NCBI GenBank assembly: GCA_029560585.1
Contig: JAKQKQ010000201.1
Span: forward strand, 1 to 64,000
Source: Verrucomicrobiota bacterium
Lineage (GTDB): Bacteria; Verrucomicrobiota; Verrucomicrobiia; JADLBR01
Length of the DNA: 64,000 nt
Direction of reading: 5' to 3'
Of the stretch, positions 1 to 64,000 are shown in pieces. A program made the position numbers and the translations under genes. How positions within the stretch are numbered: position 1 is the stretch's first letter; each line of letters starts with the position of its first letter. The notes below the pieces were generated by a model. It ran no database searches. It had not been told where the DNA came from and saw only the letters and a list, made by a program, of their open reading frames with translations.

Positions 1-272
1 CCCCTATCCCCGCTCCTCCCGGGGTCGCCGCCCCGCAGTGCCCAGACGCCTCAACATCTGGCCCATCCCGTCCGCCCATGCCCCCAATCGGCGGTGTCGG
101 CGGTCGAACGCACCAGCCATTGGCTCGTCTTGCCGGTGAGCGGCCGCCGTGCCTTGGGCATGGATCCGCCTTGACTTGGTCCATCGACGACGGTCAGCAT
201 GTCGCGGCATTCCACACCATTGACTCCACCCAAATGACCCGCCCCATCGGGGCACGAGAGAGGCAACCGACC
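1..272. other. Upstream region without a recognised gene
   Basis: These first 272 bases precede the first convincing start codon. Open frames exist on both strands, but their translations are Arg/Trp/Pro-rich composition artefacts with no recognisable domain. The frame of the first gene is open from 78, so a longer N-terminus cannot be excluded, but that extension has no family similarity. No clear promoter pair was found. Confidence 0.5.
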
Positions 273-1880
273 ATGAAAAAGAGCAAGCCGATCTACCTGA
301 TTGCCAATGGCGACCTTCGCCTATCGGCCAACCAGAATTGCTGGGCCGCCCAAAGGGCGATGGAGGTTCAGGTCATCGCGGCCATCGAGCGCGAGGGATA
401 TAAAGTCATCCGCGGCCACGCGTGCGATGAGGCGAAAGGCCACGGTTTCATCGACAGCCAGAAGCGCGGGATGGCGGTCTTCCGGGATATTCCCTCCGAC
501 GCCCCCCTCGTGGTCGCGGAGGCCGTCTGGCAATACAGCCACCATATCCTCCATGGGCTCATCACCCACGGCGGCCCAATCCTCACGGTGGCCAACTGGT
601 CCGGCACGTGGCCCGGCCTCGTCGGCATGCTCAACCTCAACGGCAGCCTCACGAAAGCCGGCGTAAAATACAGCACGCTCTGGAGCGAGGATTTCACCGA
701 CGAGTTCTTCGTCAAAGGACTGCGAGCATGGCTCCGTGACGACCGCGTCAAGCACCCCAAGAAGCACGTTCGGCCGTTCCGGCGATCCGACGCACCCCGG
801 GGGTCCGCGAAACTCGGGCGCAAGCTCGCCGAAGAGCTGCTCCGCGACAAGGCCATCATGGGCGTCTTCGACGAGGGCTGCATGGGCATGTATAATGCCA
901 TCATCCCCGACGAGCTTCTCCACCCCACCGGCGTCTATAAGGAGCGCCTCTCACAATCGGCGCTTTACGCCAAAATGCTGACGGTCTCCGATATGGAGGC
1001 CCGCGAGACCTACCGCTGGATCGTCGATCGCGGCATGAGATTCCAATTCGGCACCGACGAGGCCACGGCGTTGACCGAGAATCAGGTCCTCGAGCAGTGC
1101 AAGATGTACATCGCCGCGCTGCGGATCGCCGACGAATTCGGCTGCGCTGCCATCGGCATACAGTACCAGCAGGGACTCAAGGATCTGGCCCCTGCTTCAG
1201 ATCTGGTCGAGGGCCTTCTGAATAACTCCGACCGGCCGCCCGTCCGCCGCGAGAGATCCGTCGAAGAACTCTACGCCGGCCAACCGCTGCCGCACTTCAA
1301 CGAGGTGGACGAGTGCGCCGGACTCGACGGCATGGTCACCCACCGGGTCTGGTCCGCCCTGGGCCTCCCGCCCGAAAACACGCTCCACGACATCCGCTGG
1401 GGACGCCATTACAAGGGCGATGGCATCGACGATTTCGTGTGGGTCTTCGAGATCTCCGGCGCCGCGCCACCCGCCCATTTCATCGGCGGCTATGCCGGGG
1501 CGATCGGCGAAAGACAGCCCCCGATGTATTTCCGGCTGGGCGGCAGCACCCTCAAGGGCATCAGCAAACCGGGCCCCATCGTGTGGAGCCGCGTCTACAT
1601 CGCCGGGGGGCGCCTCCAGTTCGACACGGGCATTGGCGAGGTCGTCGAACTCCCGCGCGAGGAAACCGAGGAGCGCTGGCGCCTGACCACATCCCAGTGG
1701 CCCATCATGCACGTCGTCCTCCGGGACATCTCTCGCGATCAGATGATGGGCCGCCACAAATCCAACCACATCCAGGTCGCCTACGGTGGCGACCTCGCGG
1801 CGGCGCGCAAGGCCCTCTATGCCAAGGCCGCCATGATGGATGCGCTCGGGCTCAAGGTGCACCTTTGCGGCAAGATCTGA
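273..1880 (+). CDS. L-fucose/L-arabinose isomerase-like family protein
   Basis: A 535-residue soluble protein resembling the COG2407 fucose/arabinose isomerase-like group found in Planctomycetes and Verrucomicrobia. The ATG at 273 is preferred over the upstream in-frame ATG at 78 because similarity begins at MKKSKPIYL and a GAGAG sequence lies about 13 bases upstream. Conserved-looking blocks are a [17 protein letters not shown] segment near residues 200-217 and a [12 protein letters not shown] segment near residue 492, where fucose isomerases have their C-terminal substrate/metal region. A GntP-type permease follows 6 bases downstream, so the pair probably form an operon for import and isomerisation of a sugar or sugar acid. 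The substrate cannot be told from sequence, and the catalytic metal ligands were not individually assigned. Confidence 0.7.
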
Positions 1881-1886
1881 ATTGAG

Positions 1887-3296
1887 ATGATCATGCTTCT
1901 GGCCACATCGGACGCCGCCCTTGGGGCGCGGCCGTTTATCGCGCTCTTGGTCAGCGTCGGGTTGCTCGTGGCGCTCATCGGCGCCGCGCGGCTACACGCC
2001 TTCATCGCCCTTCTGATCGCCGCCGTCGTGGCGGGCGCCATCGGCGGCCATCTCCCCGGCTCCGGCGATGCTGGCCCGCTGGTGCTCGCCGTGGAACTGA
2101 CCGCCCGCGAATTCGGGGTGGTCTGCGGGAAGATCGCGGTTCCCATCGCCATGGCGGCGATCATCGGCATGTGCCTCTCCGAAAGCGGCGCGGCCGAGAA
2201 GGTGGTGCGGCGCTTCCTCCACATCTTCGGCGAGCATCGCGCCGGCCTGGCCATCCTGCTGAGCAGCTACGTGCTCTCGATCCCCATCTTCTTCGACACG
2301 TACCTGCTGCTGCTGCTGCCGCTCGTGCAGGGTCTGGCGAGGCGGACGGGCAGAGACTACGTCCTGTATCTGATGGCCGTCTGCTGCGCGGGCAGCGTGA
2401 CCCACTGCTCCGCAGTGCCCCATCCGGGTCCCCTCGCGATGGCCGAACAACTCCAGATGAATCCCGGTTCCACCCTGCTGCCGGCGCTGTTGATCGGGCT
2501 GGTTCCCGTCGCGGCATCGTGGTCTGTCGCCAAATGGATCTGCCGCCGTCTTCACGTCCCACCACCAGAGCTGCTCGGCCACGACCCCGGGGACCAGCGG
2601 CCGGAGTCCGAACTCCCGCCTCTGGGCCTGTCCCTCCTGCCGGTTCTCGGCCCCCTGCTTCTTCTCGGTGCCGCATCCATTACCGACGCAATCCCCTCGT
2701 GGTCGCAGGCTGCGCCGGGCCCTTGCGCCGCGATCCGCCTGCTCGGCAATCGGCATGTCGCGCTCTTCCTCGGCGCCGCGTGCTCCCTCGCCATCCTCAT
2801 GCGCCAGCGCCGCATCGGTCTTGCCGCCGCCTCCGAGCTCGTGGGCAAACCCCTCGAGGCGGCCGGCGTCATCATCCTCATCACCAGCGCCGGGGGAGCA
2901 TTCGGCCTCATGCTTGGCCATGCCGGCATCGGCCAGGCCGTGCAGGAGTTCGCCCGCGGTCGAGAGATCGACCTGATTCTCCTGGGCTGGACAGTCGCGG
3001 CCGTGATCCGTGCCGCGCAGGGTTCCACCACCGTCGCCGTCCTGAGCACCTCCGCCATCATCGCCCCTCTCCTCCATGACCATACGGCCTACCACCCTGT
3101 CTACGTCTTCCTCGCCATAAGCTTTGGCGGCCTCATCCTTTCGTGGATGAACGACAGCGGTTTCTGGGTCGTCAGCCGACTCGGCGGTCTCAACGAGGCA
3201 CAGACCCTCCGCAGCTGGACCATCGTGGTCACGGTGAACTCCGTCGCCGGACTCCTGGCCTGTCTCCTGCTGTCCCGGGTGATGCCGTTCGTTTAG
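1887..3296 (+). CDS. GntP-family (gluconate:H+ symporter type) permease
   Basis: A 469-residue polytopic membrane protein with about 11-13 hydrophobic segments along its length. The loop VTHCSAVPHPGPLAMAEQL near residues 171-190 matches the proton-coupled gluconate permease signature, in which a TH..PPHPGP-like motif is typical. A second conserved region, near residues 375-420, includes QGSTTVAVLSTSA and a WMNDSGFWVVSRLGG motif, both very characteristic of GntP transporters. It lies 6 bases after the isomerase-like gene and so is probably co-transcribed. The likely role is inner-membrane uptake of a sugar acid such as gluconate or a related hexonate. The exact substrate is inferred. Confidence 0.88.
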   Translation: MIMLLATSDAALGARPFIALLVSVGLLVALIGAARLHAFIALLIAAVVAGAIGGHLPGSGDAGPLVLAVELTAREFGVVCGKIAVPIAMAAIIGMCLSESGAAEKVVRRFLHIFGEHRAGLAILLSSYVLSIPIFFDTYLLLLLPLVQGLARRTGRDYVLYLMAVCCAGSVTHCSAVPHPGPLAMAEQLQMNPGSTLLPALLIGLVPVAASWSVAKWICRRLHVPPPELLGHDPGDQRPESELPPLGLSLLPVLGPLLLLGAASITDAIPSWSQAAPGPCAAIRLLGNRHVALFLGAACSLAILMRQRRIGLAAASELVGKPLEAAGVIILITSAGGAFGLMLGHAGIGQAVQEFARGREIDLILLGWTVAAVIRAAQGSTTVAVLSTSAIIAPLLHDHTAYHPVYVFLAISFGGLILSWMNDSGFWVVSRLGGLNEAQTLRSWTIVVTVNSVAGLLACLLLSRVMPFV

Positions 3297-3317
3297 GCCA
3301 AACCACGGGTCGTCTCG

Positions 3318-3364
3318 TTTGACATATGACTTGTGCTTTTCGGCTTTGACCTTTGACTTTCGAC
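3318..3364 (+). repeat. Short TTTGAC repeat cluster upstream of purU
   Basis: Perfect TTTGAC hexamers occur at 3318, 3345 and 3352, with related ATATGAC and TTCGAC copies at 3324 and 3359. The cluster sits immediately in front of the purU ATG. It could be a degenerate dispersed repeat or a regulator-binding array; no function is known. Confidence 0.4.
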
Positions 3365-3370
3365 GTAGTC

Positions 3371-4210
3371 ATGAAGCGCTTCACGAGCCTCACAGTCATC
3401 GGTCGCGATAGATCCGGCGTTATCGCGAGGTTCACCAACCTCCTGTTTCATCTCGGCGCTAATATCGAGGCACTCGAGGAGCAGGTCCACCACGGCCGCT
3501 TCAGCATGACGCTCCAGGCGTCGTGGCCGACCGCGCGCTTCGACGAACGCACCCTGCGCGCCAGAGTCGCCGAGTTGGCCAAAGAGCTCTCGATGGATCT
3601 GACGCTCCGCGTCCTTCTCGAGCGCGCCAAACCGCGGTGCGCGGTGATGGCCACCAAAGAGCCCCACTGCATCGGGGCCCTTTTGGCCGCCAAGCTGCCC
3701 TGCGAGATAGCCCTTGTCGCCGGCAACTACCGCGCGCTCGAACCACTCGCGAAACGCCACGGCATCCCATTCCACTGCATCCCATGGGCCGACCGCGCCC
3801 GCGCCGAAGAACGGCTCCTCGCCCTTCTGGAGCGCCACCAGATCGATTTCATCGTCCTGGCCCGCTTCATGAAAATCCTCTCCCCCAACTTCGTCTGGCG
3901 ATGGAAGAATAAGATCATCAACATCCATCCATCCCTCCTGCCCTCCTTCCCTGGCGCCAACGCCTACCGCCAGGCATTCGAAAAAGGCGTCCGTGTCGCC
4001 GGTGTCACGGCGCACTTCGTCACACCAAACCTCGACGAGGGACCCATCATCTGGCAGGAGTCCTTCCGCGTCTCCGCCAACGATTCGCTCATGAGCGTCG
4101 TTGAAAAAGGACAGCGGCTCGAGAGTCGTACGCTGGTCAAGGCAGTGCGCCTTTTTCTCCAAAATCGGTTCGATATCTACTGGGGCAAAGTCCACGAGCG
4201 TCGCGCGTAA
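3371..4210 (+). CDS. purU: Formyltetrahydrofolate deformylase
   Basis: A 279-residue cytosolic enzyme that hydrolyses 10-formyl-THF to THF and formate, balancing one-carbon pools and supplying formate. Residues 1-80 form an ACT-like regulatory domain (TVIGRDRSGVIARFTNLL). Residues 85-279 form the formyltransferase-fold catalytic domain, with the block INIHPSLLPSFPGANAY holding the conserved Asn and His, followed by GVTAHFVTPNLDEGPII, which supplies the catalytic Asp. This arrangement is PurU and not PurN, which lacks the ACT domain. The frame is open from a TTG at 3353, but the ATG at 3371 gives the usual PurU N-terminus. Shine-Dalgarno complementarity is poor. Confidence 0.95.
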   Translation: MKRFTSLTVIGRDRSGVIARFTNLLFHLGANIEALEEQVHHGRFSMTLQASWPTARFDERTLRARVAELAKELSMDLTLRVLLERAKPRCAVMATKEPHCIGALLAAKLPCEIALVAGNYRALEPLAKRHGIPFHCIPWADRARAEERLLALLERHQIDFIVLARFMKILSPNFVWRWKNKIINIHPSLLPSFPGANAYRQAFEKGVRVAGVTAHFVTPNLDEGPIIWQESFRVSANDSLMSVVEKGQRLESRTLVKAVRLFLQNRFDIYWGKVHERRA

Positions 4211-4288
4211 CGTCGCCACCGGATCCCGCCGCGAGCAAACCCCCGCAACGGAGAAGGTCCAGAGTGCAATCTGCCGCGCCTCCTCCCC

Positions 4289-4313
4289 GTTCGCCCTAAG
4301 CCTGTCGGAGGGC
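4289..4313. repeat. Short dispersed-repeat-like sequence
   Basis: The sequence GTTCGCCCTAAGCCTGTCGGAGGGC resembles the widespread GTTCGCCCTGAGCCTGTCGAAGGGC repeat, whose spurious translation is the familiar FALSLSKG-type peptide. Here the upstream extension of the next reading frame indeed reads FALSLSEG, which supports starting that gene later, at 4386. Its repetitive nature is inferred from memory of this motif, and only one copy was noticed in the window. Confidence 0.35.
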
Positions 4314-4385
4314 TCATCCGCGAGAGTCCTGGACTGCGCCACGGCCGATTGCACCAGGGGGATATCTCTGGCAGCATGGCCACCC

Positions 4386-6593
4386 ATGCCCGGCCCCTTG
4401 GTCCCGACACTGCTCGCGTCATTGGCTTTCGCCTCGACCCCGCCCTCCGACATCACGTGGCACAACATCGGTCCCGGCGGCGGTGGCTGGATCCAGTCCA
4501 TCTGTGCCAGCCCCAGTGCGCGCGACGGGTTATTCGTCGGCTGTGACGTCGGAGGGCTCTATCGTTCTGACGACGCCGGGGCATCGTATGCCATCCACAA
4601 TGCGGGACTGGCCGACTACTGGGTCGAGTGCATCGCGCCACACCCGACGAAATCTGAGACCCTTTTCATCGGCTGCGAGAGCGGCATCTACCGATCCGAT
4701 GACGGCGGCAAGAATTGGCGATGGCTGCGCAATGGCCTCCCCGAACCTGAAGCGCATCGCTGGAGTGCGCCGGTGGGCGCGCTCGCGATCGACCCCGAAG
4801 CCCCGGACACGATCTATGCCGGCATAGGACGGCCCAGGCTTTTCAAGGAGGGCTCGGGCACCCTCTACAAGACCACTGACGGCGGCGCAGGCTGGTCGCG
4901 CGCCAATGCCCCCAACAGCCTGCCCTCCGATGCGCTCATCAGCGACATCCTCATCGATCCCCGCGACCGAAAACACCTGCATCTCGCCTGCCAGCACGGC
5001 GTTTTCCAGAGCTCCGATGCGGGCGCGACATGGCAGCCCACCAATGAAGGCCTGCCCCAGCCCCACGCCCGTCGCCTGGGACGCTGCAGGGCACGGCCAG
5101 ACACCCTCTATGTCACGGTCCGCTCCACCCCCGGCAAAACGCCTTGGCAGGGCGGCGTGTATCGTTCCGACGACGGTGGCCGCACATGGCAACCGCGCCT
5201 ACACGGCCTGCGCCAGAGCGTCGGCAAACCCGGCGGCGCCGATCCGCTCACCGCCAACTACGACCGCATCGTCGCACACCCCACCGATCCCGACATCGCC
5301 TACGTGGGCGGCAGCGGCTGGGTGAATGCGACGGTGTTCAAGACCACAGATGGTGGAAACTCTTGGAGCGAGGTCGTGCGCCCGCGACAGAACCCCAACA
5401 TTGACATGGGATGGATCAACATGTGGGGCCCGACTGTCATGTGCCTCACCATGTCGCCCCTCGACCCCGACTTGCTCTACTTCGGCACCTCGGGCCACGT
5501 ATTCAAGACCACCGATGGCGGCGGGCGCTGGACACAGGCCTATACCCGCGTCCTGCCCGATGGTCGATTCTCCGGCACCGGTCTCGAGGTCACGTGCCTC
5601 CACACCATCGCCGTTCACCCCCAAGACCCAAGGCGCCTGTATCTTGGCTACTACGACATCGGACTCCTCATCTCCGCCGATGGCGGCACCACTTTCAGCC
5701 GACACGTGCAAGGTGTGGAGCCCAAGACGTGCGTGAATTCATGCCTCGCCATCGCCTTCGATCCCGACGACCCGCAGCACCATTGGGCCGCATTCGGGCA
5801 ATGGCACGAAAACGAGGGAGTCGTCGGCGAATCCCGCGATGGCGGACAAACGTGGACCATGGTTGGGAGACCAGAAACGGGTCTCCCTTCGGCACGCCAT
5901 CGCCCGCTGATCGTGGATGCTTCCAGCCCCAAGGCCTCGCGCCGCCTATTCACCGTAGCCGAGGGTCACGGCATATTCGCCAGCCAAGATGGCGGCCAAT
6001 CCTGGAAGTCTCGGAACGTCGGCCTGCCGCACGCCGATGTGCGCGACCTGGTGCCGGACCCGAAGACCCCCGGCACCCTGTGGTGCGCGCTCGGCGATAA
6101 CAAGTCTGGCCCGGGCGCGCTCTACGTGAGCACGGACGCCGGCATGTCCTGGAGGGCCCCCGGCGGCCCGCTCCCGACCGCCGATATCAAAAACATGGCC
6201 GTCGCCCTCGCCGCCCCCCGGCGCATCTATGTCGCCGCCCGCGAAAAACGCGTCGCGGGGAAGAACCATCCCGGTGGCGTCTTCCGAAGCGACGATTCCG
6301 GTACCACATGGCGCCGCATTCTCGAGGACAACTTTTCCCAGGGCCTCGCCATCGATCCACGTGATGCCGATGTCGTCTTCGTGGGCCGAACCGACCACCC
6401 CTATCACGACAACTCCACCGGCGAGGGCGTTTGGATCACCCGCGACGGTGGCAGCCACTGGCAACCCATCAACGGCAGCACCCTAACCTGCCTCAAGGCC
6501 AACACCATCACCCTCGACCCCCACGATCCCAACCGCATCTTGGTCGGCACCGGCGGCAACGGCGCCTTCATCGCCAATCTACCCCCCCATTGA
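4386..6593 (+). CDS. Secreted Asp-box (BNR) repeat beta-propeller protein
   Basis: A 735-residue protein with an N-terminal signal peptide (MPGPLVPTLLASLAFAS) followed by at least twelve Asp-box motifs of the form S/T-x-D-x-G-x-x-W: SDDGGKNW, TTDGGAGW, SSDAGATW, SDDGGRTW, TTDGGNSW, TTDGGGRW, SRDGGQTW, SQDGGQSW, STDAGMSW, SDDSGTTW, TRDGGSHW and others. This repeat structure is typical of sialidase/VPS10/xyloglucanase-type seven-bladed propellers, probably two propellers here. Similar proteins are annotated as exo-alpha-sialidase or glycosyl hydrolase, but no catalytic residues could be assigned, so enzymatic activity is uncertain. The reading frame is open back to 4101 inside purU; the ATG at 4386 is chosen because it starts the signal peptide. 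Confidence 0.8.
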   Translation: MPGPLVPTLLASLAFASTPPSDITWHNIGPGGGGWIQSICASPSARDGLFVGCDVGGLYRSDDAGASYAIHNAGLADYWVECIAPHPTKSETLFIGCESGIYRSDDGGKNWRWLRNGLPEPEAHRWSAPVGALAIDPEAPDTIYAGIGRPRLFKEGSGTLYKTTDGGAGWSRANAPNSLPSDALISDILIDPRDRKHLHLACQHGVFQSSDAGATWQPTNEGLPQPHARRLGRCRARPDTLYVTVRSTPGKTPWQGGVYRSDDGGRTWQPRLHGLRQSVGKPGGADPLTANYDRIVAHPTDPDIAYVGGSGWVNATVFKTTDGGNSWSEVVRPRQNPNIDMGWINMWGPTVMCLTMSPLDPDLLYFGTSGHVFKTTDGGGRWTQAYTRVLPDGRFSGTGLEVTCLHTIAVHPQDPRRLYLGYYDIGLLISADGGTTFSRHVQGVEPKTCVNSCLAIAFDPDDPQHHWAAFGQWHENEGVVGESRDGGQTWTMVGRPETGLPSARHRPLIVDASSPKASRRLFTVAEGHGIFASQDGGQSWKSRNVGLPHADVRDLVPDPKTPGTLWCALGDNKSGPGALYVSTDAGMSWRAPGGPLPTADIKNMAVALAAPRRIYVAAREKRVAGKNHPGGVFRSDDSGTTWRRILEDNFSQGLAIDPRDADVVFVGRTDHPYHDNSTGEGVWITRDGGSHWQPINGSTLTCLKANTITLDPHDPNRILVGTGGNGAFIANLPPH

Positions 6594-6722
6594 CCACCGC
6601 AGGGCAAACAGGTGTCTTGACGAACGAGTCATGGAAACGCATCCCTTCCAGATCCCACCGTAGTGGCACGGCCTTCCGACCAACCGGGTATGTCACCGCC
6701 CTCGGACCATGAAATCCCCGGG

Positions 6723-7199
6723 CTAATAATCGATCTTCAGCAGATTCTCGGCCGTCGCACGTCCGTCCCCCATGACACAGACGTGCATGCCGTTGTGATA
6801 CGGGTACTTCTCAACCCACAGATACAATTCCCCCGCCCTTTCCGCATTCTTGACCGCCTCGGCTCGCGCACCGGCATACATGAAGTCCGAAGTCCCCCTC
6901 GTCGGTTTATCGATCTTGGACAGATGCGTCGGACAGAGCCACGTCTTCTCTTGGGCGCCATACTGCTCCAGGGCGTTGATCCAAGCCGAATCGGATCGCT
7001 GCCGCGTGCCCCCATCCTGGTAATACAACAGGGTCGCCTGGCCCAGTCGACGACCATTAGAGAGACAGCGAATCAGCTGATATTGCCGAGAGCCCTCAAG
7101 CGCCACGGGATACGAAAACGTGGCCAACACCGCGATGATCGACATGACCATCAGCAATTCTATAAGCGTGAATCCACCGCGAGCGCGCCAACGATTCAT
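6723..7199 (-). CDS. Type II/IV pilin-like protein with N-terminal methylation motif
   Basis: A 158-residue protein with a short basic leader followed by the prepilin peptidase/methylation motif GFTLIELLMVMSIIAVLATF at residues 9-28. Cleavage would fall after Gly9, and Glu at +5 of the mature protein is present. The rest is a short soluble pseudopilin-like domain with two cysteines that might form a disulfide (residues near 50 and 92) and a C-terminal VCVMGDGRA segment of the kind seen in DUF1559/H-X9-DG-type prepilins of PVC bacteria. It lies downstream of, and on the same strand as, the secretin/PilM locus and may be a subunit of its fibre. A possible start-proximal Shine-Dalgarno was not resolved. 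Confidence 0.82.
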   Translation of the reverse strand: MNRWRARGGFTLIELLMVMSIIAVLATFSYPVALEGSRQYQLIRCLSNGRRLGQATLLYYQDGGTRQRSDSAWINALEQYGAQEKTWLCPTHLSKIDKPTRGTSDFMYAGARAEAVKNAERAGELYLWVEKYPYHNGMHVCVMGDGRATAENLLKIDY

Positions 7200-7293
7200 T
7201 AGACGCCTCTCCCGAACCCGGCGTCAAGCCAAGACACCGTCCCACGCCCCGCCGTGTCGTCTGAATGGCACCTGAGCCAGCACCGCAAAACCG

Positions 7294-7935
7294 TTATCGC
7301 CTCACCTTAACTCGCGTGGCGTTTACGGCACCAAATTCGGAGGCGCTCACACGCGCGGCCTCACCCCCAGTCACCACGGTCCCGTTAAATCCAGGGAAAA
7401 GGTAGCGTCCAAGCGTAGTCGGATCAACTCGCAGGTGCGACACACCGGCAACATTCTGATACGTCACTTCGTGATCTCGAAAATACAACGCCTGGGCCTT
7501 GCCATAAAACAGCGGAGACTGGAACCACCACGACCCGCCCGCATTGATGCCTATATCATTGAATGTGACCAGCTCGTCGAAGTCGCTGATGCTGGTCGAC
7601 ACCCGGAGATCCATATCGCGATTCTTGGCGTTCGGGAACGGCGGCACGGCGCACTCGATGGTCACCATGTATCGGCGGCCCTCCGCAAACAAGACGCCGC
7701 CGAGCCCTTGGCCATAGTGGTATCCGATCGGATCATATTTGAGGACATACGCGAACAGGACGCCCGCCACGTCAAACGTATCGGTACCCAGGTTAAAATC
7801 ATGCGGTTCGATTATTCCCAAATACGTGCCCGTGATCCTCGGGTCCTTGGTAGCCTGGGCGTGGCCGACGCCAACGGCGCCCGAAAGCATGACGGTGATC
7901 GCTACGGCCCTTGACATGGACTTCAATGACATCAT
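7294..7935 (-). CDS. Exported protein of unknown function coupled to the secretin gene
   Basis: Not recognised. The frame is open from an ATG at 7971 that overlaps the secretin stop (ATGA), but the ATG at 7935 is preferred. It lies six bases after a good AGGAG sequence at 7942-7946 and starts a classical signal peptide (MMSLKSMSRAVAITVMLSGAVG...HA). The mature protein of about 190 residues is rich in Gly, Tyr and Phe, has no cysteine pair or obvious catalytic motif, and looks beta-rich. Being the last gene of the secretin run suggests an accessory role in the pilus/secretion machine. This is inferred from position only. Confidence 0.65.
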   Translation of the reverse strand: MMSLKSMSRAVAITVMLSGAVGVGHAQATKDPRITGTYLGIIEPHDFNLGTDTFDVAGVLFAYVLKYDPIGYHYGQGLGGVLFAEGRRYMVTIECAVPPFPNAKNRDMDLRVSTSISDFDELVTFNDIGINAGGSWWFQSPLFYGKAQALYFRDHEVTYQNVAGVSHLRVDPTTLGRYLFPGFNGTVVTGGEAARVSASEFGAVNATRVKVRR

Positions 7936-7941
7936 GAGATG

Positions 7942-7946
7942 CTCCT
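7942..7946 (-). promoter_or_regulatory. Ribosome binding site deciding the start of the exported protein
   Basis: AGGAG on the minus strand is followed by CATCTC and then ATGATG. It favours starts at 7935/7932 over the ATG at 7971 that overlaps the preceding stop codon. Confidence 0.55.
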
Positions 7947-7967
7947 GATTCGTGATTCTTCTCCCAT

Positions 7968-10448
7968 TCATCTCTGCGCCGCCGCCTTGTCGGGCAGCAC
8001 GATGGGTTCCGGCGGATTGACGAGTTCTCCTCCAGGCGTGACCAGAGTCGGCGTCACGAAAATCAAGAGGTTCTTCTTGACCGCCTGCTCCACCTTTGAG
8101 CGAAAGAGACGCCCCACCAGCGGAAGATCCCCGAAGAAGGGCACCTTGTCGTTGAGAACCTGGGTGTCCTCACGGAGCAATCCGCCCATGACCAGCGTCT
8201 GGCCGTCGTAAACCTTGACGCTCGTCTTGATCTCCCGGGAATTGAACACGGGCTGATTAATAAAGTTATCGGACATGATGATCGGCGGCCGACTGCTATC
8301 CGCGAAGGAGAATCCCAGCGGCGTGCCGTAGTTCACAAATCCTTCGAACTCGACCACGCGCGGGACCAGGTCCATGTCGATCGTATAGTTGTCAGGACCC
8401 ACCTGCGGGCGCACATCCAGAATGACGCCCAGCTCTTTCTCCTCGAAGTCCGTCGGGTTTGACGGCGTGGCCGTCGGAAGCGTGGGTGAGACGATAACGG
8501 TGCCACCGCCACCACCCGTATTTCCCTGCCCACTGGGCAGTTCTCCCTGCTCAAACGCCGTCGGATACCAAAATCGCCGGATGACCTTGATCTTCGCGTT
8601 CTCGCCGCTGCGCGCGACAACCTTCGGCGCGGACAGCAGGTCGGTGCCCTTCTTTTGCGACAGCGTCCGGATCATCACGTCCGCCTTGTAATTGAACACC
8701 GTCGCCATGAAGTTGAAGTTGTTCGGCTGGGGCCCCTCGTAGCCAAATATCGAATTGTCGGTCAGCAACCGATCAATCCCATTGCGCCTCAGGTCCGCCG
8801 AGCTCCGCAGGCCGTCTAGGTTGTTGAGCCCGTCCATGTTGTTCGGATTGATGCCCCCCGAATCTGGATTGCTATAGATGGACTGGTCGGGATAGGCCGA
8901 GGTCCAGTTGTTGTCGCCCGAGCCCCCGTTCTCCTTCACGATGTTCATCGCAACAGACAGCTCGTCGAGATCCTCCTGGTTGAACTCGACAAACTTTGTC
9001 GCGATCTCGACCTGCGGGATCACTTCTGTGCCGCCGACGAGAAGGTCGATGAGTTCGAGGTTCTCGGGTGTATTCCGCACGATGAGCTTGTTGGAGATCG
9101 GGTTGAAGACGATCTGTGAGTTTGGCGGGAACGCGACGCCCTTGGATTCCAGGTACGCCTTAATGTCGGTCTCGCGCGTGACGCTGACGCGGTCTATGAG
9201 CGACCGTCGGGTGCCTCGGCGCGCCCTGGTGGCGCCGGCGGCGGCCTCCTGATCGGCCACGGAGGCCGAAAGGAAGCTGGGCTGCAACCTGTACTCGCGG
9301 CTGATGAGCTGGTCGCCGGTCTCTGTGAGCGGCAGGAAAAGCACCGCGTACTCTTCGACGCGGAACTTGAGGTTCGCGACCTGTGCCGCGTACTTGACCA
9401 CGTCGTACATCGGCACGTTATCGAGGTTCAGGGACACGTCAGACTTCGGCGTGTCGGCGTCGATCCGGGGAATGAAATTGATCGGCGGCCGACCGGGCTC
9501 CAGCTGCACCACCTGCTGCCTGAGGAACGCGGCGACCTCGTCGATCCCAGCGCCCTCGAAACTGACCCTTGGAACCACCAGGCGGCGCAGCCGATTCTCG
9601 ATGTCGGCCACGTTGGACCGGGTGATGGGACCGCCCTCGATCGCCTGGGTCGTCGCCTCCACGTCGCGCAGCACCGGCATCTCCCACTTCGAATCCACCT
9701 CGACCATGGCCTCCGCACGGGTGGCCTCGCGGGCCTTGGTCGCGTAGCGCATCTTGTGGCTCACCACTTCGCGCATCTTGTTCCGGGCTTCCTTGTTGTA
9801 GGGGTCAATGTTCAGGACGTGCTTGAACTTCGCCTCTGCCGCGTCGTACTGGCCCGTGGCCAGATAGTCGTCGCCCTCTTGGAACAGCCGGCGCACATCG
9901 ACAACATCCTTGAGGAACTTCGGGGTGATCGCGGGGTTTTCCTCGATGATCGCGCGGCCATACTCATCCAGTTCAATCCCCATCAGGGCGTAGATTTCCC
10001 TGCGCTCATTCTTGACGCGCTCGTCCTTCGGGGCGTAGGCCAGCGCCTCGTCGCACTTGGCGCGGGCATCGTCCAGCCGCCCGGCCTCGACGTCCGCCCT
10101 GGCCAGGATCAGCAGGCAGGCAGCGATCCCGTCGTAAGCCCGGTTCTGAATCGACGCAACGGCGGGGGCAGGATTGGGCAGCAGCGTCACGACCTCGCGG
10201 TACTTCTTGAGGGCCTGATCGTAGTTCTTGGCCTGGAAGGCCGACTCCGCCTCGTCCAGCACCGCATTGGCGCGTATGACGTTCTGCTGGAGGCGATTGA
10301 TGGACTCCTGCGAAGCCTTGTGGGACTGGACCAGCCGCTGCTCCGCGGCCAAGATGTCCGCCGCCGAGGCGCTGCCAACTTCGCCCGCGCGCAATGCGCC
10401 GGTGGCCATCGCCCCGATCACCGCCAATACGCTGAGACTTGCCCTCAC
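7968..10448 (-). CDS. Secretin-type outer membrane channel protein, second tandem copy (PilQ/Amuc_1098-like)
   Basis: An 826-residue protein with a signal peptide and an N-terminal helical TPR-like region (residues about 30-220) with repeated NIDPYNKEA-type helices. It is followed by an N-domain (residues about 270-380) and a C-terminal secretin domain (about 560-800). The domain contains the signature VYDGQTLVMGGLLRED and ends in VPFFGDLPLVGRLFRS...KKNLLIFVTPTL, the beta-lip and closing strands of secretins. The start is set at GTG 10448, which has an ideal AGGAGG at 10458-10463; the upstream ATG at 10493 would overlap the preceding gene by 26 bases. It is a clear paralogue of the gene immediately upstream, from which it is separated by 19 bases. 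Outer-membrane gate of a type IV pilus or type II-like machine. Confidence 0.88.
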   Translation of the reverse strand: MRASLSVLAVIGAMATGALRAGEVGSASAADILAAEQRLVQSHKASQESINRLQQNVIRANAVLDEAESAFQAKNYDQALKKYREVVTLLPNPAPAVASIQNRAYDGIAACLLILARADVEAGRLDDARAKCDEALAYAPKDERVKNERREIYALMGIELDEYGRAIIEENPAITPKFLKDVVDVRRLFQEGDDYLATGQYDAAEAKFKHVLNIDPYNKEARNKMREVVSHKMRYATKAREATRAEAMVEVDSKWEMPVLRDVEATTQAIEGGPITRSNVADIENRLRRLVVPRVSFEGAGIDEVAAFLRQQVVQLEPGRPPINFIPRIDADTPKSDVSLNLDNVPMYDVVKYAAQVANLKFRVEEYAVLFLPLTETGDQLISREYRLQPSFLSASVADQEAAAGATRARRGTRRSLIDRVSVTRETDIKAYLESKGVAFPPNSQIVFNPISNKLIVRNTPENLELIDLLVGGTEVIPQVEIATKFVEFNQEDLDELSVAMNIVKENGGSGDNNWTSAYPDQSIYSNPDSGGINPNNMDGLNNLDGLRSSADLRRNGIDRLLTDNSIFGYEGPQPNNFNFMATVFNYKADVMIRTLSQKKGTDLLSAPKVVARSGENAKIKVIRRFWYPTAFEQGELPSGQGNTGGGGGTVIVSPTLPTATPSNPTDFEEKELGVILDVRPQVGPDNYTIDMDLVPRVVEFEGFVNYGTPLGFSFADSSRPPIIMSDNFINQPVFNSREIKTSVKVYDGQTLVMGGLLREDTQVLNDKVPFFGDLPLVGRLFRSKVEQAVKKNLLIFVTPTLVTPGGELVNPPEPIVLPDKAAAQR

Positions 10449-10457
10449 GTTCGCATT

Positions 10458-10463
10458 CCTCCT
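10458..10463 (-). promoter_or_regulatory. Shine-Dalgarno sequence for the second secretin gene
   Basis: A perfect AGGAGG lies on the minus strand, 9 bases before GTG 10448 and just after the upstream stop codon. An ATG directly behind it reads into an immediate stop, so the GTG is the likely start. Confidence 0.6.
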
Positions 10464-10467
10464 AGGG

Positions 10468-13008
10468 TCACTTGGCACCCATCGCCGCCGCATCTTCCAT
10501 CACCTTCTTGTCGGGCTCGAAAGCGACCGGCTGTCGCCGCGCCGGGTTCGCGCGCTCGATCTCGCAGAAGGTGGGCCAATTCTTGAAGCTGTTCGGATCC
10601 TCGAAGAACTTTCGGTTGAAAGGCTCCCCGTCGGGTTTGACCAGATTGCAGGTGACGAACACAAGCAGATTCTTCTTCAGGCTCTGCTCGATCTTCGAGC
10701 GGAAAAGACGCCCGATGAGGGGGATGTCGCCAAAGAACGGGATCTTGTCATCCACCTTCTGAAACTGTTCGCTGATCAGGCCGCCGAGTATCACCGTCTG
10801 CCCATCGGTCACCTGCACTTTGGTCTCGACGCTCCGCACCGAGAAGACCGGCTTGTTGATGACGTTGTCCGTGAGAATGATCCTCTCGTCCGTCACGGGG
10901 TTGACGGTCAGGATCGGCGAGCCGTAGTTGATGAAGCCATCGAACTCGACGATGCGCGGGACGAGCGTCAGGTCGATGGTGAGGTTGTCGGGGCCGACGG
11001 CCGGGTTGCAGGTGAGTGCCACGCCGACATCCTCCTTCTCGAAGCTCGTCGGGGTGGAGGGCATGACCTGGAGGGCCGGGGTGCCTATACCGATGTCCGT
11101 GTAGTTGTTCCCGACCTCCGGCTCCTCGAACTCCTCGGGATAGCGGAACTCGCGGATGATCTTGATCTCCGCTTCCTGGCCGCTCTTCACTGTCACCCGC
11201 GGGGCGGCGAGGAGGTCGTGTCCGGTCTTCTGGGATAGCGCGTACACCAGCACCTCAAGATCCCAGGGCGAGATGGTCATGGCGGTCTGGAGCGTGTTGC
11301 CGATGGGACCCGCGGCAACGGCCGCGGCGCGCGCAAGTATCGTGTCGATGGAATTCATGTTGAGCACGCCGTTGCCCACGGCCAATTCCGGGGGAACCGC
11401 GCGCTCAAGCAGCGTGTCGTTCGGCAGGGAGTTGCGCAGCCCGGGGGTGTCCGTCGGTCGGGACTGGCCGCGGTCGTTCTTGTTCACGTTCCACCGGAAG
11501 GAGAGTTCGTCGATGTCGTCCTGGTTGATTTCGAGAAACTTGGCCTCGACCTCGACCTGCGGGACGACCTCTTCTTGACCGCGGAGAGCCTCCTCGATGA
11601 GGTCGAGGTTGGCCGGGGTGTTGCGGACGACCAGCTTGTTGCCGCTGGGCAGCAGCACCGCGGTGGAGCCCGGGGGGAACTGGACGCCGAAGCCCTCGAG
11701 TTTCTTGCGCACCTCTTCCCGGAAGAACTTGACGTCGGCGTCGAGCGCGCCCCCCTTCTCGGTGCCGACCTCGATCTTTGTGCTCACGAAGTCGGGCGGG
11801 ACGCGGAACTCGCGGGTGACGAGGGTCTCGAGATTCTCGACGGCGGGCGCGATCACGACCGCGTGCTCCTCGACCTTGTACTTGAGGTCGGCCTGCTTGG
11901 CGACGAGGTCCAGCACGTTGAGCAGTGGCAGCGCCTCGAGCGTCAGGGTGATCTTCTTGTCGGCCAGCGCGTCGGTGATGGCCGTCTTGGCCTCGGCCCC
12001 CTCGCCGGAAGTCGCCATGGATGACCCCTTCAGCACAAAGTTTATTCCCTTGCCCTCGGAATCGAGCGCTTTGGATTTGGCCCTCAGGAAATCAATGGCC
12101 TCGATGACGGTCGCCTCCTCGAGCTGGATCTTGTCGATGGTGATGCCGTTGAGTTTCTCGGTGAGTTTTGCGATATTGCTGAGGTAGGTGGGCAGGGCGG
12201 TTTCGCCGCCTGCCTCCTTGAGAACGGAGCGCTTGATGGGGGTGCTCCAGGTCTCCTGGACCTCCAAGAGGGCTTCCTCCCGCGTGTGCAGGCGGGCGAC
12301 GTCGTAATACTCCCTCTTCACGTCCGTCATCTTCTTGAGGCTCTCCCGGGCGAGCTCGTTGTACGGGTCGATGACGAGCACCTGGCGATAGCGGTCGACC
12401 GCCTTGTCGACCTGGCCGGTGTCGCGGAGGCGATCGCCTTCGTAGAAGAGTTCCTGCACGCGATGGATCGCCCGGATGAACTCCGGCGTCATCGCGGTGT
12501 TGATCTGGTAGGCGGGCGTGCCGCTGTAGGGATCGAGGGCCTTGGAGGATGTCTCCGCGATTTGGCGCAGGCGCTTGTTCTCGGGGTCATACTTCAGGCC
12601 CTCGACAGCGATCGTGCGCGCGCGCTCCCAATCGGCCTTGGCGGCGGCCTCGTCGGCCAGGTGCATGTTCGCGCTGACGAGACCCACCGCCGCGTTCTGG
12701 AGGGTGCTGTAAGTGTTGGGACTCATCGGCACGTTGTCCAGGACCCAGCGGAATCGTGTGGCCGACGCAGTGTATTCGCGAGCCGCGTACAGCTTGGCGC
12801 CCTCGGACAGCGCCCGCTGAGACTCGATGACCAGATCCATGCGCCGAGTCTTCTCGTCCTGCACGGCTTTCCGCACGCTGGTTGTCGAATTGCCCGCCGC
12901 ACCCTCGCAGAATGACGTGGAATGGGAGGCGGCCAATAGGGACGCGCACACCACAATGCGCAGGTGCCCGAATCGTTGCTCGAACATGGGTGGAATCGTG
13001 CGTCCCAT
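10468..13008 (-). CDS. Secretin-type outer membrane channel protein, first tandem copy (PilQ/Amuc_1098-like)
   Basis: An 846-residue protein with a signal sequence (LRIVVCASLLAASHSTSFCEG), an N-terminal TPR-like helical region (residues about 45-260, with VLVIDPYNELARESLKK) and N-domains near 280-500. The C-terminal secretin domain (about 560-810) ends in VTDGQTVILGGLISEQ and IPFFGDIPLIGRLFRSKIEQ. Family architecture and gene order match the large secretin-like protein of the Akkermansia Amuc_1098 cluster. An internal ATG at 12987 (MFEQRFGHL) is an equally good start because neither has a strong Shine-Dalgarno. Downstream, at 10448, begins a second secretin. Likely role: the outer-membrane pore through which a pilus or substrate passes. 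Confidence 0.88.
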   Translation of the reverse strand: MGRTIPPMFEQRFGHLRIVVCASLLAASHSTSFCEGAAGNSTTSVRKAVQDEKTRRMDLVIESQRALSEGAKLYAAREYTASATRFRWVLDNVPMSPNTYSTLQNAAVGLVSANMHLADEAAAKADWERARTIAVEGLKYDPENKRLRQIAETSSKALDPYSGTPAYQINTAMTPEFIRAIHRVQELFYEGDRLRDTGQVDKAVDRYRQVLVIDPYNELARESLKKMTDVKREYYDVARLHTREEALLEVQETWSTPIKRSVLKEAGGETALPTYLSNIAKLTEKLNGITIDKIQLEEATVIEAIDFLRAKSKALDSEGKGINFVLKGSSMATSGEGAEAKTAITDALADKKITLTLEALPLLNVLDLVAKQADLKYKVEEHAVVIAPAVENLETLVTREFRVPPDFVSTKIEVGTEKGGALDADVKFFREEVRKKLEGFGVQFPPGSTAVLLPSGNKLVVRNTPANLDLIEEALRGQEEVVPQVEVEAKFLEINQDDIDELSFRWNVNKNDRGQSRPTDTPGLRNSLPNDTLLERAVPPELAVGNGVLNMNSIDTILARAAAVAAGPIGNTLQTAMTISPWDLEVLVYALSQKTGHDLLAAPRVTVKSGQEAEIKIIREFRYPEEFEEPEVGNNYTDIGIGTPALQVMPSTPTSFEKEDVGVALTCNPAVGPDNLTIDLTLVPRIVEFDGFINYGSPILTVNPVTDERIILTDNVINKPVFSVRSVETKVQVTDGQTVILGGLISEQFQKVDDKIPFFGDIPLIGRLFRSKIEQSLKKNLLVFVTCNLVKPDGEPFNRKFFEDPNSFKNWPTFCEIERANPARRQPVAFEPDKKVMEDAAAMGAK

Positions 13009-13272
13009 AAGAGCGATTGCAAGAAGAATTTAACCGGAAATCTGCCCCTGGCGGAGGCCATCAAAAAGCCTGCCCGAAATCTGCATCCCGAGACCCCGGA
13101 AGCGCCCCCAACGCCAAACCCGTAAGGGCTTGACGAAAAATCCTGCTGCGCGCCTGCTGCAAACCTCGTCCGCCGCCGATGAAACAGCGGGATACTGGGT
13201 CACGATCATGCGAGCGAGGGGCGCATCGCGCGATCCGGCGTCCCGCGCGGCTACCCTCATGTGCCCTGCGCC
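13009..13272. other. Intergenic gap inside the pilus locus
   Basis: This 264-base gap separates the Amuc_1099-like gene from the first secretin and is the largest interruption in an otherwise tightly packed minus-strand cluster. A small open frame (13030-13260, minus) translates to an Arg-rich sequence without recognisable features. The gap may carry an internal promoter for the secretin pair, but no convincing promoter pair or terminator was seen. Confidence 0.4.
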
Positions 13273-14490
13273 TTACGGAGCCGCGGGCTTGGGGGTAATC
13301 GGGGGCCCTGGCGGCGGGGTCACTGGAGGACCCGGTGGCGGCGTCAGGGGCGGACCGGCCGTAGGTGGGGCGGCGGAGGGTGCGGCCGCTGGGGCTGGCG
13401 ACGGCGTCATCGGTGGTCCTCCGGGTGTGACCGGTGGCGTACCGCCACCGGGTGGTGACTGTGCGGCGGGCGCATCGCCCTCCGCATTCTCCGCGCCGGG
13501 CGCCGCGGCGAGACCCAAAGCCACGAGATCCTCCTGCGTGCAAGGCTGGAGATTCTCCTCCTTGCCGCCCTCGACGGCGCCGACCTTCGCGCCATTCGCA
13601 TCGATCGAGAGAAGCCGGTACTTTGCCCCGAGGAACTCAAACTCTCGGCCCTTGGAGACCGGAATCTGGCTCTTGTCGATCAGGTAGGCGAGCGTCCCCT
13701 CGTGGATCGCGGCGTTAAACTTCTTCTTGAAAATAACCGTCACCTTCTCACCGGTGACGTCGTTTGATATGTCCAACTCGGACTCGTCCGCCTCGATCTC
13801 GGCGCCCACCTTCGGATTGAACATTTTTTTCACGCTCTTCCGAAAATCCTGCACGGTCCAATTGAAGAAAGTGTCACCCTTCCGCACGCGGACGCGCTTC
13901 TTCCTGGGGTCGGGCGATTCCGGCAATTCGATCATGACGGTCATCTGGCCGTCGAGTTCCTGATAGGAGCGCACATCGATGTTGAAGGGTTTCGGATTGT
14001 ACTGCAGCACCTTGAGCTTCGTGATGAATGGCGGGTGCGAGTCCTTGCTCACCGGATCCGTCTGCGCGGTGTACTCTTCCTTGTTGTTGAATCCGTCTTG
14101 GTCGGGGTCCTGTGACTGCACGTTGACGTCGTCGACGGGGAATCCGTACTTCTGCTTCCAGATCGGCGGGATGCCATCATCGAGCGGTTCCCGCGGATCA
14201 TAGACGCGGATGCGCTGGCTCTTGGCATCCCAGCGCACGAAGCGCGAAATGAAAAGTCGGTGGCCGGACTCGGGTTGCTGCCAAGGGTGGAGCGCGGTGA
14301 GTTTCTTCGCGAGTTCGGCGTATTGGCCAACCTCGAACGAGCCCTCGGCGGATTTCGGGGTCCTGGCGGCCGCGCCGCGGATCTCGTCCGACGTGGAGAA
14401 CTTGAGCGCGCACAGGGAGGCAGTCGCGGCGAGGGCCAAGAGCGCCCCAGAGAGCACTAGTTTCTCGGCGTTGTCGCTGGCCCAGCTCAT
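13273..14490 (-). CDS. Amuc_1099-like inner-membrane-anchored pilus locus protein
   Basis: A 405-residue protein with an N-terminal transmembrane anchor (SGALLALAATASLCAL, residues about 14-29), a periplasmic region and a very Pro-rich C-terminal tail (residues about 345-405, repeats of the type PPGPPVTPPPGPPITP). A segment near residues 120-140 (DQDGFNNKEEYTAQTDP) resembles a calcium-binding type 3 thrombospondin-like loop, as in many PVC secreted proteins. Identification rests on position between the Amuc_1100-like and secretin genes and on overall architecture. It overlaps the upstream gene by ATGA (14487-14490), implying translational coupling. The biochemical role is unknown; PilP-like bridging to the secretin is a guess. 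Confidence 0.68.
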   Translation of the reverse strand: MSWASDNAEKLVLSGALLALAATASLCALKFSTSDEIRGAAARTPKSAEGSFEVGQYAELAKKLTALHPWQQPESGHRLFISRFVRWDAKSQRIRVYDPREPLDDGIPPIWKQKYGFPVDDVNVQSQDPDQDGFNNKEEYTAQTDPVSKDSHPPFITKLKVLQYNPKPFNIDVRSYQELDGQMTVMIELPESPDPRKKRVRVRKGDTFFNWTVQDFRKSVKKMFNPKVGAEIEADESELDISNDVTGEKVTVIFKKKFNAAIHEGTLAYLIDKSQIPVSKGREFEFLGAKYRLLSIDANGAKVGAVEGGKEENLQPCTQEDLVALGLAAAPGAENAEGDAPAAQSPPGGGTPPVTPGGPPMTPSPAPAAAPSAAPPTAGPPLTPPPGPPVTPPPGPPITPKPAAP

Positions 14491-15521
14491 TTTGCCTCAC
14501 CCCTATTCGCGCCGCGAGCGGCCGGGGCCGCCGGTGGCGCGGCGGCCGGCTGCGCCTTGAGTTCGACGTAATCGATGCGCATCGTGACCGCGATCCTCTC
14601 GGTGCCGAGGATGAAATTCATGCCCAGGGTCTTCCCGCTGTCGCTGGCCGCCTTGGCCTGGTCCTTGAGGAGGTCCAGGGTGGGGGGCGCCTCCCGCCTG
14701 TTGACCACGCGCATGGCGCGAATGATGTAGAACGGCTTGGTCACGGAAGGATCGAGCAGCCGGTTCATGAAGCGGCGGACTTTCTCGGCGTCGGTCACGA
14801 AGGTGAATTCCATCGGCACCGAGCGATAGGTGAGCCAGTCCGGGTTGACGTCGATGGCGGGCAAGAGGTCGCCCCCGGCGGCAGCAGGGGCCGCGGGCGC
14901 GGCGGCGGCCTTGGGCGCGCCCTTGGCCGGCACCGCGGCCTTTCCAGCCGCCTCCACCTCGGGTCGCGAGACGAAACTCTCAACCGGCCAGCGGCGCACT
15001 GAAACGATCTCCTCGACGCTGGCCTCATAGAGCATCCGCACGATTTCCTGGACCGCCGCAACCTCCTGCATCAAAGCGGGAATGGAATCCGGGGCCGGGA
15101 TCGTCGCGGCCACGTACTGAGAGAACCCAAACGTAAACCCCTCCGGCAGCTTGGTGCTCTGGCCGACTCCCCGCTGCGCCTCGCGCGTCAGGGTGTCGAT
15201 CGCCAGCCGGAGCCGCCGCTTGAATTCAAGCGGACCCACATTCTCCAGCGGGATCTGCCCTTGCCGCATGCGCTCCTCGGCCGGCGCCAGATACTCCTGC
15301 AGGCGCGCGTTCGTCTGGTTGAAGATCTCAACATTCTCCTTGCTCGGAAAGACTCCGCGGCTCTTGAGCCGCGCGACCTGCGAGCGCGTGCCGGCGAGAT
15401 CTTGCTCAAGATCTGAGGCTCGGCCCGCAGCCCAGCGCCAGAAGACCACCCCGCCGATCACGGCGACCAACGAGGCGATCGCGACCACGCTCCAAAAGGG
15501 ATTTTTCTTGAACCAATCCAT
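14487..15521 (-). CDS. Amuc_1100-like (PilN/PilO-type) pilus assembly protein
   Basis: A 344-residue protein with one N-terminal transmembrane helix (NPFWSVVAIASLVAVIGGVVFW), a coiled-coil stretch to about residue 100, and two alpha/beta subdomains ending near residue 315. This layout is shared by PilN/PilO proteins and by Amuc_1100, with equivalent blocks SKENVEIFNQTNARLQEYL, AVQEIVRMLYEASVEEIVSV and PMEFTFVTDAEKVRRFMNRL. An Ala/Pro-rich linker at about residues 195-220 and an Ala/Pro-rich C-terminus are present. It begins 10 bases after the PilM-like gene and overlaps the next gene by 4 bases. Probable role: periplasmic alignment complex linking cytoplasmic PilM to the outer-membrane secretin. 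Confidence 0.78.
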   Translation of the reverse strand: MDWFKKNPFWSVVAIASLVAVIGGVVFWRWAAGRASDLEQDLAGTRSQVARLKSRGVFPSKENVEIFNQTNARLQEYLAPAEERMRQGQIPLENVGPLEFKRRLRLAIDTLTREAQRGVGQSTKLPEGFTFGFSQYVAATIPAPDSIPALMQEVAAVQEIVRMLYEASVEEIVSVRRWPVESFVSRPEVEAAGKAAVPAKGAPKAAAAPAAPAAAGGDLLPAIDVNPDWLTYRSVPMEFTFVTDAEKVRRFMNRLLDPSVTKPFYIIRAMRVVNRREAPPTLDLLKDQAKAASDSGKTLGMNFILGTERIAVTMRIDYVELKAQPAAAPPAAPAARGANRGEAK

Positions 15522-15531
15522 GGCGAGAAAA

Positions 15532-17286
15532 TCAGGGCGAGAGCGGCACTGGTTCCTTGAGTTTGACGCTGACCTGAAACTCCAGCGCGAGCTTCTTGTC
15601 GCCAGCGACCTTGATCTGCGTGGTGACCCGTTTGGGATCCTGGATGTCTTGCGTGGTCATCGCGAAAAGCTCCGACTTGGTCATGCTGGCGAGGAAGTCG
15701 CGAATCGCTCGCTCGCCGACCGCCTTGTCGGGATTCTCGAGGGCGTCCCTGTCGTACGCCTCGTAGAAGCCTTTGATGATCACCTCGTTCGCCACAACGA
15801 TCCCGGGCGCATCGCCCGGCACCTTGGGCGGGGGCGCACCCACGACGAAATCCGCCGGGGCACCGTCGGTCGCTGGCTCCATGCGCGTGACCCATATGCC
15901 CACGGGGACGATCCGGTTGAGTTCGTCGAGGAGCCTGACCCACTGCAGGCGTCGTCGCGCCACCTCCAAGAGCTGCTTCGCACGGGTGGAATTGGCCTGG
16001 AACGAACCCTCCTGCGTCTCGAGCTTCGACGCCTCCGCCTTGAGCTTGGCGAGCTCTTTCGACTCGATGGCCAGCCGCTGGTCCAGCGCGGAGGACCGGA
16101 CCATCTGGGCCGCCCCGAGGCTCCCGAATATCATCAGCACGGCCGCGACGATCCCAAAGCCGGTCACCGCCTTCTCGCGCGCCTCGCGCTTGGCCCGGGA
16201 GACCTGCGGCACCAGATCCACCTCGATCGGGCAGCCGCCGATCTCGCGGAGCGCAACGCCGACACTCTCGCCCAGGAGGTGGGCGGACTTGGAGAGGCCA
16301 ACCCTGTCCACCGTCGGCCCAACCGCGACGTTGCGGAACGGATTGAACATCTCGACGGGGATGCCCAGCTTGTCCTGGAAGAAGAGATTCATGTAGGGCA
16401 GGACGCTCGAGCCGCCCGTCAGCAGCACGCGGGTCGGGTCGCTGCCGCCCTGCTGGCCCTTGTAGAAGTTCACCGACCGGGTGATCTCGCTGTGGAGACG
16501 CGTCATCACGCCCCGTATCACCTTTGAGGCCCGCGCCGCCTCTTCATCGGCGGGGTCCTCGTAGGCGCCACCAAGCCCCACGTAGCCCTTGGAACGCTTC
16601 AGCGCCTCGGCGTCGTCGTGCCCAAGGCCCATGTCCTTGGCCAGCGCCTGCGTGATCTGGTTGCCCGCGATCGGCACGCCGCGCACGAAGGCCTTGCCCT
16701 CCTCGATAAAGATCAGATTCGTGGACTTCGCGCCGATGTCGAGGACCAGGATGGTCTCGCGCCAGTCCGCATAGTTGAAGCGCACCGAATTGAACAGGGC
16801 CAGCGGCGCCACGTCCACCCGCTGCGGCAGGCAAGCCACGGAAACCACGGCCGCGTTGAGCCGGTCCAGCATGTCGGCCTTGATCGCCACGATGATGGCC
16901 TCGAGGTCGCTGTCCGGCGACTGCCGCATGAGCTGGTAGTCCCACACGACGTCGGCCATGGGGAACGGCACGTTCTGCTGCGCCTCGAAACGCACCATCT
17001 GCGCGACCTGATCGGGCGGGGAGGGAGGTAGCTTGACGAATCGGGTGAAGACAGTCTGCCCGGAGATCGCGTAGGAAAGAGTCAGGGAACTGCGGTCCAC
17101 CCCGGTGAGCGCCGAGCGCAGTGCGGACACGACGGCGCCGGTGCGGGTGGTCTCGTCGCCGGTGTCTGGGGGCATCTCGGCGATCGAAAAACCCGTGAGC
17201 ATCATACCCCGGTCGTGCGGTCGGAACAGCCCGACCCGAACCGTCATCGTGCCCAGATCGATCGCTGCGATGGTCGGCTTGCTCAT
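15532..17286 (-). CDS. PilM-PilN fusion pilus assembly protein (Amuc_1101-like)
   Basis: 584 residues from the ATG at 17286; the frame is open to 17547, but the PilM start MSKPTIAAIDLGTMTVRVG is unmistakable. Residues 1-345 form an actin/FtsA-like ATPase fold of the PilM type, with phosphate-1 loop IDLGTMTVRVGL, ILVLDIGAKSTNLI near 195 and the adenosine-motif-like VLLTGGSSVLPYMNLF near 300. After a basic stretch, one transmembrane helix (about 366-388, GFGIVAAVLMIFGSLG) is followed by a coiled coil and a PilN-like periplasmic domain containing LLDELNRIVPVGIWVTRM. A single chain thus combines cytoplasmic PilM and bitopic PilN, which are usually separate genes. It is encoded between the Amuc_1100-like and Amuc_1102-like genes. 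Confidence 0.85.
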   Translation of the reverse strand: MSKPTIAAIDLGTMTVRVGLFRPHDRGMMLTGFSIAEMPPDTGDETTRTGAVVSALRSALTGVDRSSLTLSYAISGQTVFTRFVKLPPSPPDQVAQMVRFEAQQNVPFPMADVVWDYQLMRQSPDSDLEAIIVAIKADMLDRLNAAVVSVACLPQRVDVAPLALFNSVRFNYADWRETILVLDIGAKSTNLIFIEEGKAFVRGVPIAGNQITQALAKDMGLGHDDAEALKRSKGYVGLGGAYEDPADEEAARASKVIRGVMTRLHSEITRSVNFYKGQQGGSDPTRVLLTGGSSVLPYMNLFFQDKLGIPVEMFNPFRNVAVGPTVDRVGLSKSAHLLGESVGVALREIGGCPIEVDLVPQVSRAKREAREKAVTGFGIVAAVLMIFGSLGAAQMVRSSALDQRLAIESKELAKLKAEASKLETQEGSFQANSTRAKQLLEVARRRLQWVRLLDELNRIVPVGIWVTRMEPATDGAPADFVVGAPPPKVPGDAPGIVVANEVIIKGFYEAYDRDALENPDKAVGERAIRDFLASMTKSELFAMTTQDIQDPKRVTTQIKVAGDKKLALEFQVSVKLKEPVPLSP

Positions 17287-17323
17287 CGGTTGAATTTTCT
17301 GGGGGCTGCCGTGCGAACGCCAA

Positions 17324-17962
17324 TCACCGGGACGGTTCCACCTCGGGCAGATATCTGTCCCAGCCGTCCAGGGCGAACGGTGTTTTGGAGCGGTTGAGAA
17401 GCACGCCCTTCTTGCCGGCTTGCGTGTACCAGTTCTCGTCGCCGGCGCGATTGCCCTTGCTCTTGAGCTCCAGTTCGGCCACAGCCCTACCCTTATAGAA
17501 CACCTCCGCGGCCACGTTGCAGCCGTTCTCCCAGGCGCTCTTGCCACCGTAGCGCTCCAACACGACGGGGGGCAGGTAGGCCACGGCGTAGAGTGCTTTG
17601 GCCTTCGGGACCGGTGAGAATTTCATCTCCGCCGTTATGCGCTCGCGCTTCAGTTCGCCCTTCTTGTCCTCGGGAGTCAGGACGTGGATGCGCACCTCAA
17701 TCTCGTCGAAGAAATCGCCATCCACATCATCGGGCTCCGCGCGGAATTCCACCTCGATCTCCATCCACTCGTCGAGCCTGAGGGCCGGGATGCCCTGCTT
17801 GGCCTTGGGCCAGAGGCTCAGCCCACCACCCCGCATCTTCTGGTAACTGACTTCGATCTTCGAGATTCCGAACGCTTCGGTCCGCTGCGCGCGCGCGCCG
17901 GCCACGCCGACCAGCAGGGCGCCGAGAACCGCCACGACGGGAAAGGTGATACTCGATCGCAT
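17324..17962 (-). CDS. Amuc_1102-like exported protein, first gene of the pilus locus
   Basis: 212 residues from the ATG at 17962, which begins a signal peptide (MRSSITFPVVAVLGALLVGVAGARA). The mature domain is beta-rich with charged strands (EWMEIEVEFRAEP, DGDFFDEIEVRIHVL), consistent with a single beta-sandwich/OB-like fold as described for Amuc_1102. Assignment depends mainly on synteny: it precedes the PilM-like gene by 37 bases, exactly as Amuc_1102 neighbours Amuc_1101. The open frame extends to 18235, but that extension overlaps the divergent peptidase gene. The two divergent starts are only about 97 bases apart, so the promoters probably lie between 17963 and 18059. Function unknown. 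Confidence 0.65.
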   Translation of the reverse strand: MRSSITFPVVAVLGALLVGVAGARAQRTEAFGISKIEVSYQKMRGGGLSLWPKAKQGIPALRLDEWMEIEVEFRAEPDDVDGDFFDEIEVRIHVLTPEDKKGELKRERITAEMKFSPVPKAKALYAVAYLPPVVLERYGGKSAWENGCNVAAEVFYKGRAVAELELKSKGNRAGDENWYTQAGKKGVLLNRSKTPFALDGWDRYLPEVEPSR

Positions 17963-18059
17963 GCATGCTAGATACCGCACCGCGCCACCCTCGGTCAAAT
18001 TCTTTTCACGCCGCGGGCGCTTCATTTTTCTTCGCGGGGACAGTGGCAACTCGGCCGAA

Positions 18060-19223
18060 ATGGCCCAAGCTATTCCCATGGAAATCCCGAAAAGCTTCCC
18101 GCCGTTCAGTCTTGCAAGGCTCCTGCGAACCGTGTTCGAACCCCAGCCCGGCGAGAGGATCGCCATACTGATCGACCTCGCCGACCCCGCGGACATGAAG
18201 GACTTCGCGTTCCTCGGCAATCCCGCGCTCACCATCCAGAGGCACGCGCACGACGTGTTCTACCGGGGCCTGCGCGAGGGAGTGCTCAAGGAACTCGATC
18301 TCAAGGGCGGAGAGATGTTCGCCTACCGGATCACCGGCGGCAGCAACCTGGATCTCCCCGACGAGGCCATCGATGCCGCAGGCGCGAGCCTGAGCCTCCA
18401 GCGGGACGTCTATCCGCGCTACGACATCATCCTCTGCATCTCCACGTTCTCGGCAACGGCGCCGCTGACGGCATTTGCCAAGCGTTTCGGCTTCCGGGGC
18501 GCCACGCTCCACGGCCTCAACGACACAATCCTGAGGACCGGCCTCGCCGTGGACTATAATAGTGTGAGCCGAGAGGCCGAGAAACTCCGCCTGGGGCTCA
18601 CCCGGGCCGACCACGTCGAGATCGATTTCGAGGTCGCCGAAGTCCGCCACACGCTCCGGCTCATACTGAACGGCCAAGAGGCACAGAAGAGCCACGGCCT
18701 CTGCCGCGGCAAGATTGCCGACGTCGCCAATCTGCCCGCGGGCGAAGTCTATTTTGTCCCCGGGGGTGCCGAGGGCGAGTTTCCGATGAAATACGAGGAT
18801 GGCACCATCGGCCTGATGCGCGTCGCGGGCGGGCGCATCGTCGGAGCAACGCTTATCTCCGGCAACGAGGCCGTCATCCGGCAGCATCGCGAACGCCTCT
18901 CCGCCGATCCTGTGACGGGCGAATTGGGCGAACTCGGGTTTGGCACGCAGCGCCTGCCATGGGCGGGCCGCGACATCCAGGACGAGAAGGTCCTCGGCAC
19001 CGTCCATGTCGCAACCGGCCGCAGCGACCACCTCGGCGGACACCTGACCCCCGACAAGTTCACAGAGGCGTCCCACGCGACGCACGACGATATCCTTTTC
19101 GCGCCGCACAAGACGCCCGAGATCCGGGTGCCCGAGGTCCGCATGTACCGCGGCGGCAAAACGCACGTCCTCATGCGCGACTACGAGCCCGCGGAATACC
19201 TCCGCGCTATTCTGGAGGCCTGA
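18060..19223 (+). CDS. M29-like (thermophilic metalloprotease family) aminopeptidase
   Basis: A 387-residue soluble protein. The block NLPAGEVYFVPGGAEGEFP near residues 225-243 and the following GTIGLMRVAGGRIVGA, ELGFGT and KVLGTVHVATGRSDHLGG segments follow the order seen in M29 aminopeptidases (AmpS/AmpT). There, conserved Glu, His, Tyr and Asp residues bind two metal ions. A C-terminal SHATHDDILFAP (about residue 345) provides a plausible His and Asp pair for the metal site. The family fit is moderate because the central part is more divergent than usual, so it may belong to an M29-related subgroup. The start at 18060 is chosen; ATG 18078 is an alternative. It is divergent from the pilus locus and followed by a repeat-rich gap. 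Confidence 0.62.
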   Translation: MAQAIPMEIPKSFPPFSLARLLRTVFEPQPGERIAILIDLADPADMKDFAFLGNPALTIQRHAHDVFYRGLREGVLKELDLKGGEMFAYRITGGSNLDLPDEAIDAAGASLSLQRDVYPRYDIILCISTFSATAPLTAFAKRFGFRGATLHGLNDTILRTGLAVDYNSVSREAEKLRLGLTRADHVEIDFEVAEVRHTLRLILNGQEAQKSHGLCRGKIADVANLPAGEVYFVPGGAEGEFPMKYEDGTIGLMRVAGGRIVGATLISGNEAVIRQHRERLSADPVTGELGELGFGTQRLPWAGRDIQDEKVLGTVHVATGRSDHLGGHLTPDKFTEASHATHDDILFAPHKTPEIRVPEVRMYRGGKTHVLMRDYEPAEYLRAILEA

Positions 19224-19244
19224 TAGAACTTGGTGATCGGCTGG

Positions 19245-19292
19245 CTGGCGCGAGAATTCCCGTAGCCGTGAGGCAGGAACGATGCCTGACCC
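19245..19292. repeat. Modular palindromic repeat, interrupted copy
   Basis: CTGGCGCGAGAATTCCCGTAGCCGTGAGGCAGG shares its left part (GGC.CGAGAATTC) with the repeats at 27.8 and 39.9 kb. Its right part (CCGTRGCCGTGAGGCAGG) is shared with the repeat at 41.48 kb. The copy is cut by the MITE-like element that starts at 19293. Confidence 0.55.
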
Positions 19293-19410
19293 GAATGGCG
19301 CTATAAGTTAAAGGACCTTTGCGATCGTGGCATGGGCATCCCGCCCATGGCCAGCGCCACGGCCAGGATGGCCGTGCCACTGTCGCGACAAACTTAACTT
19401 AGCGCCATTC
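19293..19410. mobile_element. MITE-like element with terminal inverted repeats and 11-bp direct duplication
   Basis: A 118-base segment begins GAATGGCGCTATAAGTTAA and ends TTAACTTAGCGCCATTC, which are reverse complements apart from an inserted TA. It is flanked directly by ATGCCTGACCC on both sides (19282-19292 and 19411-19421). The interior is itself palindromic, with two hairpins (CATGGGC...GCCCATG and CACGGCC...GGCCGTG) enclosed by GTGGCA...TGCCAC. There is no coding capacity. Terminal inverted repeats plus a perfect target-site-like duplication are the hallmark of a non-autonomous transposable element; a matching transposase is not in the window. Confidence 0.6.
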
Positions 19411-19525
19411 ATGCCTGACCCCACTTCACCCGCGGGCCTTGCGCCAAAGGCCGCGCGATCGGCCACCGGCGACACCCGCGCCCTGGAGATCTCGGTTGCA
19501 CCGCCATCGCGCGAGGACGATAGTA

Positions 19526-20299
19526 ATGAAGATGGCGGAGACCGGTTACTATGAGACGGGCGCCGCGCTGGCCCAGTATCTCATGTTCCATTACGGCGAT
19601 CCGGAGGAAACATCGCCCCATGCGCCACCCCCGCCCGATTCTCTGGATTTTCCCGCCCGATGCGCCGCGGTGTGCGTCGAGGCCACCGCGACCGGTCACC
19701 GCCGTCGGGCCCTCGACCTCGGATGCGCCGTCGGCCGCGCCACCTTTGAGCTGACCCGCGCCTGCGACGAGGTCGTGGGCGTCGACTTCTCGACGATGTT
19801 CATCGGCGCATGCGGTGCCCTCAAGCGAGATGGCCGCCTGCCCTACCGATATCCTGTCGAGGGGGACATCTCGGCGTCGGCCATCGCCCGCGTCCCAAAG
19901 GATGTCCGCCGCGAGGCCACCCGCTTCGAGCGCGGCAACGCCTGCGACCTGCCCGCCGACATCGGCAGCTTCGGCATCGTTCTCATGGCAAACCTGATCG
20001 ACCGGCTGCCCGACCCGGGCGCCTGCATCTGCCGCCTCCCCGCGCTCGTCGCGTCCGGCGGAACCCTCGTCGTGACCACCCCCTGCACGTGGACCCGCAG
20101 CTTCACGCCGCGTGAGAAATGGCTCGGCGGGCGACTGGTGGATGGCAGCCCCCAGCAGACCTCCGAGGCCCTCCGTATCGCCCTTGAGCCAGCATTCGCC
20201 CTCGTCTCCAAGCGCGATATGCCGTTTCTCATCCGAGAGCACGCCCGCAAGTTCCAGTGGTCGATCGCCTTGGCCACCGTGTGGCGCAGAAGAGAATGA
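19526..20299 (+). CDS. Putative 4-mercaptohistidine N1-methyltransferase (OvoA C-terminal type)
   Basis: 257 residues, class I SAM-dependent methyltransferase. The N-terminal YYETGAALAQYLMFHYGD (residues 6-23), motif I ALDLGCAVGRATFEL (near 68), VVGVDFSTMFI, and the downstream blocks TFVV-like GGTLVVTTPCTW, TPREKWLGG and FLIREHARKFQW are the signature of the OvoA C-terminal methyltransferase family (TIGR04345-type). That family methylates the imidazole of 5-thiohistidine/4-mercaptohistidine in ovothiol synthesis. Here it is a stand-alone protein: the sulfoxide synthase half of OvoA is absent from the window. The ATG at 19526 has GAGGA eight bases upstream. It is 4 bases from the SUI1-like gene, so co-transcribed. 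Confidence 0.85.
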   Translation: MKMAETGYYETGAALAQYLMFHYGDPEETSPHAPPPPDSLDFPARCAAVCVEATATGHRRRALDLGCAVGRATFELTRACDEVVGVDFSTMFIGACGALKRDGRLPYRYPVEGDISASAIARVPKDVRREATRFERGNACDLPADIGSFGIVLMANLIDRLPDPGACICRLPALVASGGTLVVTTPCTWTRSFTPREKWLGGRLVDGSPQQTSEALRIALEPAFALVSKRDMPFLIREHARKFQWSIALATVWRRRE

Positions 20300-20303
20300 C
20301 CCC

Positions 20304-20696
20304 ATGGCGAAAGAGAAATCGCGCCTTAAAATCGACACCCGGGCCACCCCCGCGCCCCTGGCATCGCCTTTCGCTTCCCTGGACGCGGGCGACATCCCCG
20401 CCGCGGCCGCACCCCGGCACCCGGCCACCTCCGCGCACGCAGGTCCCGCCGCCAATGCCAGGCTGGTCATCCGCAAGGAGAAATCGGGCCGCGGCGGCAA
20501 GACCGTCCTGGTCATCTCCGGGTTTCCGAGGACATGGACGTCCGACCACATCGCCGAACTGGCGTCGCGCCTGAAACGTTCCCTCGGCACCGGGGGCGCC
20601 GCCCACGCCGGCGAAATCGAGATCCAGGGCGACGTCGCCGTGCGCCTCCGCACGATGCTCGAGCGCGAGGGTTTCCGCGTCGTCGGCCCGGGCTGA
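20304..20696 (+). CDS. SUI1/eIF1 (YciH) family translation initiation factor-like protein
   Basis: A 130-residue protein with a disordered Ala/Pro-rich N-terminal half and a C-terminal eIF1/SUI1 fold. The conserved strands are LVIRKEKSGRGGKTVLVISGF (roughly residues 53-73), IAELASRLKRSLGTGG, the EIEIQGD strand and LEREGFRVVGPG at the end. Bacterial YciH-type proteins act on initiation fidelity or stress-time translation; the cellular role here is inferred from family. It starts 4 bases after the methyltransferase gene and is followed 14 bases later by another methyltransferase. Confidence 0.88.
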   Translation: MAKEKSRLKIDTRATPAPLASPFASLDAGDIPAAAAPRHPATSAHAGPAANARLVIRKEKSGRGGKTVLVISGFPRTWTSDHIAELASRLKRSLGTGGAAHAGEIEIQGDVAVRLRTMLEREGFRVVGPG

Positions 20697-20710
20697 ACCA
20701 CGGGATCGCC

Positions 20711-21301
20711 ATGCCTGTTGACTGGGAGGGCCGATATCGGCGCGGGGAAACGCGATGGGAAAAGGGCGCCCCGGCGCCACCGCTCGTGGAATTCCTGTCG
20801 CGCCACAGAATGTCTGGCGAGGTCTTGGTCCCCGGCTGCGGCACGGGCCATGACGTGCGCGCCATCGCCGCGGGCGGGGCATCCGTCCTTGGCATCGACA
20901 TCGCGCCCTCGGCAATACGCCTGGCGCGCGAACACCGGCCCGCGGGCAATGAGCGCTATGCCCTCGCCGATTTTCTCAAACCGCCCGAGGAACTCGCAGG
21001 CGGCTTCGACTGGCTCTTCGAGCACACGCTCTTCTGCGCGATCGACCCCGACAGGCGCCACGACTATGCCGCATCCGCGACCACATCCCTCAAGCCCGGC
21101 GGCCTTTTCCTCGCGATCTTCTATCTGGACCCCACCGACCCCGAACCCGGCGAGCCCCCCTTTCCCGTGACAACCGAAGAACTCGATGACCTGTTCGGCA
21201 AAGACTTCGATCTGCTGGAAGACTGGACCCCGCGCACCGCCCACCCAGGTCGCGAGGGACGGGAGCGCGTCCGGCTGATGCGCCTGAAACTTGGACCATG
21301 A
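20711..21301 (+). CDS. TPMT-like SAM-dependent methyltransferase
   Basis: A 196-residue protein of the thiopurine S-methyltransferase-like class I fold. Diagnostic features are WEGRYRRGETRWEKGAPAPPL at the N-terminus, motif I VLVPGCGTGHDV (residues about 39-50), LGIDIAPSAIRLARE, and a late FCAIDPDRRHDYA block followed by LKPGGLFLAIFY. Members methylate small thiols or halide/selenium compounds and are often annotated as TPMT family or chloride/thiol methyltransferase; the substrate is unknown. The ATG at 20711 gives the family-typical start. The stop overlaps the birA start by 4 bases (ATGA at 21298-21301). Confidence 0.85.
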   Translation: MPVDWEGRYRRGETRWEKGAPAPPLVEFLSRHRMSGEVLVPGCGTGHDVRAIAAGGASVLGIDIAPSAIRLAREHRPAGNERYALADFLKPPEELAGGFDWLFEHTLFCAIDPDRRHDYAASATTSLKPGGLFLAIFYLDPTDPEPGEPPFPVTTEELDDLFGKDFDLLEDWTPRTAHPGREGRERVRLMRLKLGP

Positions 21302-22320
21302 TCCCCTACCCCCTTGCCATCCCATCGCCGATGGCGGCACAGTTGGCCATGCGACCCGGCGCCCTCATCCTCCGACACCTGCGATCGGCGGGACTGGATT
21401 TCACGCCGGTCGACGAACTGTCCCAGGCCGCAGGCATCCCGCGGTCAGACGTGCTGCGAGAACTCGGCGAACTGGAGTCCGCCGGATTCGAGCTCGAGCA
21501 CCCGCCCGGCACCGGTTGTCGGCTCCTGCGCCGTCCCGCCGCCCTGATCGCCGAAGACATCGAGGCATCCCTGGGCCAGGGTCCCATCGAATGGCGCGTC
21601 CAGGTCTTCCGCGAAACCGCATCCACCAACGACATCGTGGACGACGCGGGTCGCGCCGGCGCCGCCGAGGGGCTGGCGGCCTTCGCGGAATCCCAGACCC
21701 GGGGGCGCGGTCGGCTTGGCCGGCGATGGGAGTCCCGCCCAGGCCGCGGCATCTGGTTCTCCGCACTGCTCCGTCCCCGCTGGCGCGCGTCCGAGGCGGG
21801 CCGTCTCACCGCGGTCGCCGCCGTGGCGGTCGCCGAATCCATCGCAGCCCTCACCGAACTCCCCACCACCATAAAATGGCCCAACGATGTCTGGGTGAAT
21901 GGCCGAAAACTCGCCGGCATCCTCACCGAACTCCGCTGCACCGGCGACGGCATCGATTACGCGGTCGTCGGAATCGGCATCAATGCCCATCACCAGCCAA
22001 ACGATTTCCCGCCCAAACTTCGCGCCACCGCGACATCCATCGCCATGGAGAACGGTCAGTCCCCTCACCGCGCCGACATAGCCGCCGCCGTGCTCGATCG
22101 TCTCGCCGAATGTTGCCACGGCCCCTTCGGCCCCATCCGCGAACGTTGGATCAGCCGGTGCTTCACGCTCGGTCGCACCGTCGAACTCAGCGGGGGAAGC
22201 GCGCCACTGCGCGGCGTGGCAGAATCCATCGACGCGGGCGGCGCCCTCATCGTCAGGGACGGCTCCGGGCGTCTCCGCACGATCCACGACGGCGACGTGA
22301 TCCACGGGGTCGAATCATGA
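21298..22320 (+). CDS. birA: Biotin--[acetyl-CoA carboxylase] ligase with N-terminal HTH domain
   Basis: A 340-residue bifunctional BirA. Residues about 20-80 form a winged-helix domain (ILRHLRSAGLDFTPVDELS...IPRSDVLRELGELESAGF). Residues about 95-290 form the ligase domain with the biotin-binding ETASTNDIVDDA, the adenylate loop ESQTRGRGRLGRRWES (GRGRxGR motif) and TIKWPNDVWVNGRKLAGILTE (KWPND and the catalytic Lys). A C-terminal SH3-like domain follows. It biotinylates the BCCP subunit of acetyl-CoA carboxylase, and the HTH implies repression of biotin genes. Four-base overlaps on both sides (with the TPMT-like gene and coaX) indicate a translationally coupled operon; the birA-coaX order is common in bacteria. 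Confidence 0.95.
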   Translation: MIPYPLAIPSPMAAQLAMRPGALILRHLRSAGLDFTPVDELSQAAGIPRSDVLRELGELESAGFELEHPPGTGCRLLRRPAALIAEDIEASLGQGPIEWRVQVFRETASTNDIVDDAGRAGAAEGLAAFAESQTRGRGRLGRRWESRPGRGIWFSALLRPRWRASEAGRLTAVAAVAVAESIAALTELPTTIKWPNDVWVNGRKLAGILTELRCTGDGIDYAVVGIGINAHHQPNDFPPKLRATATSIAMENGQSPHRADIAAAVLDRLAECCHGPFGPIRERWISRCFTLGRTVELSGGSAPLRGVAESIDAGGALIVRDGSGRLRTIHDGDVIHGVES

Positions 22321-23114
22321 CGGCCGCAACCCCATCCGCCTGGTTGGTCGACATCAGTAATTCGTTCACCAAGTGCGCGCCCGCGCGCGGCCGCCGCATC
22401 GGCCAGGTCAGCCGATTCCCCACCGCCAGTTGGAGCCCCCGGCGATGGCGCCGCGCCTGGCGCGCCGCCGGCTCACCCCCGCTCGTCGTCGCCTCGTGCG
22501 TCGTCCCCGCCGCCCGCCGCACCCTCGCCCGCGCGCTGCCCGGCACCCACTTCCTGTCCGCGAAAAGTCCCTGCGGGATCGCGTTGCGCTATCCAGGGGC
22601 CAAGACGCTCGGCGCCGACAGACTCGCCAACGCCATCGCCGCCTCCCGCCTCCACGCCGCCCCCGCCATCGCGGCAGACTTCGGCACCGCCGCCACTTTC
22701 GACGTCATCGATGCCACCGGCGCCTTCATCGGGGGCGTCATCGCACCCGGGAGATCCACCCTCGCCCGGGCGCTGGAATCTGCCACCGCCCTCCTGCCCC
22801 ACGTCCGGCCAACCATGCCCCGCCGCGCCCTCGGACGGGGCACGCGCGGGGCCATCCGCTCTGGTCTCGCCATCGGCTTCGCGGGCCTCGCTTCCGCGAT
22901 CATCACCGCCCTTCGCAAGGAATTCGCACCCGACCGCCCCCTCGTCATCGCCACCGGCGGAGATGCCCCGTTTGTCCGCCGCCACGCCCGCGGCATCGAC
23001 CGCGTCGACCCCAAGCTCACCCTCCGCGGTCTCGCTCTCGTCGCCGAAGCCCTCGCCCAGCCCGGACGGACAACACAAAAGGGCTTGGCATGTCCCCGTC
23101 CGCCATTAGATTGA
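22317..23114 (+). CDS. coaX: Type III pantothenate kinase
   Basis: A 265-residue ASKHA-fold kinase catalysing ATP-dependent phosphorylation of pantothenate, the first step of CoA synthesis. Motifs are a divergent phosphate-1 loop (LVDISNSFTK, where DxGNT is usual), GADRLANAIAA (the conserved GADR loop), ADFGTAATFDVI (D-x-GTA-x-T-x-D) and the Gly-rich GGVIAPG. The frame extends upstream to 21291 inside birA, but the ATG at 22317 overlaps the birA stop and matches family length. The next gene (pilB) begins 4 bases downstream, tying a metabolic operon to the pilus ATPases. Confidence 0.9.
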   Translation: MTAATPSAWLVDISNSFTKCAPARGRRIGQVSRFPTASWSPRRWRRAWRAAGSPPLVVASCVVPAARRTLARALPGTHFLSAKSPCGIALRYPGAKTLGADRLANAIAASRLHAAPAIAADFGTAATFDVIDATGAFIGGVIAPGRSTLARALESATALLPHVRPTMPRRALGRGTRGAIRSGLAIGFAGLASAIITALRKEFAPDRPLVIATGGDAPFVRRHARGIDRVDPKLTLRGLALVAEALAQPGRTTQKGLACPRPPLD

Positions 23115-23118
23115 CGCC

Positions 23119-24792
23119 ATGTCCCCGAACGACGGCCATGTCCTCGAGATCCTCAAGGACCTTGGCCTCATCTCTGCCGCGGATATCCAGCAGGCCCAAG
23201 ACCTCGCCAACCAGCGCGGCATTGACCCCGTAAACGCACTCATCGAAACCGGCCGCGTCACCCAACTCGACGTCACCAAGGCGATCGCCAACGCCGCCAG
23301 CATGGAGTTCGTCGAACGGATAGAGCCCATCCCCCACGATGCCCTCGAGGCCGTCCCGAGGCACATCGCGCGGCGCTATGGCGTCGTCCCCCTCGGGCGC
23401 ACCGAATCCACGCTCCGCATCGCCGTCGCCGACCCCTTCGATCTCGAGACCATCGACAGCCTCACGTACATCCTCAAGACCGACATCGAGCCCGTCGTCG
23501 CCCCAAGCGCGGAGATCGACCGGGCCATCAACCAGCACTACGGCCCCCTGGGCGAGGGCGTCGAAGAGGAGCAGACCGAGAGCGAGATCCAGCTCAAGGG
23601 CGGACCCGAGGGCGCCGCGAGCGACGCACCCATCATAAGGCTCGTCAACCAGCTCGTCGTCGATGCGCACCGCATGCGGGGCAGCGACATCCACATCGAG
23701 CCACTGGAAAAGCGCCTCCGCGTCCGATATCGTATCGACGGCGTCCTCCAGGAGATGCCCGACCCCCCCAAGCGCCTCCAGGCCGCCATCATCAGCCGCA
23801 TCAAGATCATGTCCAACATGAGCATCGCCGAAAAGCGAATGCCCCAGGACGGGCGCATCCAGATCCAGATGGCCGAGAAGGCCGTCGACCTGCGCGTTTC
23901 CTGCATCCCCACCAACCATGGCGAGTCGATCGTCATGCGTATCCTCGACAAATCTTCGCTCCTGCTCGGCCTCCCGGAACTCGGATTCCTCTCCGACGAC
24001 CAGCTCGTCATGGAGCGCATCCTCAACCTGCCCGACGGCATATTCCTCGTCACCGGCCCGACCGGCTCGGGCAAGACCACCACCCTGTACGGATGCCTCA
24101 ATTTCCTCAACAAGCCGGATCGCAAGCTCATCACCGTCGAGGATCCCGTCGAATACATCCTCCAGGGCATCAACCAGGTCCAGGTCAACGAGGAGATCGA
24201 GCTGACCTTCGCCGCCGCCCTGCGCTCCATGCTGCGCCAGGCCCCCAACATCATCATGGTCGGGGAGATCCGCGACGCCGAGACCGCGCAGATCGCCATC
24301 AACGCCTCCCTCACCGGCCACCTCGTCTTCTCCACCCTCCACACCAACGACGCGCCAACCGCCGTCACCCGCCTGGTGGACCTCGGTGTCAAGCCGTTCC
24401 TCGTCGCCTCCGCGATGCGCGCCGTCATGGCACAGCGGCTCGTGCGCAAGCTCTGCACGAAGTGCTCCCATGGCTACGAGCCCAGCGAGGGTGAGCTCGC
24501 CGCCCTCGGCCTCCGCCCCAGCCAGATCGCCAGCGCCAATTTCCAGCACGCCCCCGGATGCGACAACTGCCGCCGCACCGGCTTCCGCGGCCGCATGGGC
24601 ATATTCGAGATCTTCTTGCTCAATGACGAGGTCCAGCGCCTCATCAACGACGGCGCGCCCGCCAACGCCATCCGCACCAAAGCCCGCCAGCTCGGCATGC
24701 GCACCCTCCGCGAGGACGGCATCCGCAAGGTCGTCGCCGGCATGACCTCCGTCACCGAGGTCGTCACCGCCACCATGCAGGACGAGAACTGA
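23119..24792 (+). CDS. pilB: PilB/GspE-type assembly ATPase
   Basis: A 557-residue cytoplasmic secretion ATPase. An MshEN/GspE N-terminal domain (residues 1-145; LGLISAADIQQAQDLANQRG, GVVPLGRTESTLRIAVADP) precedes the catalytic domain. The catalytic domain has the N2 strand SDIHIEP...RVRYRIDG, Walker A GPTGSGKTTTLYG near 312-324, Asp box ITVEDPVEY, Walker B IIMVGEIRDAETA near 378, the His box TGHLVFSTLHTNDAP and a zinc-binding tetracysteine CTKC...CDNC (about 445-478). It drives extension of a type IV pilus or pseudopilus. It is followed at 25 bases by a paralogue and then by pilC. Confidence 0.94.
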   Translation: MSPNDGHVLEILKDLGLISAADIQQAQDLANQRGIDPVNALIETGRVTQLDVTKAIANAASMEFVERIEPIPHDALEAVPRHIARRYGVVPLGRTESTLRIAVADPFDLETIDSLTYILKTDIEPVVAPSAEIDRAINQHYGPLGEGVEEEQTESEIQLKGGPEGAASDAPIIRLVNQLVVDAHRMRGSDIHIEPLEKRLRVRYRIDGVLQEMPDPPKRLQAAIISRIKIMSNMSIAEKRMPQDGRIQIQMAEKAVDLRVSCIPTNHGESIVMRILDKSSLLLGLPELGFLSDDQLVMERILNLPDGIFLVTGPTGSGKTTTLYGCLNFLNKPDRKLITVEDPVEYILQGINQVQVNEEIELTFAAALRSMLRQAPNIIMVGEIRDAETAQIAINASLTGHLVFSTLHTNDAPTAVTRLVDLGVKPFLVASAMRAVMAQRLVRKLCTKCSHGYEPSEGELAALGLRPSQIASANFQHAPGCDNCRRTGFRGRMGIFEIFLLNDEVQRLINDGAPANAIRTKARQLGMRTLREDGIRKVVAGMTSVTEVVTATMQDEN

Positions 24793-24817
24793 ACGCCGCA
24801 ACGCCCCGGAACGACCG

Positions 24818-26479
24818 ATGGAAGCCTCAACTCTCCTCCCCCTCCTCGAGCAACACGGCCAGCTCACAAAGGCCCAGGCCAGCGACCTCATCGACGAGCA
24901 GCAGCGCTCCGGCAAACCCATCGAGGGGATCCTCCAGGATTTCGGCGTGTTCGACGAGCACCGCCTGGCCCAGTTCGTCGCAAGCGCGCTGGCCACCGAC
25001 TTCTACGACCTCGACGATGTCGAGCTGACCCCCGACGTGCTCAGCTCCGTTCCGTCCAAGAGCGCCCGCTTCCACGACGCCCTGCCCATCGCCTTCGACG
25101 GCAACACCATCACGGTCGTCCTGCTCGACCCCCTCAATCCCCAGACTCGCGACGACCTCCAATTCATCACCAACAAGGAGATCCACGTCGCCGTCGCGCC
25201 AATCTCCCAGGTCACCGACCGCCTCAACCGGTACTACGGCAGCGAGACGATCTCCACCGACGAACTGCTCGCCCAGTTGCGCCGCGACCTCGTCCCCGGT
25301 GCCAGCGACGAGGAGGCCGCACACGCCGCCCCCATCATCAAATTCGTCAGCACCATCCTCGAGCAGGCCATCAAGGCGCGCGCCAGCGACATTCACTTCG
25401 AGCCCTTCGAGAATGACTTCAAGATCCGGTACCGGGTCGACGGCGCGCTCTACGAGATGTCGCCGCCCCCGCGCTCCCTGGCAACCACCATCACATCGCG
25501 CGTCAAAGTCATGTCCGGCCTCAACATCGCCGAGCGCAGGCTGCCGCAGGACGGCCGCGTCCAGGCCGTCTTCGGGGGCAAGCCCGTGGATCTGCGCATT
25601 TCCACGCTCCCCACCCAGTTTGGCGAGAGCGTCGTGCTGCGCGTCTTGGACCGCAGCACGGTCAACCTCGACCTCGAGGTGCTGGGCCTCCCGCCCAAGG
25701 TCTTCGAGTACATCGTACAGACGATCGAAAAACCCAACGGCATCTTCATCGTCACCGGGCCCACCGGCTCGGGCAAAACCACCACCCTCTACGCCTGCCT
25801 CAACCGCATCAACTGGATCGGCACCAAGATCCTCACCATCGAGGATCCGGTCGAGTACGACATCGAGGGCATCCAGCAAGTCGCCGTCCAAGAGGGGATC
25901 GGCCTCACGTTCGCGCGCGCCCTGCGCGCCTTCCTGCGACAGGACCCCGACCGCATCATGATCGGCGAGACCCGCGACTTCGAGACCGCACAGATCGCCG
26001 TCCAGGCCTCCCTCACCGGCCACCTCGTGCTTACCACCCTCCACACGATCGATGCGCCCGGCGCGGTCACCCGCCTGATCGACATGGGCGTCGAACCCTT
26101 CTACATCTCCGCCACCCTCGAGGCGGTCCTCAGCCAGCGGCTGATCCGCACGATCTGCACCGACTGCCGCACGTCCTATGAACCCGACGAGCCCGTGCTC
26201 AACAGCGCGGGATTCTCCGCGCACGACGTCGGGGAGAAGATGTTCTACTACGGCCGCGGCTGCGCGAAGTGCAACCACACCGGATATCGTGGCCGCAAGG
26301 GCATCTTTGAACTGCTCGACATCACGGACCCCCTCCGCGACCTTATCAACCAGAAGGCCCCCACGGTCGTCATCCGACAAAAGGGGATCGAACTGGGCAT
26401 GCAAACCCTCCGCGAGGACGGCCTTCGCTGCGTTTTTGACGGGATAACCACCATCGAGGAAGTGATCAAATACACCTGA
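24818..26479 (+). CDS. Second PilB/GspE-type assembly ATPase
   Basis: A 553-residue paralogue of the preceding ATPase with the same architecture. It has an MshEN-like N-terminal domain (QLTKAQASDLIDEQQRSGK, ALPIAFDGNTITVVLLDPLN), the ASDIHFEPFENDFKIRYR strand, Walker A GPTGSGKTTTLYA near 313-325, ILTIEDPVEYDIEG, Walker B RIMIGETRDFETA, the His box TGHLVLTTLHTIDAP and the zinc-binding pair CTDC...CAKC. Because it keeps the full N-terminal domain and the zinc loop it is a PilB/GspE type and not a PilT retraction ATPase. Two extension-type ATPases in a row suggest either a hetero-oligomer or two machines sharing PilC. Confidence 0.93.
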   Translation: MEASTLLPLLEQHGQLTKAQASDLIDEQQRSGKPIEGILQDFGVFDEHRLAQFVASALATDFYDLDDVELTPDVLSSVPSKSARFHDALPIAFDGNTITVVLLDPLNPQTRDDLQFITNKEIHVAVAPISQVTDRLNRYYGSETISTDELLAQLRRDLVPGASDEEAAHAAPIIKFVSTILEQAIKARASDIHFEPFENDFKIRYRVDGALYEMSPPPRSLATTITSRVKVMSGLNIAERRLPQDGRVQAVFGGKPVDLRISTLPTQFGESVVLRVLDRSTVNLDLEVLGLPPKVFEYIVQTIEKPNGIFIVTGPTGSGKTTTLYACLNRINWIGTKILTIEDPVEYDIEGIQQVAVQEGIGLTFARALRAFLRQDPDRIMIGETRDFETAQIAVQASLTGHLVLTTLHTIDAPGAVTRLIDMGVEPFYISATLEAVLSQRLIRTICTDCRTSYEPDEPVLNSAGFSAHDVGEKMFYYGRGCAKCNHTGYRGRKGIFELLDITDPLRDLINQKAPTVVIRQKGIELGMQTLREDGLRCVFDGITTIEEVIKYT

Positions 26480-26484
26480 CGCCT

Positions 26485-27744
26485 ATGCCACTATATACCT
26501 TCACCGCCATCAACCCCCAGGGCCAAGAGATCAACGGTTCGGTCGAGGCCCCCGACCAAAATCAGGCCGCCGCCGTCATCAAACAGCAATACGGCGCTTT
26601 CCCCACGCGCATCGTCGAACAGACGGGCCTCGACGCCGCGGCCGCCGCGGGACCCAAGAAACAGGCCCGCCCCCTGTTCAAGGGCGGCCGCCGGGTGCCC
26701 AGCCGCACGCTGACGGTCTTCACCCGTCAGCTCGCGACGCTCATCGACGCGGGCCTTCCCCTGCTCCGCGGCCTGGGCACCCTCGAAAAACAGGAGAAGA
26801 ACGTTGCCCTGCGCGGCGCCATCCACACGATGGCCGAGTCCGTCGAGGGCGGCTCGACCTTTTCCGAGGCAATGGCGTCTCACCCCCTCCTCTTCAACCG
26901 GCTCTACGTCAACATGGTCAAGGCCGGTGAGGTCGGCGGCGTCCTCGAGGTCGTCCTCACCCGACTGGCCGAATTCCAGGAGAAGGCACAGAAGCTCAAA
27001 AACCGCATCACCTCGGCGATGGTGTACCCCCTGGTCGTCCTCGTCTTGTCGATGCTCATTCTCGTGTTCCTGCTCACGTTCATCGTCCCCCGATTCCAGC
27101 AGATCTTCAGCGACATGCTCGGCGGCAAACCCCTGCCCGCGCTCACGCAGTTCGTCATCGACGTGAGCCACATGATCAAGACGAACTTCATCGGCATCGC
27201 CGCGGTCCTGGCGGTCATCATCGTGGGATTCAAGCTCCTGTCCATGACCCAGAAGGGCGCGGAGTACATCGACCGGGCCAAGCTGCGCATGCCGCTGATC
27301 GGCCCCCTGGTCAGGCTCTCGGCGATCGCGAGATTCAGCAGGACCCTCGGCACGCTGATCACCAGCGGCGTCCCAATCCTCCAGGCCCTCAACATCACCA
27401 AGGAGACCGCCGGCAACATCGTCCTCTCCGACGCCATCGCCAAGGTTCACGACGCCGTCAAGGAGGGCGAGAGCGTCGTCGCGCCGCTCGAGGCCTCCGG
27501 CGTCTTCCCCCCCATGGTCATCAGCATGATCGACGTCGGCGAAGAAACCGGCCGACTCCCCGACATGCTCATCAAGGTCTCCGACGTCTACGATGACGAG
27601 GTGGACAACGCCGTCGCGGGCTTGACCTCGATGCTTGAACCGCTGCTGATCGTATTCCTGGCGGTCATCGTCGGCACCATCGTCGTCGCCCTGTTCATGC
27701 CCCTTATCGAGGTCATCAAGAACGTCGGCAGCCAGACGATGTGA
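26485..27744 (+). CDS. pilC: PilC/GspF inner-membrane platform protein
   Basis: A 419-residue protein with two T2SSF domains. The first follows a short N-terminal region (MPLYTFTAINPQGQEI is the classic start) with FTRQLATLIDAGLPLLRGL near 75-93 and VNMVKAGEVGGVLEVVL near 140. Hydrophobic helices lie near 185-205 (LVVLVLSMLILVFLLTFIV) and 230-248. The second domain begins FSRTLGTLITSGVPILQAL and ends in a final transmembrane helix, LLIVFLAVIVGTIVVALFMPL. It is the membrane platform coupling the ATPase to pilin polymerisation. It lies 5 bases after the second ATPase gene and closes the operon. Confidence 0.95.
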   Translation: MPLYTFTAINPQGQEINGSVEAPDQNQAAAVIKQQYGAFPTRIVEQTGLDAAAAAGPKKQARPLFKGGRRVPSRTLTVFTRQLATLIDAGLPLLRGLGTLEKQEKNVALRGAIHTMAESVEGGSTFSEAMASHPLLFNRLYVNMVKAGEVGGVLEVVLTRLAEFQEKAQKLKNRITSAMVYPLVVLVLSMLILVFLLTFIVPRFQQIFSDMLGGKPLPALTQFVIDVSHMIKTNFIGIAAVLAVIIVGFKLLSMTQKGAEYIDRAKLRMPLIGPLVRLSAIARFSRTLGTLITSGVPILQALNITKETAGNIVLSDAIAKVHDAVKEGESVVAPLEASGVFPPMVISMIDVGEETGRLPDMLIKVSDVYDDEVDNAVAGLTSMLEPLLIVFLAVIVGTIVVALFMPLIEVIKNVGSQTM

Positions 27745-27757
27745 CGGGCGCGCGGGC

Positions 27758-27781
27758 GGGGCGGACCATCGAGTCCGCCCC
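27758..27781 (+). terminator. GC-rich hairpin downstream of pilC
   Basis: GGGGCGGA, an 8-base loop and TCCGCCCC form a perfect 8-bp stem 13 bases after the pilC stop codon. No U-tract follows, so it is a candidate terminator or RNA-stabilising stem and not a canonical intrinsic terminator. Confidence 0.4.
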
Positions 27782-27807
27782 ACCATCGCGGGGCACCACC
27801 GGGGATG

Positions 27808-27902
27808 AAAATGGGACGTGGGAGCGCGCTTGCGCGCGATCCGCGCATGGAATCGCCTGCAAGCAGGCTCCTACTGCCCGGCATCTGAATTCTCGAGCCA
27901 GG
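27808..27902 (-). repeat. 95-bp REPIN-like doublet, copy A (inverted relative to copy B)
   Basis: Two hairpins in inverted arrangement (GTGGGAGCGCGCTTGCGCGC at 27818 and GCCTGCAAGCAGGCTCCTAC ending at 27874) resemble the GTAGGAGCnnGCTTGCnnGC REP sequences known from Pseudomonas. Read on the minus strand, the whole 95 bases, including the left flank CCTGGCTCGAGAATTCA, align with 39875-39969 with only a few mismatches. It lies between pilC and proS. Confidence 0.75.
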
Positions 27903-28009
27903 ACCGTCTCCAACGGCGGGTCGCCGCCACGCGGGGAGCGCCGCGACCACATGGGCGAGATCGCGTTTCGCCTTGTCGCGCGGGGCGCGGCCCGTACCCT
28001 CGTCCGCCT

Positions 28010-29722
28010 ATGCGCTGGAGCCAGACGCTCATACCCACACTCCGCGAGGCCCCGGCCGACGCGGAGATCGCCAGCCACAGGCTGTTGCTGCGGGCCGGCC
28101 TCGCCCGCCGTCTCGCCGGTGGCGTTTACACCTTCCTTCCCCTCGGCCTGCGATCCCTCAGAAAACTGGAACGGATCGTCCGCGAAGAGATGGATGCCGC
28201 GCGGGCCATCGAAGTGCTGATGCCCGCGCTCCAACCGGGGGAACTCTGGCGCAAGGGGCCACGCTTCGAGGCGGCCCAGGCCGTCATGTTCCGCGCCAGC
28301 AGCGCCGGCCGCAAGGCCGAGGGCGACATGTTCCTCGGCCCGACCCACGAGGAGGTCGTCACTGACCTCATGGCCGCCACCGTCAGCTCCTACCGGCAAC
28401 TCCCCCGCACCATCTACCAGATCCAGACGAAATTCCGCGACGAGATCCGCCCCCGCTTCGGCCTGATGCGCGCCAGGGAATTCGTGATGAAGGACGCCTA
28501 TTCCTTCGATGTCTCGGAATCCGCCGCCGATGACTCGTACCGCGCCATGTACGAGGCCTACCGCCGCATATTTGCGCGCGCCGGCCTGACCACGATGATC
28601 GTCGAAGCGGATACCGGGGTCATGGGCGGCAGTTTCTCCCATGAATTCTCGGTCCCGTGCGAGATCGGCGAGAGCGAGATCGTCTTCACCGAGGATGGCT
28701 CATACGCCGCGACTATCGAGAAAGCCGTGGCCCGCCCCGAACCCCGCGCCCGGCCAACGGCAACAACGCCCGCACCGGAGAAATTCGCCACGCCCGGCGT
28801 CACGACCATCGAGGACCTCGATCGCTCACATGGTGTCGCGGCCCGCGATCAGATCAAGACACTGGTGTACCTCTGCGACAGCAAGCCCTGCATGTTCCTG
28901 GTCCGCGGCGACCATCAGCTCAGCGAGGCCAAAGTCGCGACCCTCGGATTCGCCGAATTTCGCCCCGCCACGCCAGAGGAGATTTTCGCGGCGCTCGGCG
29001 CGCATCCCGGAAGCCTCGGCGGGGTCGGCAAGATCAAACCGGCCATCTCCCGGGTCTACGCCGACGCAGACATCGAGGGCCAGGAGGGCATGGTCACGGG
29101 TGCCAACGAGGACGGCTTCCACTTCCGCAACGTCAGCCTCGCGCGCGACATCGCCGTTGACGAGTTTCGCCCGTTGAGGGAGGTCCGCGATGGCGAGCCG
29201 TCGATCGACGGCAAACCCCTCCGTGTGCGCCGCGCGATCGAGGTGGGACACGTCTTCAAGCTGGGCACGAAATACTCAGAGGCCCTCGGCGCCCAATTCC
29301 TCGACGAGCACGGCAAGAGCCATCCGATGTTCATGGGCTGCTATGGCATCGGCGTCACGCGCACGCTCCAGGCCATCATCGAGCAGCACCACGACGCCGA
29401 CGGCATCATCTGGCCGGCCGCCGTCGCACCCTTCCATGTCCTGATCACCCTGGTCGATGCCTCGCTCGCCCACCATGCCGAGGAACTCCACGACCTCCTT
29501 GAAGCCGCCAACTTCGACACCCTCCTCGACGACCGCCCCGAGAGACCCGGTGTCAAATTCAAGGACGCGGACCTCATCGGCATCCCCGTCCGCATCACCA
29601 TCGGCGAGAGATCGTGGAAGGCCGGCGGCGTCGAAATCAAGGCCAGGACCGCAAAGGAGAAAACGCTCGTCCCCATCGCAGGAGCCCTCGATGCCGTCAG
29701 GGACCTGCTCGCGCGATCATAG
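28010..29722 (+). CDS. proS: Prolyl-tRNA synthetase, bacterial type with insertion domain
   Basis: A 570-residue class II aminoacyl-tRNA synthetase charging tRNA-Pro. The ATG at 28010 starts the family-typical MRWSQTLIPTLREAP; the open frame back to 27818 runs through the REPIN repeat and is not coding. Motif 2 region TKFRDEIRPRFGLMRAREF is near 140-158. The INS editing domain (Cys-containing, residues about 230-390) interrupts motifs 2 and 3, as in bacterial ProRS. Motif 3 GCYGIGVTRTLQAIIEQH is near 443-460, followed by the anticodon-binding domain. No operon partner is evident; the next gene starts 53 bases downstream. Confidence 0.95.
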   Translation: MRWSQTLIPTLREAPADAEIASHRLLLRAGLARRLAGGVYTFLPLGLRSLRKLERIVREEMDAARAIEVLMPALQPGELWRKGPRFEAAQAVMFRASSAGRKAEGDMFLGPTHEEVVTDLMAATVSSYRQLPRTIYQIQTKFRDEIRPRFGLMRAREFVMKDAYSFDVSESAADDSYRAMYEAYRRIFARAGLTTMIVEADTGVMGGSFSHEFSVPCEIGESEIVFTEDGSYAATIEKAVARPEPRARPTATTPAPEKFATPGVTTIEDLDRSHGVAARDQIKTLVYLCDSKPCMFLVRGDHQLSEAKVATLGFAEFRPATPEEIFAALGAHPGSLGGVGKIKPAISRVYADADIEGQEGMVTGANEDGFHFRNVSLARDIAVDEFRPLREVRDGEPSIDGKPLRVRRAIEVGHVFKLGTKYSEALGAQFLDEHGKSHPMFMGCYGIGVTRTLQAIIEQHHDADGIIWPAAVAPFHVLITLVDASLAHHAEELHDLLEAANFDTLLDDRPERPGVKFKDADLIGIPVRITIGERSWKAGGVEIKARTAKEKTLVPIAGALDAVRDLLARS

Positions 29723-29775
29723 CCTCGGCCGTTTCCCGATTGGTAATCTCGGCGCCTTGGGCCTATAGTTGGTCG

Positions 29776-30498
29776 ATGTTCGGTTCCACCCATGCCCTGG
29801 CACCGGTCGCCCTGGCGATCGCGCTTGTCCCGTGGGTGGCCACCGCCCAGGGGATCAGCAAGTACGCGGACCCCAGCTGGAATCCCAACTTGGAAACCAA
29901 CAAGGTCTCCAATCTCGCCGGCAAGTCGTTCACGGGAACTGCCTCAAAGATGGCGGGGCGCAGCGCGCGCCTGGCCGATGGCGACGTGAAGATGAAATCG
30001 TTTAAGGTGAAGCAATGGTCTTCGCCCGAGGCCACGGGACTGAAAGAGCACGCAGCACGACTCCCCGCCACCGACCCCATGCCTCTCAAATCCAGTCCCT
30101 ATGCCGGCAAGGGCTTCAAACCCGCGCGCACCGGCGACATGTCCAAACTGCAGAAGAACTATCCGGCCGAGACGAGCAAGTTCAGCGGCCAAACGGCGCG
30201 CGGCCTCGACACCGACACGGCCACCAAAGCCTATCAGGGCAAGTCGGTGAAAGACCTGCAAACGACCGTCGATCGGACCCTCACGCAGCCCAATGCCCTG
30301 TCCGTTGACGACGTCAAGAAACTGCTCAACAAGCCCGGCTCTTCTCTTGAGCCAACGGCCGAGGCCAAGCCGCAGGAGGGATCACTGCCTGGGCAAGGGA
30401 TCGGCGGGAGCACCGGAGGTTCCGGGGGCATGCCCACCGTCGGGCCCGCTGCCAGAACCCAGGGAAAATCCAGGCATGGCATCTCCACCGGGCGTTAA
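29776..30498 (+). CDS. Exported low-complexity protein of unknown function
   Basis: 240 residues from the ATG at 29776, beginning with a signal peptide (THALAPVALAIALVPWVATAQG). The mature part is Lys/Ser/Thr-rich and largely disordered-looking, with short repeats such as KSFTGTASK, KSSPYAGKGF and KSVKDLQTTV, and a Gly-rich C-terminus. No domain recognised. Its last 117 bases overlap, on the opposite strand, the 3' end of the BsuPI-domain gene. Codon usage looks like that of neighbouring genes, supporting a real gene, but the function is unknown. Confidence 0.6.
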   Translation: MFGSTHALAPVALAIALVPWVATAQGISKYADPSWNPNLETNKVSNLAGKSFTGTASKMAGRSARLADGDVKMKSFKVKQWSSPEATGLKEHAARLPATDPMPLKSSPYAGKGFKPARTGDMSKLQKNYPAETSKFSGQTARGLDTDTATKAYQGKSVKDLQTTVDRTLTQPNALSVDDVKKLLNKPGSSLEPTAEAKPQEGSLPGQGIGGSTGGSGGMPTVGPAARTQGKSRHGISTGR

Positions 30499-31224
30499 CC
30501 CAAACCCCGCGGATTGCCCGGGCATCTCCGGGATCGGTAGCGACGGCGTCACTGGCCCCACGGGCGCAAGTGATGGGAGCCCCGCGGGCGATGGCGCCTC
30601 TGTTCCAGACGCAATCGCCGGCGTCGGTGGCGGCATCCCGGCACCCTCCGCAAAGACGACATTTGTCGTCGCCGAGAATTCTGGATAGTTCGCCAAGACT
30701 CCCAAAAAGGCGATGGTCTGCCCCGGCTTCGGGTGCCTTTCGCCCCATGCGGACAGGGGTATGTCCACCAGGAATGCCACCTTTTCTCCCGGCATTACGA
30801 TGGATGTGCCCACCGACTCGACAAACTGTTTGTCGGCCGCCCAGCGATAGATCTCCCGCCCATCAGCGGATCGCGCCACCACATCAACCCGCTGGGAATT
30901 GGGGAACGTGAGCGTCTTCGGCCGCTTCGATATATTGCGCACCACCAGCCCGGCGCGAATCTGGGGCATCGCCTCGTTGCTACTGGCCGGGACCGCCAAT
31001 TGGTCCGGCTGGAAGGTCATCGAAATCTCGAAGTCCTCCTTCCGGATCGCGTTGGCCCTCTCGATGCGCTTGGGATCGCCGGCGAATAGGTTGAAGCCCT
31101 TGCCGCCCCCCGGATCAAAGAACTTCTTGGGCACCGTCTTCTTGCTCGGATCCACGTCGATCGCCAGCGCCCCGTGCCATGGCCAAAGCGCACAGATCAG
31201 GGTCATGGGTAACAAGCATCTCAT
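30382..31224 (-). CDS. Exported BsuPI-domain (intracellular proteinase inhibitor-like) protein
   Basis: 280 residues with a signal peptide (MRCLLPMTLICALWPWHGALA). A beta-sandwich at about residues 60-185 matches the BsuPI inhibitor-like domain: RAGLVVRNISKRPKTLTFPN, then ADGREIYRWAADKQFVESVG and a following GEKVAFLVDIPL strand. The C-terminal 80 residues are Pro/Gly-rich low complexity. BsuPI domains are IgG-like folds first seen in a Bacillus proteinase inhibitor; in exported proteins they are of uncertain function. The gene converges with the preceding one and the two coding regions overlap by 117 bases in their low-complexity tails. Confidence 0.72.
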   Translation of the reverse strand: MRCLLPMTLICALWPWHGALAIDVDPSKKTVPKKFFDPGGGKGFNLFAGDPKRIERANAIRKEDFEISMTFQPDQLAVPASSNEAMPQIRAGLVVRNISKRPKTLTFPNSQRVDVVARSADGREIYRWAADKQFVESVGTSIVMPGEKVAFLVDIPLSAWGERHPKPGQTIAFLGVLANYPEFSATTNVVFAEGAGMPPPTPAIASGTEAPSPAGLPSLAPVGPVTPSLPIPEMPGQSAGFGLTPGGDAMPGFSLGSGSGPDGGHAPGTSGAPADPLPRQ

Positions 31225-31382
31225 TGCGGCATTGTAGACGCATCTCCCGCCGGATCAACTCGCGGAAAGCCCCCAGTTTTTCCGATTGCCGACACCCGGA
31301 CCCGCGCCAGACTGCTCGCATGGCTAAAGTTGATACCCAGTCTGGCGTAGGCGCCACATCTCGGTCGCTGCGCCCACCCGTC

Positions 31383-31862
31383 ATGCGGGCCAGCCTCATC
31401 GCACTCTTCGGCGCTGTCACAGTCCTGTCACCCGACCTGTCCCTGGCGATCGGTGGGCGCCCAAAAGCGTCCCTCAGGATTCACTTCGAGGTTAGCCCGA
31501 ACCTGCCCGAGAAACAGCGAATCATGTATCAGCTGCAGAACCCCAAGATCGAAATCGCCGTGGGCAAATTCCCCGAGCTCTGGGAGAAACACCTCCTTGC
31601 CGTCGAAGCCTTCCCCGGGACCCCCGGGGCCGTGCTGTTGCGCTTCGACGACCATGGCAAACGCGTGCTCATGTTCCTCACGGAGGCAAACCGGGGCCGC
31701 CGCATGCTCGTCGTCGTCAATGGCCGACCCGTTTTCGCGCCCACCGTGGACGCCACCCTCCCCAACGGCCAGCTCGTCGTGCCATCGGGCATCTCGCCCC
31801 AAGAGTTCCAGGACCTCCAGCGCATCGCCAAGAAGAACAAGCACCGCGACGAGAGCATGTGA
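31383..31862 (+). CDS. Exported protein with possible SecDF P1-head-like domain
   Basis: 159 residues from the ATG at 31383, which opens a signal peptide (MRASLIALFGAVTVLSPDLSLA). An ATG at 31320 is an alternative. The mature domain has alternating strands and a C-terminal pattern VVVNGRPVFAPTVDATLPNG followed by VPSGISPQEFQDLQRIAKK. This resembles the order of elements in the SecDF P1 head subdomain (V-x-V-x-G-x-x-x-x-A-P-x-V, then G-x-x-x-x-E), but the similarity is by eye only. It lies alone between a divergent gene and a repeat. Function unknown. Confidence 0.6.
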   Translation: MRASLIALFGAVTVLSPDLSLAIGGRPKASLRIHFEVSPNLPEKQRIMYQLQNPKIEIAVGKFPELWEKHLLAVEAFPGTPGAVLLRFDDHGKRVLMFLTEANRGRRMLVVVNGRPVFAPTVDATLPNGQLVVPSGISPQEFQDLQRIAKKNKHRDESM

Positions 31863-31916
31863 TCGCCCGGCACCATGGGGAACACAACACCCCGCTCCAC
31901 CGATGTGGGCGGGTCG

Positions 31917-32002
31917 CCTAGCTCGAAAATTGCGAATCTCGTAGGCCGTCTCTGTGAGACGGCAGCGTCGTACAGGGTGGCGTCTGACACAGACGCCCTA
32001 CG
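31917..32002. repeat. Double-hairpin modular repeat, copy C
   Basis: Two perfect 8-bp-stem hairpins, GCCGTCTC-TGT-GAGACGGC (31945-31963) and GGCGTCTG-ACA-CAGACGCC (31979-31997), are bounded by CGTAGG and CCTACG. The left flank CCTAGCTCGAAAATT resembles CCTGGCYCGAGAATT of copies A and B, yet the hairpin cores are different. No gene in this 31863-32120 gap. Confidence 0.65.
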
Positions 32003-32120
32003 ACCCGACTTTCATCCCCGATAGTGCCAACATGTTCCCAGGAGATCGCCGCCTTTCGGACGAAGGCTCTTGGTGCGGCGCGCGACCGCGCCGCTCTTGC
32101 GAGCAAACGAAATTTTCGAG

Positions 32121-32615
32121 TCATCCGTTTCCGACAGCAACCCGCCCTTCCAGCATCCGCTCGCCATCGAAATCGAACCAGCCCTCGAAACTCCTTCCCT
32201 GGATAAGATGACCGAGCCAGTGCTCGTCATCCGCCCACATGCGGTCAAATGGGACGTCGCTCAGAGGAACCCAAAATGGTTTTGCCTCGCCGGTCTCGAT
32301 GGGTTCTCCCTCAAGGCCCGATGCGCGAAACACCGCGCAGTGAAGCGAGTAGCCATCGGCAAACCGGAACCATAGGGTCCCCAGGCGGACGAGCCCCAAC
32401 GGAGTCACGCCAACCTCCTCCCGAGTCTCGCGCACCGCGGCCGCCTCTGGAGTTTCCCCGGCCTCGATCCTGCCCCCAGGCCCATTCACCTTGCCAGACC
32501 CCAGGCCACGTTTCTTCTCGATCAGAAGGATCTCGCCGGATCGGATAATGAAACAGAGTACGGCCCTATCGACGGGCTCGCCCCAGTCACCGGATGGACC
32601 CGCGATCCCTCCCAT
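32121..32615 (-). CDS. NUDIX hydrolase (MutT/8-oxo-dGTPase-like)
   Basis: 164 residues from the ATG at 32615, which overlaps the argS stop as TGATG. The Nudix box GGRIEAGETPEAAAVRETREEVGV spans roughly residues 48-71 and is complete (G-x5-E-x7-RE-x2-EE-x-G), preceding strands VDRAVLCFIIRSGEILLIEKKRG. The KRGLGSGKVNGPGG lead-in and the C-terminal MWADDEHWLGHLIQG follow the MTH1/8-oxo-dGTP diphosphatase subgroup, which sanitises oxidised nucleotides; the actual substrate is inferred. Tight coupling to argS implies a shared transcript. The frame open to 32738 lies inside argS and is not used. Confidence 0.9.
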   Translation of the reverse strand: MGGIAGPSGDWGEPVDRAVLCFIIRSGEILLIEKKRGLGSGKVNGPGGRIEAGETPEAAAVRETREEVGVTPLGLVRLGTLWFRFADGYSLHCAVFRASGLEGEPIETGEAKPFWVPLSDVPFDRMWADDEHWLGHLIQGRSFEGWFDFDGERMLEGRVAVGNG

Positions 32616-34321
32616 CACATCCGTTCCACCGTCTTCAAGCCCAACAGCTCGCATCCGGCCCGCAGCGTCCCGGCCGTCGCCCGGCAAAGCGCCAGGCGGT
32701 GCGATCGCAGCACGGCATCCGCTTTCAGCACGGGACAATCCTCAAAAAAGGCGTGGAAACACCCCGCCAGCCCAAACAGATAGAAACAGAGATGATGGGG
32801 GCGCTGCTCCGAGGCCACCTGGGCGACCACATCCTCCCACTGCAGCAATCGCATCATGAGGTCCCGTTCCCTCGGATGTGACGGCGGCCCCAGCCGATAC
32901 TCGGCATCTTCCGGATCACCCGATTTCCTGAAGATCGACCGGATCCTGACATAGGCGTTGAGGACGTAGGGGGCGGTGTTCCCGTCGAACGATAGCAGCC
33001 TGTCCCACTCGAACACGTAGTCCAGATGCCTGTTCTGCACCAGGTCTGCATATTTCACCGAACCGATGCCCAGCGCTTCGGCAATGTCCCGGCGCTCCTC
33101 CTCGCCCAGATCGCCCCGGCGCTCGTCCACGATCGCCCTCGCCCTGACCACGGCCTCATCCAACAGGGCATCCAATTTCACGGGATCCCCCTCGCGCGTC
33201 TTCAGGGGTCTCTTGTCCGCGCCCAGTATCGACCCGAAACCCACGTGCCTCATTTCAACCCCGAGCCCCCAGTGCCTCACCGTGGCGAAAAGCTGCTGGA
33301 AGTGCAGGCTCTGGCGCATGTCCACGACATACCAGATCTCGTCGGGACGAAAGGCCTCCACCCGGTGTTTGACGGTCGCCAGATCCGTCGTGGAATATAG
33401 CGCCGCGCCATCGCTCTTGCGGATGAGGAATGGCTTGTCCTTCAATCCGGCCTCATCGAAAAACACGCATATGGCGCCCTCGCTCTCCCGGGCCACGCCG
33501 CGCGCCACGAGTTCCTCAACCACACCCCGGAGCATCGGATTGTAGAAACTCTCCCCGAGGGATTCATCAAAGTGCACCCCGAGCCGCGCGTAGATCCTCT
33601 CAAAAGCCGATTGGCTCAGCTCGCGGAGACGCCGCCAGAGCGCCAGATTCGCCGGATCGCCATCCTGGAGCTTCTTCAGTTCCTGCCGGGCCGCCTCCTG
33701 GACCTCGGGATCGGATTGCGAGGCCTCGTGCGTCAGCTTATAAAGCCGCTCCATCTCGCCGATGGGGTCCGCCAACAGCGCCTCGTCCGAGCCAAACCGC
33801 CGCAGCCCCACGATCAGCTTGCCGAATTGCGTGCCCCAGTCCCCGATATGATTGTCGCTGATCACGCGGTGCCCGATGTATCGGGCCACCCGCTGCAGGG
33901 AATCGCCCAGCACCGTCGATCTTATGTGTCCCACGTGCATGGACTTCGCCACGTTCGGGGCGCTGAAATCCACGACGATGGTCTTCGGCCGCTCGACCGC
34001 CTCGATGAACCGCCCCGCCTGCCGCCCCTCCAGACCCCGCACCAGGGCCTCTTCCGTCAGCTTGAAGTTGAGAAAGCCCGGCCCCGCAACCCCCACCCCC
34101 GCAAGTGCGCCCGCCCCCCACCGGTTCGCCACGTCATTTGCGATCTCGCGCGGATTGCGTCCGACCTCCTTGGCCAGCACCATCGCCGGATTGGCCTGAT
34201 AGTCGCCGTGCCGGGCATCCGCGCACGGCCGGAAATCCCAGCGCCCTTCGACACTCTCCAGGCCCGCACCCGCCATCGCGCGCTTGAGGGCAGTCTCCAA
34301 TTCTCTGATCACCGGATTCAT
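32615..34321 (-). CDS. argS: Arginyl-tRNA synthetase
   Basis: 568 residues from the ATG at 34321 (MNPVIRELE...); an in-frame ATG at 34351 is possible. The Arg-S N-terminal additional domain (residues 1-95, with GDYQANPAMVLAKEV) precedes the class I catalytic domain, with DFSAPNVAKSMHVGHIRSTV (HIGH motif as HVGH, near 125-132) and SDNHIGDWGTQFGKLI. Downstream, GSILGADKRPLKTREGDPVKLD occupies the KMSKS-equivalent region, and the DALR anticodon-binding domain ends the protein (VLNAYVRIRSIFRKSG, LRAGCELLGLKTVERM). It charges tRNA-Arg. The stop overlaps the start of the NUDIX gene by one base. Confidence 0.95.
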   Translation of the reverse strand: MNPVIRELETALKRAMAGAGLESVEGRWDFRPCADARHGDYQANPAMVLAKEVGRNPREIANDVANRWGAGALAGVGVAGPGFLNFKLTEEALVRGLEGRQAGRFIEAVERPKTIVVDFSAPNVAKSMHVGHIRSTVLGDSLQRVARYIGHRVISDNHIGDWGTQFGKLIVGLRRFGSDEALLADPIGEMERLYKLTHEASQSDPEVQEAARQELKKLQDGDPANLALWRRLRELSQSAFERIYARLGVHFDESLGESFYNPMLRGVVEELVARGVARESEGAICVFFDEAGLKDKPFLIRKSDGAALYSTTDLATVKHRVEAFRPDEIWYVVDMRQSLHFQQLFATVRHWGLGVEMRHVGFGSILGADKRPLKTREGDPVKLDALLDEAVVRARAIVDERRGDLGEEERRDIAEALGIGSVKYADLVQNRHLDYVFEWDRLLSFDGNTAPYVLNAYVRIRSIFRKSGDPEDAEYRLGPPSHPRERDLMMRLLQWEDVVAQVASEQRPHHLCFYLFGLAGCFHAFFEDCPVLKADAVLRSHRLALCRATAGTLRAGCELLGLKTVERM

Positions 34322-34385
34322 ATCAATTTGTCTCGCTCCTCGCACCGCCAAGCGGCGCGCGCAGGAATCGCCTTTCTAGCAGCCT

Positions 34386-34407
34386 GTCCGACTTTGGAAA
34401 GTCCGAC
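34386..34407. repeat. Short imperfect inverted repeat
   Basis: GTCCGACTTTGGAAAGTCCGAC forms a hairpin with one mismatched pair, about 40 bases after the stop of the minus-strand HExxH gene. It might act in transcript end formation, but no T-run follows on that strand. Confidence 0.3.
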
Positions 34408-34446
34408 CGGCCGATCGTAGGCCCCAATGCCGCGGAAAAGGGCAAA

Positions 34447-35163
34447 TCACCGGAGCACGTCCCGTGCCAGCGCAGCCCCTTGAATCGCCGCGTGACGCAG
34501 CCAGCCTGCCGCCCACACCAGCGCGCGGCCCAAATCGTGCGCCCGCAATTCGGGGCTCACAAAAACCAGCAGCAACACCAGCGGAATGAGATTCATCAGA
34601 TAGATCAACGAAAGTGAAAAAAGCCATCCCTCCCCCGAAATGTCGGGTTGAACGCGGCCAAGCATCATCACCGTGAAAGAAATGTGAAAACCCCACGTCA
34701 ACCCCAGCACCGCCAACAGGACCCACAGCTGTCCCCCCAGATTCACCCAGAACCCCGCCAGCCACCACAGCCACACCGCCAGCACGCTGTACAAAGGAAA
34801 GAAATATGGCGCCAGCGAGATCCAGAAGTTCACGCGATCGGTCCGGACGTACCCTCCCTCGAGGCCCACCTTCAGCGCCGTCACGCGACCCCAGAAAAGC
34901 CACGCCCAGATGGCGTGCGTCAGCTCATGGCCCAGAACATAGAGCCGGACAGGCTTGATCCCGGCGGTGAAACAGATCCACCACGCCAACGCCCCACCCG
35001 CGAAACTCAAAAGCAAAGGGTTCCGGGTCGTCTCCCCCCCCATTAGCATGACCCGCCCCAGGCGCCATGCGGCTAAAGTCCAGACCGCGCAAAGCGGCAG
35101 GAGCAATGCCACGGCCACGCACCATTTCAACCATTTGGCGCTTGCCTTTTGTGCTGTCGCCAC
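34447..35163 (-). CDS. Integral membrane HExxH protein (M50-like zinc protease family)
   Basis: A 238-residue membrane protein with about six hydrophobic segments. The first follows the GTG start at 35163, which has GAGGGG and AAGG sequences upstream. The zinc-site motif HELTH (in VLGHELTHAIWAWLFWG, residues about 78-94) lies within a helix, as in M50/site-2-type proteases and related membrane proteins. A second ligand candidate is less clear: YFFPLYSVLAV at about 120 resembles the second conserved loop, but no obvious NPDG motif was found. A regulated intramembrane protease or non-proteolytic relative is possible. The start lies 27 bases from the divergent rpsT start. Confidence 0.7.
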   Translation of the reverse strand: MATAQKASAKWLKWCVAVALLLPLCAVWTLAAWRLGRVMLMGGETTRNPLLLSFAGGALAWWICFTAGIKPVRLYVLGHELTHAIWAWLFWGRVTALKVGLEGGYVRTDRVNFWISLAPYFFPLYSVLAVWLWWLAGFWVNLGGQLWVLLAVLGLTWGFHISFTVMMLGRVQPDISGEGWLFSLSLIYLMNLIPLVLLLVFVSPELRAHDLGRALVWAAGWLRHAAIQGAALARDVLR

Positions 35164-35190
35164 TACCTTCGCCCCTCACCAATTGTAATC

Positions 35191-35466
35191 ATGGCCAATA
35201 CGCTTTCAGCAGCAAAACGCGCCCGCTCTTCGGAGAAGCGGCGCCAACGCAACCGACGGGTCAAGAGTCGCGTCAAAGACATTGAGAAACAGTATCGCCA
35301 ACTCATCGGCGAAAAGAAGCTCGATGAGGCCCGGGCCCTCCTGCCCACGGTGAATTCTGTCCTGGGCAAGGCGGCGAAGACCCCGGCGGTCCATCGGAAC
35401 AAGGCCCGGCGGAAGATCTCCCGCCTCACCAAGCTCCTCAAGACCGCCGAGGCAGCCTCCGCCTGA
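35191..35466 (+). CDS. rpsT: Small ribosomal subunit protein bS20
   Basis: A 91-residue basic protein beginning MANTLSAAKRARSSEKRRQRN, the canonical bS20 N-terminus. It forms a three-helix bundle with a C-terminal block of VHRNKARRKISRLTKLL, and binds 16S rRNA early in 30S assembly. The ATG has no evident Shine-Dalgarno. The intergenic distance to the divergent membrane-protein gene is only 27 bases, so its promoter must overlap that gene's 5' coding region. Confidence 0.97.
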   Translation: MANTLSAAKRARSSEKRRQRNRRVKSRVKDIEKQYRQLIGEKKLDEARALLPTVNSVLGKAAKTPAVHRNKARRKISRLTKLLKTAEAASA

Positions 35467-35783
35467 TCCGCCGCCCAGCCGCCTCCAACCATCGCGGCTG
35501 TTGACCCCAAGGGCCACAAAGTCCCTGGACCAACGCACAACCCACGCGCAGGGCCGCCGCAGCGGCATCCGTCTTCCCTGACCCGTGTGTCCCACCCCAT
35601 GTGCCTCCCTGTCCAGCAATCGGCGGAACCATCTGCCCCAGAGTTCATTCCGACGACATCAGTGGGCCAACCCAAGCCCCCCACCCACATTGGGGCGCCA
35701 AAGCAGGCTCCGATAACACGCCTGAATGGCCGATATACCATTGAAGAATCGCCGCGGACGGGCGATATTATCGGCCGGGAAGC
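35467..35783. other. 317-base non-coding gap after rpsT
   Basis: No reading frame with recognisable features, no strong hairpin with a T-run and no member of the repeat families was seen. The last 60 bases are less GC-rich (GATATACCATTGAAG) and may contain the promoter of the FHA-domain gene, without a clear -35/-10 pair. Confidence 0.4.
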
Positions 35784-36587
35784 GTGAATCCAACCTTCGC
35801 AGCCGAGGGCACGATCTACTATGGGGATCTTTTCACCCTGATGGATGAGGTACAAACCCTATCCAACGCCAACAAAACCGGATACTTGGAAATCAAGACG
35901 GAAGGTCAACCGTCCTATTTGTTTTTCGAGGATGGCCAGATCATCGATGCCGTGCATGGGGAGCGCCGGGGTTCCGAGGCGGTATTCTCGCTGCTGCGGT
36001 TGCCGAAGACCGCCACCACGTACACACACGGTTATCGTCACCCCTACCGGACCATCGACCAACCCTCCATCGCATTGCTCATAGAAGCCGCCCGCAGGGC
36101 CGACGAGGCTAGCCACGAGACCCCACGCGATGGCGAATCGGTGACCCCGGCGCTCCAGGTATTTGCCGGCTACCAGACCGCGAGACACTTCCCCCTCGAA
36201 CGCGAGTTGCTCAAGATAGGCCGCTCCTTGGATAACGACATCGTTATCGCAGACCCCTCGATCTCGCGCTACCATGCGCGACTCGAAGTCCGCGATTTCG
36301 GCGTCATCCTCAGGGACCTCGGTTCCCGAAACGGCACCTGGCTGATGTCCCACCGCATCTGCGACGTCGTCCTTCAACCCGACGACAGCCTCCATTTTGG
36401 CCTCGTGTCAGCACGCTTCGTCCACCGGGCATTTGTCGAACTCGGCTGGGAACCAACGACCGTCCCGGCAGCCGCCTCGGGCACCGCCAGAAAACCCACC
36501 CGGTCCATGATCGACGAAGACACGTTTCCCGAGGAAGCGGAGCCCCCCCCCATGGGCGACGCATACTGGGGACGCAGCGCCGCATAG
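35784..36587 (+). CDS. DUF4388 and FHA domain protein
   Basis: 267 residues from a GTG start. Residues about 12-105 form a DUF4388-type domain (GDLFTLMDEVQTLSNANKTG, YLFFEDGQIIDAVHGERRG), which is common in myxobacterial and PVC regulators. Residues about 140-215 form an FHA phosphothreonine-binding domain with the core motifs LKIGRSLDNDIVIADPSISRYHARL and LGSRNGTWL (GR, SxxH and NG all present). A charged, probably disordered tail follows. The protein likely links Ser/Thr kinase signalling to another process; no kinase gene lies in the window, so its partner is unknown. Cytoplasmic. Confidence 0.9.
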   Translation: MNPTFAAEGTIYYGDLFTLMDEVQTLSNANKTGYLEIKTEGQPSYLFFEDGQIIDAVHGERRGSEAVFSLLRLPKTATTYTHGYRHPYRTIDQPSIALLIEAARRADEASHETPRDGESVTPALQVFAGYQTARHFPLERELLKIGRSLDNDIVIADPSISRYHARLEVRDFGVILRDLGSRNGTWLMSHRICDVVLQPDDSLHFGLVSARFVHRAFVELGWEPTTVPAAASGTARKPTRSMIDEDTFPEEAEPPPMGDAYWGRSAA

Positions 36588-36672
36588 CCATCCCAGATCG
36601 GCGATCCAGCGGATCGCAAGAAAGCTCATCCGCCAGCGCGGCCGGACGCCACCGCGGGCGAGCCGCCAGCCC

Positions 36673-37182
36673 TTACCATCCCTCGGTGATCTTGGACACG
36701 ATCTTGCGCGCCAGATCTTCTGCCAAGAGACCCATCGCCTGCCGCTCTGCCTCCTGCAAATCCTGGCCGATGAAGAACTCCGTCTCGCCCGTGAATTCCT
36801 CGCCCTTGAAAATCGCCTCCGCGTCGCCGCGCTTCTTCAACGTGGCCTCGCCCTTCAGTTCGACACGGTATTCCGCCACCTGCCTCGTGTCGCGCCTCGA
36901 AGAGCGCTGAGGGCGCCGCTCGAACTCAATCAGTTTCACGTCGAGCGTGGCATCGGCATTCGGTTCGCGGACCACGCGCAGGGTCCCGTCCCGATGCAGG
37001 TTCTGGATGATCGCATCCGTGACCATGACCGAAATGCTCGGCTCGTATGTCTCGTTCTTGACGACCGGCACGTATATCGTCCTGACCCCTCGCAATTCCT
37101 CGCCCGCGATGCTTCCAAGCCGATAGGCGCAACCACCCACCGCAACCGCCGCAACACATGCCACAATTATGCTCTTGCTCAT
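36673..37182 (-). CDS. LptE-like LPS-assembly lipoprotein
   Basis: A 169-residue lipoprotein with lipobox VGGC (Cys18), GCAYRLG just after it, and the typical LptE/LPS-assembly domain strands: RTIYVPVVKNETYEPSI near 33-49, VTDAIIQNLHRDGTLRVV near 53-70, and a final helical ERQAMGLLAEDLARKIVSKI. LptE plugs the LptD barrel in the outer membrane. A GGAAG sequence precedes the ATG at 37182. It lies 25 bases after the BamD-like gene and is probably co-transcribed. The LptE family is fast-evolving, so the assignment is by pattern. Confidence 0.82.
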   Translation of the reverse strand: MSKSIIVACVAAVAVGGCAYRLGSIAGEELRGVRTIYVPVVKNETYEPSISVMVTDAIIQNLHRDGTLRVVREPNADATLDVKLIEFERRPQRSSRRDTRQVAEYRVELKGEATLKKRGDAEAIFKGEEFTGETEFFIGQDLQEAERQAMGLLAEDLARKIVSKITEGW

Positions 37183-37207
37183 AAAAATCTTCCGGACGTG
37201 ACTCGGT

Positions 37208-38482
37208 CTACTGCACCGCAGGCTCCGGCAGGACCGGCCCGATCATCTCGTCATCCGCAGACGGCGCGGCCGGCGCCGGCACCGGCTTCCGCAGTGCCAC
37301 ATCGGGCGCCAGTGGCCTATTCGCCCGCTCGACCGCAGGCGCCGAGACCGCCTCCGCTTGCGGCAACGGCTCGGCGTCGTCCATGCGCGGCTTGATCCCG
37401 GCAAACTCGGGCCCGTCCGGCACCGCCTCATCCATGGCCTGCGCCGACTTTCCCCGCTCACGCGCCATGGCCTCCGCCGCCCGTTCCTGATGGCGCGCCA
37501 AATCCTTCGGCATTGGGGGTCCAGACTCGGTCATGGGCGTCAACTCCTCGATCCGCTTCAGCGCGATCTTGGCCATTTCAGAATCCGGCGCTTTCTGCAC
37601 CACATCCCGATAGTAAATCACGGCCGCGTCAGGCTTCTTCTGCGTCTCGTAGAACTTCGCAATGTTGAACGACCCCTGCGTTAGGCGCCCGTGCACGATC
37701 GCCAGATTCTCCTTCGCCTGCGCGACTTTGTCGCTGTTCGGAAAACGCGCTATGAACTCCGTGAATGCCTGGATCGCCTTCTCGGCAGCCCCCTGATCGT
37801 AATCCGGCCGCTCGGCCGCCTGAAACCACACGTACCCGATCTGATAAAGCGCGTCATCCGCGATGTCGTGGCCCGGAAAACGGTCGAGCACCGTTTTGTA
37901 AGCCGTGATCGCCTCGCTCCATTTCTTGGTCTTCTCATTGCACAGCCCAATCTTGAACTGCGACTCTGCCGCATATCGGCCGTAGGGCGCATTCTTGATT
38001 ATCTGGTCGTACATCTTCGCCGTCTGCTCCCAGGACGGCAGGAGCGGCATCTTCCAGATGCGCTGGGGCTCGCCCATCAGGAATAGATTCGCGATCTGGT
38101 ACTGCCTCTCCAGCGCCTTCTCAAAGTACTCGCTCGCCGGATACTTCTCGACGCACTTCTGGTAGTCCTTAAACGCCCGCGAAAAATCCCCCTGTTGCTC
38201 GGAACACCACCCGATCCGGTACTGGGCCTCGCCAGAGTTGAATGAGAACGGCCACTTCCGCACCAGGGCCAGATACATCGTCTTGGCCTGCTTCCAGTCC
38301 TTGGACTCTTCGAGCCTCTTGCCGGCCTCCAGTTGATCTCGGGAGTTCGCCGCGACCGGGCCCTCTTCCGTCGCGTCCTCATTGACCCACCCTTCGCCGG
38401 GACGCCACACCAGGGCCCCCTGGGCCGAGAAGTAGCCCAGCAGCCCAGTGCACACCAGAGCTGTCCCCAAGATGCGCTGCAT
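37208..38482 (-). CDS. BamD/YbgF-like TPR outer-membrane assembly protein
   Basis: A 424-residue protein with a signal sequence (MQRILGTALVCTGLLGYFSAQGALVW). Residues about 50-320 are tetratricopeptide-like repeats of the BamD type, with repeated Y-x-x-x-x-x-x-x-P helices such as AFKDYQKCVEKYPASEYFEKAL, AITAYKTVLDRFPGHDIADDA and AFTEFIARFPNSDKVAQA. A Pro/Ala-rich disordered tail follows (about 340-424). No lipobox cysteine was found at the expected place, so it may be periplasmic. It is divergent from hom and upstream of the LptE-like gene, which fits a role in outer-membrane biogenesis. A Tol-Pal CpoB-like function is the alternative. Confidence 0.75.
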   Translation of the reverse strand: MQRILGTALVCTGLLGYFSAQGALVWRPGEGWVNEDATEEGPVAANSRDQLEAGKRLEESKDWKQAKTMYLALVRKWPFSFNSGEAQYRIGWCSEQQGDFSRAFKDYQKCVEKYPASEYFEKALERQYQIANLFLMGEPQRIWKMPLLPSWEQTAKMYDQIIKNAPYGRYAAESQFKIGLCNEKTKKWSEAITAYKTVLDRFPGHDIADDALYQIGYVWFQAAERPDYDQGAAEKAIQAFTEFIARFPNSDKVAQAKENLAIVHGRLTQGSFNIAKFYETQKKPDAAVIYYRDVVQKAPDSEMAKIALKRIEELTPMTESGPPMPKDLARHQERAAEAMARERGKSAQAMDEAVPDGPEFAGIKPRMDDAEPLPQAEAVSAPAVERANRPLAPDVALRKPVPAPAAPSADDEMIGPVLPEPAVQ

Positions 38483-38575
38483 GACCCTCTAATATCTGGC
38501 CTTCTTGGCCCATTGACAAGCCCCAACTCGGATCTTTACAGGCGGCCGGGCCTCGGGTTTATTGGAATTTTCGAT

Positions 38576-39874
38576 ATGCAAACCATCCGCATCGGCATCG
38601 CAGGCTTGGGTGTCGTCGGTTCCGGGGTCGTCAAACACCTCTGGGCCAACGCCGATCTCATCGCGGAGCGCACCGGCTTCCGGATCGAGGTCGCCCGCGT
38701 CGCAGAGCGCGACCCCGCAAGATGCTCGGCCCTCGGCATCGACTCATCCAGGCTGACCGTGGACCCCCTGGAGCTCGCCCGCGACCCCTCGCTCAAGATC
38801 GTCGTGGAACTCATGGGCGGCACCGGCATCGCCCGCCAGTTCATCGACCTTGCGCTGCGCCAGGGCAAAGGGGTCGTCACCGCAAACAAGGCCCTCCTCG
38901 CGGAGGCCGCAGAACCCCTCGTTGGCCTCGCAACCCAGAATCGCCTGCCTCTCTGCTTCGAGGCAAGCGTCGCCGGGGGCATCCCCATCCTCAAGGCCCT
39001 CCGAGAGGGCCTCGTCGCGAACCGCATCATCAGCATCCATGGCATCGTCAACGGGACCTGCAATTTCATCCTGTCCTCCATGACCCAATCCGGCCAACCA
39101 TATGCGGAGGCGCTGGCCGAGGCACAGCGGCAGGGCTTTGCCGAGGCGGATCCCACCCTCGACGTCGGTGGCTTCGATGCGATGCACAAGGCCTGCATCT
39201 TGGCGGCACTCGCCTATGGTTTCTGGATCCGACCCTCGGACGTCCACACCCGCGGCATCGACGCCGTGACGCCCGAGGATCTCCACTTCGCCAAGGTCCT
39301 CGGCTATACGATCAAGCACCTCGCGGTCGTCCGCTGCGACGAAGACGGGGCGGTGGAGGTGCATGTCGGCCCCACGCTGATCCCCTCCACCAATGTCATG
39401 GCATCCGTGGGCGGAGTCTTCAACGCCCTGGCCGTGCGAGGCGACGTCGTGGGCGACACGCTTTTTTATGGGCGCGGTGCCGGCCCGGATGCCACCGCCA
39501 GCGCGGTCATCAGCGATATCGCAGAGGCATCCTCGGCCCTCGCCCAGGGCTATCACTTGCCCGCCTGCGGAATCCACGGCCTCTACAATCGGTTTCGTCC
39601 CTACGGGGAAACCCGCAGCCGCTACTACGTCCGGTTCTCGGTCGCCGACAGGCCCGGCGTCCTCGCCCAGATCGCAGACGTCTTCGGCAAGCACCAGATA
39701 AGCATCGCCTCGGTCTTTCAGCCGAAGGAACATCCCGGGGCGGTCGTGCCCCTCGTGATGCTGCTCTACCGGGCCCGGGAACAGTATCTCCGCGATGCCC
39801 TCGCTGAGATCTCCCGGCTGCCCGTCAATCAGGGCGAATCGGTCGCGCTGCGCGTCGAAGACTTCGACACGTGA
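38576..39874 (+). CDS. hom: Homoserine dehydrogenase
   Basis: A 432-residue enzyme of aspartate-family amino acid synthesis, reducing aspartate semialdehyde to homoserine. The N-terminal NAD(P)-binding domain has GIAGLGVVGSGVV (Rossmann GxGxxG) and VVTANKALLAEAAEPL. The catalytic domain has VAGGIPILKALREGL, IHGIVNGTCNFILSSM and the signature AFAEADPTLDV-like GFAEADPTLDVGGFDAMHK. The C-terminal ACT domain covers about residues 350-425 (YYVRFSVADRPGVLAQIADVF), implying feedback inhibition, typically by threonine. The start ATG 38576 is chosen; the 92-base divergent spacer to the BamD-like gene contains a TTGACA hexamer at 38513-38518, but the matching -10 is weak. Confidence 0.96.
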   Translation: MQTIRIGIAGLGVVGSGVVKHLWANADLIAERTGFRIEVARVAERDPARCSALGIDSSRLTVDPLELARDPSLKIVVELMGGTGIARQFIDLALRQGKGVVTANKALLAEAAEPLVGLATQNRLPLCFEASVAGGIPILKALREGLVANRIISIHGIVNGTCNFILSSMTQSGQPYAEALAEAQRQGFAEADPTLDVGGFDAMHKACILAALAYGFWIRPSDVHTRGIDAVTPEDLHFAKVLGYTIKHLAVVRCDEDGAVEVHVGPTLIPSTNVMASVGGVFNALAVRGDVVGDTLFYGRGAGPDATASAVISDIAEASSALAQGYHLPACGIHGLYNRFRPYGETRSRYYVRFSVADRPGVLAQIADVFGKHQISIASVFQPKEHPGAVVPLVMLLYRAREQYLRDALAEISRLPVNQGESVALRVEDFDT

Positions 39875-39969
39875 CCTGGCCCGAGAATTCACATGCCGAA
39901 TCGTAGGAGCCTGCTTGCAGGCGACCCCATACGCGAATCGCGCGCAAGCGCGCTCCTGCGTCTCATTTT
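39875..39969 (+). repeat. 95-bp REPIN-like doublet, copy B
   Basis: It begins at the first base after the hom stop codon. The left flank CCTGGCCCGAGAATTCACATGCCG is followed by hairpin GTAGGAGCCTGCTTGCAGGC and inverted hairpin GCGCGCAAGCGCGCTCCTGC. It aligns over its full length with the reverse complement of 27808-27902. It lies between hom and the sulfatase. Confidence 0.75.
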
Positions 39970-40080
39970 CCCCCCGGCGGCGCCCCTGAGTCCGGCCATC
40001 TCCCGCCGTTGGGCATCTCACCGTCCCGCCCAAAGATAATGTTCGCGGTGCGCCCCGCAGTGGCCCGATACTGGGTCGCC

Positions 40081-41481
40081 ATGAGGATACTCCTGCTCCT
40101 TCTCGCCGCCTGCTGCACCGCAACCTCCGCACAAATCCCGAATTTCGTCCTCGCGATGGCCGACGATCAGGGCGCCGGCGACATGGCCTACTGCGGCCAT
40201 CCCACCCTCCACACCCCAAACTTTGACAGCCTGTCGCGCGAAGGGCTCCGCCTCGACCGCTTCTACGCCGCCGCGCCCGTCTGCTCGCCCACCCGAGGCA
40301 GCGTGATGACGGGCCGCACGCCAAACCGATACGGCTGCTTCAAGTGGGGCTACACGCTCCGGCCTCAGGAGGTCACTGTCGCCGAAGCCCTCAGGCGCGC
40401 CGGTTACACGACGGGACATTTCGGCAAATGGCATCTGGGCTCCCTCCGGCCCGACAGCCCCACATGCCCCGGCCAGAGCGGTTTCGACACATGGTTCTCC
40501 AGCCCCAACTTCTTTGACGTCGACCCCTGGATGGCCCGCGAGGGCAAGTCGATCCACACCTCCGGCGAAGGCTCCGAGGTCATCGTCGATGCCGCGCTCG
40601 AATTCATCCGTGGTGCCGCCAGGGCCGGGCGCCCCTTCCTCGCCGTGGTCTGGTTTGGTTCGCCCCACTCACCGCACATCGGCACCGAAGCGGACCTCGC
40701 GCTCTATAAGGATCAACCCGAAAAAATGCGGCCTTTCCTGGCCGAGATCACCGCCATGGACCGCGCCATGGGCAAGCTCCGCAGCGGTCTCCGCGACGCG
40801 GGCATCGCCCAGAACACCCTCCTGTGGTACTGCTCCGATAACGGCGCAATCCAAGAGGGCTCCACCGGCGGCCTCCGCGGCAAGAAAGGCAGCATCTGGG
40901 AGGGCGGCCTCCGGGTGCCCGCCCTCATGGAGTGGCCCGTGCGAATCCGCCAGCCCCGCGCGTGCGACGTCCCATGCGGCACCGTCGATATCTTCCCAAC
41001 CCTTCTGGAACTGGCCGGCGCGAAAGTCCCCGCGCGCCCGCCCCTCGACGGCATCAGCCTCGCCTCACTCATCGATGGCACCATGGCCTCCCGCCCCAGC
41101 CCCATGGGTTTCTGGGATTACCCCATCCGCGGCCTCCAAACAAAAAGCACGGAACTCCTCGAGACCCTCGCCCAAGAGCAGGCCTCAGGAAAGGTCCGCC
41201 CAGCCGCGGAGGCCGAACCCATCCCCGCCGCCCAACTCCGCACCGACTACCCCACTGACTCGTTTCCGGGCCACGCCGCCTGGCTCGATAACCCTTGGAA
41301 ACTCCACCGCATCCAAGAGAAAAACGGCCCCGTCAAATATGAACTCTACAACCTCGCCGCTGACCCGACCGAATCTCACGACCTCGCCAACACCGAACGC
41401 GAGCGCATCCCCCGCATGCAGGCCGGGCTGGAAAACTGGCTGCGCTCTGTCGTCGCCAGCCTCAACGGCGCGGATTACTGA
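40081..41481 (+). CDS. Secreted type I sulfatase (arylsulfatase A-like)
   Basis: 466 residues from ATG 40081, which opens a signal peptide (MRILLLLLAACCTATSA). The alkaline-phosphatase-fold sulfatase core has the metal-binding MADDQGAGDM (Asp pair, residues about 23-32) and the formylglycine motif CSPTR at about residues 67-71 (VCSPTRGSVMTGR), whose Cys must be oxidised to fGly. Further blocks are GHFGKWHLGSL, the second metal site TLLWYCSDNGAIQ near 240 and the C-terminal YNLAADPTESHDLA. It removes sulfate from a sulfated glycan or small ester. It is followed after a repeat by a GntR regulator and the HzsA-like array, suggesting a shared substrate. No FGE with catalytic Cys or anSME is in the window. 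Confidence 0.9.
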   Translation: MRILLLLLAACCTATSAQIPNFVLAMADDQGAGDMAYCGHPTLHTPNFDSLSREGLRLDRFYAAAPVCSPTRGSVMTGRTPNRYGCFKWGYTLRPQEVTVAEALRRAGYTTGHFGKWHLGSLRPDSPTCPGQSGFDTWFSSPNFFDVDPWMAREGKSIHTSGEGSEVIVDAALEFIRGAARAGRPFLAVVWFGSPHSPHIGTEADLALYKDQPEKMRPFLAEITAMDRAMGKLRSGLRDAGIAQNTLLWYCSDNGAIQEGSTGGLRGKKGSIWEGGLRVPALMEWPVRIRQPRACDVPCGTVDIFPTLLELAGAKVPARPPLDGISLASLIDGTMASRPSPMGFWDYPIRGLQTKSTELLETLAQEQASGKVRPAAEAEPIPAAQLRTDYPTDSFPGHAAWLDNPWKLHRIQEKNGPVKYELYNLAADPTESHDLANTERERIPRMQAGLENWLRSVVASLNGADY

Positions 41482-41567
41482 CCTGAAAACTCCCGTGGCC
41501 GTGAGGCAGGCAATCCTGCCTGCCGCCGCGTGCCTTGGACGCCGTCGCGGGCAGGATTGCCCGCGTT
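41482..41567. repeat. Modular palindromic repeat, copy E
   Basis: GAAAACTCCCGTGGCCGTGAGGCAGG is shared, with few changes, with 19250-19276. It is followed by GGCAATCCTGCCTGC (41509-41523) and its near-perfect inverted partner GCGGGCAGGATTGCC (41547-41561). This again gives two back-to-back hairpins. It fills most of the gap between the sulfatase and the GntR regulator. Confidence 0.6.
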
Positions 41568-41608
41568 ACGCTCCAGTGGATTTGCACCCCCCGGCGGTGC
41601 CTCCCCCC

Positions 41609-41637
41609 TTGACATCCCCTTTTGCCCATGTCATCAT
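41609..41637 (+). promoter_or_regulatory. Candidate promoter of the GntR regulator and HzsA-like array
   Basis: A consensus -35 TTGACA (41609-41614) is followed after 17 bases by CATCAT (41632-41637), matching four of six -10 positions. Transcription would start at about 41644, almost at the ATG at 41646, implying a leaderless or near-leaderless mRNA. The TGATCATATGA stretch next to it (41639-41649) contains the palindrome TGATCA and could be an autoregulatory operator. Confidence 0.4.
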
Positions 41638-41645
41638 CTGATCAT

Positions 41646-42347
41646 ATGAGTGCTGTCGCTACCCATGCGCTGCGCCTTGAACGCCGCGAAACCCTCGTCG
41701 AAGCCACCGCCCGCGCCCTCATCCGGTACATCTCGAAACAAGGTCTGGTCGGTGGTGATCGCCTGCCATCGGAACCCGAACTGATCGACATGGTTGGCGT
41801 GAGTCGCCTGCCGCTGCGCGAGGCACTCTCGATCCTGAAAGGCATCGGGATCGTGGAGGCGCACCACGGCAAGGGCGTCTTCGTCAAAAACCTGGATATC
41901 GCCTCGGTCTTCAGCCTGCTCTCCCCGCTCCTGAAGGCACAGGTCAACATAGGTGTGCCGCAGATCATCGAGGCGCGTCTTCATCTGGAACCTGTCATCG
42001 CCTCGCTCGCAGCCGAGCACCGGAGCCATGCTCATTTGGCTGAACTGAAGGAGCAGATCGCACAGATGAAGGCCCACTTGGAGGATCGCGCGACATTCAT
42101 CGATGCCGACGTCGCTTTCCACCAGTGCCTCGCACGCGCGGCGGGCAATCCGATCTTCCACGTCTTCATGGCCGCCCTGACCGACCTGTTGCGCGAGGTG
42201 CAGTATCGCTACCCCGACCAGCTCCAGCACCGCGAGGCCTCCCTGAGATTCCACGAGCGCATCAACGCCGCCGTCCAAAGTCGCGATGCCAGTGCGGCAT
42301 CTTCCGCGATGCGCGAACACATCCAGTACATTGCCGAACGGCTGTGA
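41646..42347 (+). CDS. GntR/FadR-family transcriptional regulator
   Basis: A 233-residue regulator. The N-terminal winged helix has GDRLPSEPELIDMVGVSRLPLREALSILKGIGIVEAHHGKGVFV, read here as the block from about residue 36 to 82. A C-terminal FCD ligand-binding domain follows (EARLHLEPVIASLAAEH near 105, DADVAFHQCLARAAGNP near 150, RFHERINAAVQSRDASAA near 205), with the Asp/His pattern used to bind a metal and an organic acid. Starts at TTG 41622 or ATG 41628 are also open. The stop codon overlaps the GTG start of the next gene (GTGA at 42344-42347), so the regulator is translationally coupled to the HzsA-like array it probably controls. The ligand may be a sugar acid. Confidence 0.9.
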   Translation: MSAVATHALRLERRETLVEATARALIRYISKQGLVGGDRLPSEPELIDMVGVSRLPLREALSILKGIGIVEAHHGKGVFVKNLDIASVFSLLSPLLKAQVNIGVPQIIEARLHLEPVIASLAAEHRSHAHLAELKEQIAQMKAHLEDRATFIDADVAFHQCLARAAGNPIFHVFMAALTDLLREVQYRYPDQLQHREASLRFHERINAAVQSRDASAASSAMREHIQYIAERL

Positions 42348-45300
42348 GAACCATCTCGATCGCCATCGTCTTCGCAGCTCTCCTCGGCGAGGTTTCGACC
42401 GCCGCCTCTCCCACGTCGTTCGTCTTCACGCTGGTGCCCGATGCGCGCGCCAACGCGGCCATCCAAACCGAACTTGAGTACGACACCCGCGAGTGGCACG
42501 GCTCCACTTTCTGGACCGGACCCGATTGGACCCGCGTTGGAAAAGACTGGCACCACCCGGGCCAGAACACAGCCAGCGTTCGCCGCTTCACCTGCCCGCG
42601 CGATGGACACATCACGATCGCGGGACGCGTTTTCAAACGACACCTCGCCGGCGACGGAATCGTTGCCAGGGTCTTCCACAACAACCGTGAAATCTGGCGC
42701 GTCCAGATCGCCGGCGACGACGCCACCGGCAAGTCTCACAAGCTCCCCATAAACGCCCAACGGGGCGACACGGTCCGCTTCGTTGTCGAGAAAAACGGCA
42801 GCATCGGTTGCGACACAACCGGCTGGGACCCCACCATCGCGTACGACGACGGGACCGCTTTCACCGCCTCGGCCGCCTTCGCCGCGCACACGCAGGGCGC
42901 TTCGGGTTGGCATTACGAAATGGCTCCAGACGGTCAACCCCTGAAACCAACGCCATCGGCCAGCATTCGCTATTTCGGCCCAGACCTGAGCCTAACAGAA
43001 AAATCTCTTCCCGCTCGCCTCACCCAGCAGGACGCCCTCCCGTTCGCCATCATCTCAGCCACCCCCAACGACCCGGCCCACGTCGTCGCCTTTGACTCAT
43101 CCGCTCCATGGGCCCTCTCCGCAGCCCCAATGCCCGACGGCACCGTCCGCCTCGCGGGGGTATCCGAGAGCTCCGCGCCAGTCTGGCACGCCAAATTCCG
43201 AGGCGACTGGGCCAACGGCCTCATCGCCATGGAAGCCGCCATTCGTTCCGGCGATGCACCGGCCACGCTCCGCAAATGGTTCGACATGACCCTCGCGCGC
43301 ACCGAAACCACGCTGCCCCTCTGGGCCATGGTCCAGGAAGAATGGATCCGCCAGGACCAGATCGATGGCTCGGTCTCCCGTTATCTCGCGGCCACGACCA
43401 ACCAGACCGCCCGCGCAATGGCGGCGCTCGCCTCACTGGGAGATGCCCCAGGCGCGCCCCCCCGGCAGACCGCGATCGGGGAACTCTCCCGATTAAGCGC
43501 TCGATGCTCAGGGTCGCTCGCGGGCGCCGCCGCCCGCTCCCTCTGGCTGGATGCCCGCATTTTGAAGCGCCGCATCCTGCTCGCCCACCCGCTCCTTGAT
43601 TTCGGCGAGTTGCTCGTCTGCAAGCGCGCCATGCCCTCATGGAGCCACCTTGTCGCCCAATACTTTGGATGGCGGCAGCGCCCCGGCGGCGGCCTCTTCG
43701 TCGTCACCAGCCCCGGCCACTCCCTCGAAACCCGGGACATACTTCGCTCCCAGCTGCCCCCCGGCAGCGTGCTCGAGCCCCGCCTCGCGCCGGATGGTCG
43801 CCGCATCCTGTTCGCCCACGTTGCCTGTGGCACTGACGCCCCCGAACCCGACCAGCTGCCCGTCAACGAGCGCGGCGATGGCGACCGCTATTTCCACCTC
43901 TACGAGATCAACATCGACGGCTCCGGTCTGCGCCAGATCACCGACGATTCTTATGACGACATGATGGCCGAGTACCTCCCGGGCGGCGATATCGTCTTCT
44001 GCTCCACTCGGCGCAAAGGCTATTCACGCTGCTTCGGGCCCGAATACTCCAACCGCTGGCACACTTACACCCTCCACCGCATGCGACCCGATGGCTCACA
44101 CATCCGCACCCTGTCCTTCAACGACGTCTCCGAATGGTTCCCATGCATCGCCCCATCAGGAGAGGTGCTTTTTGCCCGCTGGGACTACATCGACCGCGAT
44201 GCCGTCACCCATCAGAACCTCTGGGCTATGCGCCCCGACGGCACCAACCCCACGGCCCTGTGGGGCAATGCCACCCCAAAGCCCCACTGCACCTTCCAAG
44301 CCCGCCCTGTCCCCGGTAGCCGAAAACTTGTCTTCATCGCGTCCGCTCACCACTCCATCACCGGCGGACCCGTCTGCCTCCTCGATCCCACCATAGATCC
44401 CAACAGCCTCGACGCCGTCACCCGCCTCACGCCCGAGCCTTTCCCCGAGGCAGAGGGCAAACCGAAGGAGTGGTATCAGTCGCCATGGCCACTCTCGGAA
44501 TCCCTCTTCCTCGTCGCCCACAGCCCGTTCCCGCTCCGCTTCCAGGGCGAGCACATCCGCGAACCCAACCCCGATAATGCTCTTGGCATCTGCCTCCTCG
44601 ATTCCTCCGGAAACCGCGAATTGCTCTACCGTGACCCAGACATATCCACCACCACCCCAATCCCGCTGCGCCCCAGCGGCCAACCCGCCAAGGCCATCGC
44701 CACCACCTGCCCATCCACCGAGACCGGTGTCGGTCGCATGCTGGTCGCCGATATTTACCAAGGACTCGGGGATGTCCCGCGCGGTACGATCAAGGAACTG
44801 CGCATCGTCCAGCTCTTTCCAAAATCCACATGGCTCGCCAATAATCCCCGCATGGGTGTGGCCGGCGAAGAGAACGGTCGCGCAATCATTGGGACCGTGC
44901 CCGTCGAGGCCGATGGCTCCGCGTACTTCGAGGTGCCGGCCGGCAGGCAGATCCTCTTTCAGGCGCTCGACTCCTGCGGCATGGCATACCAGACCATGCG
45001 ATCATCCACCTATGTCCAGCCCGGCGAGACGACCGCTTGCATCGGTTGCCACGAGCACCGCATGCTGGCGCCTCCCCCCGCCTGCGGACGACCTCTGGCC
45101 ACCACCCGCCCGCCATCGCGAATCGACCCGGGAAAGCTGGGGGGCCGCCCCTTCGGCTTCGTCGAGATGGTGCAGCCCATCTTGGATGCCAAATGCGTGA
45201 GCTGCCACGGCGGCGAAAAGACAGACGGGGGCATCGATCTCTCCAGAAAGCCCGAGGCCGGCTTTAACCGCGCCTACATCGCCCTCTGCGGAACACCCGA

Positions 45301-45601
45301 TTCATGGAAGGAACGCGGCTTCGTCCCCGCCTTTGCCGAGAAACTTCTCGTCCCCCGCTTCGTGCAGCGCAACCAGATACAGATGACTCCGCCCGGCGGC
45401 GCGTACGGCGCCCGCGGCAGCCGACTCATGCGGCTCCTTCTCAATGGCGACGGCCACGAGGGCGTCAGACTCTCCGACGACGACATCCGCCGCCTCGCCG
45501 CATGGATCGACCTCAACGCCATCTTCTACGGCTCATACGACCCAGAACACCAAGCCGCCCAGCTCGTCGGCAAACTCGTCCCCATGCCCGCCACCCAGTG
45601 A
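42344..45601 (+). CDS. HzsA-like secreted diheme propeller protein 1
   Basis: 1085 residues from a GTG overlapping the regulator stop. It has a signal peptide (residues 1-21, ISIAIVFAALLGEVSTA) and an N-terminal beta-sandwich module (about 25-200; FTCPRDGHITIAGRVFKRH, DGIVARVFHNNREIW) that looks carbohydrate-binding. A helical linker and a TolB/HzsA-like beta-propeller follow (about 430-870; HLYEINIDGSGLRQITDDS, YLPGGDIVFCSTRR, YTLHRMRPDGSHIRTLS). Two heme c sites are seen: C899-I-G-C902-H903 and C951-V-S-C954-H955. The C-terminus ends GHEGVRLSDDDIRRLAAWIDL. This architecture matches the HzsA family, the alpha subunit of hydrazine synthase, but the HzsB/C partners are absent. Periplasmic or surface-located; the reaction is unknown. 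Confidence 0.85.
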   Translation: MRTISIAIVFAALLGEVSTAASPTSFVFTLVPDARANAAIQTELEYDTREWHGSTFWTGPDWTRVGKDWHHPGQNTASVRRFTCPRDGHITIAGRVFKRHLAGDGIVARVFHNNREIWRVQIAGDDATGKSHKLPINAQRGDTVRFVVEKNGSIGCDTTGWDPTIAYDDGTAFTASAAFAAHTQGASGWHYEMAPDGQPLKPTPSASIRYFGPDLSLTEKSLPARLTQQDALPFAIISATPNDPAHVVAFDSSAPWALSAAPMPDGTVRLAGVSESSAPVWHAKFRGDWANGLIAMEAAIRSGDAPATLRKWFDMTLARTETTLPLWAMVQEEWIRQDQIDGSVSRYLAATTNQTARAMAALASLGDAPGAPPRQTAIGELSRLSARCSGSLAGAAARSLWLDARILKRRILLAHPLLDFGELLVCKRAMPSWSHLVAQYFGWRQRPGGGLFVVTSPGHSLETRDILRSQLPPGSVLEPRLAPDGRRILFAHVACGTDAPEPDQLPVNERGDGDRYFHLYEINIDGSGLRQITDDSYDDMMAEYLPGGDIVFCSTRRKGYSRCFGPEYSNRWHTYTLHRMRPDGSHIRTLSFNDVSEWFPCIAPSGEVLFARWDYIDRDAVTHQNLWAMRPDGTNPTALWGNATPKPHCTFQARPVPGSRKLVFIASAHHSITGGPVCLLDPTIDPNSLDAVTRLTPEPFPEAEGKPKEWYQSPWPLSESLFLVAHSPFPLRFQGEHIREPNPDNALGICLLDSSGNRELLYRDPDISTTTPIPLRPSGQPAKAIATTCPSTETGVGRMLVADIYQGLGDVPRGTIKELRIVQLFPKSTWLANNPRMGVAGEENGRAIIGTVPVEADGSAYFEVPAGRQILFQALDSCGMAYQTMRSSTYVQPGETTACIGCHEHRMLAPPPACGRPLATTRPPSRIDPGKLGGRPFGFVEMVQPILDAKCVSCHGGEKTDGGIDLSRKPEAGFNRAYIALCGTPDSWKERGFVPAFAEKLLVPRFVQRNQIQMTPPGGAYGARGSRLMRLLLNGDGHEGVRLSDDDIRRLAAWIDLNAIFYGSYDPEHQAAQLVGKLVPMPATQ

Positions 45602-45605
45602 TCTC

Positions 45606-48600
45606 ATGAGCCCGATGGCAGATCAAAACGTGAAAACGACCGCCGCTGGGCCGTCGCCTCGCCGGAATCCGTCCGCGACCGCGACCCGGCCCGGCGCGGG
45701 CATCCTCACCCGCCGTCTCCTCCTGCTCGCCATCGCACTGACCGCAGCGCCCCTGGTCCATGCGAGTGAGATGGACGCGTTCACCATCCGGGCAACCGAC
45801 TTCGACGAAGGCAACGTCCGGATCAGCCTCGCGGGCGAGGCGTATGCCGACGGGCACCCCTGCATCTGGCACGGCAGCGGCTCGCCAGATCAGGCGGGGT
45901 ATGTGATCGAGTTTCCCGTCACCGGTGACTACACCCTGTCTGCCTTGTATGCGGCAGCTAAGTCGCGACCCGTCGAGATCAGTATCGACGGAAGACCAGT
46001 TCATACCGGGCTCACGGACGTGACCGGCAGCTGGCAGACGAAGTCGGCAAAGTGGGAAAAGCAATGCACGTTGCGCATCGAACGTGGCACGCACACGATC
46101 ACCCTTCAACGCGAAGGCCCACTGCCGCACATCTGCGCTTTGCGGATTGAACCGCCCGCCCCACTCCCCGCGGGAACGACTCTCGGGCGCCTCAGTCCAG
46201 AGGAACGCGCCGAGCGGGCGCGCATCGCCGAGCATCGGGCGGAGATCCAAGCGAAAGTTGCGGCGCTCAAAAGCATCAACATCCAAGCCGTACGCCTAGC
46301 CATCGAAGACATGGAACGGAGTTTTCCGGGACGGTACGACGGGGTGAAACATCGGCGAGCGTTGGCCGAGTTTGCGCGCATCCACGAATCGCTCGCAGAG
46401 GCGCTCGATAAGGGCGAACTGCCTGAAACCGCACCACCGGTCGAAGAATTGCTCGCCGGGATACGGACCGCCCTGCTGGAAAATCCCCTGCTCGATTTCG
46501 ACAGATTGTTGGTGATGCGACGTCGCCCGAGGGACAGCAACGGCTTTGTCCCCGCCAACTACCTGTCGCACGCCAGCATAACAGGCCGAACCGGATGGGA
46601 TAATGAGATCGCGGTGCTCGCTGATCTGCGCGGAAAGGCCACGCTGCAGACTCTCCATCGGCCGAAGGAGACGCGCATCCTGCGCGACGTGCGCCTAGAT
46701 TTCGATGCGAATAGGGTCTTGTTCTCCAGCATTGACGATAGGGGCCGATGGGCCGTCTACGAAATCCCATCCACCGGCGGCGAACCTCACCAGATCACGC
46801 ATTCAACGTTCCCGGATGTGGATTTCTTCGACGCCTGTTATCTGCCCGACGGACGGATCATCGTGGCCTCGACAGCGAATTATCACGGCGTCCCCTGTCT
46901 CGGCGGGCAGCAGCCGGTGGCGACACTCTATCTTTTGGAGCCCGCGGCAGGAAAACTCCGGCAGCTCACATTCGACCAGGATCACAGTAATGATCCTGCC
47001 GTTCTCAACGACGGGCGCGTGCTCTACCAGCGCTGGGAGTACAGTGACATCCCTCACTACTTCGCGCGCCGACGAATGACGATGAACCCAGACGGCACCG
47101 GGCAACTTGCGTTGCACGGCAGCGGCTCGTGGTTCCCAACGGCGTTCCGCTTTGCCCGACCGGTTCCGGATCATCCGACGATGCTGGTCGGGATCATCAG
47201 CGGACACCATGATTACGGCGACTGTGGCCGCCTCGCTTTGCTCGACCCGGGACTGGCCGGCGGCTATCCGTTCCGTTACCGGCCAGCGTCGAAAGAGTGG
47301 GGCGTCGAAGGCCAGCACGTCGCCCTCACCCCGGATATCCTGCCCGCAGAAAAGACCGGGTTCTTGCAGCTGGCGCCGGGCCGCGGCAAACCGGTGGCCG
47401 GCACCGTCTGCGACAACATCGTCAGGGGCGTCTATCTCAAGGAGCGGCCGGAGTTGATGACGCACCCGCATCCGCTGAGCGGCAAATACTTCCTCGTCGC
47501 GATGAAGCCGACGCCCCGGAGCCTCTGGGGCATCTATCTGGTGGACGCTTTCGACAACATGACGCTGGTCGTCGAGGAAGAGGGAGCGGCGCTATTCGAG
47601 CCGGTCCCGTTGCAGCCAAGAAAACGCCCCCACGTGATCCCCGACAGGGTCGACCTTGGCAAGAGGACCGCCACGGTGCATATCGGCAATATCTATGCCG
47701 GTCCCGGGCTGAAGGGCATACCGGATGGCACGGTCAAGTCGCTGCGCGTTTTCTCCTACCATTTCGGGTACCTGGGCAAGGCGAGCTTCGAGATAATTGG
47801 CACGCAGGCCGGCTGGGATGTGAAACGCGTCCTCGGCACCGCCAGGGTGGAATCGGACGGCTCGTCTTTGTTCGTCGTCCCGGCGAACACCCCCATTTCG
47901 ATCCAACCGCTCGACGGCGAAGGCCGCGCGGTACAACTGATGCGGAGCTGGCTTGTCGGCATGCCGGGCGAACGGGTCTCCTGCACCGGTTGCCATGAGA
48001 ACCGCGCCGAGACGTTGTCGGTCAGACGCACCTTGGCCGACCAGCGCTTGCCGGAACCATTGGCGCCGTGGTTCGGGCCGCCGCGACCGTTTGACTTCGC
48101 CAACGAGGTGTATCCGGTCCTTCAAAAGCACTGCGGTGGCTGCCACGAAGACAGACCAGCGGTTGGCCCTCGCGCCAAACCGTCGTTCAGCCAACCTGAC
48201 GTTGCCTACGACACGCTGCACCCGTACGTCCACCGCCCGGGGCCAGAAGCCGACATGGCACCTCTCAACCCCATGGAGTATCACGCCTCCAGCAGCCGAC
48301 TGATCCAGATGCTTGAGAAGGGACACCACGGTGTCCGGCTCGATAACCTCCCTCGCGAGTCCCGCGAACGCCTCTACTGCTGGATCGACCTCAACGTGCC
48401 CCGGCGCGGTTCGTATGAGCTGCCCGCCGACAAACAGCACATCGCCCAGCGCCGACGCGAATTGAACAAGGTGCTGGCGGAGATCGAGCCCGACCCCGAG
48501 CAAGAGGCGCGGCAGTTGGCCGAAGCCAGGAAAAATGCACCGCCGGTTGTTTTCGAACCGCCCGCGAGACCCGCCGACGAACCACCCGACGTGCTCCAGG

Positions 48601-49499
48601 TGGATGGCTTTCCCCTCGACGCGGCGGCCGCTGCCGAACGCCTGCGCGGGGCGCCAGGCGGCGGCATCAAGACGATGGAGTTTGGCCGGGGAGTGCGGCT
48701 GGTGCTGCGCTGGATCCCCTCTGGCGAATTTGTCATGGGCAGCCGCGACGGGGCGCGGGACGAACGTCCTCGCGCAACGGTCAAGGTCGCACAGCCGTTC
48801 TGGATGGCGGAAGCCGAGATCAGCAATGCCCAGTACGCGCTCTTCGATCCCGAGCACGACACGCGCTACATCGACATGCACCACATGGATCGGGTGACCC
48901 CCGGCTACATCGCCAATCATCCCGACCAGCCGGTCGCGCGTGTCTCCTGGCAGCAGGCGATGGCTTTCTGCGAATGGCTCGGCCTCAAGATCGGCCTGCG
49001 GGTGACCCTGCCCACCGAAGCCCAATGGGAATGGGCCGCGCGCGGTGGCACCGACACGCAATTCTTCTACGGCACCATGGACACGGATTTCGGACGTTTT
49101 GCGAATCTGGCCGATCAGTCGTTGCGCTGGTTCAAGATGGGCTATCCAGGCCCCGGGAACCTGCAGCCGCGCCTCCCCTATCCATCGGACAACAACTTCC
49201 CGTTGCGTGACGAACGCTTCCGCGACAAGTACCATGTGGTGGACTACGTCGGCCAGACCGAACCGAATCCGTGGGGCTTGAACGATATGATTGGCAACGT
49301 CAGCGAATGGACCCGCTCCAGCTATCGCCCGTATCCGTATGCCGATGACACGCGCAACGATGAGAACCCTGGCGAGCGCAAAGTCGCCCGTGGCGGTTCC
49401 TGGGCCAACCGGCCCGCTGATGCGGGCTCATCGGTGCGTCGCGCCTACGAATCGTGGCAGAAAGTGTACGATGTCGGCTTCCGGGTGATCGTTGAATAG
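45606..49499 (+). CDS. HzsA-like diheme propeller protein 2 fused to a cysteine-less FGE/SUMF1 domain
   Basis: 1297 residues with an internal signal anchor after a long basic leader (LTRRLLLLAIALTAAPLVHA). A CBM6/35-like N-terminal module lies at about 60-185 (GDYTLSALYAAAKSRPVEIS, LRIERGTHTITLQREG), then a propeller (about 290-770, with VYEIPSTGGEPHQITHSTFP). Heme c sites are C793-T-G-C796-H797 and C843-G-G-C846-H847, with HHGVRLDNLPRESRERL near 905. Residues about 1025-1297 form a formylglycine-generating-enzyme-like domain (WIPSGEFVMGSRDG, LPTEAQWEWAARGG, MIGNVSEWTRSS). The terminal RGGSWANRPADAGSSVRRAY lacks both catalytic cysteines. It begins 4 bases after gene 1. Proline codons are mostly CCG here but CCC in its neighbours. 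Confidence 0.86.
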   Translation: MSPMADQNVKTTAAGPSPRRNPSATATRPGAGILTRRLLLLAIALTAAPLVHASEMDAFTIRATDFDEGNVRISLAGEAYADGHPCIWHGSGSPDQAGYVIEFPVTGDYTLSALYAAAKSRPVEISIDGRPVHTGLTDVTGSWQTKSAKWEKQCTLRIERGTHTITLQREGPLPHICALRIEPPAPLPAGTTLGRLSPEERAERARIAEHRAEIQAKVAALKSINIQAVRLAIEDMERSFPGRYDGVKHRRALAEFARIHESLAEALDKGELPETAPPVEELLAGIRTALLENPLLDFDRLLVMRRRPRDSNGFVPANYLSHASITGRTGWDNEIAVLADLRGKATLQTLHRPKETRILRDVRLDFDANRVLFSSIDDRGRWAVYEIPSTGGEPHQITHSTFPDVDFFDACYLPDGRIIVASTANYHGVPCLGGQQPVATLYLLEPAAGKLRQLTFDQDHSNDPAVLNDGRVLYQRWEYSDIPHYFARRRMTMNPDGTGQLALHGSGSWFPTAFRFARPVPDHPTMLVGIISGHHDYGDCGRLALLDPGLAGGYPFRYRPASKEWGVEGQHVALTPDILPAEKTGFLQLAPGRGKPVAGTVCDNIVRGVYLKERPELMTHPHPLSGKYFLVAMKPTPRSLWGIYLVDAFDNMTLVVEEEGAALFEPVPLQPRKRPHVIPDRVDLGKRTATVHIGNIYAGPGLKGIPDGTVKSLRVFSYHFGYLGKASFEIIGTQAGWDVKRVLGTARVESDGSSLFVVPANTPISIQPLDGEGRAVQLMRSWLVGMPGERVSCTGCHENRAETLSVRRTLADQRLPEPLAPWFGPPRPFDFANEVYPVLQKHCGGCHEDRPAVGPRAKPSFSQPDVAYDTLHPYVHRPGPEADMAPLNPMEYHASSSRLIQMLEKGHHGVRLDNLPRESRERLYCWIDLNVPRRGSYELPADKQHIAQRRRELNKVLAEIEPDPEQEARQLAEARKNAPPVVFEPPARPADEPPDVLQVDGFPLDAAAAAERLRGAPGGGIKTMEFGRGVRLVLRWIPSGEFVMGSRDGARDERPRATVKVAQPFWMAEAEISNAQYALFDPEHDTRYIDMHHMDRVTPGYIANHPDQPVARVSWQQAMAFCEWLGLKIGLRVTLPTEAQWEWAARGGTDTQFFYGTMDTDFGRFANLADQSLRWFKMGYPGPGNLQPRLPYPSDNNFPLRDERFRDKYHVVDYVGQTEPNPWGLNDMIGNVSEWTRSSYRPYPYADDTRNDENPGERKVARGGSWANRPADAGSSVRRAYESWQKVYDVGFRVIVE

Positions 49500-49511
49500 G
49501 ATTCTTGCGCC

Positions 49512-52500
49512 GTGAAAACGATTCGAACGAATGGGAAACGGTTGGCACACGCAGGTCTATGCTGTCTCGTTCTCGCGTCCTTGGCCCCGGGCGTCGGCGG
49601 CATGGCCGTGCCCCCCGCCCCTGCCGATGCCGATCAATCGCTCCTCGCCCACTGGACCTTCAACGAACCCATGGGCGAAACCTGCCGCGACGTGACCGGC
49701 CACGGATGCGACGCGGCGTTGCAGGGCACGCCATCGGGCGCAGAGCGAACGACCGGCATCTCCGATGGTGCACTGGCCTTCAAGGGAAACCATCGCCTGC
49801 TATGCGGTCAGAAACCCGCGTTCGGTCCGCTGCCCCAGATCTCCCTCTCGGCATGGGTCCAGCCAAACGCCTTCGACCGCTACAATGAGATCTTCCGCAA
49901 GGAGGATGGCAACAACCGCGTCCTCTTCTCCTTCCAAGAGGATGGCAAGGTCCTCGCCCTGGGCCTCAATATCGGCGGCTACGTCGAGTGCGATGCCAAG
50001 CTAGATCCAAAGCAGGTCCTCGATGGCGCGTGGCACCACTGCGCTGCCACGTTCGACGGCCAAGTCATGCGCGTCTACCTCGACGGAGTCCAGATTGGCG
50101 TCCTCCAACGGCCCGGCACGATCACCGCCGGCGGTCCCGCGCCAGCCGCCATCGGTTCCGCCAACGGACACGAGTGCTTCCAGGGCGCGATGGATGACCT
50201 CCGCATATACGCCACCGCACTCACCCACACCGAAGTTGCCACCCTCCACGCAATCGGCGTCGAGGCTATCGCCCGATCGAACGCCACCGCCACGAAAACT
50301 CTCGAGGCGCTCCTCTCTCCCCGCAACTCGTTCGCCGAAACACTGGCGGCATCGCGCCGCAACCTCATCGAAAAACAGCTGTCCCTCGACGCCGCCGTCG
50401 CCCGCGCCTTCCTCGCCCGACTGCAGGCCCAGTTCCCCGAAGACTGCCGCCAGTTCCGCCTCTGGACGGGCGCTGATCCCATCGCCTACCTCCGCGCCAA
50501 AGGCAACGATTTCCACCTCGCCATCACCGGGCGCCTCATCGGCATGCTCGTCGAATACCGTCCCTTGACCCAGGCCCAGTGGTCCAGACAGACCGAACAG
50601 GACCGGACCCGTTGGCGCGATGCCGACGTGCTCGAAGAGCGATTGGCCGCGCTAAAGGCACGCGGCGATGAGATCCAGTTCTCGCCCGAATGGATCGCGC
50701 TGATGCAGGAAATCGCATCCCGTATCCAGTGGCGACCCTACGAGTACGAACCCGTCGCACCGTTCATCCCACCCTCAACTCCCGAAACGCGAGATCTCAC
50801 AGCCGACGAAGGCCGCGATGCGCTGGAACGCGACTGGCTCCATCAGGCCAACAACAGGCCCACTCGCGAGCACGTCGCCAACGAGATCGGCTGGGCCAAA
50901 GAGCTGGCCGCGCGCCTCCACAATGTCGATCTCTCGGCGGAACTCGCCTCGTTGTCGAGAATCGAGGAAAGGGCGCAGGCCGCCAGCGCGGACATCGCCT
51001 CCCTCTATCTGCAGACCCGCACCGTCAAACGCAGCATCATGCTCAAGAATCCTGCGGTGAATTTCCGGCGCGTCGTGTTTGTCGATATGCCCCTCCCCAA
51101 TGGCAAGGAATGGAAACACGAGACCCGACACCGCCTCGGCTACATGGCCGTGCCCGGAGCACGACTCCTCGTCCTCGATGGCCTCCGCCCCGACGGCAAG
51201 ATCGCCCGCCTCATGCCCCGGCCGCCCCTCCACGGCTCTTTCTGGCGGCCCGATGTCTCCTTCGACGGGCGCAAGATCCTCTTCTGCTTCAAACCCCATA
51301 ACGAAAAATCATTCCACCTCTACGAGATCGGCGCCGACGGCACCGGACTGCGGCAACTCACCGATGGGCCATTCGACGACCTCGACCCCATCTATCTCCC
51401 CGACGGCCACATCCTGTTCTCCACAACCCGCGGCCACACCTATGTCCGCTGCATGCCACCCACCAGCTCCTTCGTCCTCGCCCGCTGCAACGCCGACGGC
51501 CGAAATATCTACCTCGTCTCCGCAAACAACGAGCCGGATTACCTGCCGTCGGTCATGGATGATGGCCGCGTCGTTTACACGCGGTGGGAATACACCGACA
51601 AGCCGCTCTGGCGCGCCCAGAAACTCTGGACGATCAACCCGGACGGCACGCAGGTGCAGATGCTCTGGGGCAACCAGAGCGTGTGGCCCGATGTCATGAA
51701 GGATGCCCGCTTGATCCCAGGAACCCGCCGCGTGATGTTCACCGGCTGCGGTCACCACGACTGGTTTGCCGGCTCGGTCGGAATCGTGGATCCCGATCGC
51801 GGGCGAGACTTTCCCGAAGGCCTGACCAAGGTCACCGGGGAAATCCCGTGGCCAGAATGCGGCAACGGACCCACGGACCCGATCGAGTCGCCCCGCTACC
51901 ACCCCCACGGCAAGTTCACCGCATATTACTCCCCCTATCCCCTGAACGAACATGACTTCCTCGTCTCTGCCACCCGAGGGGACAAGTTTGCCCTCTATCT
52001 CATGGACGTCGACGGCAACCGCGAACTGATCTACGAGGGAACCCATAACGTATTCCACGCCATCCCCGTGCGCCCACGGCCGCAGCCCCCGATCATCGTC
52101 GATCGCGTCGCGTGGCCGAAGGTCGAAACAGGCTCCCGCGCCAAGGACGGAGTCATTTTCAGCAACAATGTGTACGATGGCGCCCCCAGGGAACTGCGCG
52201 GTAAGGCGAAGTACCTGCGCGTCCTGCACATCGATCCGAAAACATACACCTATTGGTACAAACGGCCCTACATCTCCACCGGTCCGGTCGTCTCCGGCGT
52301 GCAGTCCGAGGGCGTCAAGCGCATCCTCGGCACGGTGCCTATAGAACAAGATGGCTCCGTCTCATTCCACGTGCCGCCCGGCAAGGCGCTGCACTTCCAG
52401 CTTCTCGATGAGAACTTCCGAGCGCTCCAGACGATGCGCAGTTTCGTGGGCGTCATGCCGGGCGAATATCGCGGCTGCCTGGGCTGCCACGAGTCACACA

Positions 52501-53153
52501 GCCGCGCGCCGACCGTCGCCGCCCCCGCCCGCGCGCTGGTGCAATCACCGCGCAACATTACGCCCCCGCCCTGGCCCGACGCCACGGTCAGCTATCCCCG
52601 ATACGTTCGACCCGTTCTGGACAGATACTGCGCCAAGTGCCACGCGGGCGACGGCGAGGGCCGAAAAACGCTCGACTTGACCGCCAGGCCCGGCTTCCTC
52701 GATTTCGACGAGGTCTACTGGCTCCTGATCGGCAAGCCCACGTGGGGCAAAGCCTACGAGCTGCCCAAGGACTGCCCACCCGGTTTCGGCATCGCCGACA
52801 CCTTCCTCGTCGAGGGCTATGACAAGGTCGATCCCGTCGCCTACCGCACGCCTCCCCCCATGACCCGTCTCTCATACCGCAGCCGATTGATCGATATCGC
52901 CTCCAGCGGCAAACACCACGACGTGCGCGTGGACGAAATCAGCCTGCAGCGGCTCATCTGCTGGGTGGACACGATGTGCCCCTACCGCGGCGACGAAGAA
53001 GTCCGCCAGGAACCCGATCCAATCTTTCAGGGCGTCGATTGGCTCGCCGTCCGCCCGCGCATCCAAACGGCCCCCATCGTCGATCGCTTTCACATCTCGT
53101 CCTACGGGGATTACAATTTCACATCGGCGAGCTCCGTCAAAGAGTCCCCATGA
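49512..53153 (+). CDS. HzsA-like diheme propeller protein 3 with LamG lectin domain
   Basis: 1213 residues from a GTG start, with signal peptide KRLAHAGLCCLVLASLAPG. A LamG/concanavalin-like lectin domain occupies about 42-245 (LLAHWTFNEPMGETCRDVTG, LDGAWHHCAATFDGQVMRVY, AMDDLRIYATALT). A helical region (about 250-510) and the beta-propeller (about 515-960) follow, with HLYEIGADGTGLRQLTDGPF and ILFSTTRGHTYVRCMPPTSS. Two heme c sites, C989-L-G-C992-H993 and C1040-A-K-C1043-H1044, are 51 residues apart. The C-terminal HHDVRVDEISLQRLICWVD block is the counterpart of the conserved end in genes 1, 2 and 4. It starts 12 bases after gene 2. Lectin binding suggests a glycan substrate or scaffold. Confidence 0.86.
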   Translation: MKTIRTNGKRLAHAGLCCLVLASLAPGVGGMAVPPAPADADQSLLAHWTFNEPMGETCRDVTGHGCDAALQGTPSGAERTTGISDGALAFKGNHRLLCGQKPAFGPLPQISLSAWVQPNAFDRYNEIFRKEDGNNRVLFSFQEDGKVLALGLNIGGYVECDAKLDPKQVLDGAWHHCAATFDGQVMRVYLDGVQIGVLQRPGTITAGGPAPAAIGSANGHECFQGAMDDLRIYATALTHTEVATLHAIGVEAIARSNATATKTLEALLSPRNSFAETLAASRRNLIEKQLSLDAAVARAFLARLQAQFPEDCRQFRLWTGADPIAYLRAKGNDFHLAITGRLIGMLVEYRPLTQAQWSRQTEQDRTRWRDADVLEERLAALKARGDEIQFSPEWIALMQEIASRIQWRPYEYEPVAPFIPPSTPETRDLTADEGRDALERDWLHQANNRPTREHVANEIGWAKELAARLHNVDLSAELASLSRIEERAQAASADIASLYLQTRTVKRSIMLKNPAVNFRRVVFVDMPLPNGKEWKHETRHRLGYMAVPGARLLVLDGLRPDGKIARLMPRPPLHGSFWRPDVSFDGRKILFCFKPHNEKSFHLYEIGADGTGLRQLTDGPFDDLDPIYLPDGHILFSTTRGHTYVRCMPPTSSFVLARCNADGRNIYLVSANNEPDYLPSVMDDGRVVYTRWEYTDKPLWRAQKLWTINPDGTQVQMLWGNQSVWPDVMKDARLIPGTRRVMFTGCGHHDWFAGSVGIVDPDRGRDFPEGLTKVTGEIPWPECGNGPTDPIESPRYHPHGKFTAYYSPYPLNEHDFLVSATRGDKFALYLMDVDGNRELIYEGTHNVFHAIPVRPRPQPPIIVDRVAWPKVETGSRAKDGVIFSNNVYDGAPRELRGKAKYLRVLHIDPKTYTYWYKRPYISTGPVVSGVQSEGVKRILGTVPIEQDGSVSFHVPPGKALHFQLLDENFRALQTMRSFVGVMPGEYRGCLGCHESHSRAPTVAAPARALVQSPRNITPPPWPDATVSYPRYVRPVLDRYCAKCHAGDGEGRKTLDLTARPGFLDFDEVYWLLIGKPTWGKAYELPKDCPPGFGIADTFLVEGYDKVDPVAYRTPPPMTRLSYRSRLIDIASSGKHHDVRVDEISLQRLICWVDTMCPYRGDEEVRQEPDPIFQGVDWLAVRPRIQTAPIVDRFHISSYGDYNFTSASSVKESP

Positions 53154-53172
53154 ACAAGCGCCATATCGCCCT

Positions 53173-56055
53173 ATGAAATCGGACATCCGGACAGACGCGT
53201 TCTGGCCGCCACGACGAAGCACGAGTGACACGAAGAGACGGCCCTCTTCGTGCGTCTTGTGCGCATTCGTGGCCATCCTCGCCGCCATTCCCGCCTCCGC
53301 CTCCGAGCCCTTCACCAGCACCTTCGAGGCCCAGCCTGCGCGCTTCATCCGCGTCATCATCCGCGCCACCAGCCAAGGCCAGCCGTGCATCGATGAACTC
53401 GAACTCTTCGGTCCCGACGGGAAAACAAACCTCGCGCGCGCGTCGCGTGGCGCCAGGGCCACCGCCTCCTCCAGCCTGCCCGGCCACGCCATCCACCGCA
53501 TCGAGCACCTCAACGATGGCCTGTACGGCAACAGCCACAGCTGGATCGCGGCGACCACGGGCGAGGAATGGGCGCAGATCGAGCTGCCCGAACCCGCCCC
53601 CGTCGCAAAGATCGCCATCTCCCGCGACCGTGAGGACCAGTATGCCGACCGCGTGCCAACCGCGCTAGACGTCCGGCTCTCCATGGACGGCGCGCACTGG
53701 CAGACGGTCGCGCAAATGATGAACCATGCGCCCGCCCGCACCGCGAAACGCCAAGCCCCACCCTATAAGCCCCCCGCCGACATGCCCGAACCGATCACGT
53801 GGGACGGGCTCCTTCGCTACGCCTTCCTCTGCGAGAAGGCCACGTGGGAACGACTGGACCGCGAGGACCATCTCTCGCCCCTTAACGTCGAACGCCCCGC
53901 CTATCCCGGCGGCCCACCCTATTGGGGCCGCGTCGCCAAGCTTTCCCAAGCCCAACGCACGCTGACGCTCCTGGAGGAAATGATCGATCGCCTCGGCAAG
54001 AAAGGCGTCGATGTGCTCGCCGAGCGCCAACAGCTCGCCACCCTGCGCGCGCGTCAGACCGCCGATGGCGACGCCGTGTACTTGGAGGCACGCCTCGCCA
54101 AGCGCCAGCTTATCTTCCGCGACCCCGACCTCGCATCACTGCAGCGCGTCCTCTTCGTCAAACGCCACCCATACCTTTCGTCCCACAACTACAGCGATGT
54201 GCTCGACTCGCAGTTCCGCCCCGGAGGCGGCATCTACCTGCTGGAGATTCCCCGCAGCCACGGTCGCCTCATTCCCGAGGCCGCCAGACTGACAATCCTC
54301 TTCGACGCCACCGATGGCATCGCCCGGGATCCCATGGCGGACTTCGACGGCAAGAAGGTCTACTTCGCCTTCCGCCCCGATAAAGGCCCGGCCGACGACG
54401 CGGCAGCCTACTGGCACCTGTGGTCGGCGAACGCCGACGGGTCAGGCGCCCGGCAGTTGACCGACGGTCCCTTCCACGATTACTACCCGTGCCCATTGCC
54501 AGACGGTGGACTTGCGTTCATCTCCACCCGCTGCCGCGCGCGCTTCCTCTGCTGGCGGCCGCAGGCATTTGTCCTGTTCCGCATGGATGCCGATGGTGGC
54601 GATATCAGGCCCCTGTCTTACGCCAACCTCAGCGAATGGTCGCCGACGGTGATGCGCGATGGGCGCATCCTCTGGACACGCTCGGAATACATCGACAAGG
54701 GCGCGGACTTCGGCCACACGCTCTGGGCCATCCGACCCGACGGCACCCACCCCGAGCTGATCTTCGGCAACAATACGCCAAACTGCTACATCAACGGCCG
54801 CCAGGTGCCCGGCACCCACGAGATCCTCTCCACGATCTTCTCACACGGCGGCGACCACAACGGCCCGCTGGGTTTGATCGACCTTGCCAAGGCGAAGGGC
54901 CCCTCCGATGTCGATGCCATCACCAACATCACCCCCGACACCAGACCCCATTACAACATGAACTGGCCGCGGCACGAATGCTGGCGAGACCCCGTGCCGA
55001 TGACCCGCGACTACTTCCTCGCCAGCCACGCCCCGGCCGACCGGTTCGGACTGTATCTCCTCGATCGCTTCGGCAACCGCGAACTGCTCTTCCTCGATCC
55101 CGCGATCGGCAGCATGTGCCCCTCGCCACTGCGGCCAGAACCAGCCCCCCCCAGGCTCGAGCATTCGGCGCCCCCGCTCGCGCAGGCGCAGGTCGGCGTG
55201 CTAACGGTGGCCGATGTCTACCAGGGCCTGGGGCCCGCCGTGCCCCGAGGCCAGGTGAAGTTTATCCGAGTGTGCCAAGAGGTCCGCGCCGATCTGCTCC
55301 GATTGCCCGACGGCTCGTATCAGAACGACCACAGTCCATTCCAGGATTGGTACGCCACGCCAATCCATAAAGTCAACGGCCCGAACGGTTGGCCAACCTA
55401 CGTCGCAAAGGCCTCGCTCGGCCTGGCCCCGGTCGAGACCGATGGATCCGCCTGCTTCTACGCGCCCGCAGGCAAGATCCTCTACTTTCAGGCCCTGGAC
55501 AAAAACCTCAACGAACTTCAGCGGATGCGCAGCGTCGTCCAACTCCAGCCCGGCGAACAGCGCGGCTGCATCGGTTGCCACGAGGACCGACAAACCGCCG
55601 CCCCGGTGCGCCAGACAATGGCGTCGCGACGCCCGCCCAGCACGCTGGATCCACCCCCGTGGGGCGCCGTTCCATTCGCCTACGAGCGCGTCGTGCAACC
55701 CGTCTGGGATGCGAAATGCGTGCGTTGCCATGATGCCTCGCACGAGCGGGGCATCAACCTGACCGGCGCGCCAGATGCCGATCACGTTCCGACATCCTAT
55801 CGCACGCTGATCGCCGGTGGGTGGGTCCACTACTTTGACATGACCTACCGTCTCCGCCACACGATGGCCCCGCCGATGTCGTTCGGCACCTTGCAGAGCA
55901 AGTTACTTCGGGTCATCGATGCCGGTCACCACGACGTGAAACTCACCCGCGACGAGACCCACGCCGTCAAATGCTGGATCGACCTCAACTGTCCCCTCTG
56001 GCCCAACTACGAATACCGGCCCGAGCGCACCCCGCTCGCATCGGCCGCCCCATGA
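53173..56055 (+). CDS. HzsA-like diheme propeller protein 4 with F5/8 type C (discoidin) domain
   Basis: 960 residues with signal segment CVLCAFVAILAAIPASAS after a long basic leader. A discoidin-type F5/8C module lies at about 44-190 (FIRVIIRATSQGQPCIDELE, HLNDGLYGNSHSWIAATTGE, ALDVRLSMDGAHWQTVAQ). The propeller (about 320-780) contains YWHLWSANADGSGARQLTDG and LSEWSPTVMRDGRILWTRSE. Heme c sites are C799-I-G-C802-H803 and C849-V-R-C852-H853, and the C-terminus has AGHHDVKLTRDETHAVKCWI. It is the last gene of the array, 19 bases after gene 3, and it converges on the CotH/LTD gene with only 6 bases between stop codons. Confidence 0.86.
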   Translation: MKSDIRTDAFWPPRRSTSDTKRRPSSCVLCAFVAILAAIPASASEPFTSTFEAQPARFIRVIIRATSQGQPCIDELELFGPDGKTNLARASRGARATASSSLPGHAIHRIEHLNDGLYGNSHSWIAATTGEEWAQIELPEPAPVAKIAISRDREDQYADRVPTALDVRLSMDGAHWQTVAQMMNHAPARTAKRQAPPYKPPADMPEPITWDGLLRYAFLCEKATWERLDREDHLSPLNVERPAYPGGPPYWGRVAKLSQAQRTLTLLEEMIDRLGKKGVDVLAERQQLATLRARQTADGDAVYLEARLAKRQLIFRDPDLASLQRVLFVKRHPYLSSHNYSDVLDSQFRPGGGIYLLEIPRSHGRLIPEAARLTILFDATDGIARDPMADFDGKKVYFAFRPDKGPADDAAAYWHLWSANADGSGARQLTDGPFHDYYPCPLPDGGLAFISTRCRARFLCWRPQAFVLFRMDADGGDIRPLSYANLSEWSPTVMRDGRILWTRSEYIDKGADFGHTLWAIRPDGTHPELIFGNNTPNCYINGRQVPGTHEILSTIFSHGGDHNGPLGLIDLAKAKGPSDVDAITNITPDTRPHYNMNWPRHECWRDPVPMTRDYFLASHAPADRFGLYLLDRFGNRELLFLDPAIGSMCPSPLRPEPAPPRLEHSAPPLAQAQVGVLTVADVYQGLGPAVPRGQVKFIRVCQEVRADLLRLPDGSYQNDHSPFQDWYATPIHKVNGPNGWPTYVAKASLGLAPVETDGSACFYAPAGKILYFQALDKNLNELQRMRSVVQLQPGEQRGCIGCHEDRQTAAPVRQTMASRRPPSTLDPPPWGAVPFAYERVVQPVWDAKCVRCHDASHERGINLTGAPDADHVPTSYRTLIAGGWVHYFDMTYRLRHTMAPPMSFGTLQSKLLRVIDAGHHDVKLTRDETHAVKCWIDLNCPLWPNYEYRPERTPLASAAP

Positions 56056-56061
56056 CGCCGC

Positions 56062-59000
56062 CTACTCCTCGAATGTCATGCGCAATCGGAAGAAGTGACG
56101 CGGGGCCGTGGCGGGGGAAGCCTCGCGCAAAATGACGGCCTCTCGATCGCCTGGCATCGGGGAACTCCCGTGCACGACCGACCCGCTCACGCACCATGAC
56201 AACGGTCCGAGATCACCGCTCTCACAAAGCTCATATGCCACATCGAGGGCGTTGGCGGGGCGATAGAAGCGAAGCCCCGCATATCGCGCGCCGCCCTGAT
56301 CGGCCCAAGTGAATGCCACCGGGTCCACATCCTTTACCCACGGGTCGCATCCCAGCGCATACTCCGCCCAGTTCACGCGCCCATCCCCGTCCGGATCGGC
56401 ATACGGCCCCGATACCAGCGGATCCTCCCGCTCAAGCTCGCTGAAGTGGAAATTGTCCCAACCCCGATAGGCCTGCGCCCAATAAGAGTCCCCCGTGCCC
56501 GGACTGCCCGACGCCGCCCCGCTGATCGCCCACTTGACGGCGTTGCCGAAGGCGTCGTAGGCGGTCGATGTCTCACGCAGCACCAGCGATCGGCCAGAAC
56601 CGTCGGATGCCGGATACCACCCATCCTTGTACTCAAAATCCAGTATGTTCTCGCCAGAGACATCGGTCAGCTCCAGCCGCTCTCCGCCGTTGTCCAGTTG
56701 GCCCTCGTACGGGCCAAACACGGGCACGCCCGCCGAGGGATAGCGCAGCGCAAATGCGGCCGGGTTCTTCGCGACGATCAGCCGCTGCCCCGCGCCGAGC
56801 GTTGCCGCCGGAAAGGTGAACACGATGCCCTGTGAAAAATACGCGCCCGTGAGCGTCAGGATGGTCGCCCCCGTATTCATCAGCTCCAGATACTCGAAAT
56901 CATCATCCCTCACGCCCACGATCGCCTGCGCTTCCGCCGCCGTTGGATCCGCGGGATGGTACTGGATCTCCGTGATGCGCAGCCACCGTTGCGTTGGCAG
57001 CGGCGCGCCATCGTACGAATAACTGGCGATCAGGGTGCCCCGGTCATCGCGAAGGTTCAGCGTCCCGCCGCGCGCCGACAACTGCCCCTGATAGTTGCCC
57101 TGCACAAGACGCCGCTGCCCGCCCGTGGGACCGGAAGTCCGGGATCGAAAAGCGTGCGCATCCTTCACCAGGTGCAGCAGCCCCTGATAGAAGACGTTCG
57201 TCGGCGGCGGGATCACCGTGCCTCCCTTGAAGACATGCCGGACCTCCCCATCCACGGTCCAATCCGACATGTCCACCGCCTGCGTCGTCATGTTGCGCAA
57301 GATCACATACTCCTCCGCCTGCGTGCCGCCCGCGGGCAGGAAATCCAGCGAGTCGAACGTCACCATGCCGGGGTAATTGACCTGCGGCGTGTTGGGCAGC
57401 GGCGTCCCCCTGATCGTCGGCCGCCCGGCCCCTGTGTTGAAAAGATAGGACCGGCGCGGACCGACATAGTCGCTGATGACGCGCTCGACCTCCTCGCGCG
57501 GCCGGTTCGGAACGAAGTTCGTGTGGAATCCCCACCGCGCGGCGTCCAGATCGCCATCCGTCCACGGCGAGGGATTCGCCGGATCGGGGTCCACCGACGC
57601 GGCGATCGCCCGCATTTGCGTCTCGAAAATCCCGTTGGTCGTGCCCGGCGGCTGCATCAGCGCATCCATCAGCGTCCGCATGCGCCGCACGTACATCTGC
57701 CGCATCTCGAGAGACTCGTACACGACCGAATACAATCTGTTGTAGCCGCGCTCCAGCGTGTTGTTGGTGACCAGGGTGTCATTGAAATAACCCCCGTTTG
57801 TCCCACCGTAATTATGCCCGTGGGAGAGATCCACGTCCCAGATGATGGGCTGCCATTCGCGGCTGCCATCGCTGTCGCGATAGAGATAGTAGTTCTTGTG
57901 GCCGTGGTCGCCGTCGCTGTTCAGCGAGCGAACGGCGAAATAGTTGATCGCCGCAGGTATGTCGATGTTGTCATAGGCGTAGGTCTGCCGCACGGACAAC
58001 GTAATGTTGGTATCGAGGGCGTCATAGAGCGACTGGAGGTCGGTGTTGTCCTCTTCCTCGCGAGACTTCTTCTCGACGTTCACCACGAAGTTTGTCGAGT
58101 AGATCTTGTAGAGCGCCCCGGCCGGATCGAGCCCGTTGCGCTCGAGCATGCCCTCGTCACCATTCTCCACCATGTCCAACACGCCATGAAATACGCCGTT
58201 CAGATGCACCCGCACCGGAAAGGCGTAATGATACGGCGTTCCCCCCACCAGCCCCACCCAGTGGGACAACGTGTTCCGCACCTTCGTCTTGTCGGCATAG
58301 TTTGACAGCAGGTTCAGGTCCTTCACCCGCTTCTCACCGTCCCGCCAAAGGAACCGGTGGTTCGAATTGAAATCGAAATCGTAGCTCTTCTTGGGAAACC
58401 CGGAGGTGGTCTGGCCGTGGATCTCGTGCCCGATGTTGTCGTAGAACCTGTCCAGATAATAACAGGAACCCCTGAACGCGGCGGCGGTCGGGCCATTTGT
58501 TGGCGACCCTGACACGAACCACAGGAGCACCGGCAACTGGCTCGACGCTGTTGTGCCATCAACCGCGACAGTCCCGAAATACTGCGGCGAATCGTTCGTG
58601 TTGGCGTAGGTCGGCAGTTTCGTGATGACCCCCTGAGTGTCCTGCGCCTCGAAACGCCAGCGGAACATCTGGCCCGGCCCCGGACCGACGGTCGGCAGAG
58701 ATGCCGAAAAGACCCCGTCCCCCGCCACCGCATCCGGCGGAACGCCATCGTCCTGAAGCACCTGCGGGGCGGACTCGGCATTCCACATGGTGCGGGTGTA
58801 TGCCCGGACCACCGCCACCGGATCCTTGGTCTTGATCACACGCACCGTGACGCCCAACGGCGGACTCGATGCGTTTCCGAGTGGGCGCGGGACGTCGGGA
58901 TCGGTCGGCGTCGCTCCGAACAGAAGCGGGCCCGCCGTCGCGATCCCATTTGGCGCCCCTGGAGTCGGCTCGCTGAAATAGCCCGTCAAGGAGGGCGTGT

Positions 59001-60081
59001 GCGGGGCCTTTCCCACGACCTCGGGCAGCAGCAAAAAATCCGAACTCGTGGTGGCCACGTTCAATCCCTGCACGGCCAGCAGATTTGTCCCCGCGACCAG
59101 AAGCGCGTTGGATATCCCAAACTCGGTCCAGGTGTTGACGAGCGCCTCGTTCAACGCGACATCGGCCCTCGTATTATAGGCCATCGCGTTCGTGCAGTTG
59201 GCACGCGCCACCTCGGCCCCATTGATGTAGGCCACAAAGCCGTCTTCATATTTCATGCGCAGCTTGAACGAGAGGAATTGCCCTGGCGAAGATACGACGA
59301 AGGTTCTTCGGAAACAGAGGGAGGTGTTCGTGTATCGGAAGGCACCCAGGCAGTCCCCCGACGGAGACACTCCGATCCAGGGCGTCAAACTGCCCGCCGT
59401 GTCATAACCGATTCCGGTCGCGGCGGACCGCCACGAACCGTCGCCATACGATGGGCTCACATTCCAGCCACCGGGCTTGCCGTGCCCGATCTGACCCGAC
59501 GCGTAATTCGTCCCGAAATACACCGCGTCCCCTTCGGCCGACGAAAGGACCCGGAAACGCCCGACGTCTCCCGATGCGATAAAGTTCGTCTCCGGTTCGG
59601 AGAACGTCCGCCCATACGACACATCCGGCGGCTGAACGGGAAACCCGGGCGCTAGCTCATCCACGAGAACTGGCTGACCATTGGTCGGATCCGGCCTGTA
59701 CAGCCCCAGATACTCGCCATTCTTTGATAGGCTGAAACTCGTGTGCAGGGGCGCTGCGGGATTGGTCCGATTCTTGCCCGATGCCCATACAAAAAGCGTC
59801 CCCTTGGCCGGCACGCTGACATTGGGCAGGCGCCACTGCGTCTTGTTGTCGACCTTGTCAGTAAGCCACCAGCCATCGAGGTTTACCGCCCCATCACCCG
59901 CGTTGTACAACTCCAACCAATCTTGGCGCGAGCCGTCCTCATCCTCGATGCCGGTCGTATTGTCGGCGAGTAGTTCGGATATATAGATGTCCGCCCGCGA
60001 ACGGTCTGCCCCCCTCCCCATCATCAATAGGGCCAAGACGAAACTTGCTTTGCGGGCTCCCAGGGCAAATCTGATCCCCAT
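56062..60081 (-). CDS. Giant secreted lamin-tail/CotH-kinase protein
   Basis: 1339 residues from the ATG at 60081 (an ATG at 60132 is also open), with signal segment ASFVLALLMMG. An N-terminal lamin-tail domain (DIYISELLADNTTGIEDEDG, WLELYNAGDGAVNLDGWWLT) is followed by a beta-sandwich resembling jelly-roll modules (about 190-330). A CotH-kinase-like domain covers about 500-830 (KKSYDFDFNSNHRFLWRDGE, HGVLDMVENGDEGMLERNG, IIWDVDLSHGH), and two further lamin-tail domains lie at about 900-1200. No C-terminal sorting signal was seen. Such LTD-CotH proteins are common in PVC genomes and are thought to act on or decorate extracellular polymers. It lies opposite the HzsA-like array, so it may share the niche but not the transcript. 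Confidence 0.82.
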   Translation of the reverse strand: MGIRFALGARKASFVLALLMMGRGADRSRADIYISELLADNTTGIEDEDGSRQDWLELYNAGDGAVNLDGWWLTDKVDNKTQWRLPNVSVPAKGTLFVWASGKNRTNPAAPLHTSFSLSKNGEYLGLYRPDPTNGQPVLVDELAPGFPVQPPDVSYGRTFSEPETNFIASGDVGRFRVLSSAEGDAVYFGTNYASGQIGHGKPGGWNVSPSYGDGSWRSAATGIGYDTAGSLTPWIGVSPSGDCLGAFRYTNTSLCFRRTFVVSSPGQFLSFKLRMKYEDGFVAYINGAEVARANCTNAMAYNTRADVALNEALVNTWTEFGISNALLVAGTNLLAVQGLNVATTSSDFLLLPEVVGKAPHTPSLTGYFSEPTPGAPNGIATAGPLLFGATPTDPDVPRPLGNASSPPLGVTVRVIKTKDPVAVVRAYTRTMWNAESAPQVLQDDGVPPDAVAGDGVFSASLPTVGPGPGQMFRWRFEAQDTQGVITKLPTYANTNDSPQYFGTVAVDGTTASSQLPVLLWFVSGSPTNGPTAAAFRGSCYYLDRFYDNIGHEIHGQTTSGFPKKSYDFDFNSNHRFLWRDGEKRVKDLNLLSNYADKTKVRNTLSHWVGLVGGTPYHYAFPVRVHLNGVFHGVLDMVENGDEGMLERNGLDPAGALYKIYSTNFVVNVEKKSREEEDNTDLQSLYDALDTNITLSVRQTYAYDNIDIPAAINYFAVRSLNSDGDHGHKNYYLYRDSDGSREWQPIIWDVDLSHGHNYGGTNGGYFNDTLVTNNTLERGYNRLYSVVYESLEMRQMYVRRMRTLMDALMQPPGTTNGIFETQMRAIAASVDPDPANPSPWTDGDLDAARWGFHTNFVPNRPREEVERVISDYVGPRRSYLFNTGAGRPTIRGTPLPNTPQVNYPGMVTFDSLDFLPAGGTQAEEYVILRNMTTQAVDMSDWTVDGEVRHVFKGGTVIPPPTNVFYQGLLHLVKDAHAFRSRTSGPTGGQRRLVQGNYQGQLSARGGTLNLRDDRGTLIASYSYDGAPLPTQRWLRITEIQYHPADPTAAEAQAIVGVRDDDFEYLELMNTGATILTLTGAYFSQGIVFTFPAATLGAGQRLIVAKNPAAFALRYPSAGVPVFGPYEGQLDNGGERLELTDVSGENILDFEYKDGWYPASDGSGRSLVLRETSTAYDAFGNAVKWAISGAASGSPGTGDSYWAQAYRGWDNFHFSELEREDPLVSGPYADPDGDGRVNWAEYALGCDPWVKDVDPVAFTWADQGGARYAGLRFYRPANALDVAYELCESGDLGPLSWCVSGSVVHGSSPMPGDREAVILREASPATAPRHFFRLRMTFEE

Positions 60082-60360
60082 GGACCTGCTGCGGACCGCA
60101 TGTCTGGCTCGGCCCAATGCCACCATATTCATACGTTTTCATAACGCGCGTTCAAAGTCGAGGAGAAGCATGCCCCGCTGATGGCGAGGATGCTCATAAA
60201 GGGCGAGAACCTCGCATTGCAAGACTCCGCCCAAATCGGAACCTCCTGCGCCACAGCAACCTCTGTCCCATGGGCCGACCCCCGATCTCGGCTTCACCAC
60301 CGGATCCCACGACACCGGGTTGCCGTTGCCTCAAGCCTCCCCCTCCGCTATGGGTGAGGC

Positions 60361-61863
60361 ATGGCTTCTTTCTTCATCACTACGGCCATTGACTACGTCA
60401 ACGGCTTGCCCCATCTCGGGCACGCCTACGAGAAGGTCTTGGCGGACGCCGTGGCTCGCTGGCACAGGTCCCGCGGCGACGATGTCTTCTTCCTCACCGG
60501 CGTCGATGAGCACGGCCAAAAGGTCCAGCAATCCGCCCAAAAACGAGGCATTGAACCCAAGGCTTTCTGCGACGAGATGAGCGGGCACTTCCGCCGTCTC
60601 TGCGAGGGGCTCGGCACCAGCCACGACCGATTCGCCCGGACCACCGAGAATTCGCACAAGCGCGTCGTCCGACAATTCCTCCAGCAACTCCACGACGCCG
60701 GAGACATTTACTTCGAGCAACACGAGGGCTTCTACTCCGTTCGCCAGGAGCAGTTCGTCACCGAAAAGGACATGGTCGATGGCCAGTGGCCCGAGATCTT
60801 TGGAGAAGTCCTGAGCATGAAAGAGCCCAATTATTTCTTCCGGCTCTCCAAGTATCAGGATTGGCTCCGAAAGCACGCGGAAGACCACCCGGACTGGATT
60901 TACCCCGCCTTCCGGCGCAACGAGGTCCTCGGGGCACTGGAGAAGCCCCTCGGTGACCTGTGCATCTCCCGCCCCAAGAGCCGCCTCGCCTGGGGCATAC
61001 CCCTGCCCTTCGACGAGGACTACGTAACCTACGTCTGGTTCGACGCGCTCGTGAACTACGTGTCATTCTCGGGCTGGGGAGAACCCGGATGCCGGTGGCC
61101 CGCCGACGTCCACACGATCGGGAAAGATATACTAGTGCCCGCCCACGGCATCTACTGGCCCATCATGCTCAGGGCCCTCGGCATCGAGCAGCCCAAGCAC
61201 TTCCTGGTGCACGGATGGTGGCACCTCCGCGGCGAGAAGATGAGCAAGACCACCGGCAACGTCATCGATCCCCTCGAGCTAGTTGACCGCTACGGCGCCG
61301 ACGCCTTCCGCTATTACGTCCTCCGCGAAATGACCGTCGGCCAGGACGCCGACTTCTCTCCAGAGAATTTCGCCACCCGCTACCGAAGCGACCTCGGCAA
61401 CGATTTCGGCAACCTTGTCAACCGCGCCATCTCCATGATCCGGCGCTACCGCGCTGGCATCGTCCCCGCTGCGGCCATCGAACCGGTCGTCAAAGAGGCC
61501 ATCTCAGAGGCCCGAAACGGTGTCGCCGAGGCCATGGACAATTTCGAGACCCACCGCGCCCTCGAGCGCATCGCGCGCCTCACCCAGCGCGGCAACCAAT
61601 TCGTCGACGAGCGTGCCCCATGGAAACTCGCAAAAGACCCGGCGCAGACAGCCGCCCTTGACTCCGTGCTCGCCACCCTCGCGGAAACCGTCCGCATCCT
61701 CAGCATCCTCGTCGAGCCCTTCCTGCCATCCACCGCCGGACGCATCCAGCAGCAACTCGGCATGGACCAGCGGGAAACCCGGTTCGACGCGTCAACCCCG
61801 GATGGTCTCCTCGCCGGTCGCGCCGTCGGCGAACCCCAGCCCCTCTTTCCTAGGATGGAATAG
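60361..61863 (+). CDS. metG: Methionyl-tRNA synthetase (without C-terminal tRNA-binding domain)
   Basis: A 500-residue class I synthetase. HIGH motif in YVNGLPHLGHAYEKV near residues 12-26, EHGQKVQQSAQKRG near 50, WFDALVNYVSFSGW near 228, KMSKS motif as GEKMSKTTGNVIDP near 297-310, and an anticodon-binding helix bundle to about 500 (FETHRALERIARLTQRGN, RAPWKLAKDP). The zinc-knuckle insertion is largely absent, placing it in the Cys-poor MetRS subgroup that includes the Aquifex/Thermus-type enzymes. It ends without the C-terminal EMAP/Trbp111-type domain found in E. coli MetRS. The start is well supported by MASFFITTAIDYVNG. Confidence 0.95.
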   Translation: MASFFITTAIDYVNGLPHLGHAYEKVLADAVARWHRSRGDDVFFLTGVDEHGQKVQQSAQKRGIEPKAFCDEMSGHFRRLCEGLGTSHDRFARTTENSHKRVVRQFLQQLHDAGDIYFEQHEGFYSVRQEQFVTEKDMVDGQWPEIFGEVLSMKEPNYFFRLSKYQDWLRKHAEDHPDWIYPAFRRNEVLGALEKPLGDLCISRPKSRLAWGIPLPFDEDYVTYVWFDALVNYVSFSGWGEPGCRWPADVHTIGKDILVPAHGIYWPIMLRALGIEQPKHFLVHGWWHLRGEKMSKTTGNVIDPLELVDRYGADAFRYYVLREMTVGQDADFSPENFATRYRSDLGNDFGNLVNRAISMIRRYRAGIVPAAAIEPVVKEAISEARNGVAEAMDNFETHRALERIARLTQRGNQFVDERAPWKLAKDPAQTAALDSVLATLAETVRILSILVEPFLPSTAGRIQQQLGMDQRETRFDASTPDGLLAGRAVGEPQPLFPRME

Positions 61864-61882
61864 GGGCAACCGCCGATCGCCG

Positions 61883-62806
61883 TCAGCAGGAACGCCGCCG
61901 GCGCAGCCACCCCACCAGCAGGCAGCATGCCACAAGCAACGCCGCCGTCGCCCCCGGCTCCGGAATCAGCCCCAGCGTATAGCCATCGGCCTCGAGGATG
62001 GACTGAATCTGCGAAATGTAATTCGGCATGAATGTGTCGTATGTCGCGGGGTAGCCGCCCACGTCACCAACCAGATAGTGCGTGCCCAGAAGGGCCAGCG
62101 TCGACCCCACCAACGTGAACGAAGGGCTCCCCGAATCGCCCGGTTGCCCGTAGGCCTCCCCCGTCGCCGGATACTGATCGTACCAGAAAACCGGGTTTCC
62201 CAAGAATTCGTCGAAACCCCCGAATACGTTCGTCCCCACGGATATTCCGACGGGAACATTGATGTTCGTGCCGCCCTCGGGTCGGTAACCGTACACCCGC
62301 ATGGGAAGACCCACGTAGCTGTTCGTGGACGGCAGGTCCATCACCGCATAGCTCATTATGTTGCTCGCCGATGGAATGGGCGTCGTCAACTCGCCCACGT
62401 ATAGATCCGAGTTGGATCCGGTGACGGGATCAGTCAAATAATTGATGGTCGACGACACGCCAAACGTCATCGTCTCGCCATTCGAGTTCATGAAACTCAG
62501 CTGCCCGCTCACCGGGAAGTGAGCCGCCGCCACGAAGTGCGTGGGGCTGATCATCGCCACCGACTTCCGCGGGTCGCTGACGTTCCACCCCACCCCAGAC
62601 CAATCCAACGATGCGAACCAAAAATCCGTGTTGTTGGTCGGCGATGACGGATAGGTCCCCGGCAGGAACCGGTCATTGATCGTGTTGCTGTAGTTGACGA
62701 TATCAAGCGCCACGACCGGTCGCGCCAGCGCAAGAACAGCGCCCAAGACCGCAAGCAGGCGGCACCCGGAATGAGCCCTCACACCCAAGATATCTACCAG
62801 ATCCAC
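61883..62806 (-). CDS. Trypsin-like serine protease fold with PEP-CTERM sorting tail
   Basis: A 307-residue exported protein, signal helix about 16-33 (RLLAVLGAVLALARPVVA). The body follows the trypsin order of catalytic residues: His96 in VAAAHFPVSG, Asp134 in GSNSDLYVGEL, and Ser225 in GQPGDSGSPSF. This makes it a probable S1-like protease or an autoinhibited relative. The C-terminus has the PEP-CTERM signal: PEPG at about 283-286, a hydrophobic helix (AALLVACCLLVGWL) and a terminal RRRR cluster, which is processed by an exosortase. No exosortase is in the window. It lies 19 bases downstream of the convergent metG stop. Secreted or wall-anchored; substrate unknown. Confidence 0.8.
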   Translation of the reverse strand: MDLVDILGVRAHSGCRLLAVLGAVLALARPVVALDIVNYSNTINDRFLPGTYPSSPTNNTDFWFASLDWSGVGWNVSDPRKSVAMISPTHFVAAAHFPVSGQLSFMNSNGETMTFGVSSTINYLTDPVTGSNSDLYVGELTTPIPSASNIMSYAVMDLPSTNSYVGLPMRVYGYRPEGGTNINVPVGISVGTNVFGGFDEFLGNPVFWYDQYPATGEAYGQPGDSGSPSFTLVGSTLALLGTHYLVGDVGGYPATYDTFMPNYISQIQSILEADGYTLGLIPEPGATAALLVACCLLVGWLRRRRSC

Positions 62807-62852
62807 CCGGCGCCCGCAACTCCCTCCCGGCGCACCATGCCGTGACCCGGCC

Positions 62853-64000
62853 TCACGCCCGGAATAATTCGCCCAGGCTGCGGCCCATGAGCCGCGACGC
62901 GGCGCAGAGCCCCGCCGCCAGCAACCCCATCGCCAGCACGCCCAGCGCGCACGCCACTGCCGCAGCCTCCGGTTGCGGCCGCCCGACCAGTTCGTAGATC
63001 CCTTTGGTTATCGGCGCGAACCGGAGTTCCATCGCGAGGATCAGGCTGTCGCTGACCTCGAGCATTGCAAACGAGAAGACCAATATCCCGCCGGCCACGA
63101 GATTTGCGGCTATGAGTGGAAGCGTGATCTTGATCAGCGTCTTCCGCGGGCTCGCCCCCAGGTTCATCGATGCCTCCTCAAACGATGGGGACAATTGTCG
63201 GAATCCGGCGTAGGCGGCACGCACGATGAATGGCAAACGTCGCACCGCATAGCTCACCACCAGCAATAAAGTCGGGTTCGTCCTCGGATTCAGCCACGGC
63301 ACGTCGACGTTGAAACTCACCAGATAACCAAACGCCAGCACCAGCCCGGGAAGCGCCAGCGGCATCATCACCACCGCGTCAAGCGCGACGCGCCCCGGAA
63401 TGCGACCGCGCGCCAACAGCCATGCGATCGCCACGCCCAGCACCATGTCCAAACCCGCGCTGCACAACGAATAGACCAGCGAATTGCGCACGCTCGAAAC
63501 CGTCAGCTCATCCCGGAAAACCTCGGCGTAGAACGCCCCCGTCAGCTCCGTGGGAAACGCGGTGAAAAACCACTTCCCGGCAATGGAATTCAGCGCCACC
63601 CCGGCGTGCGGCAGAAGCGCGACGCCGAGCAGGGCACAGACCGCTGCCGTGACCAGCCAGCCCCCCAACCCCCGCCACCGGGTCATTGCCACCGCCCCCC
63701 CCGCCCGCCCCGACATCTCGCAACTGCCCGCCTCTCCCCACGCTCGCCCCGCAAAAAACAGGACCATCACGGCCACCAGCGTCAGCATCACCAGCGCGCT
63801 CGCTACCGGGCTCGAGGATGCCTCCGACGACGCCAGGAAGATCTGCGTCGGAACCGTCGCATTGCAATCGAATATCAGCGGCGTGCCCAGGTCCGTAAAC
63901 GCGCTGACAAACACGATGCTGCAACCGGCAAACACCCCCGGGGCGAGCAGAGGCAAGGTCACTGTGCGAAACGTCCGCCAGGGACCCGCGCCGAGGCCAG
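62853..64000 (-). CDS. Fe(III)/thiamine-type ABC transporter permease, fused two-domain, 5' end missing
   Basis: The C-terminal 381 residues of a permease whose beginning lies beyond base 64000. Frame reading at the edge gives GAGPWRTFRTVTLPLLAPG, the EAA loop of the first permease half. After further transmembrane segments, a second EAA loop, FEEASMNLGASPRKTLIKI, marks the second half. Two EAA loops in one chain are typical of FbpB/SfuB and ThiP permeases, which pair with an ATPase and a periplasmic binding protein for ferric iron, thiamine or similar small substrates. The last helices end ...AASRLMGRSLGELFRA. It is convergent-free: the preceding gene on this strand starts 46 bases downstream of its stop. 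Confidence 0.85.
   Translation of the reverse strand, partial: GLGAGPWRTFRTVTLPLLAPGVFAGCSIVFVSAFTDLGTPLIFDCNATVPTQIFLASSEASSSPVASALVMLTLVAVMVLFFAGRAWGEAGSCEMSGRAGGAVAMTRWRGLGGWLVTAAVCALLGVALLPHAGVALNSIAGKWFFTAFPTELTGAFYAEVFRDELTVSSVRNSLVYSLCSAGLDMVLGVAIAWLLARGRIPGRVALDAVVMMPLALPGLVLAFGYLVSFNVDVPWLNPRTNPTLLLVVSYAVRRLPFIVRAAYAGFRQLSPSFEEASMNLGASPRKTLIKITLPLIAANLVAGGILVFSFAMLEVSDSLILAMELRFAPITKGIYELVGRPQPEAAAVACALGVLAMGLLAAGLCAASRLMGRSLGELFRA

Follow-up and report, generated by a model that had tools for sequence, protein, structure and literature searches.

Four adjoining, co-directional open reading frames, H1 to H4, span positions 42344-56055 of the window, the whole 64,000-nucleotide stretch of DNA analysed here from an uncultured verrucomicrobial bacterium. 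All four lie on the + strand and encode HZS-alpha-like diheme proteins: H1 (42344..45601; heme motifs at 45038-45052 and 45194-45208), with a conserved N-terminal domain; H2 (about 45606-49499; 47982-47996 and 48132-48146), with a C-terminal FGE-fold domain; H3 (49512..53153; 52476-52490 and 52629-52643), with an N-terminal LamG domain; and H4 (53173..56055; 55567-55581 and 55717-55731), with an N-terminal F5/8C domain. The true start of H2 is uncertain, at 45606 or up to ~100 bases downstream. The gaps H1/H2, H2/H3 and H3/H4 measure 4, 12 and 19 bases, in agreement with the first-pass annotation, which had described four consecutive genes here spaced by 4-19 bases. Upstream on the same strand are a GntR-FCD regulator of the FadR subfamily (41646..42347; FCD 4e-26, GntR 2e-14), whose stop is overlapped by H1 by 4 bases; a promoter/operator region (41605..41650), in which TTGACA-17-CATCAT is followed by TCATCATCTGATCATATGA at the GntR start; and a sulfatase (PF00884; 40039..41481; Pfam 2e-50). 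The genome holds 16 HZS_alpha genes in total, at 13 places. As tandem sets of two to four occur in several unrelated families, the H1-H4 array is not a product of chance.

Each of H1-H4 combines a TolB/HzsA-type propeller with an HZS_alpha middle domain and a pair of CxxCH motifs, and has a GHH...WID block in its C-terminal part. The Pfam HZS_alpha model (PF18582; cut-off 26.6 bits) scores 83 bits for H1, 102 for H2, 81 for H3 and 72 for H4, and the paired CxxCH motifs are separated by 52, 50, 51 and 50 residues, respectively. This bears out the proposal of an HzsA-type chassis with two heme motifs 50-52 residues apart. The aligned MRS...PGE segment ahead of the CxGCHE core and the C-terminal block, (G/K)H(H/E)xVx(L/V)...W(I/V)D, had also been proposed for all four proteins, and each motif is present in 4/4. 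All four proteins are taken to be secreted, from signal peptides assigned by visual inspection alone. The first-pass annotation had named a comparison of the propeller and diheme regions with HzsA profiles as its own refuting test; a profile of 18 paralogs matches the HzsA crystal structure (5c2v_A) almost end to end, over residues 30-765 (E=7e-47), and the best Foldseek match, again 5c2v_A (E=1e-28), agrees with the profile. H1-H4 are true homologues of HzsA, sharing a common ancestor over the propeller, the middle domain and both hemes. Sequence and fold together show how the core is ordered: the propeller comes first, the middle domain carries heme I, and heme II sits in a C-terminal cytochrome c domain.

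Key residues of HzsA are nonetheless replaced in the aligned relatives. In HzsA, Tyr591 is a ligand of heme I, and Cys303 forms a zinc site with His587 (PMC12607021, PMC12758564). Among 152 relatives, the position of Tyr591 is occupied by R/N/M/Q/L/S and that of Cys303 by N/A/T; the heme I motif of H1-H4 is a plain CxGCHE that lacks the HzsA Tyr ligand. The heme motifs themselves are kept, heme I in 150/152 relatives and heme II in 147/152. A His one residue off the HzsA distal His772 in the alignment occurs in 138/152 relatives (H919 in H4), and heme II is therefore probably bis-His. Nine residues belong to the family alone, with a mean of 8.1/9 kept over the 152 relatives and 0/9 in HzsA; Cys460, Tyr506, Trp518 and Met785 are conserved in the alpha-like core and absent from HzsA. 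Against the NCBIfam equivalog for HzsA proper (NF052339), H1-H4 score 26-52 bits, where the cut-off is 800. Because neither Tyr591 nor Cys303 is retained and a different set of nine residues is conserved, H1-H4, judged by sequence, are not hydrazine synthase. Conservation of the family's own residues across all subfamilies suggests that a single redox reaction is probably common to all alpha-like proteins.

The terminal modules differ among the four proteins. The modularity put forward earlier holds for H3, with LamG (Pfam E=3e-25), and for H4, with F5/8C (Pfam E=1e-7). The CBM6/35-like assignment of the H2 N-terminus stands on weaker ground: no Pfam model matches, and its profile gives a weak PDB match (E=0.009) to an exo-glucosaminidase module, which is a CBM35. 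The N-terminal domain of H1 is conserved among orthologs and matched nothing in Pfam or PDB. Both LamG and F5/8C domains are known to bind proteins as well, and the glycan targets suggested in the first-pass annotation are putative. The first-pass annotation had overlooked the C-terminal FGE/SUMF1-fold domain of H2 (48711..49490, +; residues 1090-1349; Pfam E=3e-42), whose closest solved structures are ToxD, PorK/GldK and SUMF1. The two catalytic Cys near the GGS...R motif of formylglycine-generating enzyme are not present in this tail. Its sole Cys is Cys1176, with none near GGSW, so the H2 tail is not a canonical formylglycine-generating enzyme.

The GntR-FCD gene and its promoter region head an operon, GntR-H1-H2-H3-H4, and are kept in a sister genome, where the GntR upstream region is near-identical. 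The promoter-like site matches 10/12 consensus positions. Only 4 FCD regulators, including this one, are found in the genome. An earlier proposal that the array lies beside a sugar-acid-type regulator agrees with the best NCBIfam match of the GntR-FCD protein, NanR (138 bits, below cut-off), and with recurrence of the GntR-H1 link across phyla: the pair is retained in Lentisphaerae, Planctomycetota and the sister genome. At alpha-like loci more widely, IclR regulators account for 10/118 operonic neighbours and at most 1/118 distant genes. Apart from regulators, operonic neighbours are diverse, and the beta-gamma gene described below is the only conserved non-regulator neighbour found in the named relatives.

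A functional link between the array and the sulfatase, also suggested earlier, is not supported. The genome carries ~105 sulfatase genes, and 3/13 HZS-like places lie within 5 kb of one, against ~2.4 expected. Sulfatases make up <2/118 operonic neighbours, fewer than the 5/118 counted among genes farther away in these loci, and the sister locus has a thioredoxin-like gene in the corresponding position. Though adjacent, the sulfatase is probably outside the operon, separated from GntR by 165 bases and the promoter-like site. A sulfatase partnership is accordingly rejected, as is activation of sulfatase by the H2 FGE-fold domain, given the single Cys in that domain and the unsupported link.

The tree places H1, H2, H3 and H4 in four distinct clades, all with strong support and each also containing sequences of other families or phyla (73-84% core identity). 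They are ancient separate subfamilies, not recent duplicates. Adjacency of the four genes in related genomes, the other test set by the first-pass annotation, holds in part. The exact H1-H2-H3-H4 set is seen only in this genome; the sister genome has a partial array, GntR-H1-[3 genes]-H3-HX-H4, apparently over two contigs, and H1-HX-H3, H2-H4 and H4-betagamma-alpha-alpha sets occur in other families. Inside the sister array are sugar-acid-type genes encoding a D-2-hydroxyacid dehydrogenase, a didehydro-deoxy-rhamnonate-hydrolase-like FAH protein and an aldehyde dehydrogenase. The scan of related loci was built from four closer sequences. The alpha-like family is large and is distributed over the PVC phyla, Hydrogenedentota and Armatimonadota. 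Compact complete genomes, which may be Akkermansia, hold a small version with one alpha and one beta-gamma; a literature search found no paper on HZS-like proteins in Akkermansia.

This genome also contains a fused homologue of the beta and gamma subunits of the hydrazine synthase complex. It is a single homolog, on a separate contig from the array (C94; G000:C94:635-2428), and combines a YVTN propeller with a CCP/MauG-type diheme domain. A profile of the beta-gamma-like partner aligns with both HzsB (E=3e-51) and HzsC (E=2.5e-36), and the first fold match is 5c2v_B; its NCBIfam score is 130 bits against a cut-off of 1250, and matches to the MauG and MbnH models are weak and far below cut-off. 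Of the gamma residues of hydrazine synthase (numbering derived from the aligned chain), Cys165, the thioether residue, is an invariant Gly in the beta-gamma-like proteins, and His144 and Asp168 are replaced.

The co-occurrence of this gene with alpha-like genes, amid 1 to at least 32 alpha copies, is the main new point. It is present in 23/25 genomes with a strong alpha-like gene and 0/13 without (Fisher p=2e-8, on related genomes that are not independent samples); the two strong-alpha genomes lacking a match are 85% and 75% complete. The 23 positive genomes carry one or two beta-gamma-like genes, and the alpha-like to beta-gamma-like ratio here is 16:1. In some operons, one beta-gamma-like gene accompanies several alpha-like ones. 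Same-strand sets include alpha-alpha-IclR-H2-H4-betagamma (L044), H4-betagamma-alpha-alpha (L121) and an FGE-type alpha-betagamma pair (L148, L154, L166 and L167); the H4 subfamily adjoins the beta-gamma-like gene in other genomes. Copy numbers and linkage suggest that one beta-gamma may bind many alphas.

Taken in aggregate, we favour, with a little less than even confidence, a sugar-induced periplasmic oxidoreductase family in which one partner serves numerous alpha-like subunits directed to different targets. Targeting would be the task of the variable modules at the termini (LamG, F5/8C, NPCBM, FGE-fold and the H1-type domain), and the alpha-like proteins could act in the periplasm as oxidases of sugars, oligosaccharides or acids derived from sugars. 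Heme II would pass on the electrons, and the single beta-gamma-like protein would act as common partner. Genes for cytochrome c assembly are present in the genome, as are four matches to COX1. The GntR-FCD protein might switch the operon when it senses a small acid, for example one that the pathway produces.

The lectin-type modules and two hemes would also suit a non-catalytic role, as surface cytochromes tying cells to glycans or feeding outside acceptors, and multiheme cytochrome systems are known in Verrucomicrobia (PMC5615132). This is fairly unlikely: the nine residues common to the subfamilies resemble an active site, there are just two hemes, and the linked genes are sugar-acid-type regulators rather than porin-cytochrome genes. 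Alternatively, the beta-gamma-like protein may be not a subunit but a maturase, a MauG/MbnH-like diheme enzyme that oxidises a conserved residue of every alpha-like protein to a protein-derived cofactor. One modifier with many substrates would explain one beta-gamma to 16 or more alphas, and both the MauG and MbnH matches and the conservation of Cys460, Tyr506, Trp518 and Met785 are consistent with this proposal. However, those matches score far below cut-off and the hydrazine synthase homologues make a stable complex, which leaves a maturase improbable. A defence against peroxide or reactive oxygen, with heme I and the CCP/MauG-like partner as peroxidases held near the cell surface or polymer layer by the modules, draws on the partner's match to CCP_MauG; it leaves the multiplicity of alpha-like proteins unexplained and sits poorly with regulators of the sugar/organic-acid rather than the stress kind, making it quite improbable. 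Nitrogen-cycle chemistry on hydrazine, hydroxylamine or NO, as in anammox, is very improbable. Each of the three subunits (alpha, beta and gamma) has a homologue here, yet the replaced alpha and gamma residues and the low NCBIfam scores argue against it, PMC12758564 concludes likewise for other homologues, and PMC10732223 suggests that HZS-like enzymes act on other substrates. Recent tandem duplication without special meaning, for which adjacency and a common core might speak, is ruled out by the tree and by recurrence of the sets elsewhere, its probability being negligible.

The oxidoreductase reading can be extended to a combinatorial sugar redox system, in which one beta-gamma-like core (or maturase) would serve exchangeable alpha-like subunits (16 here, at least 32 elsewhere), every one having a targeting module and a regulator of its own, and from whose ancestors anammox hydrazine synthase would derive by losing the family active-site residues and gaining Tyr591. 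This extension is speculative and rather unlikely. The family bears on the origin of hydrazine synthase and on the function of its non-anammox relatives. Should the alpha-like core prove to have a conserved active site of its own, its activity would show from which chemistry hydrazine synthesis arose and account for many unassigned secreted heme proteins of sugar degraders.

Among known systems, fungal AA12 pyranose dehydrogenase also joins a propeller enzyme to a cytochrome and a carbohydrate-binding module. This is a likeness without claimed homology, and the fungal enzyme differs in its PQQ cofactor and b-type cytochrome. HzsA (PDB 5c2v) resembles H1-H4 in its propeller, heme I middle domain and heme II cytochrome c domain, with a near full-length profile match. 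In contrast to HzsA, the H1-H4 family lacks the Tyr591 and Cys303 ligands, has Glu for Tyr588 after CxxCH, and possesses its own conserved residues, lectin-type and FGE-fold modules and many paralogs per genome. The planctomycete-type cytochromes PSCyt1-3, for which a role in carbohydrate metabolism has been proposed, likewise form many c-type paralogs fused to LamG, F5/8C, CBM6 and other modules in Verrucomicrobia (PMC5615132). They belong to another domain family, and the sulfatase link reported for them is unsupported for the H1-H4 family; for these analogous PSCyt proteins, He et al. predicted a location in the periplasm or cytoplasm rather than outside the cell (PMC5615132). Also related are the non-anammox HZS homologues of clades I-IV (PMC12758564) and the HZS-like genes of PMC10732223, a proposed broader family with other substrates. 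These share distant alpha homology, a canonical heme I and nearby fused beta-gamma genes. HZS-like homologues are already published, and the H1-H4 array is a variant of a known group, distinguished by many alpha-like proteins per single beta-gamma, lectin modules, a tandem arrangement downstream of GntR or IclR genes, retention of a His that is a candidate distal ligand of heme II, and H4 and H2 types without an FG-GAP (CRTAC1) gene between alpha and beta-gamma.

The four hydrazine synthase alpha (HzsA)-like diheme genes H1-H4 occupy window positions 42344-56055, where the first-pass annotation had placed them, in one direction and with gaps of 4, 12 and 19 bases. The HzsA-type assignment made there from motifs holds: each protein matches Pfam HZS_alpha well over cut-off, and all four carry the CxxCH pair at a spacing of 50-52 residues together with the MRS...PGE, CxGCHE and GHH...WID blocks. 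The likeness covers both the propeller and the diheme regions, as a profile of 18 paralogs matches residues 30-765 of the 782 in crystal HzsA (E=7e-47). The predicted H4 core, from a model that is good from about residue 260 and poor in the N-terminal module, finds HzsA (PDB 5c2v_A) as the best structural match (E=1e-28), ahead of TolB proteins (1e-10).

The protein ends differ. The proposed LamG module of H3 and F5/8C module of H4 are borne out; the CBM6/35-like N-terminus of H2 is reduced to a weak CBM35 likeness (E=0.009). The N-terminal domain of H1 has no match in Pfam or PDB searches and is kept among H1 orthologs. H2 also ends in an FGE-fold domain that the first-pass annotation lacked and that occurs in 2 more paralogs of the same genome. 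Its nearest solved relatives include ToxD, PorK/GldK and SUMF1, and the Cys pair of true formylglycine-generating enzymes was not found in it. Another paralog (L031:3732-6218), probably the one with HEAT repeats replacing the lectin module, lacks heme II and is retained in the sister genome (L136). Convergent with the end of H4 lies a gene (56062-60132) whose product, 1356 residues long and of secreted type, has lamin-tail and CotH kinase domains.

Of 152 alpha-like relatives, 150 have heme I, 147 have heme II, and 138 carry a His no more than one residue away from the HzsA His772 position. Here, HzsA numbering uses an offset of 27 to the aligned 5c2v chain, upon which C303, C685/C688/H689 and H772 fall correctly. 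HzsA Tyr591 and Cys303 are replaced in the aligned relatives. Nine other residues (C460, R503, Y506, D508, H558, D570, M785, E795 and E804 of H4) are kept at a mean of 8.1/9, as compared to 0/9 in HzsA; the set was picked after the alignment was viewed, and the figure therefore describes the family rather than testing it.

A tree of 142 cores separates H1, H2, H3 and H4 into four strongly supported clades; this fast tree has some long branches, on which the clades do not rest. The relatives scan kept 80 of more than 490 (PVC phyla, Hydrogenedentota, Armatimonadota and others). Close relatives come from Rhodopirellula for H1 (73% core identity), a Kiritimatiellae MAG for H2 (84%), and an unclassified MAG (78%) and a Lentisphaerae MAG for H3; those of H4 are close in Verrucomicrobia and more distant in Planctomycetota and Hydrogenedentota.

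The sister genome, the sole other one of the genus searched, carries GntR-H1-[3 genes]-H3 at one contig end, with a GntR identity of 78%, and H3-HX-H4 on a second contig, HX being another alpha-like gene. The H3 fragments (864 and 319 residues) sum to one H3, so the array is probably continuous across the two contigs. The three intervening genes encode a D-2-hydroxyacid dehydrogenase, an FAH-family hydrolase and an aldehyde dehydrogenase. Other families have H1-HX-H3, H1-HX-HX and H2-H4 sets, often downstream of an IclR gene, and a Lentisphaerae MAG carries GntR, H1, a pair of glycyl radical enzymes and H4, in that order. Of the expected conservation of adjacency, the tandem habit of these subfamilies thus proves general, but the exact quartet local. 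The glycyl radical enzymes (L094:672-14071, same GntR gene upstream) belong to an unassigned PFL-like subfamily, whose substrate could point to the pathway. Elsewhere, an array of H1 and HX includes a 1283-residue PQQ-type propeller protein (L124:10455-14306). Near the H1-H4 locus itself lies a cluster resembling, by eye, membrane-bound NiFe hydrogenase/formate hydrogenlyase (L039:8281-18453; contig C254, about 72-82 kb).

The array is headed by a GntR gene (41646..42347, +), whose end the H1 start overlaps by 4 bases. A promoter-like site and conserved block just 5' of this gene are near-identical in the sister genome, making GntR-H1-H2-H3-H4 the most likely operon. Genome-wide, GntR-FCD is matched 4 times and HTH_IclR 5 times, 2 of the latter weakly; in each regulator class, one gene immediately precedes an HZS-like gene (binomial p about 2e-4, for an estimated 6100 genes). 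Among 118 operonic neighbours of HZS-like genes, 10 are IclR and 3 GntR-FCD; among 118 distant genes of the same loci, neither is in the families matched at least twice. The suggested regulator link is thereby upheld, GntR-H1 recurring in the sister genome, Lentisphaerae and Planctomycetota. The suggested sulfatase link is not. The sulfatase gene (40039..41481, +) ends 165 bases 5' of the GntR start, ahead of the promoter; with about 105 sulfatase genes genome-wide, 3 of the 13 HZS-like places have one at a distance of 5 kb or less, versus about 2.4 expected. Sulfatases number fewer than 2/118 among near neighbours versus 5/118 among distant genes, and in the sister genome a thioredoxin-like gene takes that position. 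The interval from the sulfatase to the GntR promoter contains an inverted repeat, GGCAATCCTGCCTGCC ... GGGCAGGATTGCCC (41500-41570), perhaps a dispersed repeat or terminator.

In L042/L165, L044 and L121, H4 is followed by a gene for a YVTN-propeller protein that also has a CCP/MauG-type diheme domain. Its profile matches HzsB (3e-51) and HzsC (2.5e-36), and the predicted model of the copy in our genome has 5c2v_B as top fold match (TM 0.85 on target); on these profile and model matches, it is a fused beta-gamma homolog. None of gamma Cys165, His144 and Asp168 is kept in the aligned homologs. Among 38 genomes of the class, beta-gamma occurs in 23/25 with a strong alpha-like match versus 0/13 with a weak or no match (Fisher p=2e-8, which overstates independence since several genomes are close kin); the two exceptions are MAGs, 85% and 75% complete. 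Same-strand gene sets read alpha-alpha-IclR-H2-H4-(beta-gamma) in L044 and H4-(beta-gamma)-alpha-alpha in L121. In three compact, complete genomes belonging to one genus (family f5, g6; L148:4900-11461, L166, L167), an FGE-type alpha is directly followed by beta-gamma, a minimal version of the system. A 374-residue gene, chorismatase/Rid-like in L148, follows in 2/3 (L148, L167).

Copy numbers are unequal: alpha-like genes range from 1 to at least 32 per genome, beta-gamma from 1 to 2, with exactly one (contig C94) in our genome. A serious rival reading makes beta-gamma a maturase of the alpha-like proteins, as this would explain the copy numbers equally well. Because the conserved residues are shared and family-specific, the alpha-like proteins may catalyze one common reaction; because their ends vary, the terminal modules could direct them to different targets; and because of the regulators and the sugar-acid-type genes inside the sister array, the family would work in sugar or sugar-acid metabolism. 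Together with the ability of the genome to assemble c-type cytochromes and respire, this favors, at low to moderate confidence, a family of sugar-linked periplasmic oxidoreductases sharing a single putative beta-gamma-like partner.

HZS-like homologs beyond anammox and their beta-gamma link are already published, and a broader family acting on other substrates has been proposed (PMC12758564, PMC10732223); also published are CBM-bearing cytochromes of a different family in Verrucomicrobia (PMC5615132). In the literature searched, no report was found of lectin-tagged tandem arrays of HZS-like genes, their GntR/IclR link, the many-to-one alpha:beta-gamma ratio or the family-specific alpha-like residue set. 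Two loci (L150:5740-11773, L151:6868-13601) have a one-heme/divergent alpha-like gene, an FG-GAP/ASPIC gene and then a beta-gamma-like gene, the order reported for clades I and II (PMC12758564) and apparently distinct from the lectin-tagged kind. In other HZS-alpha homologs, Tyr591, Cys303 and also His772 are reported lost (PMC12758564); in contrast, the family described here retains a candidate distal His.
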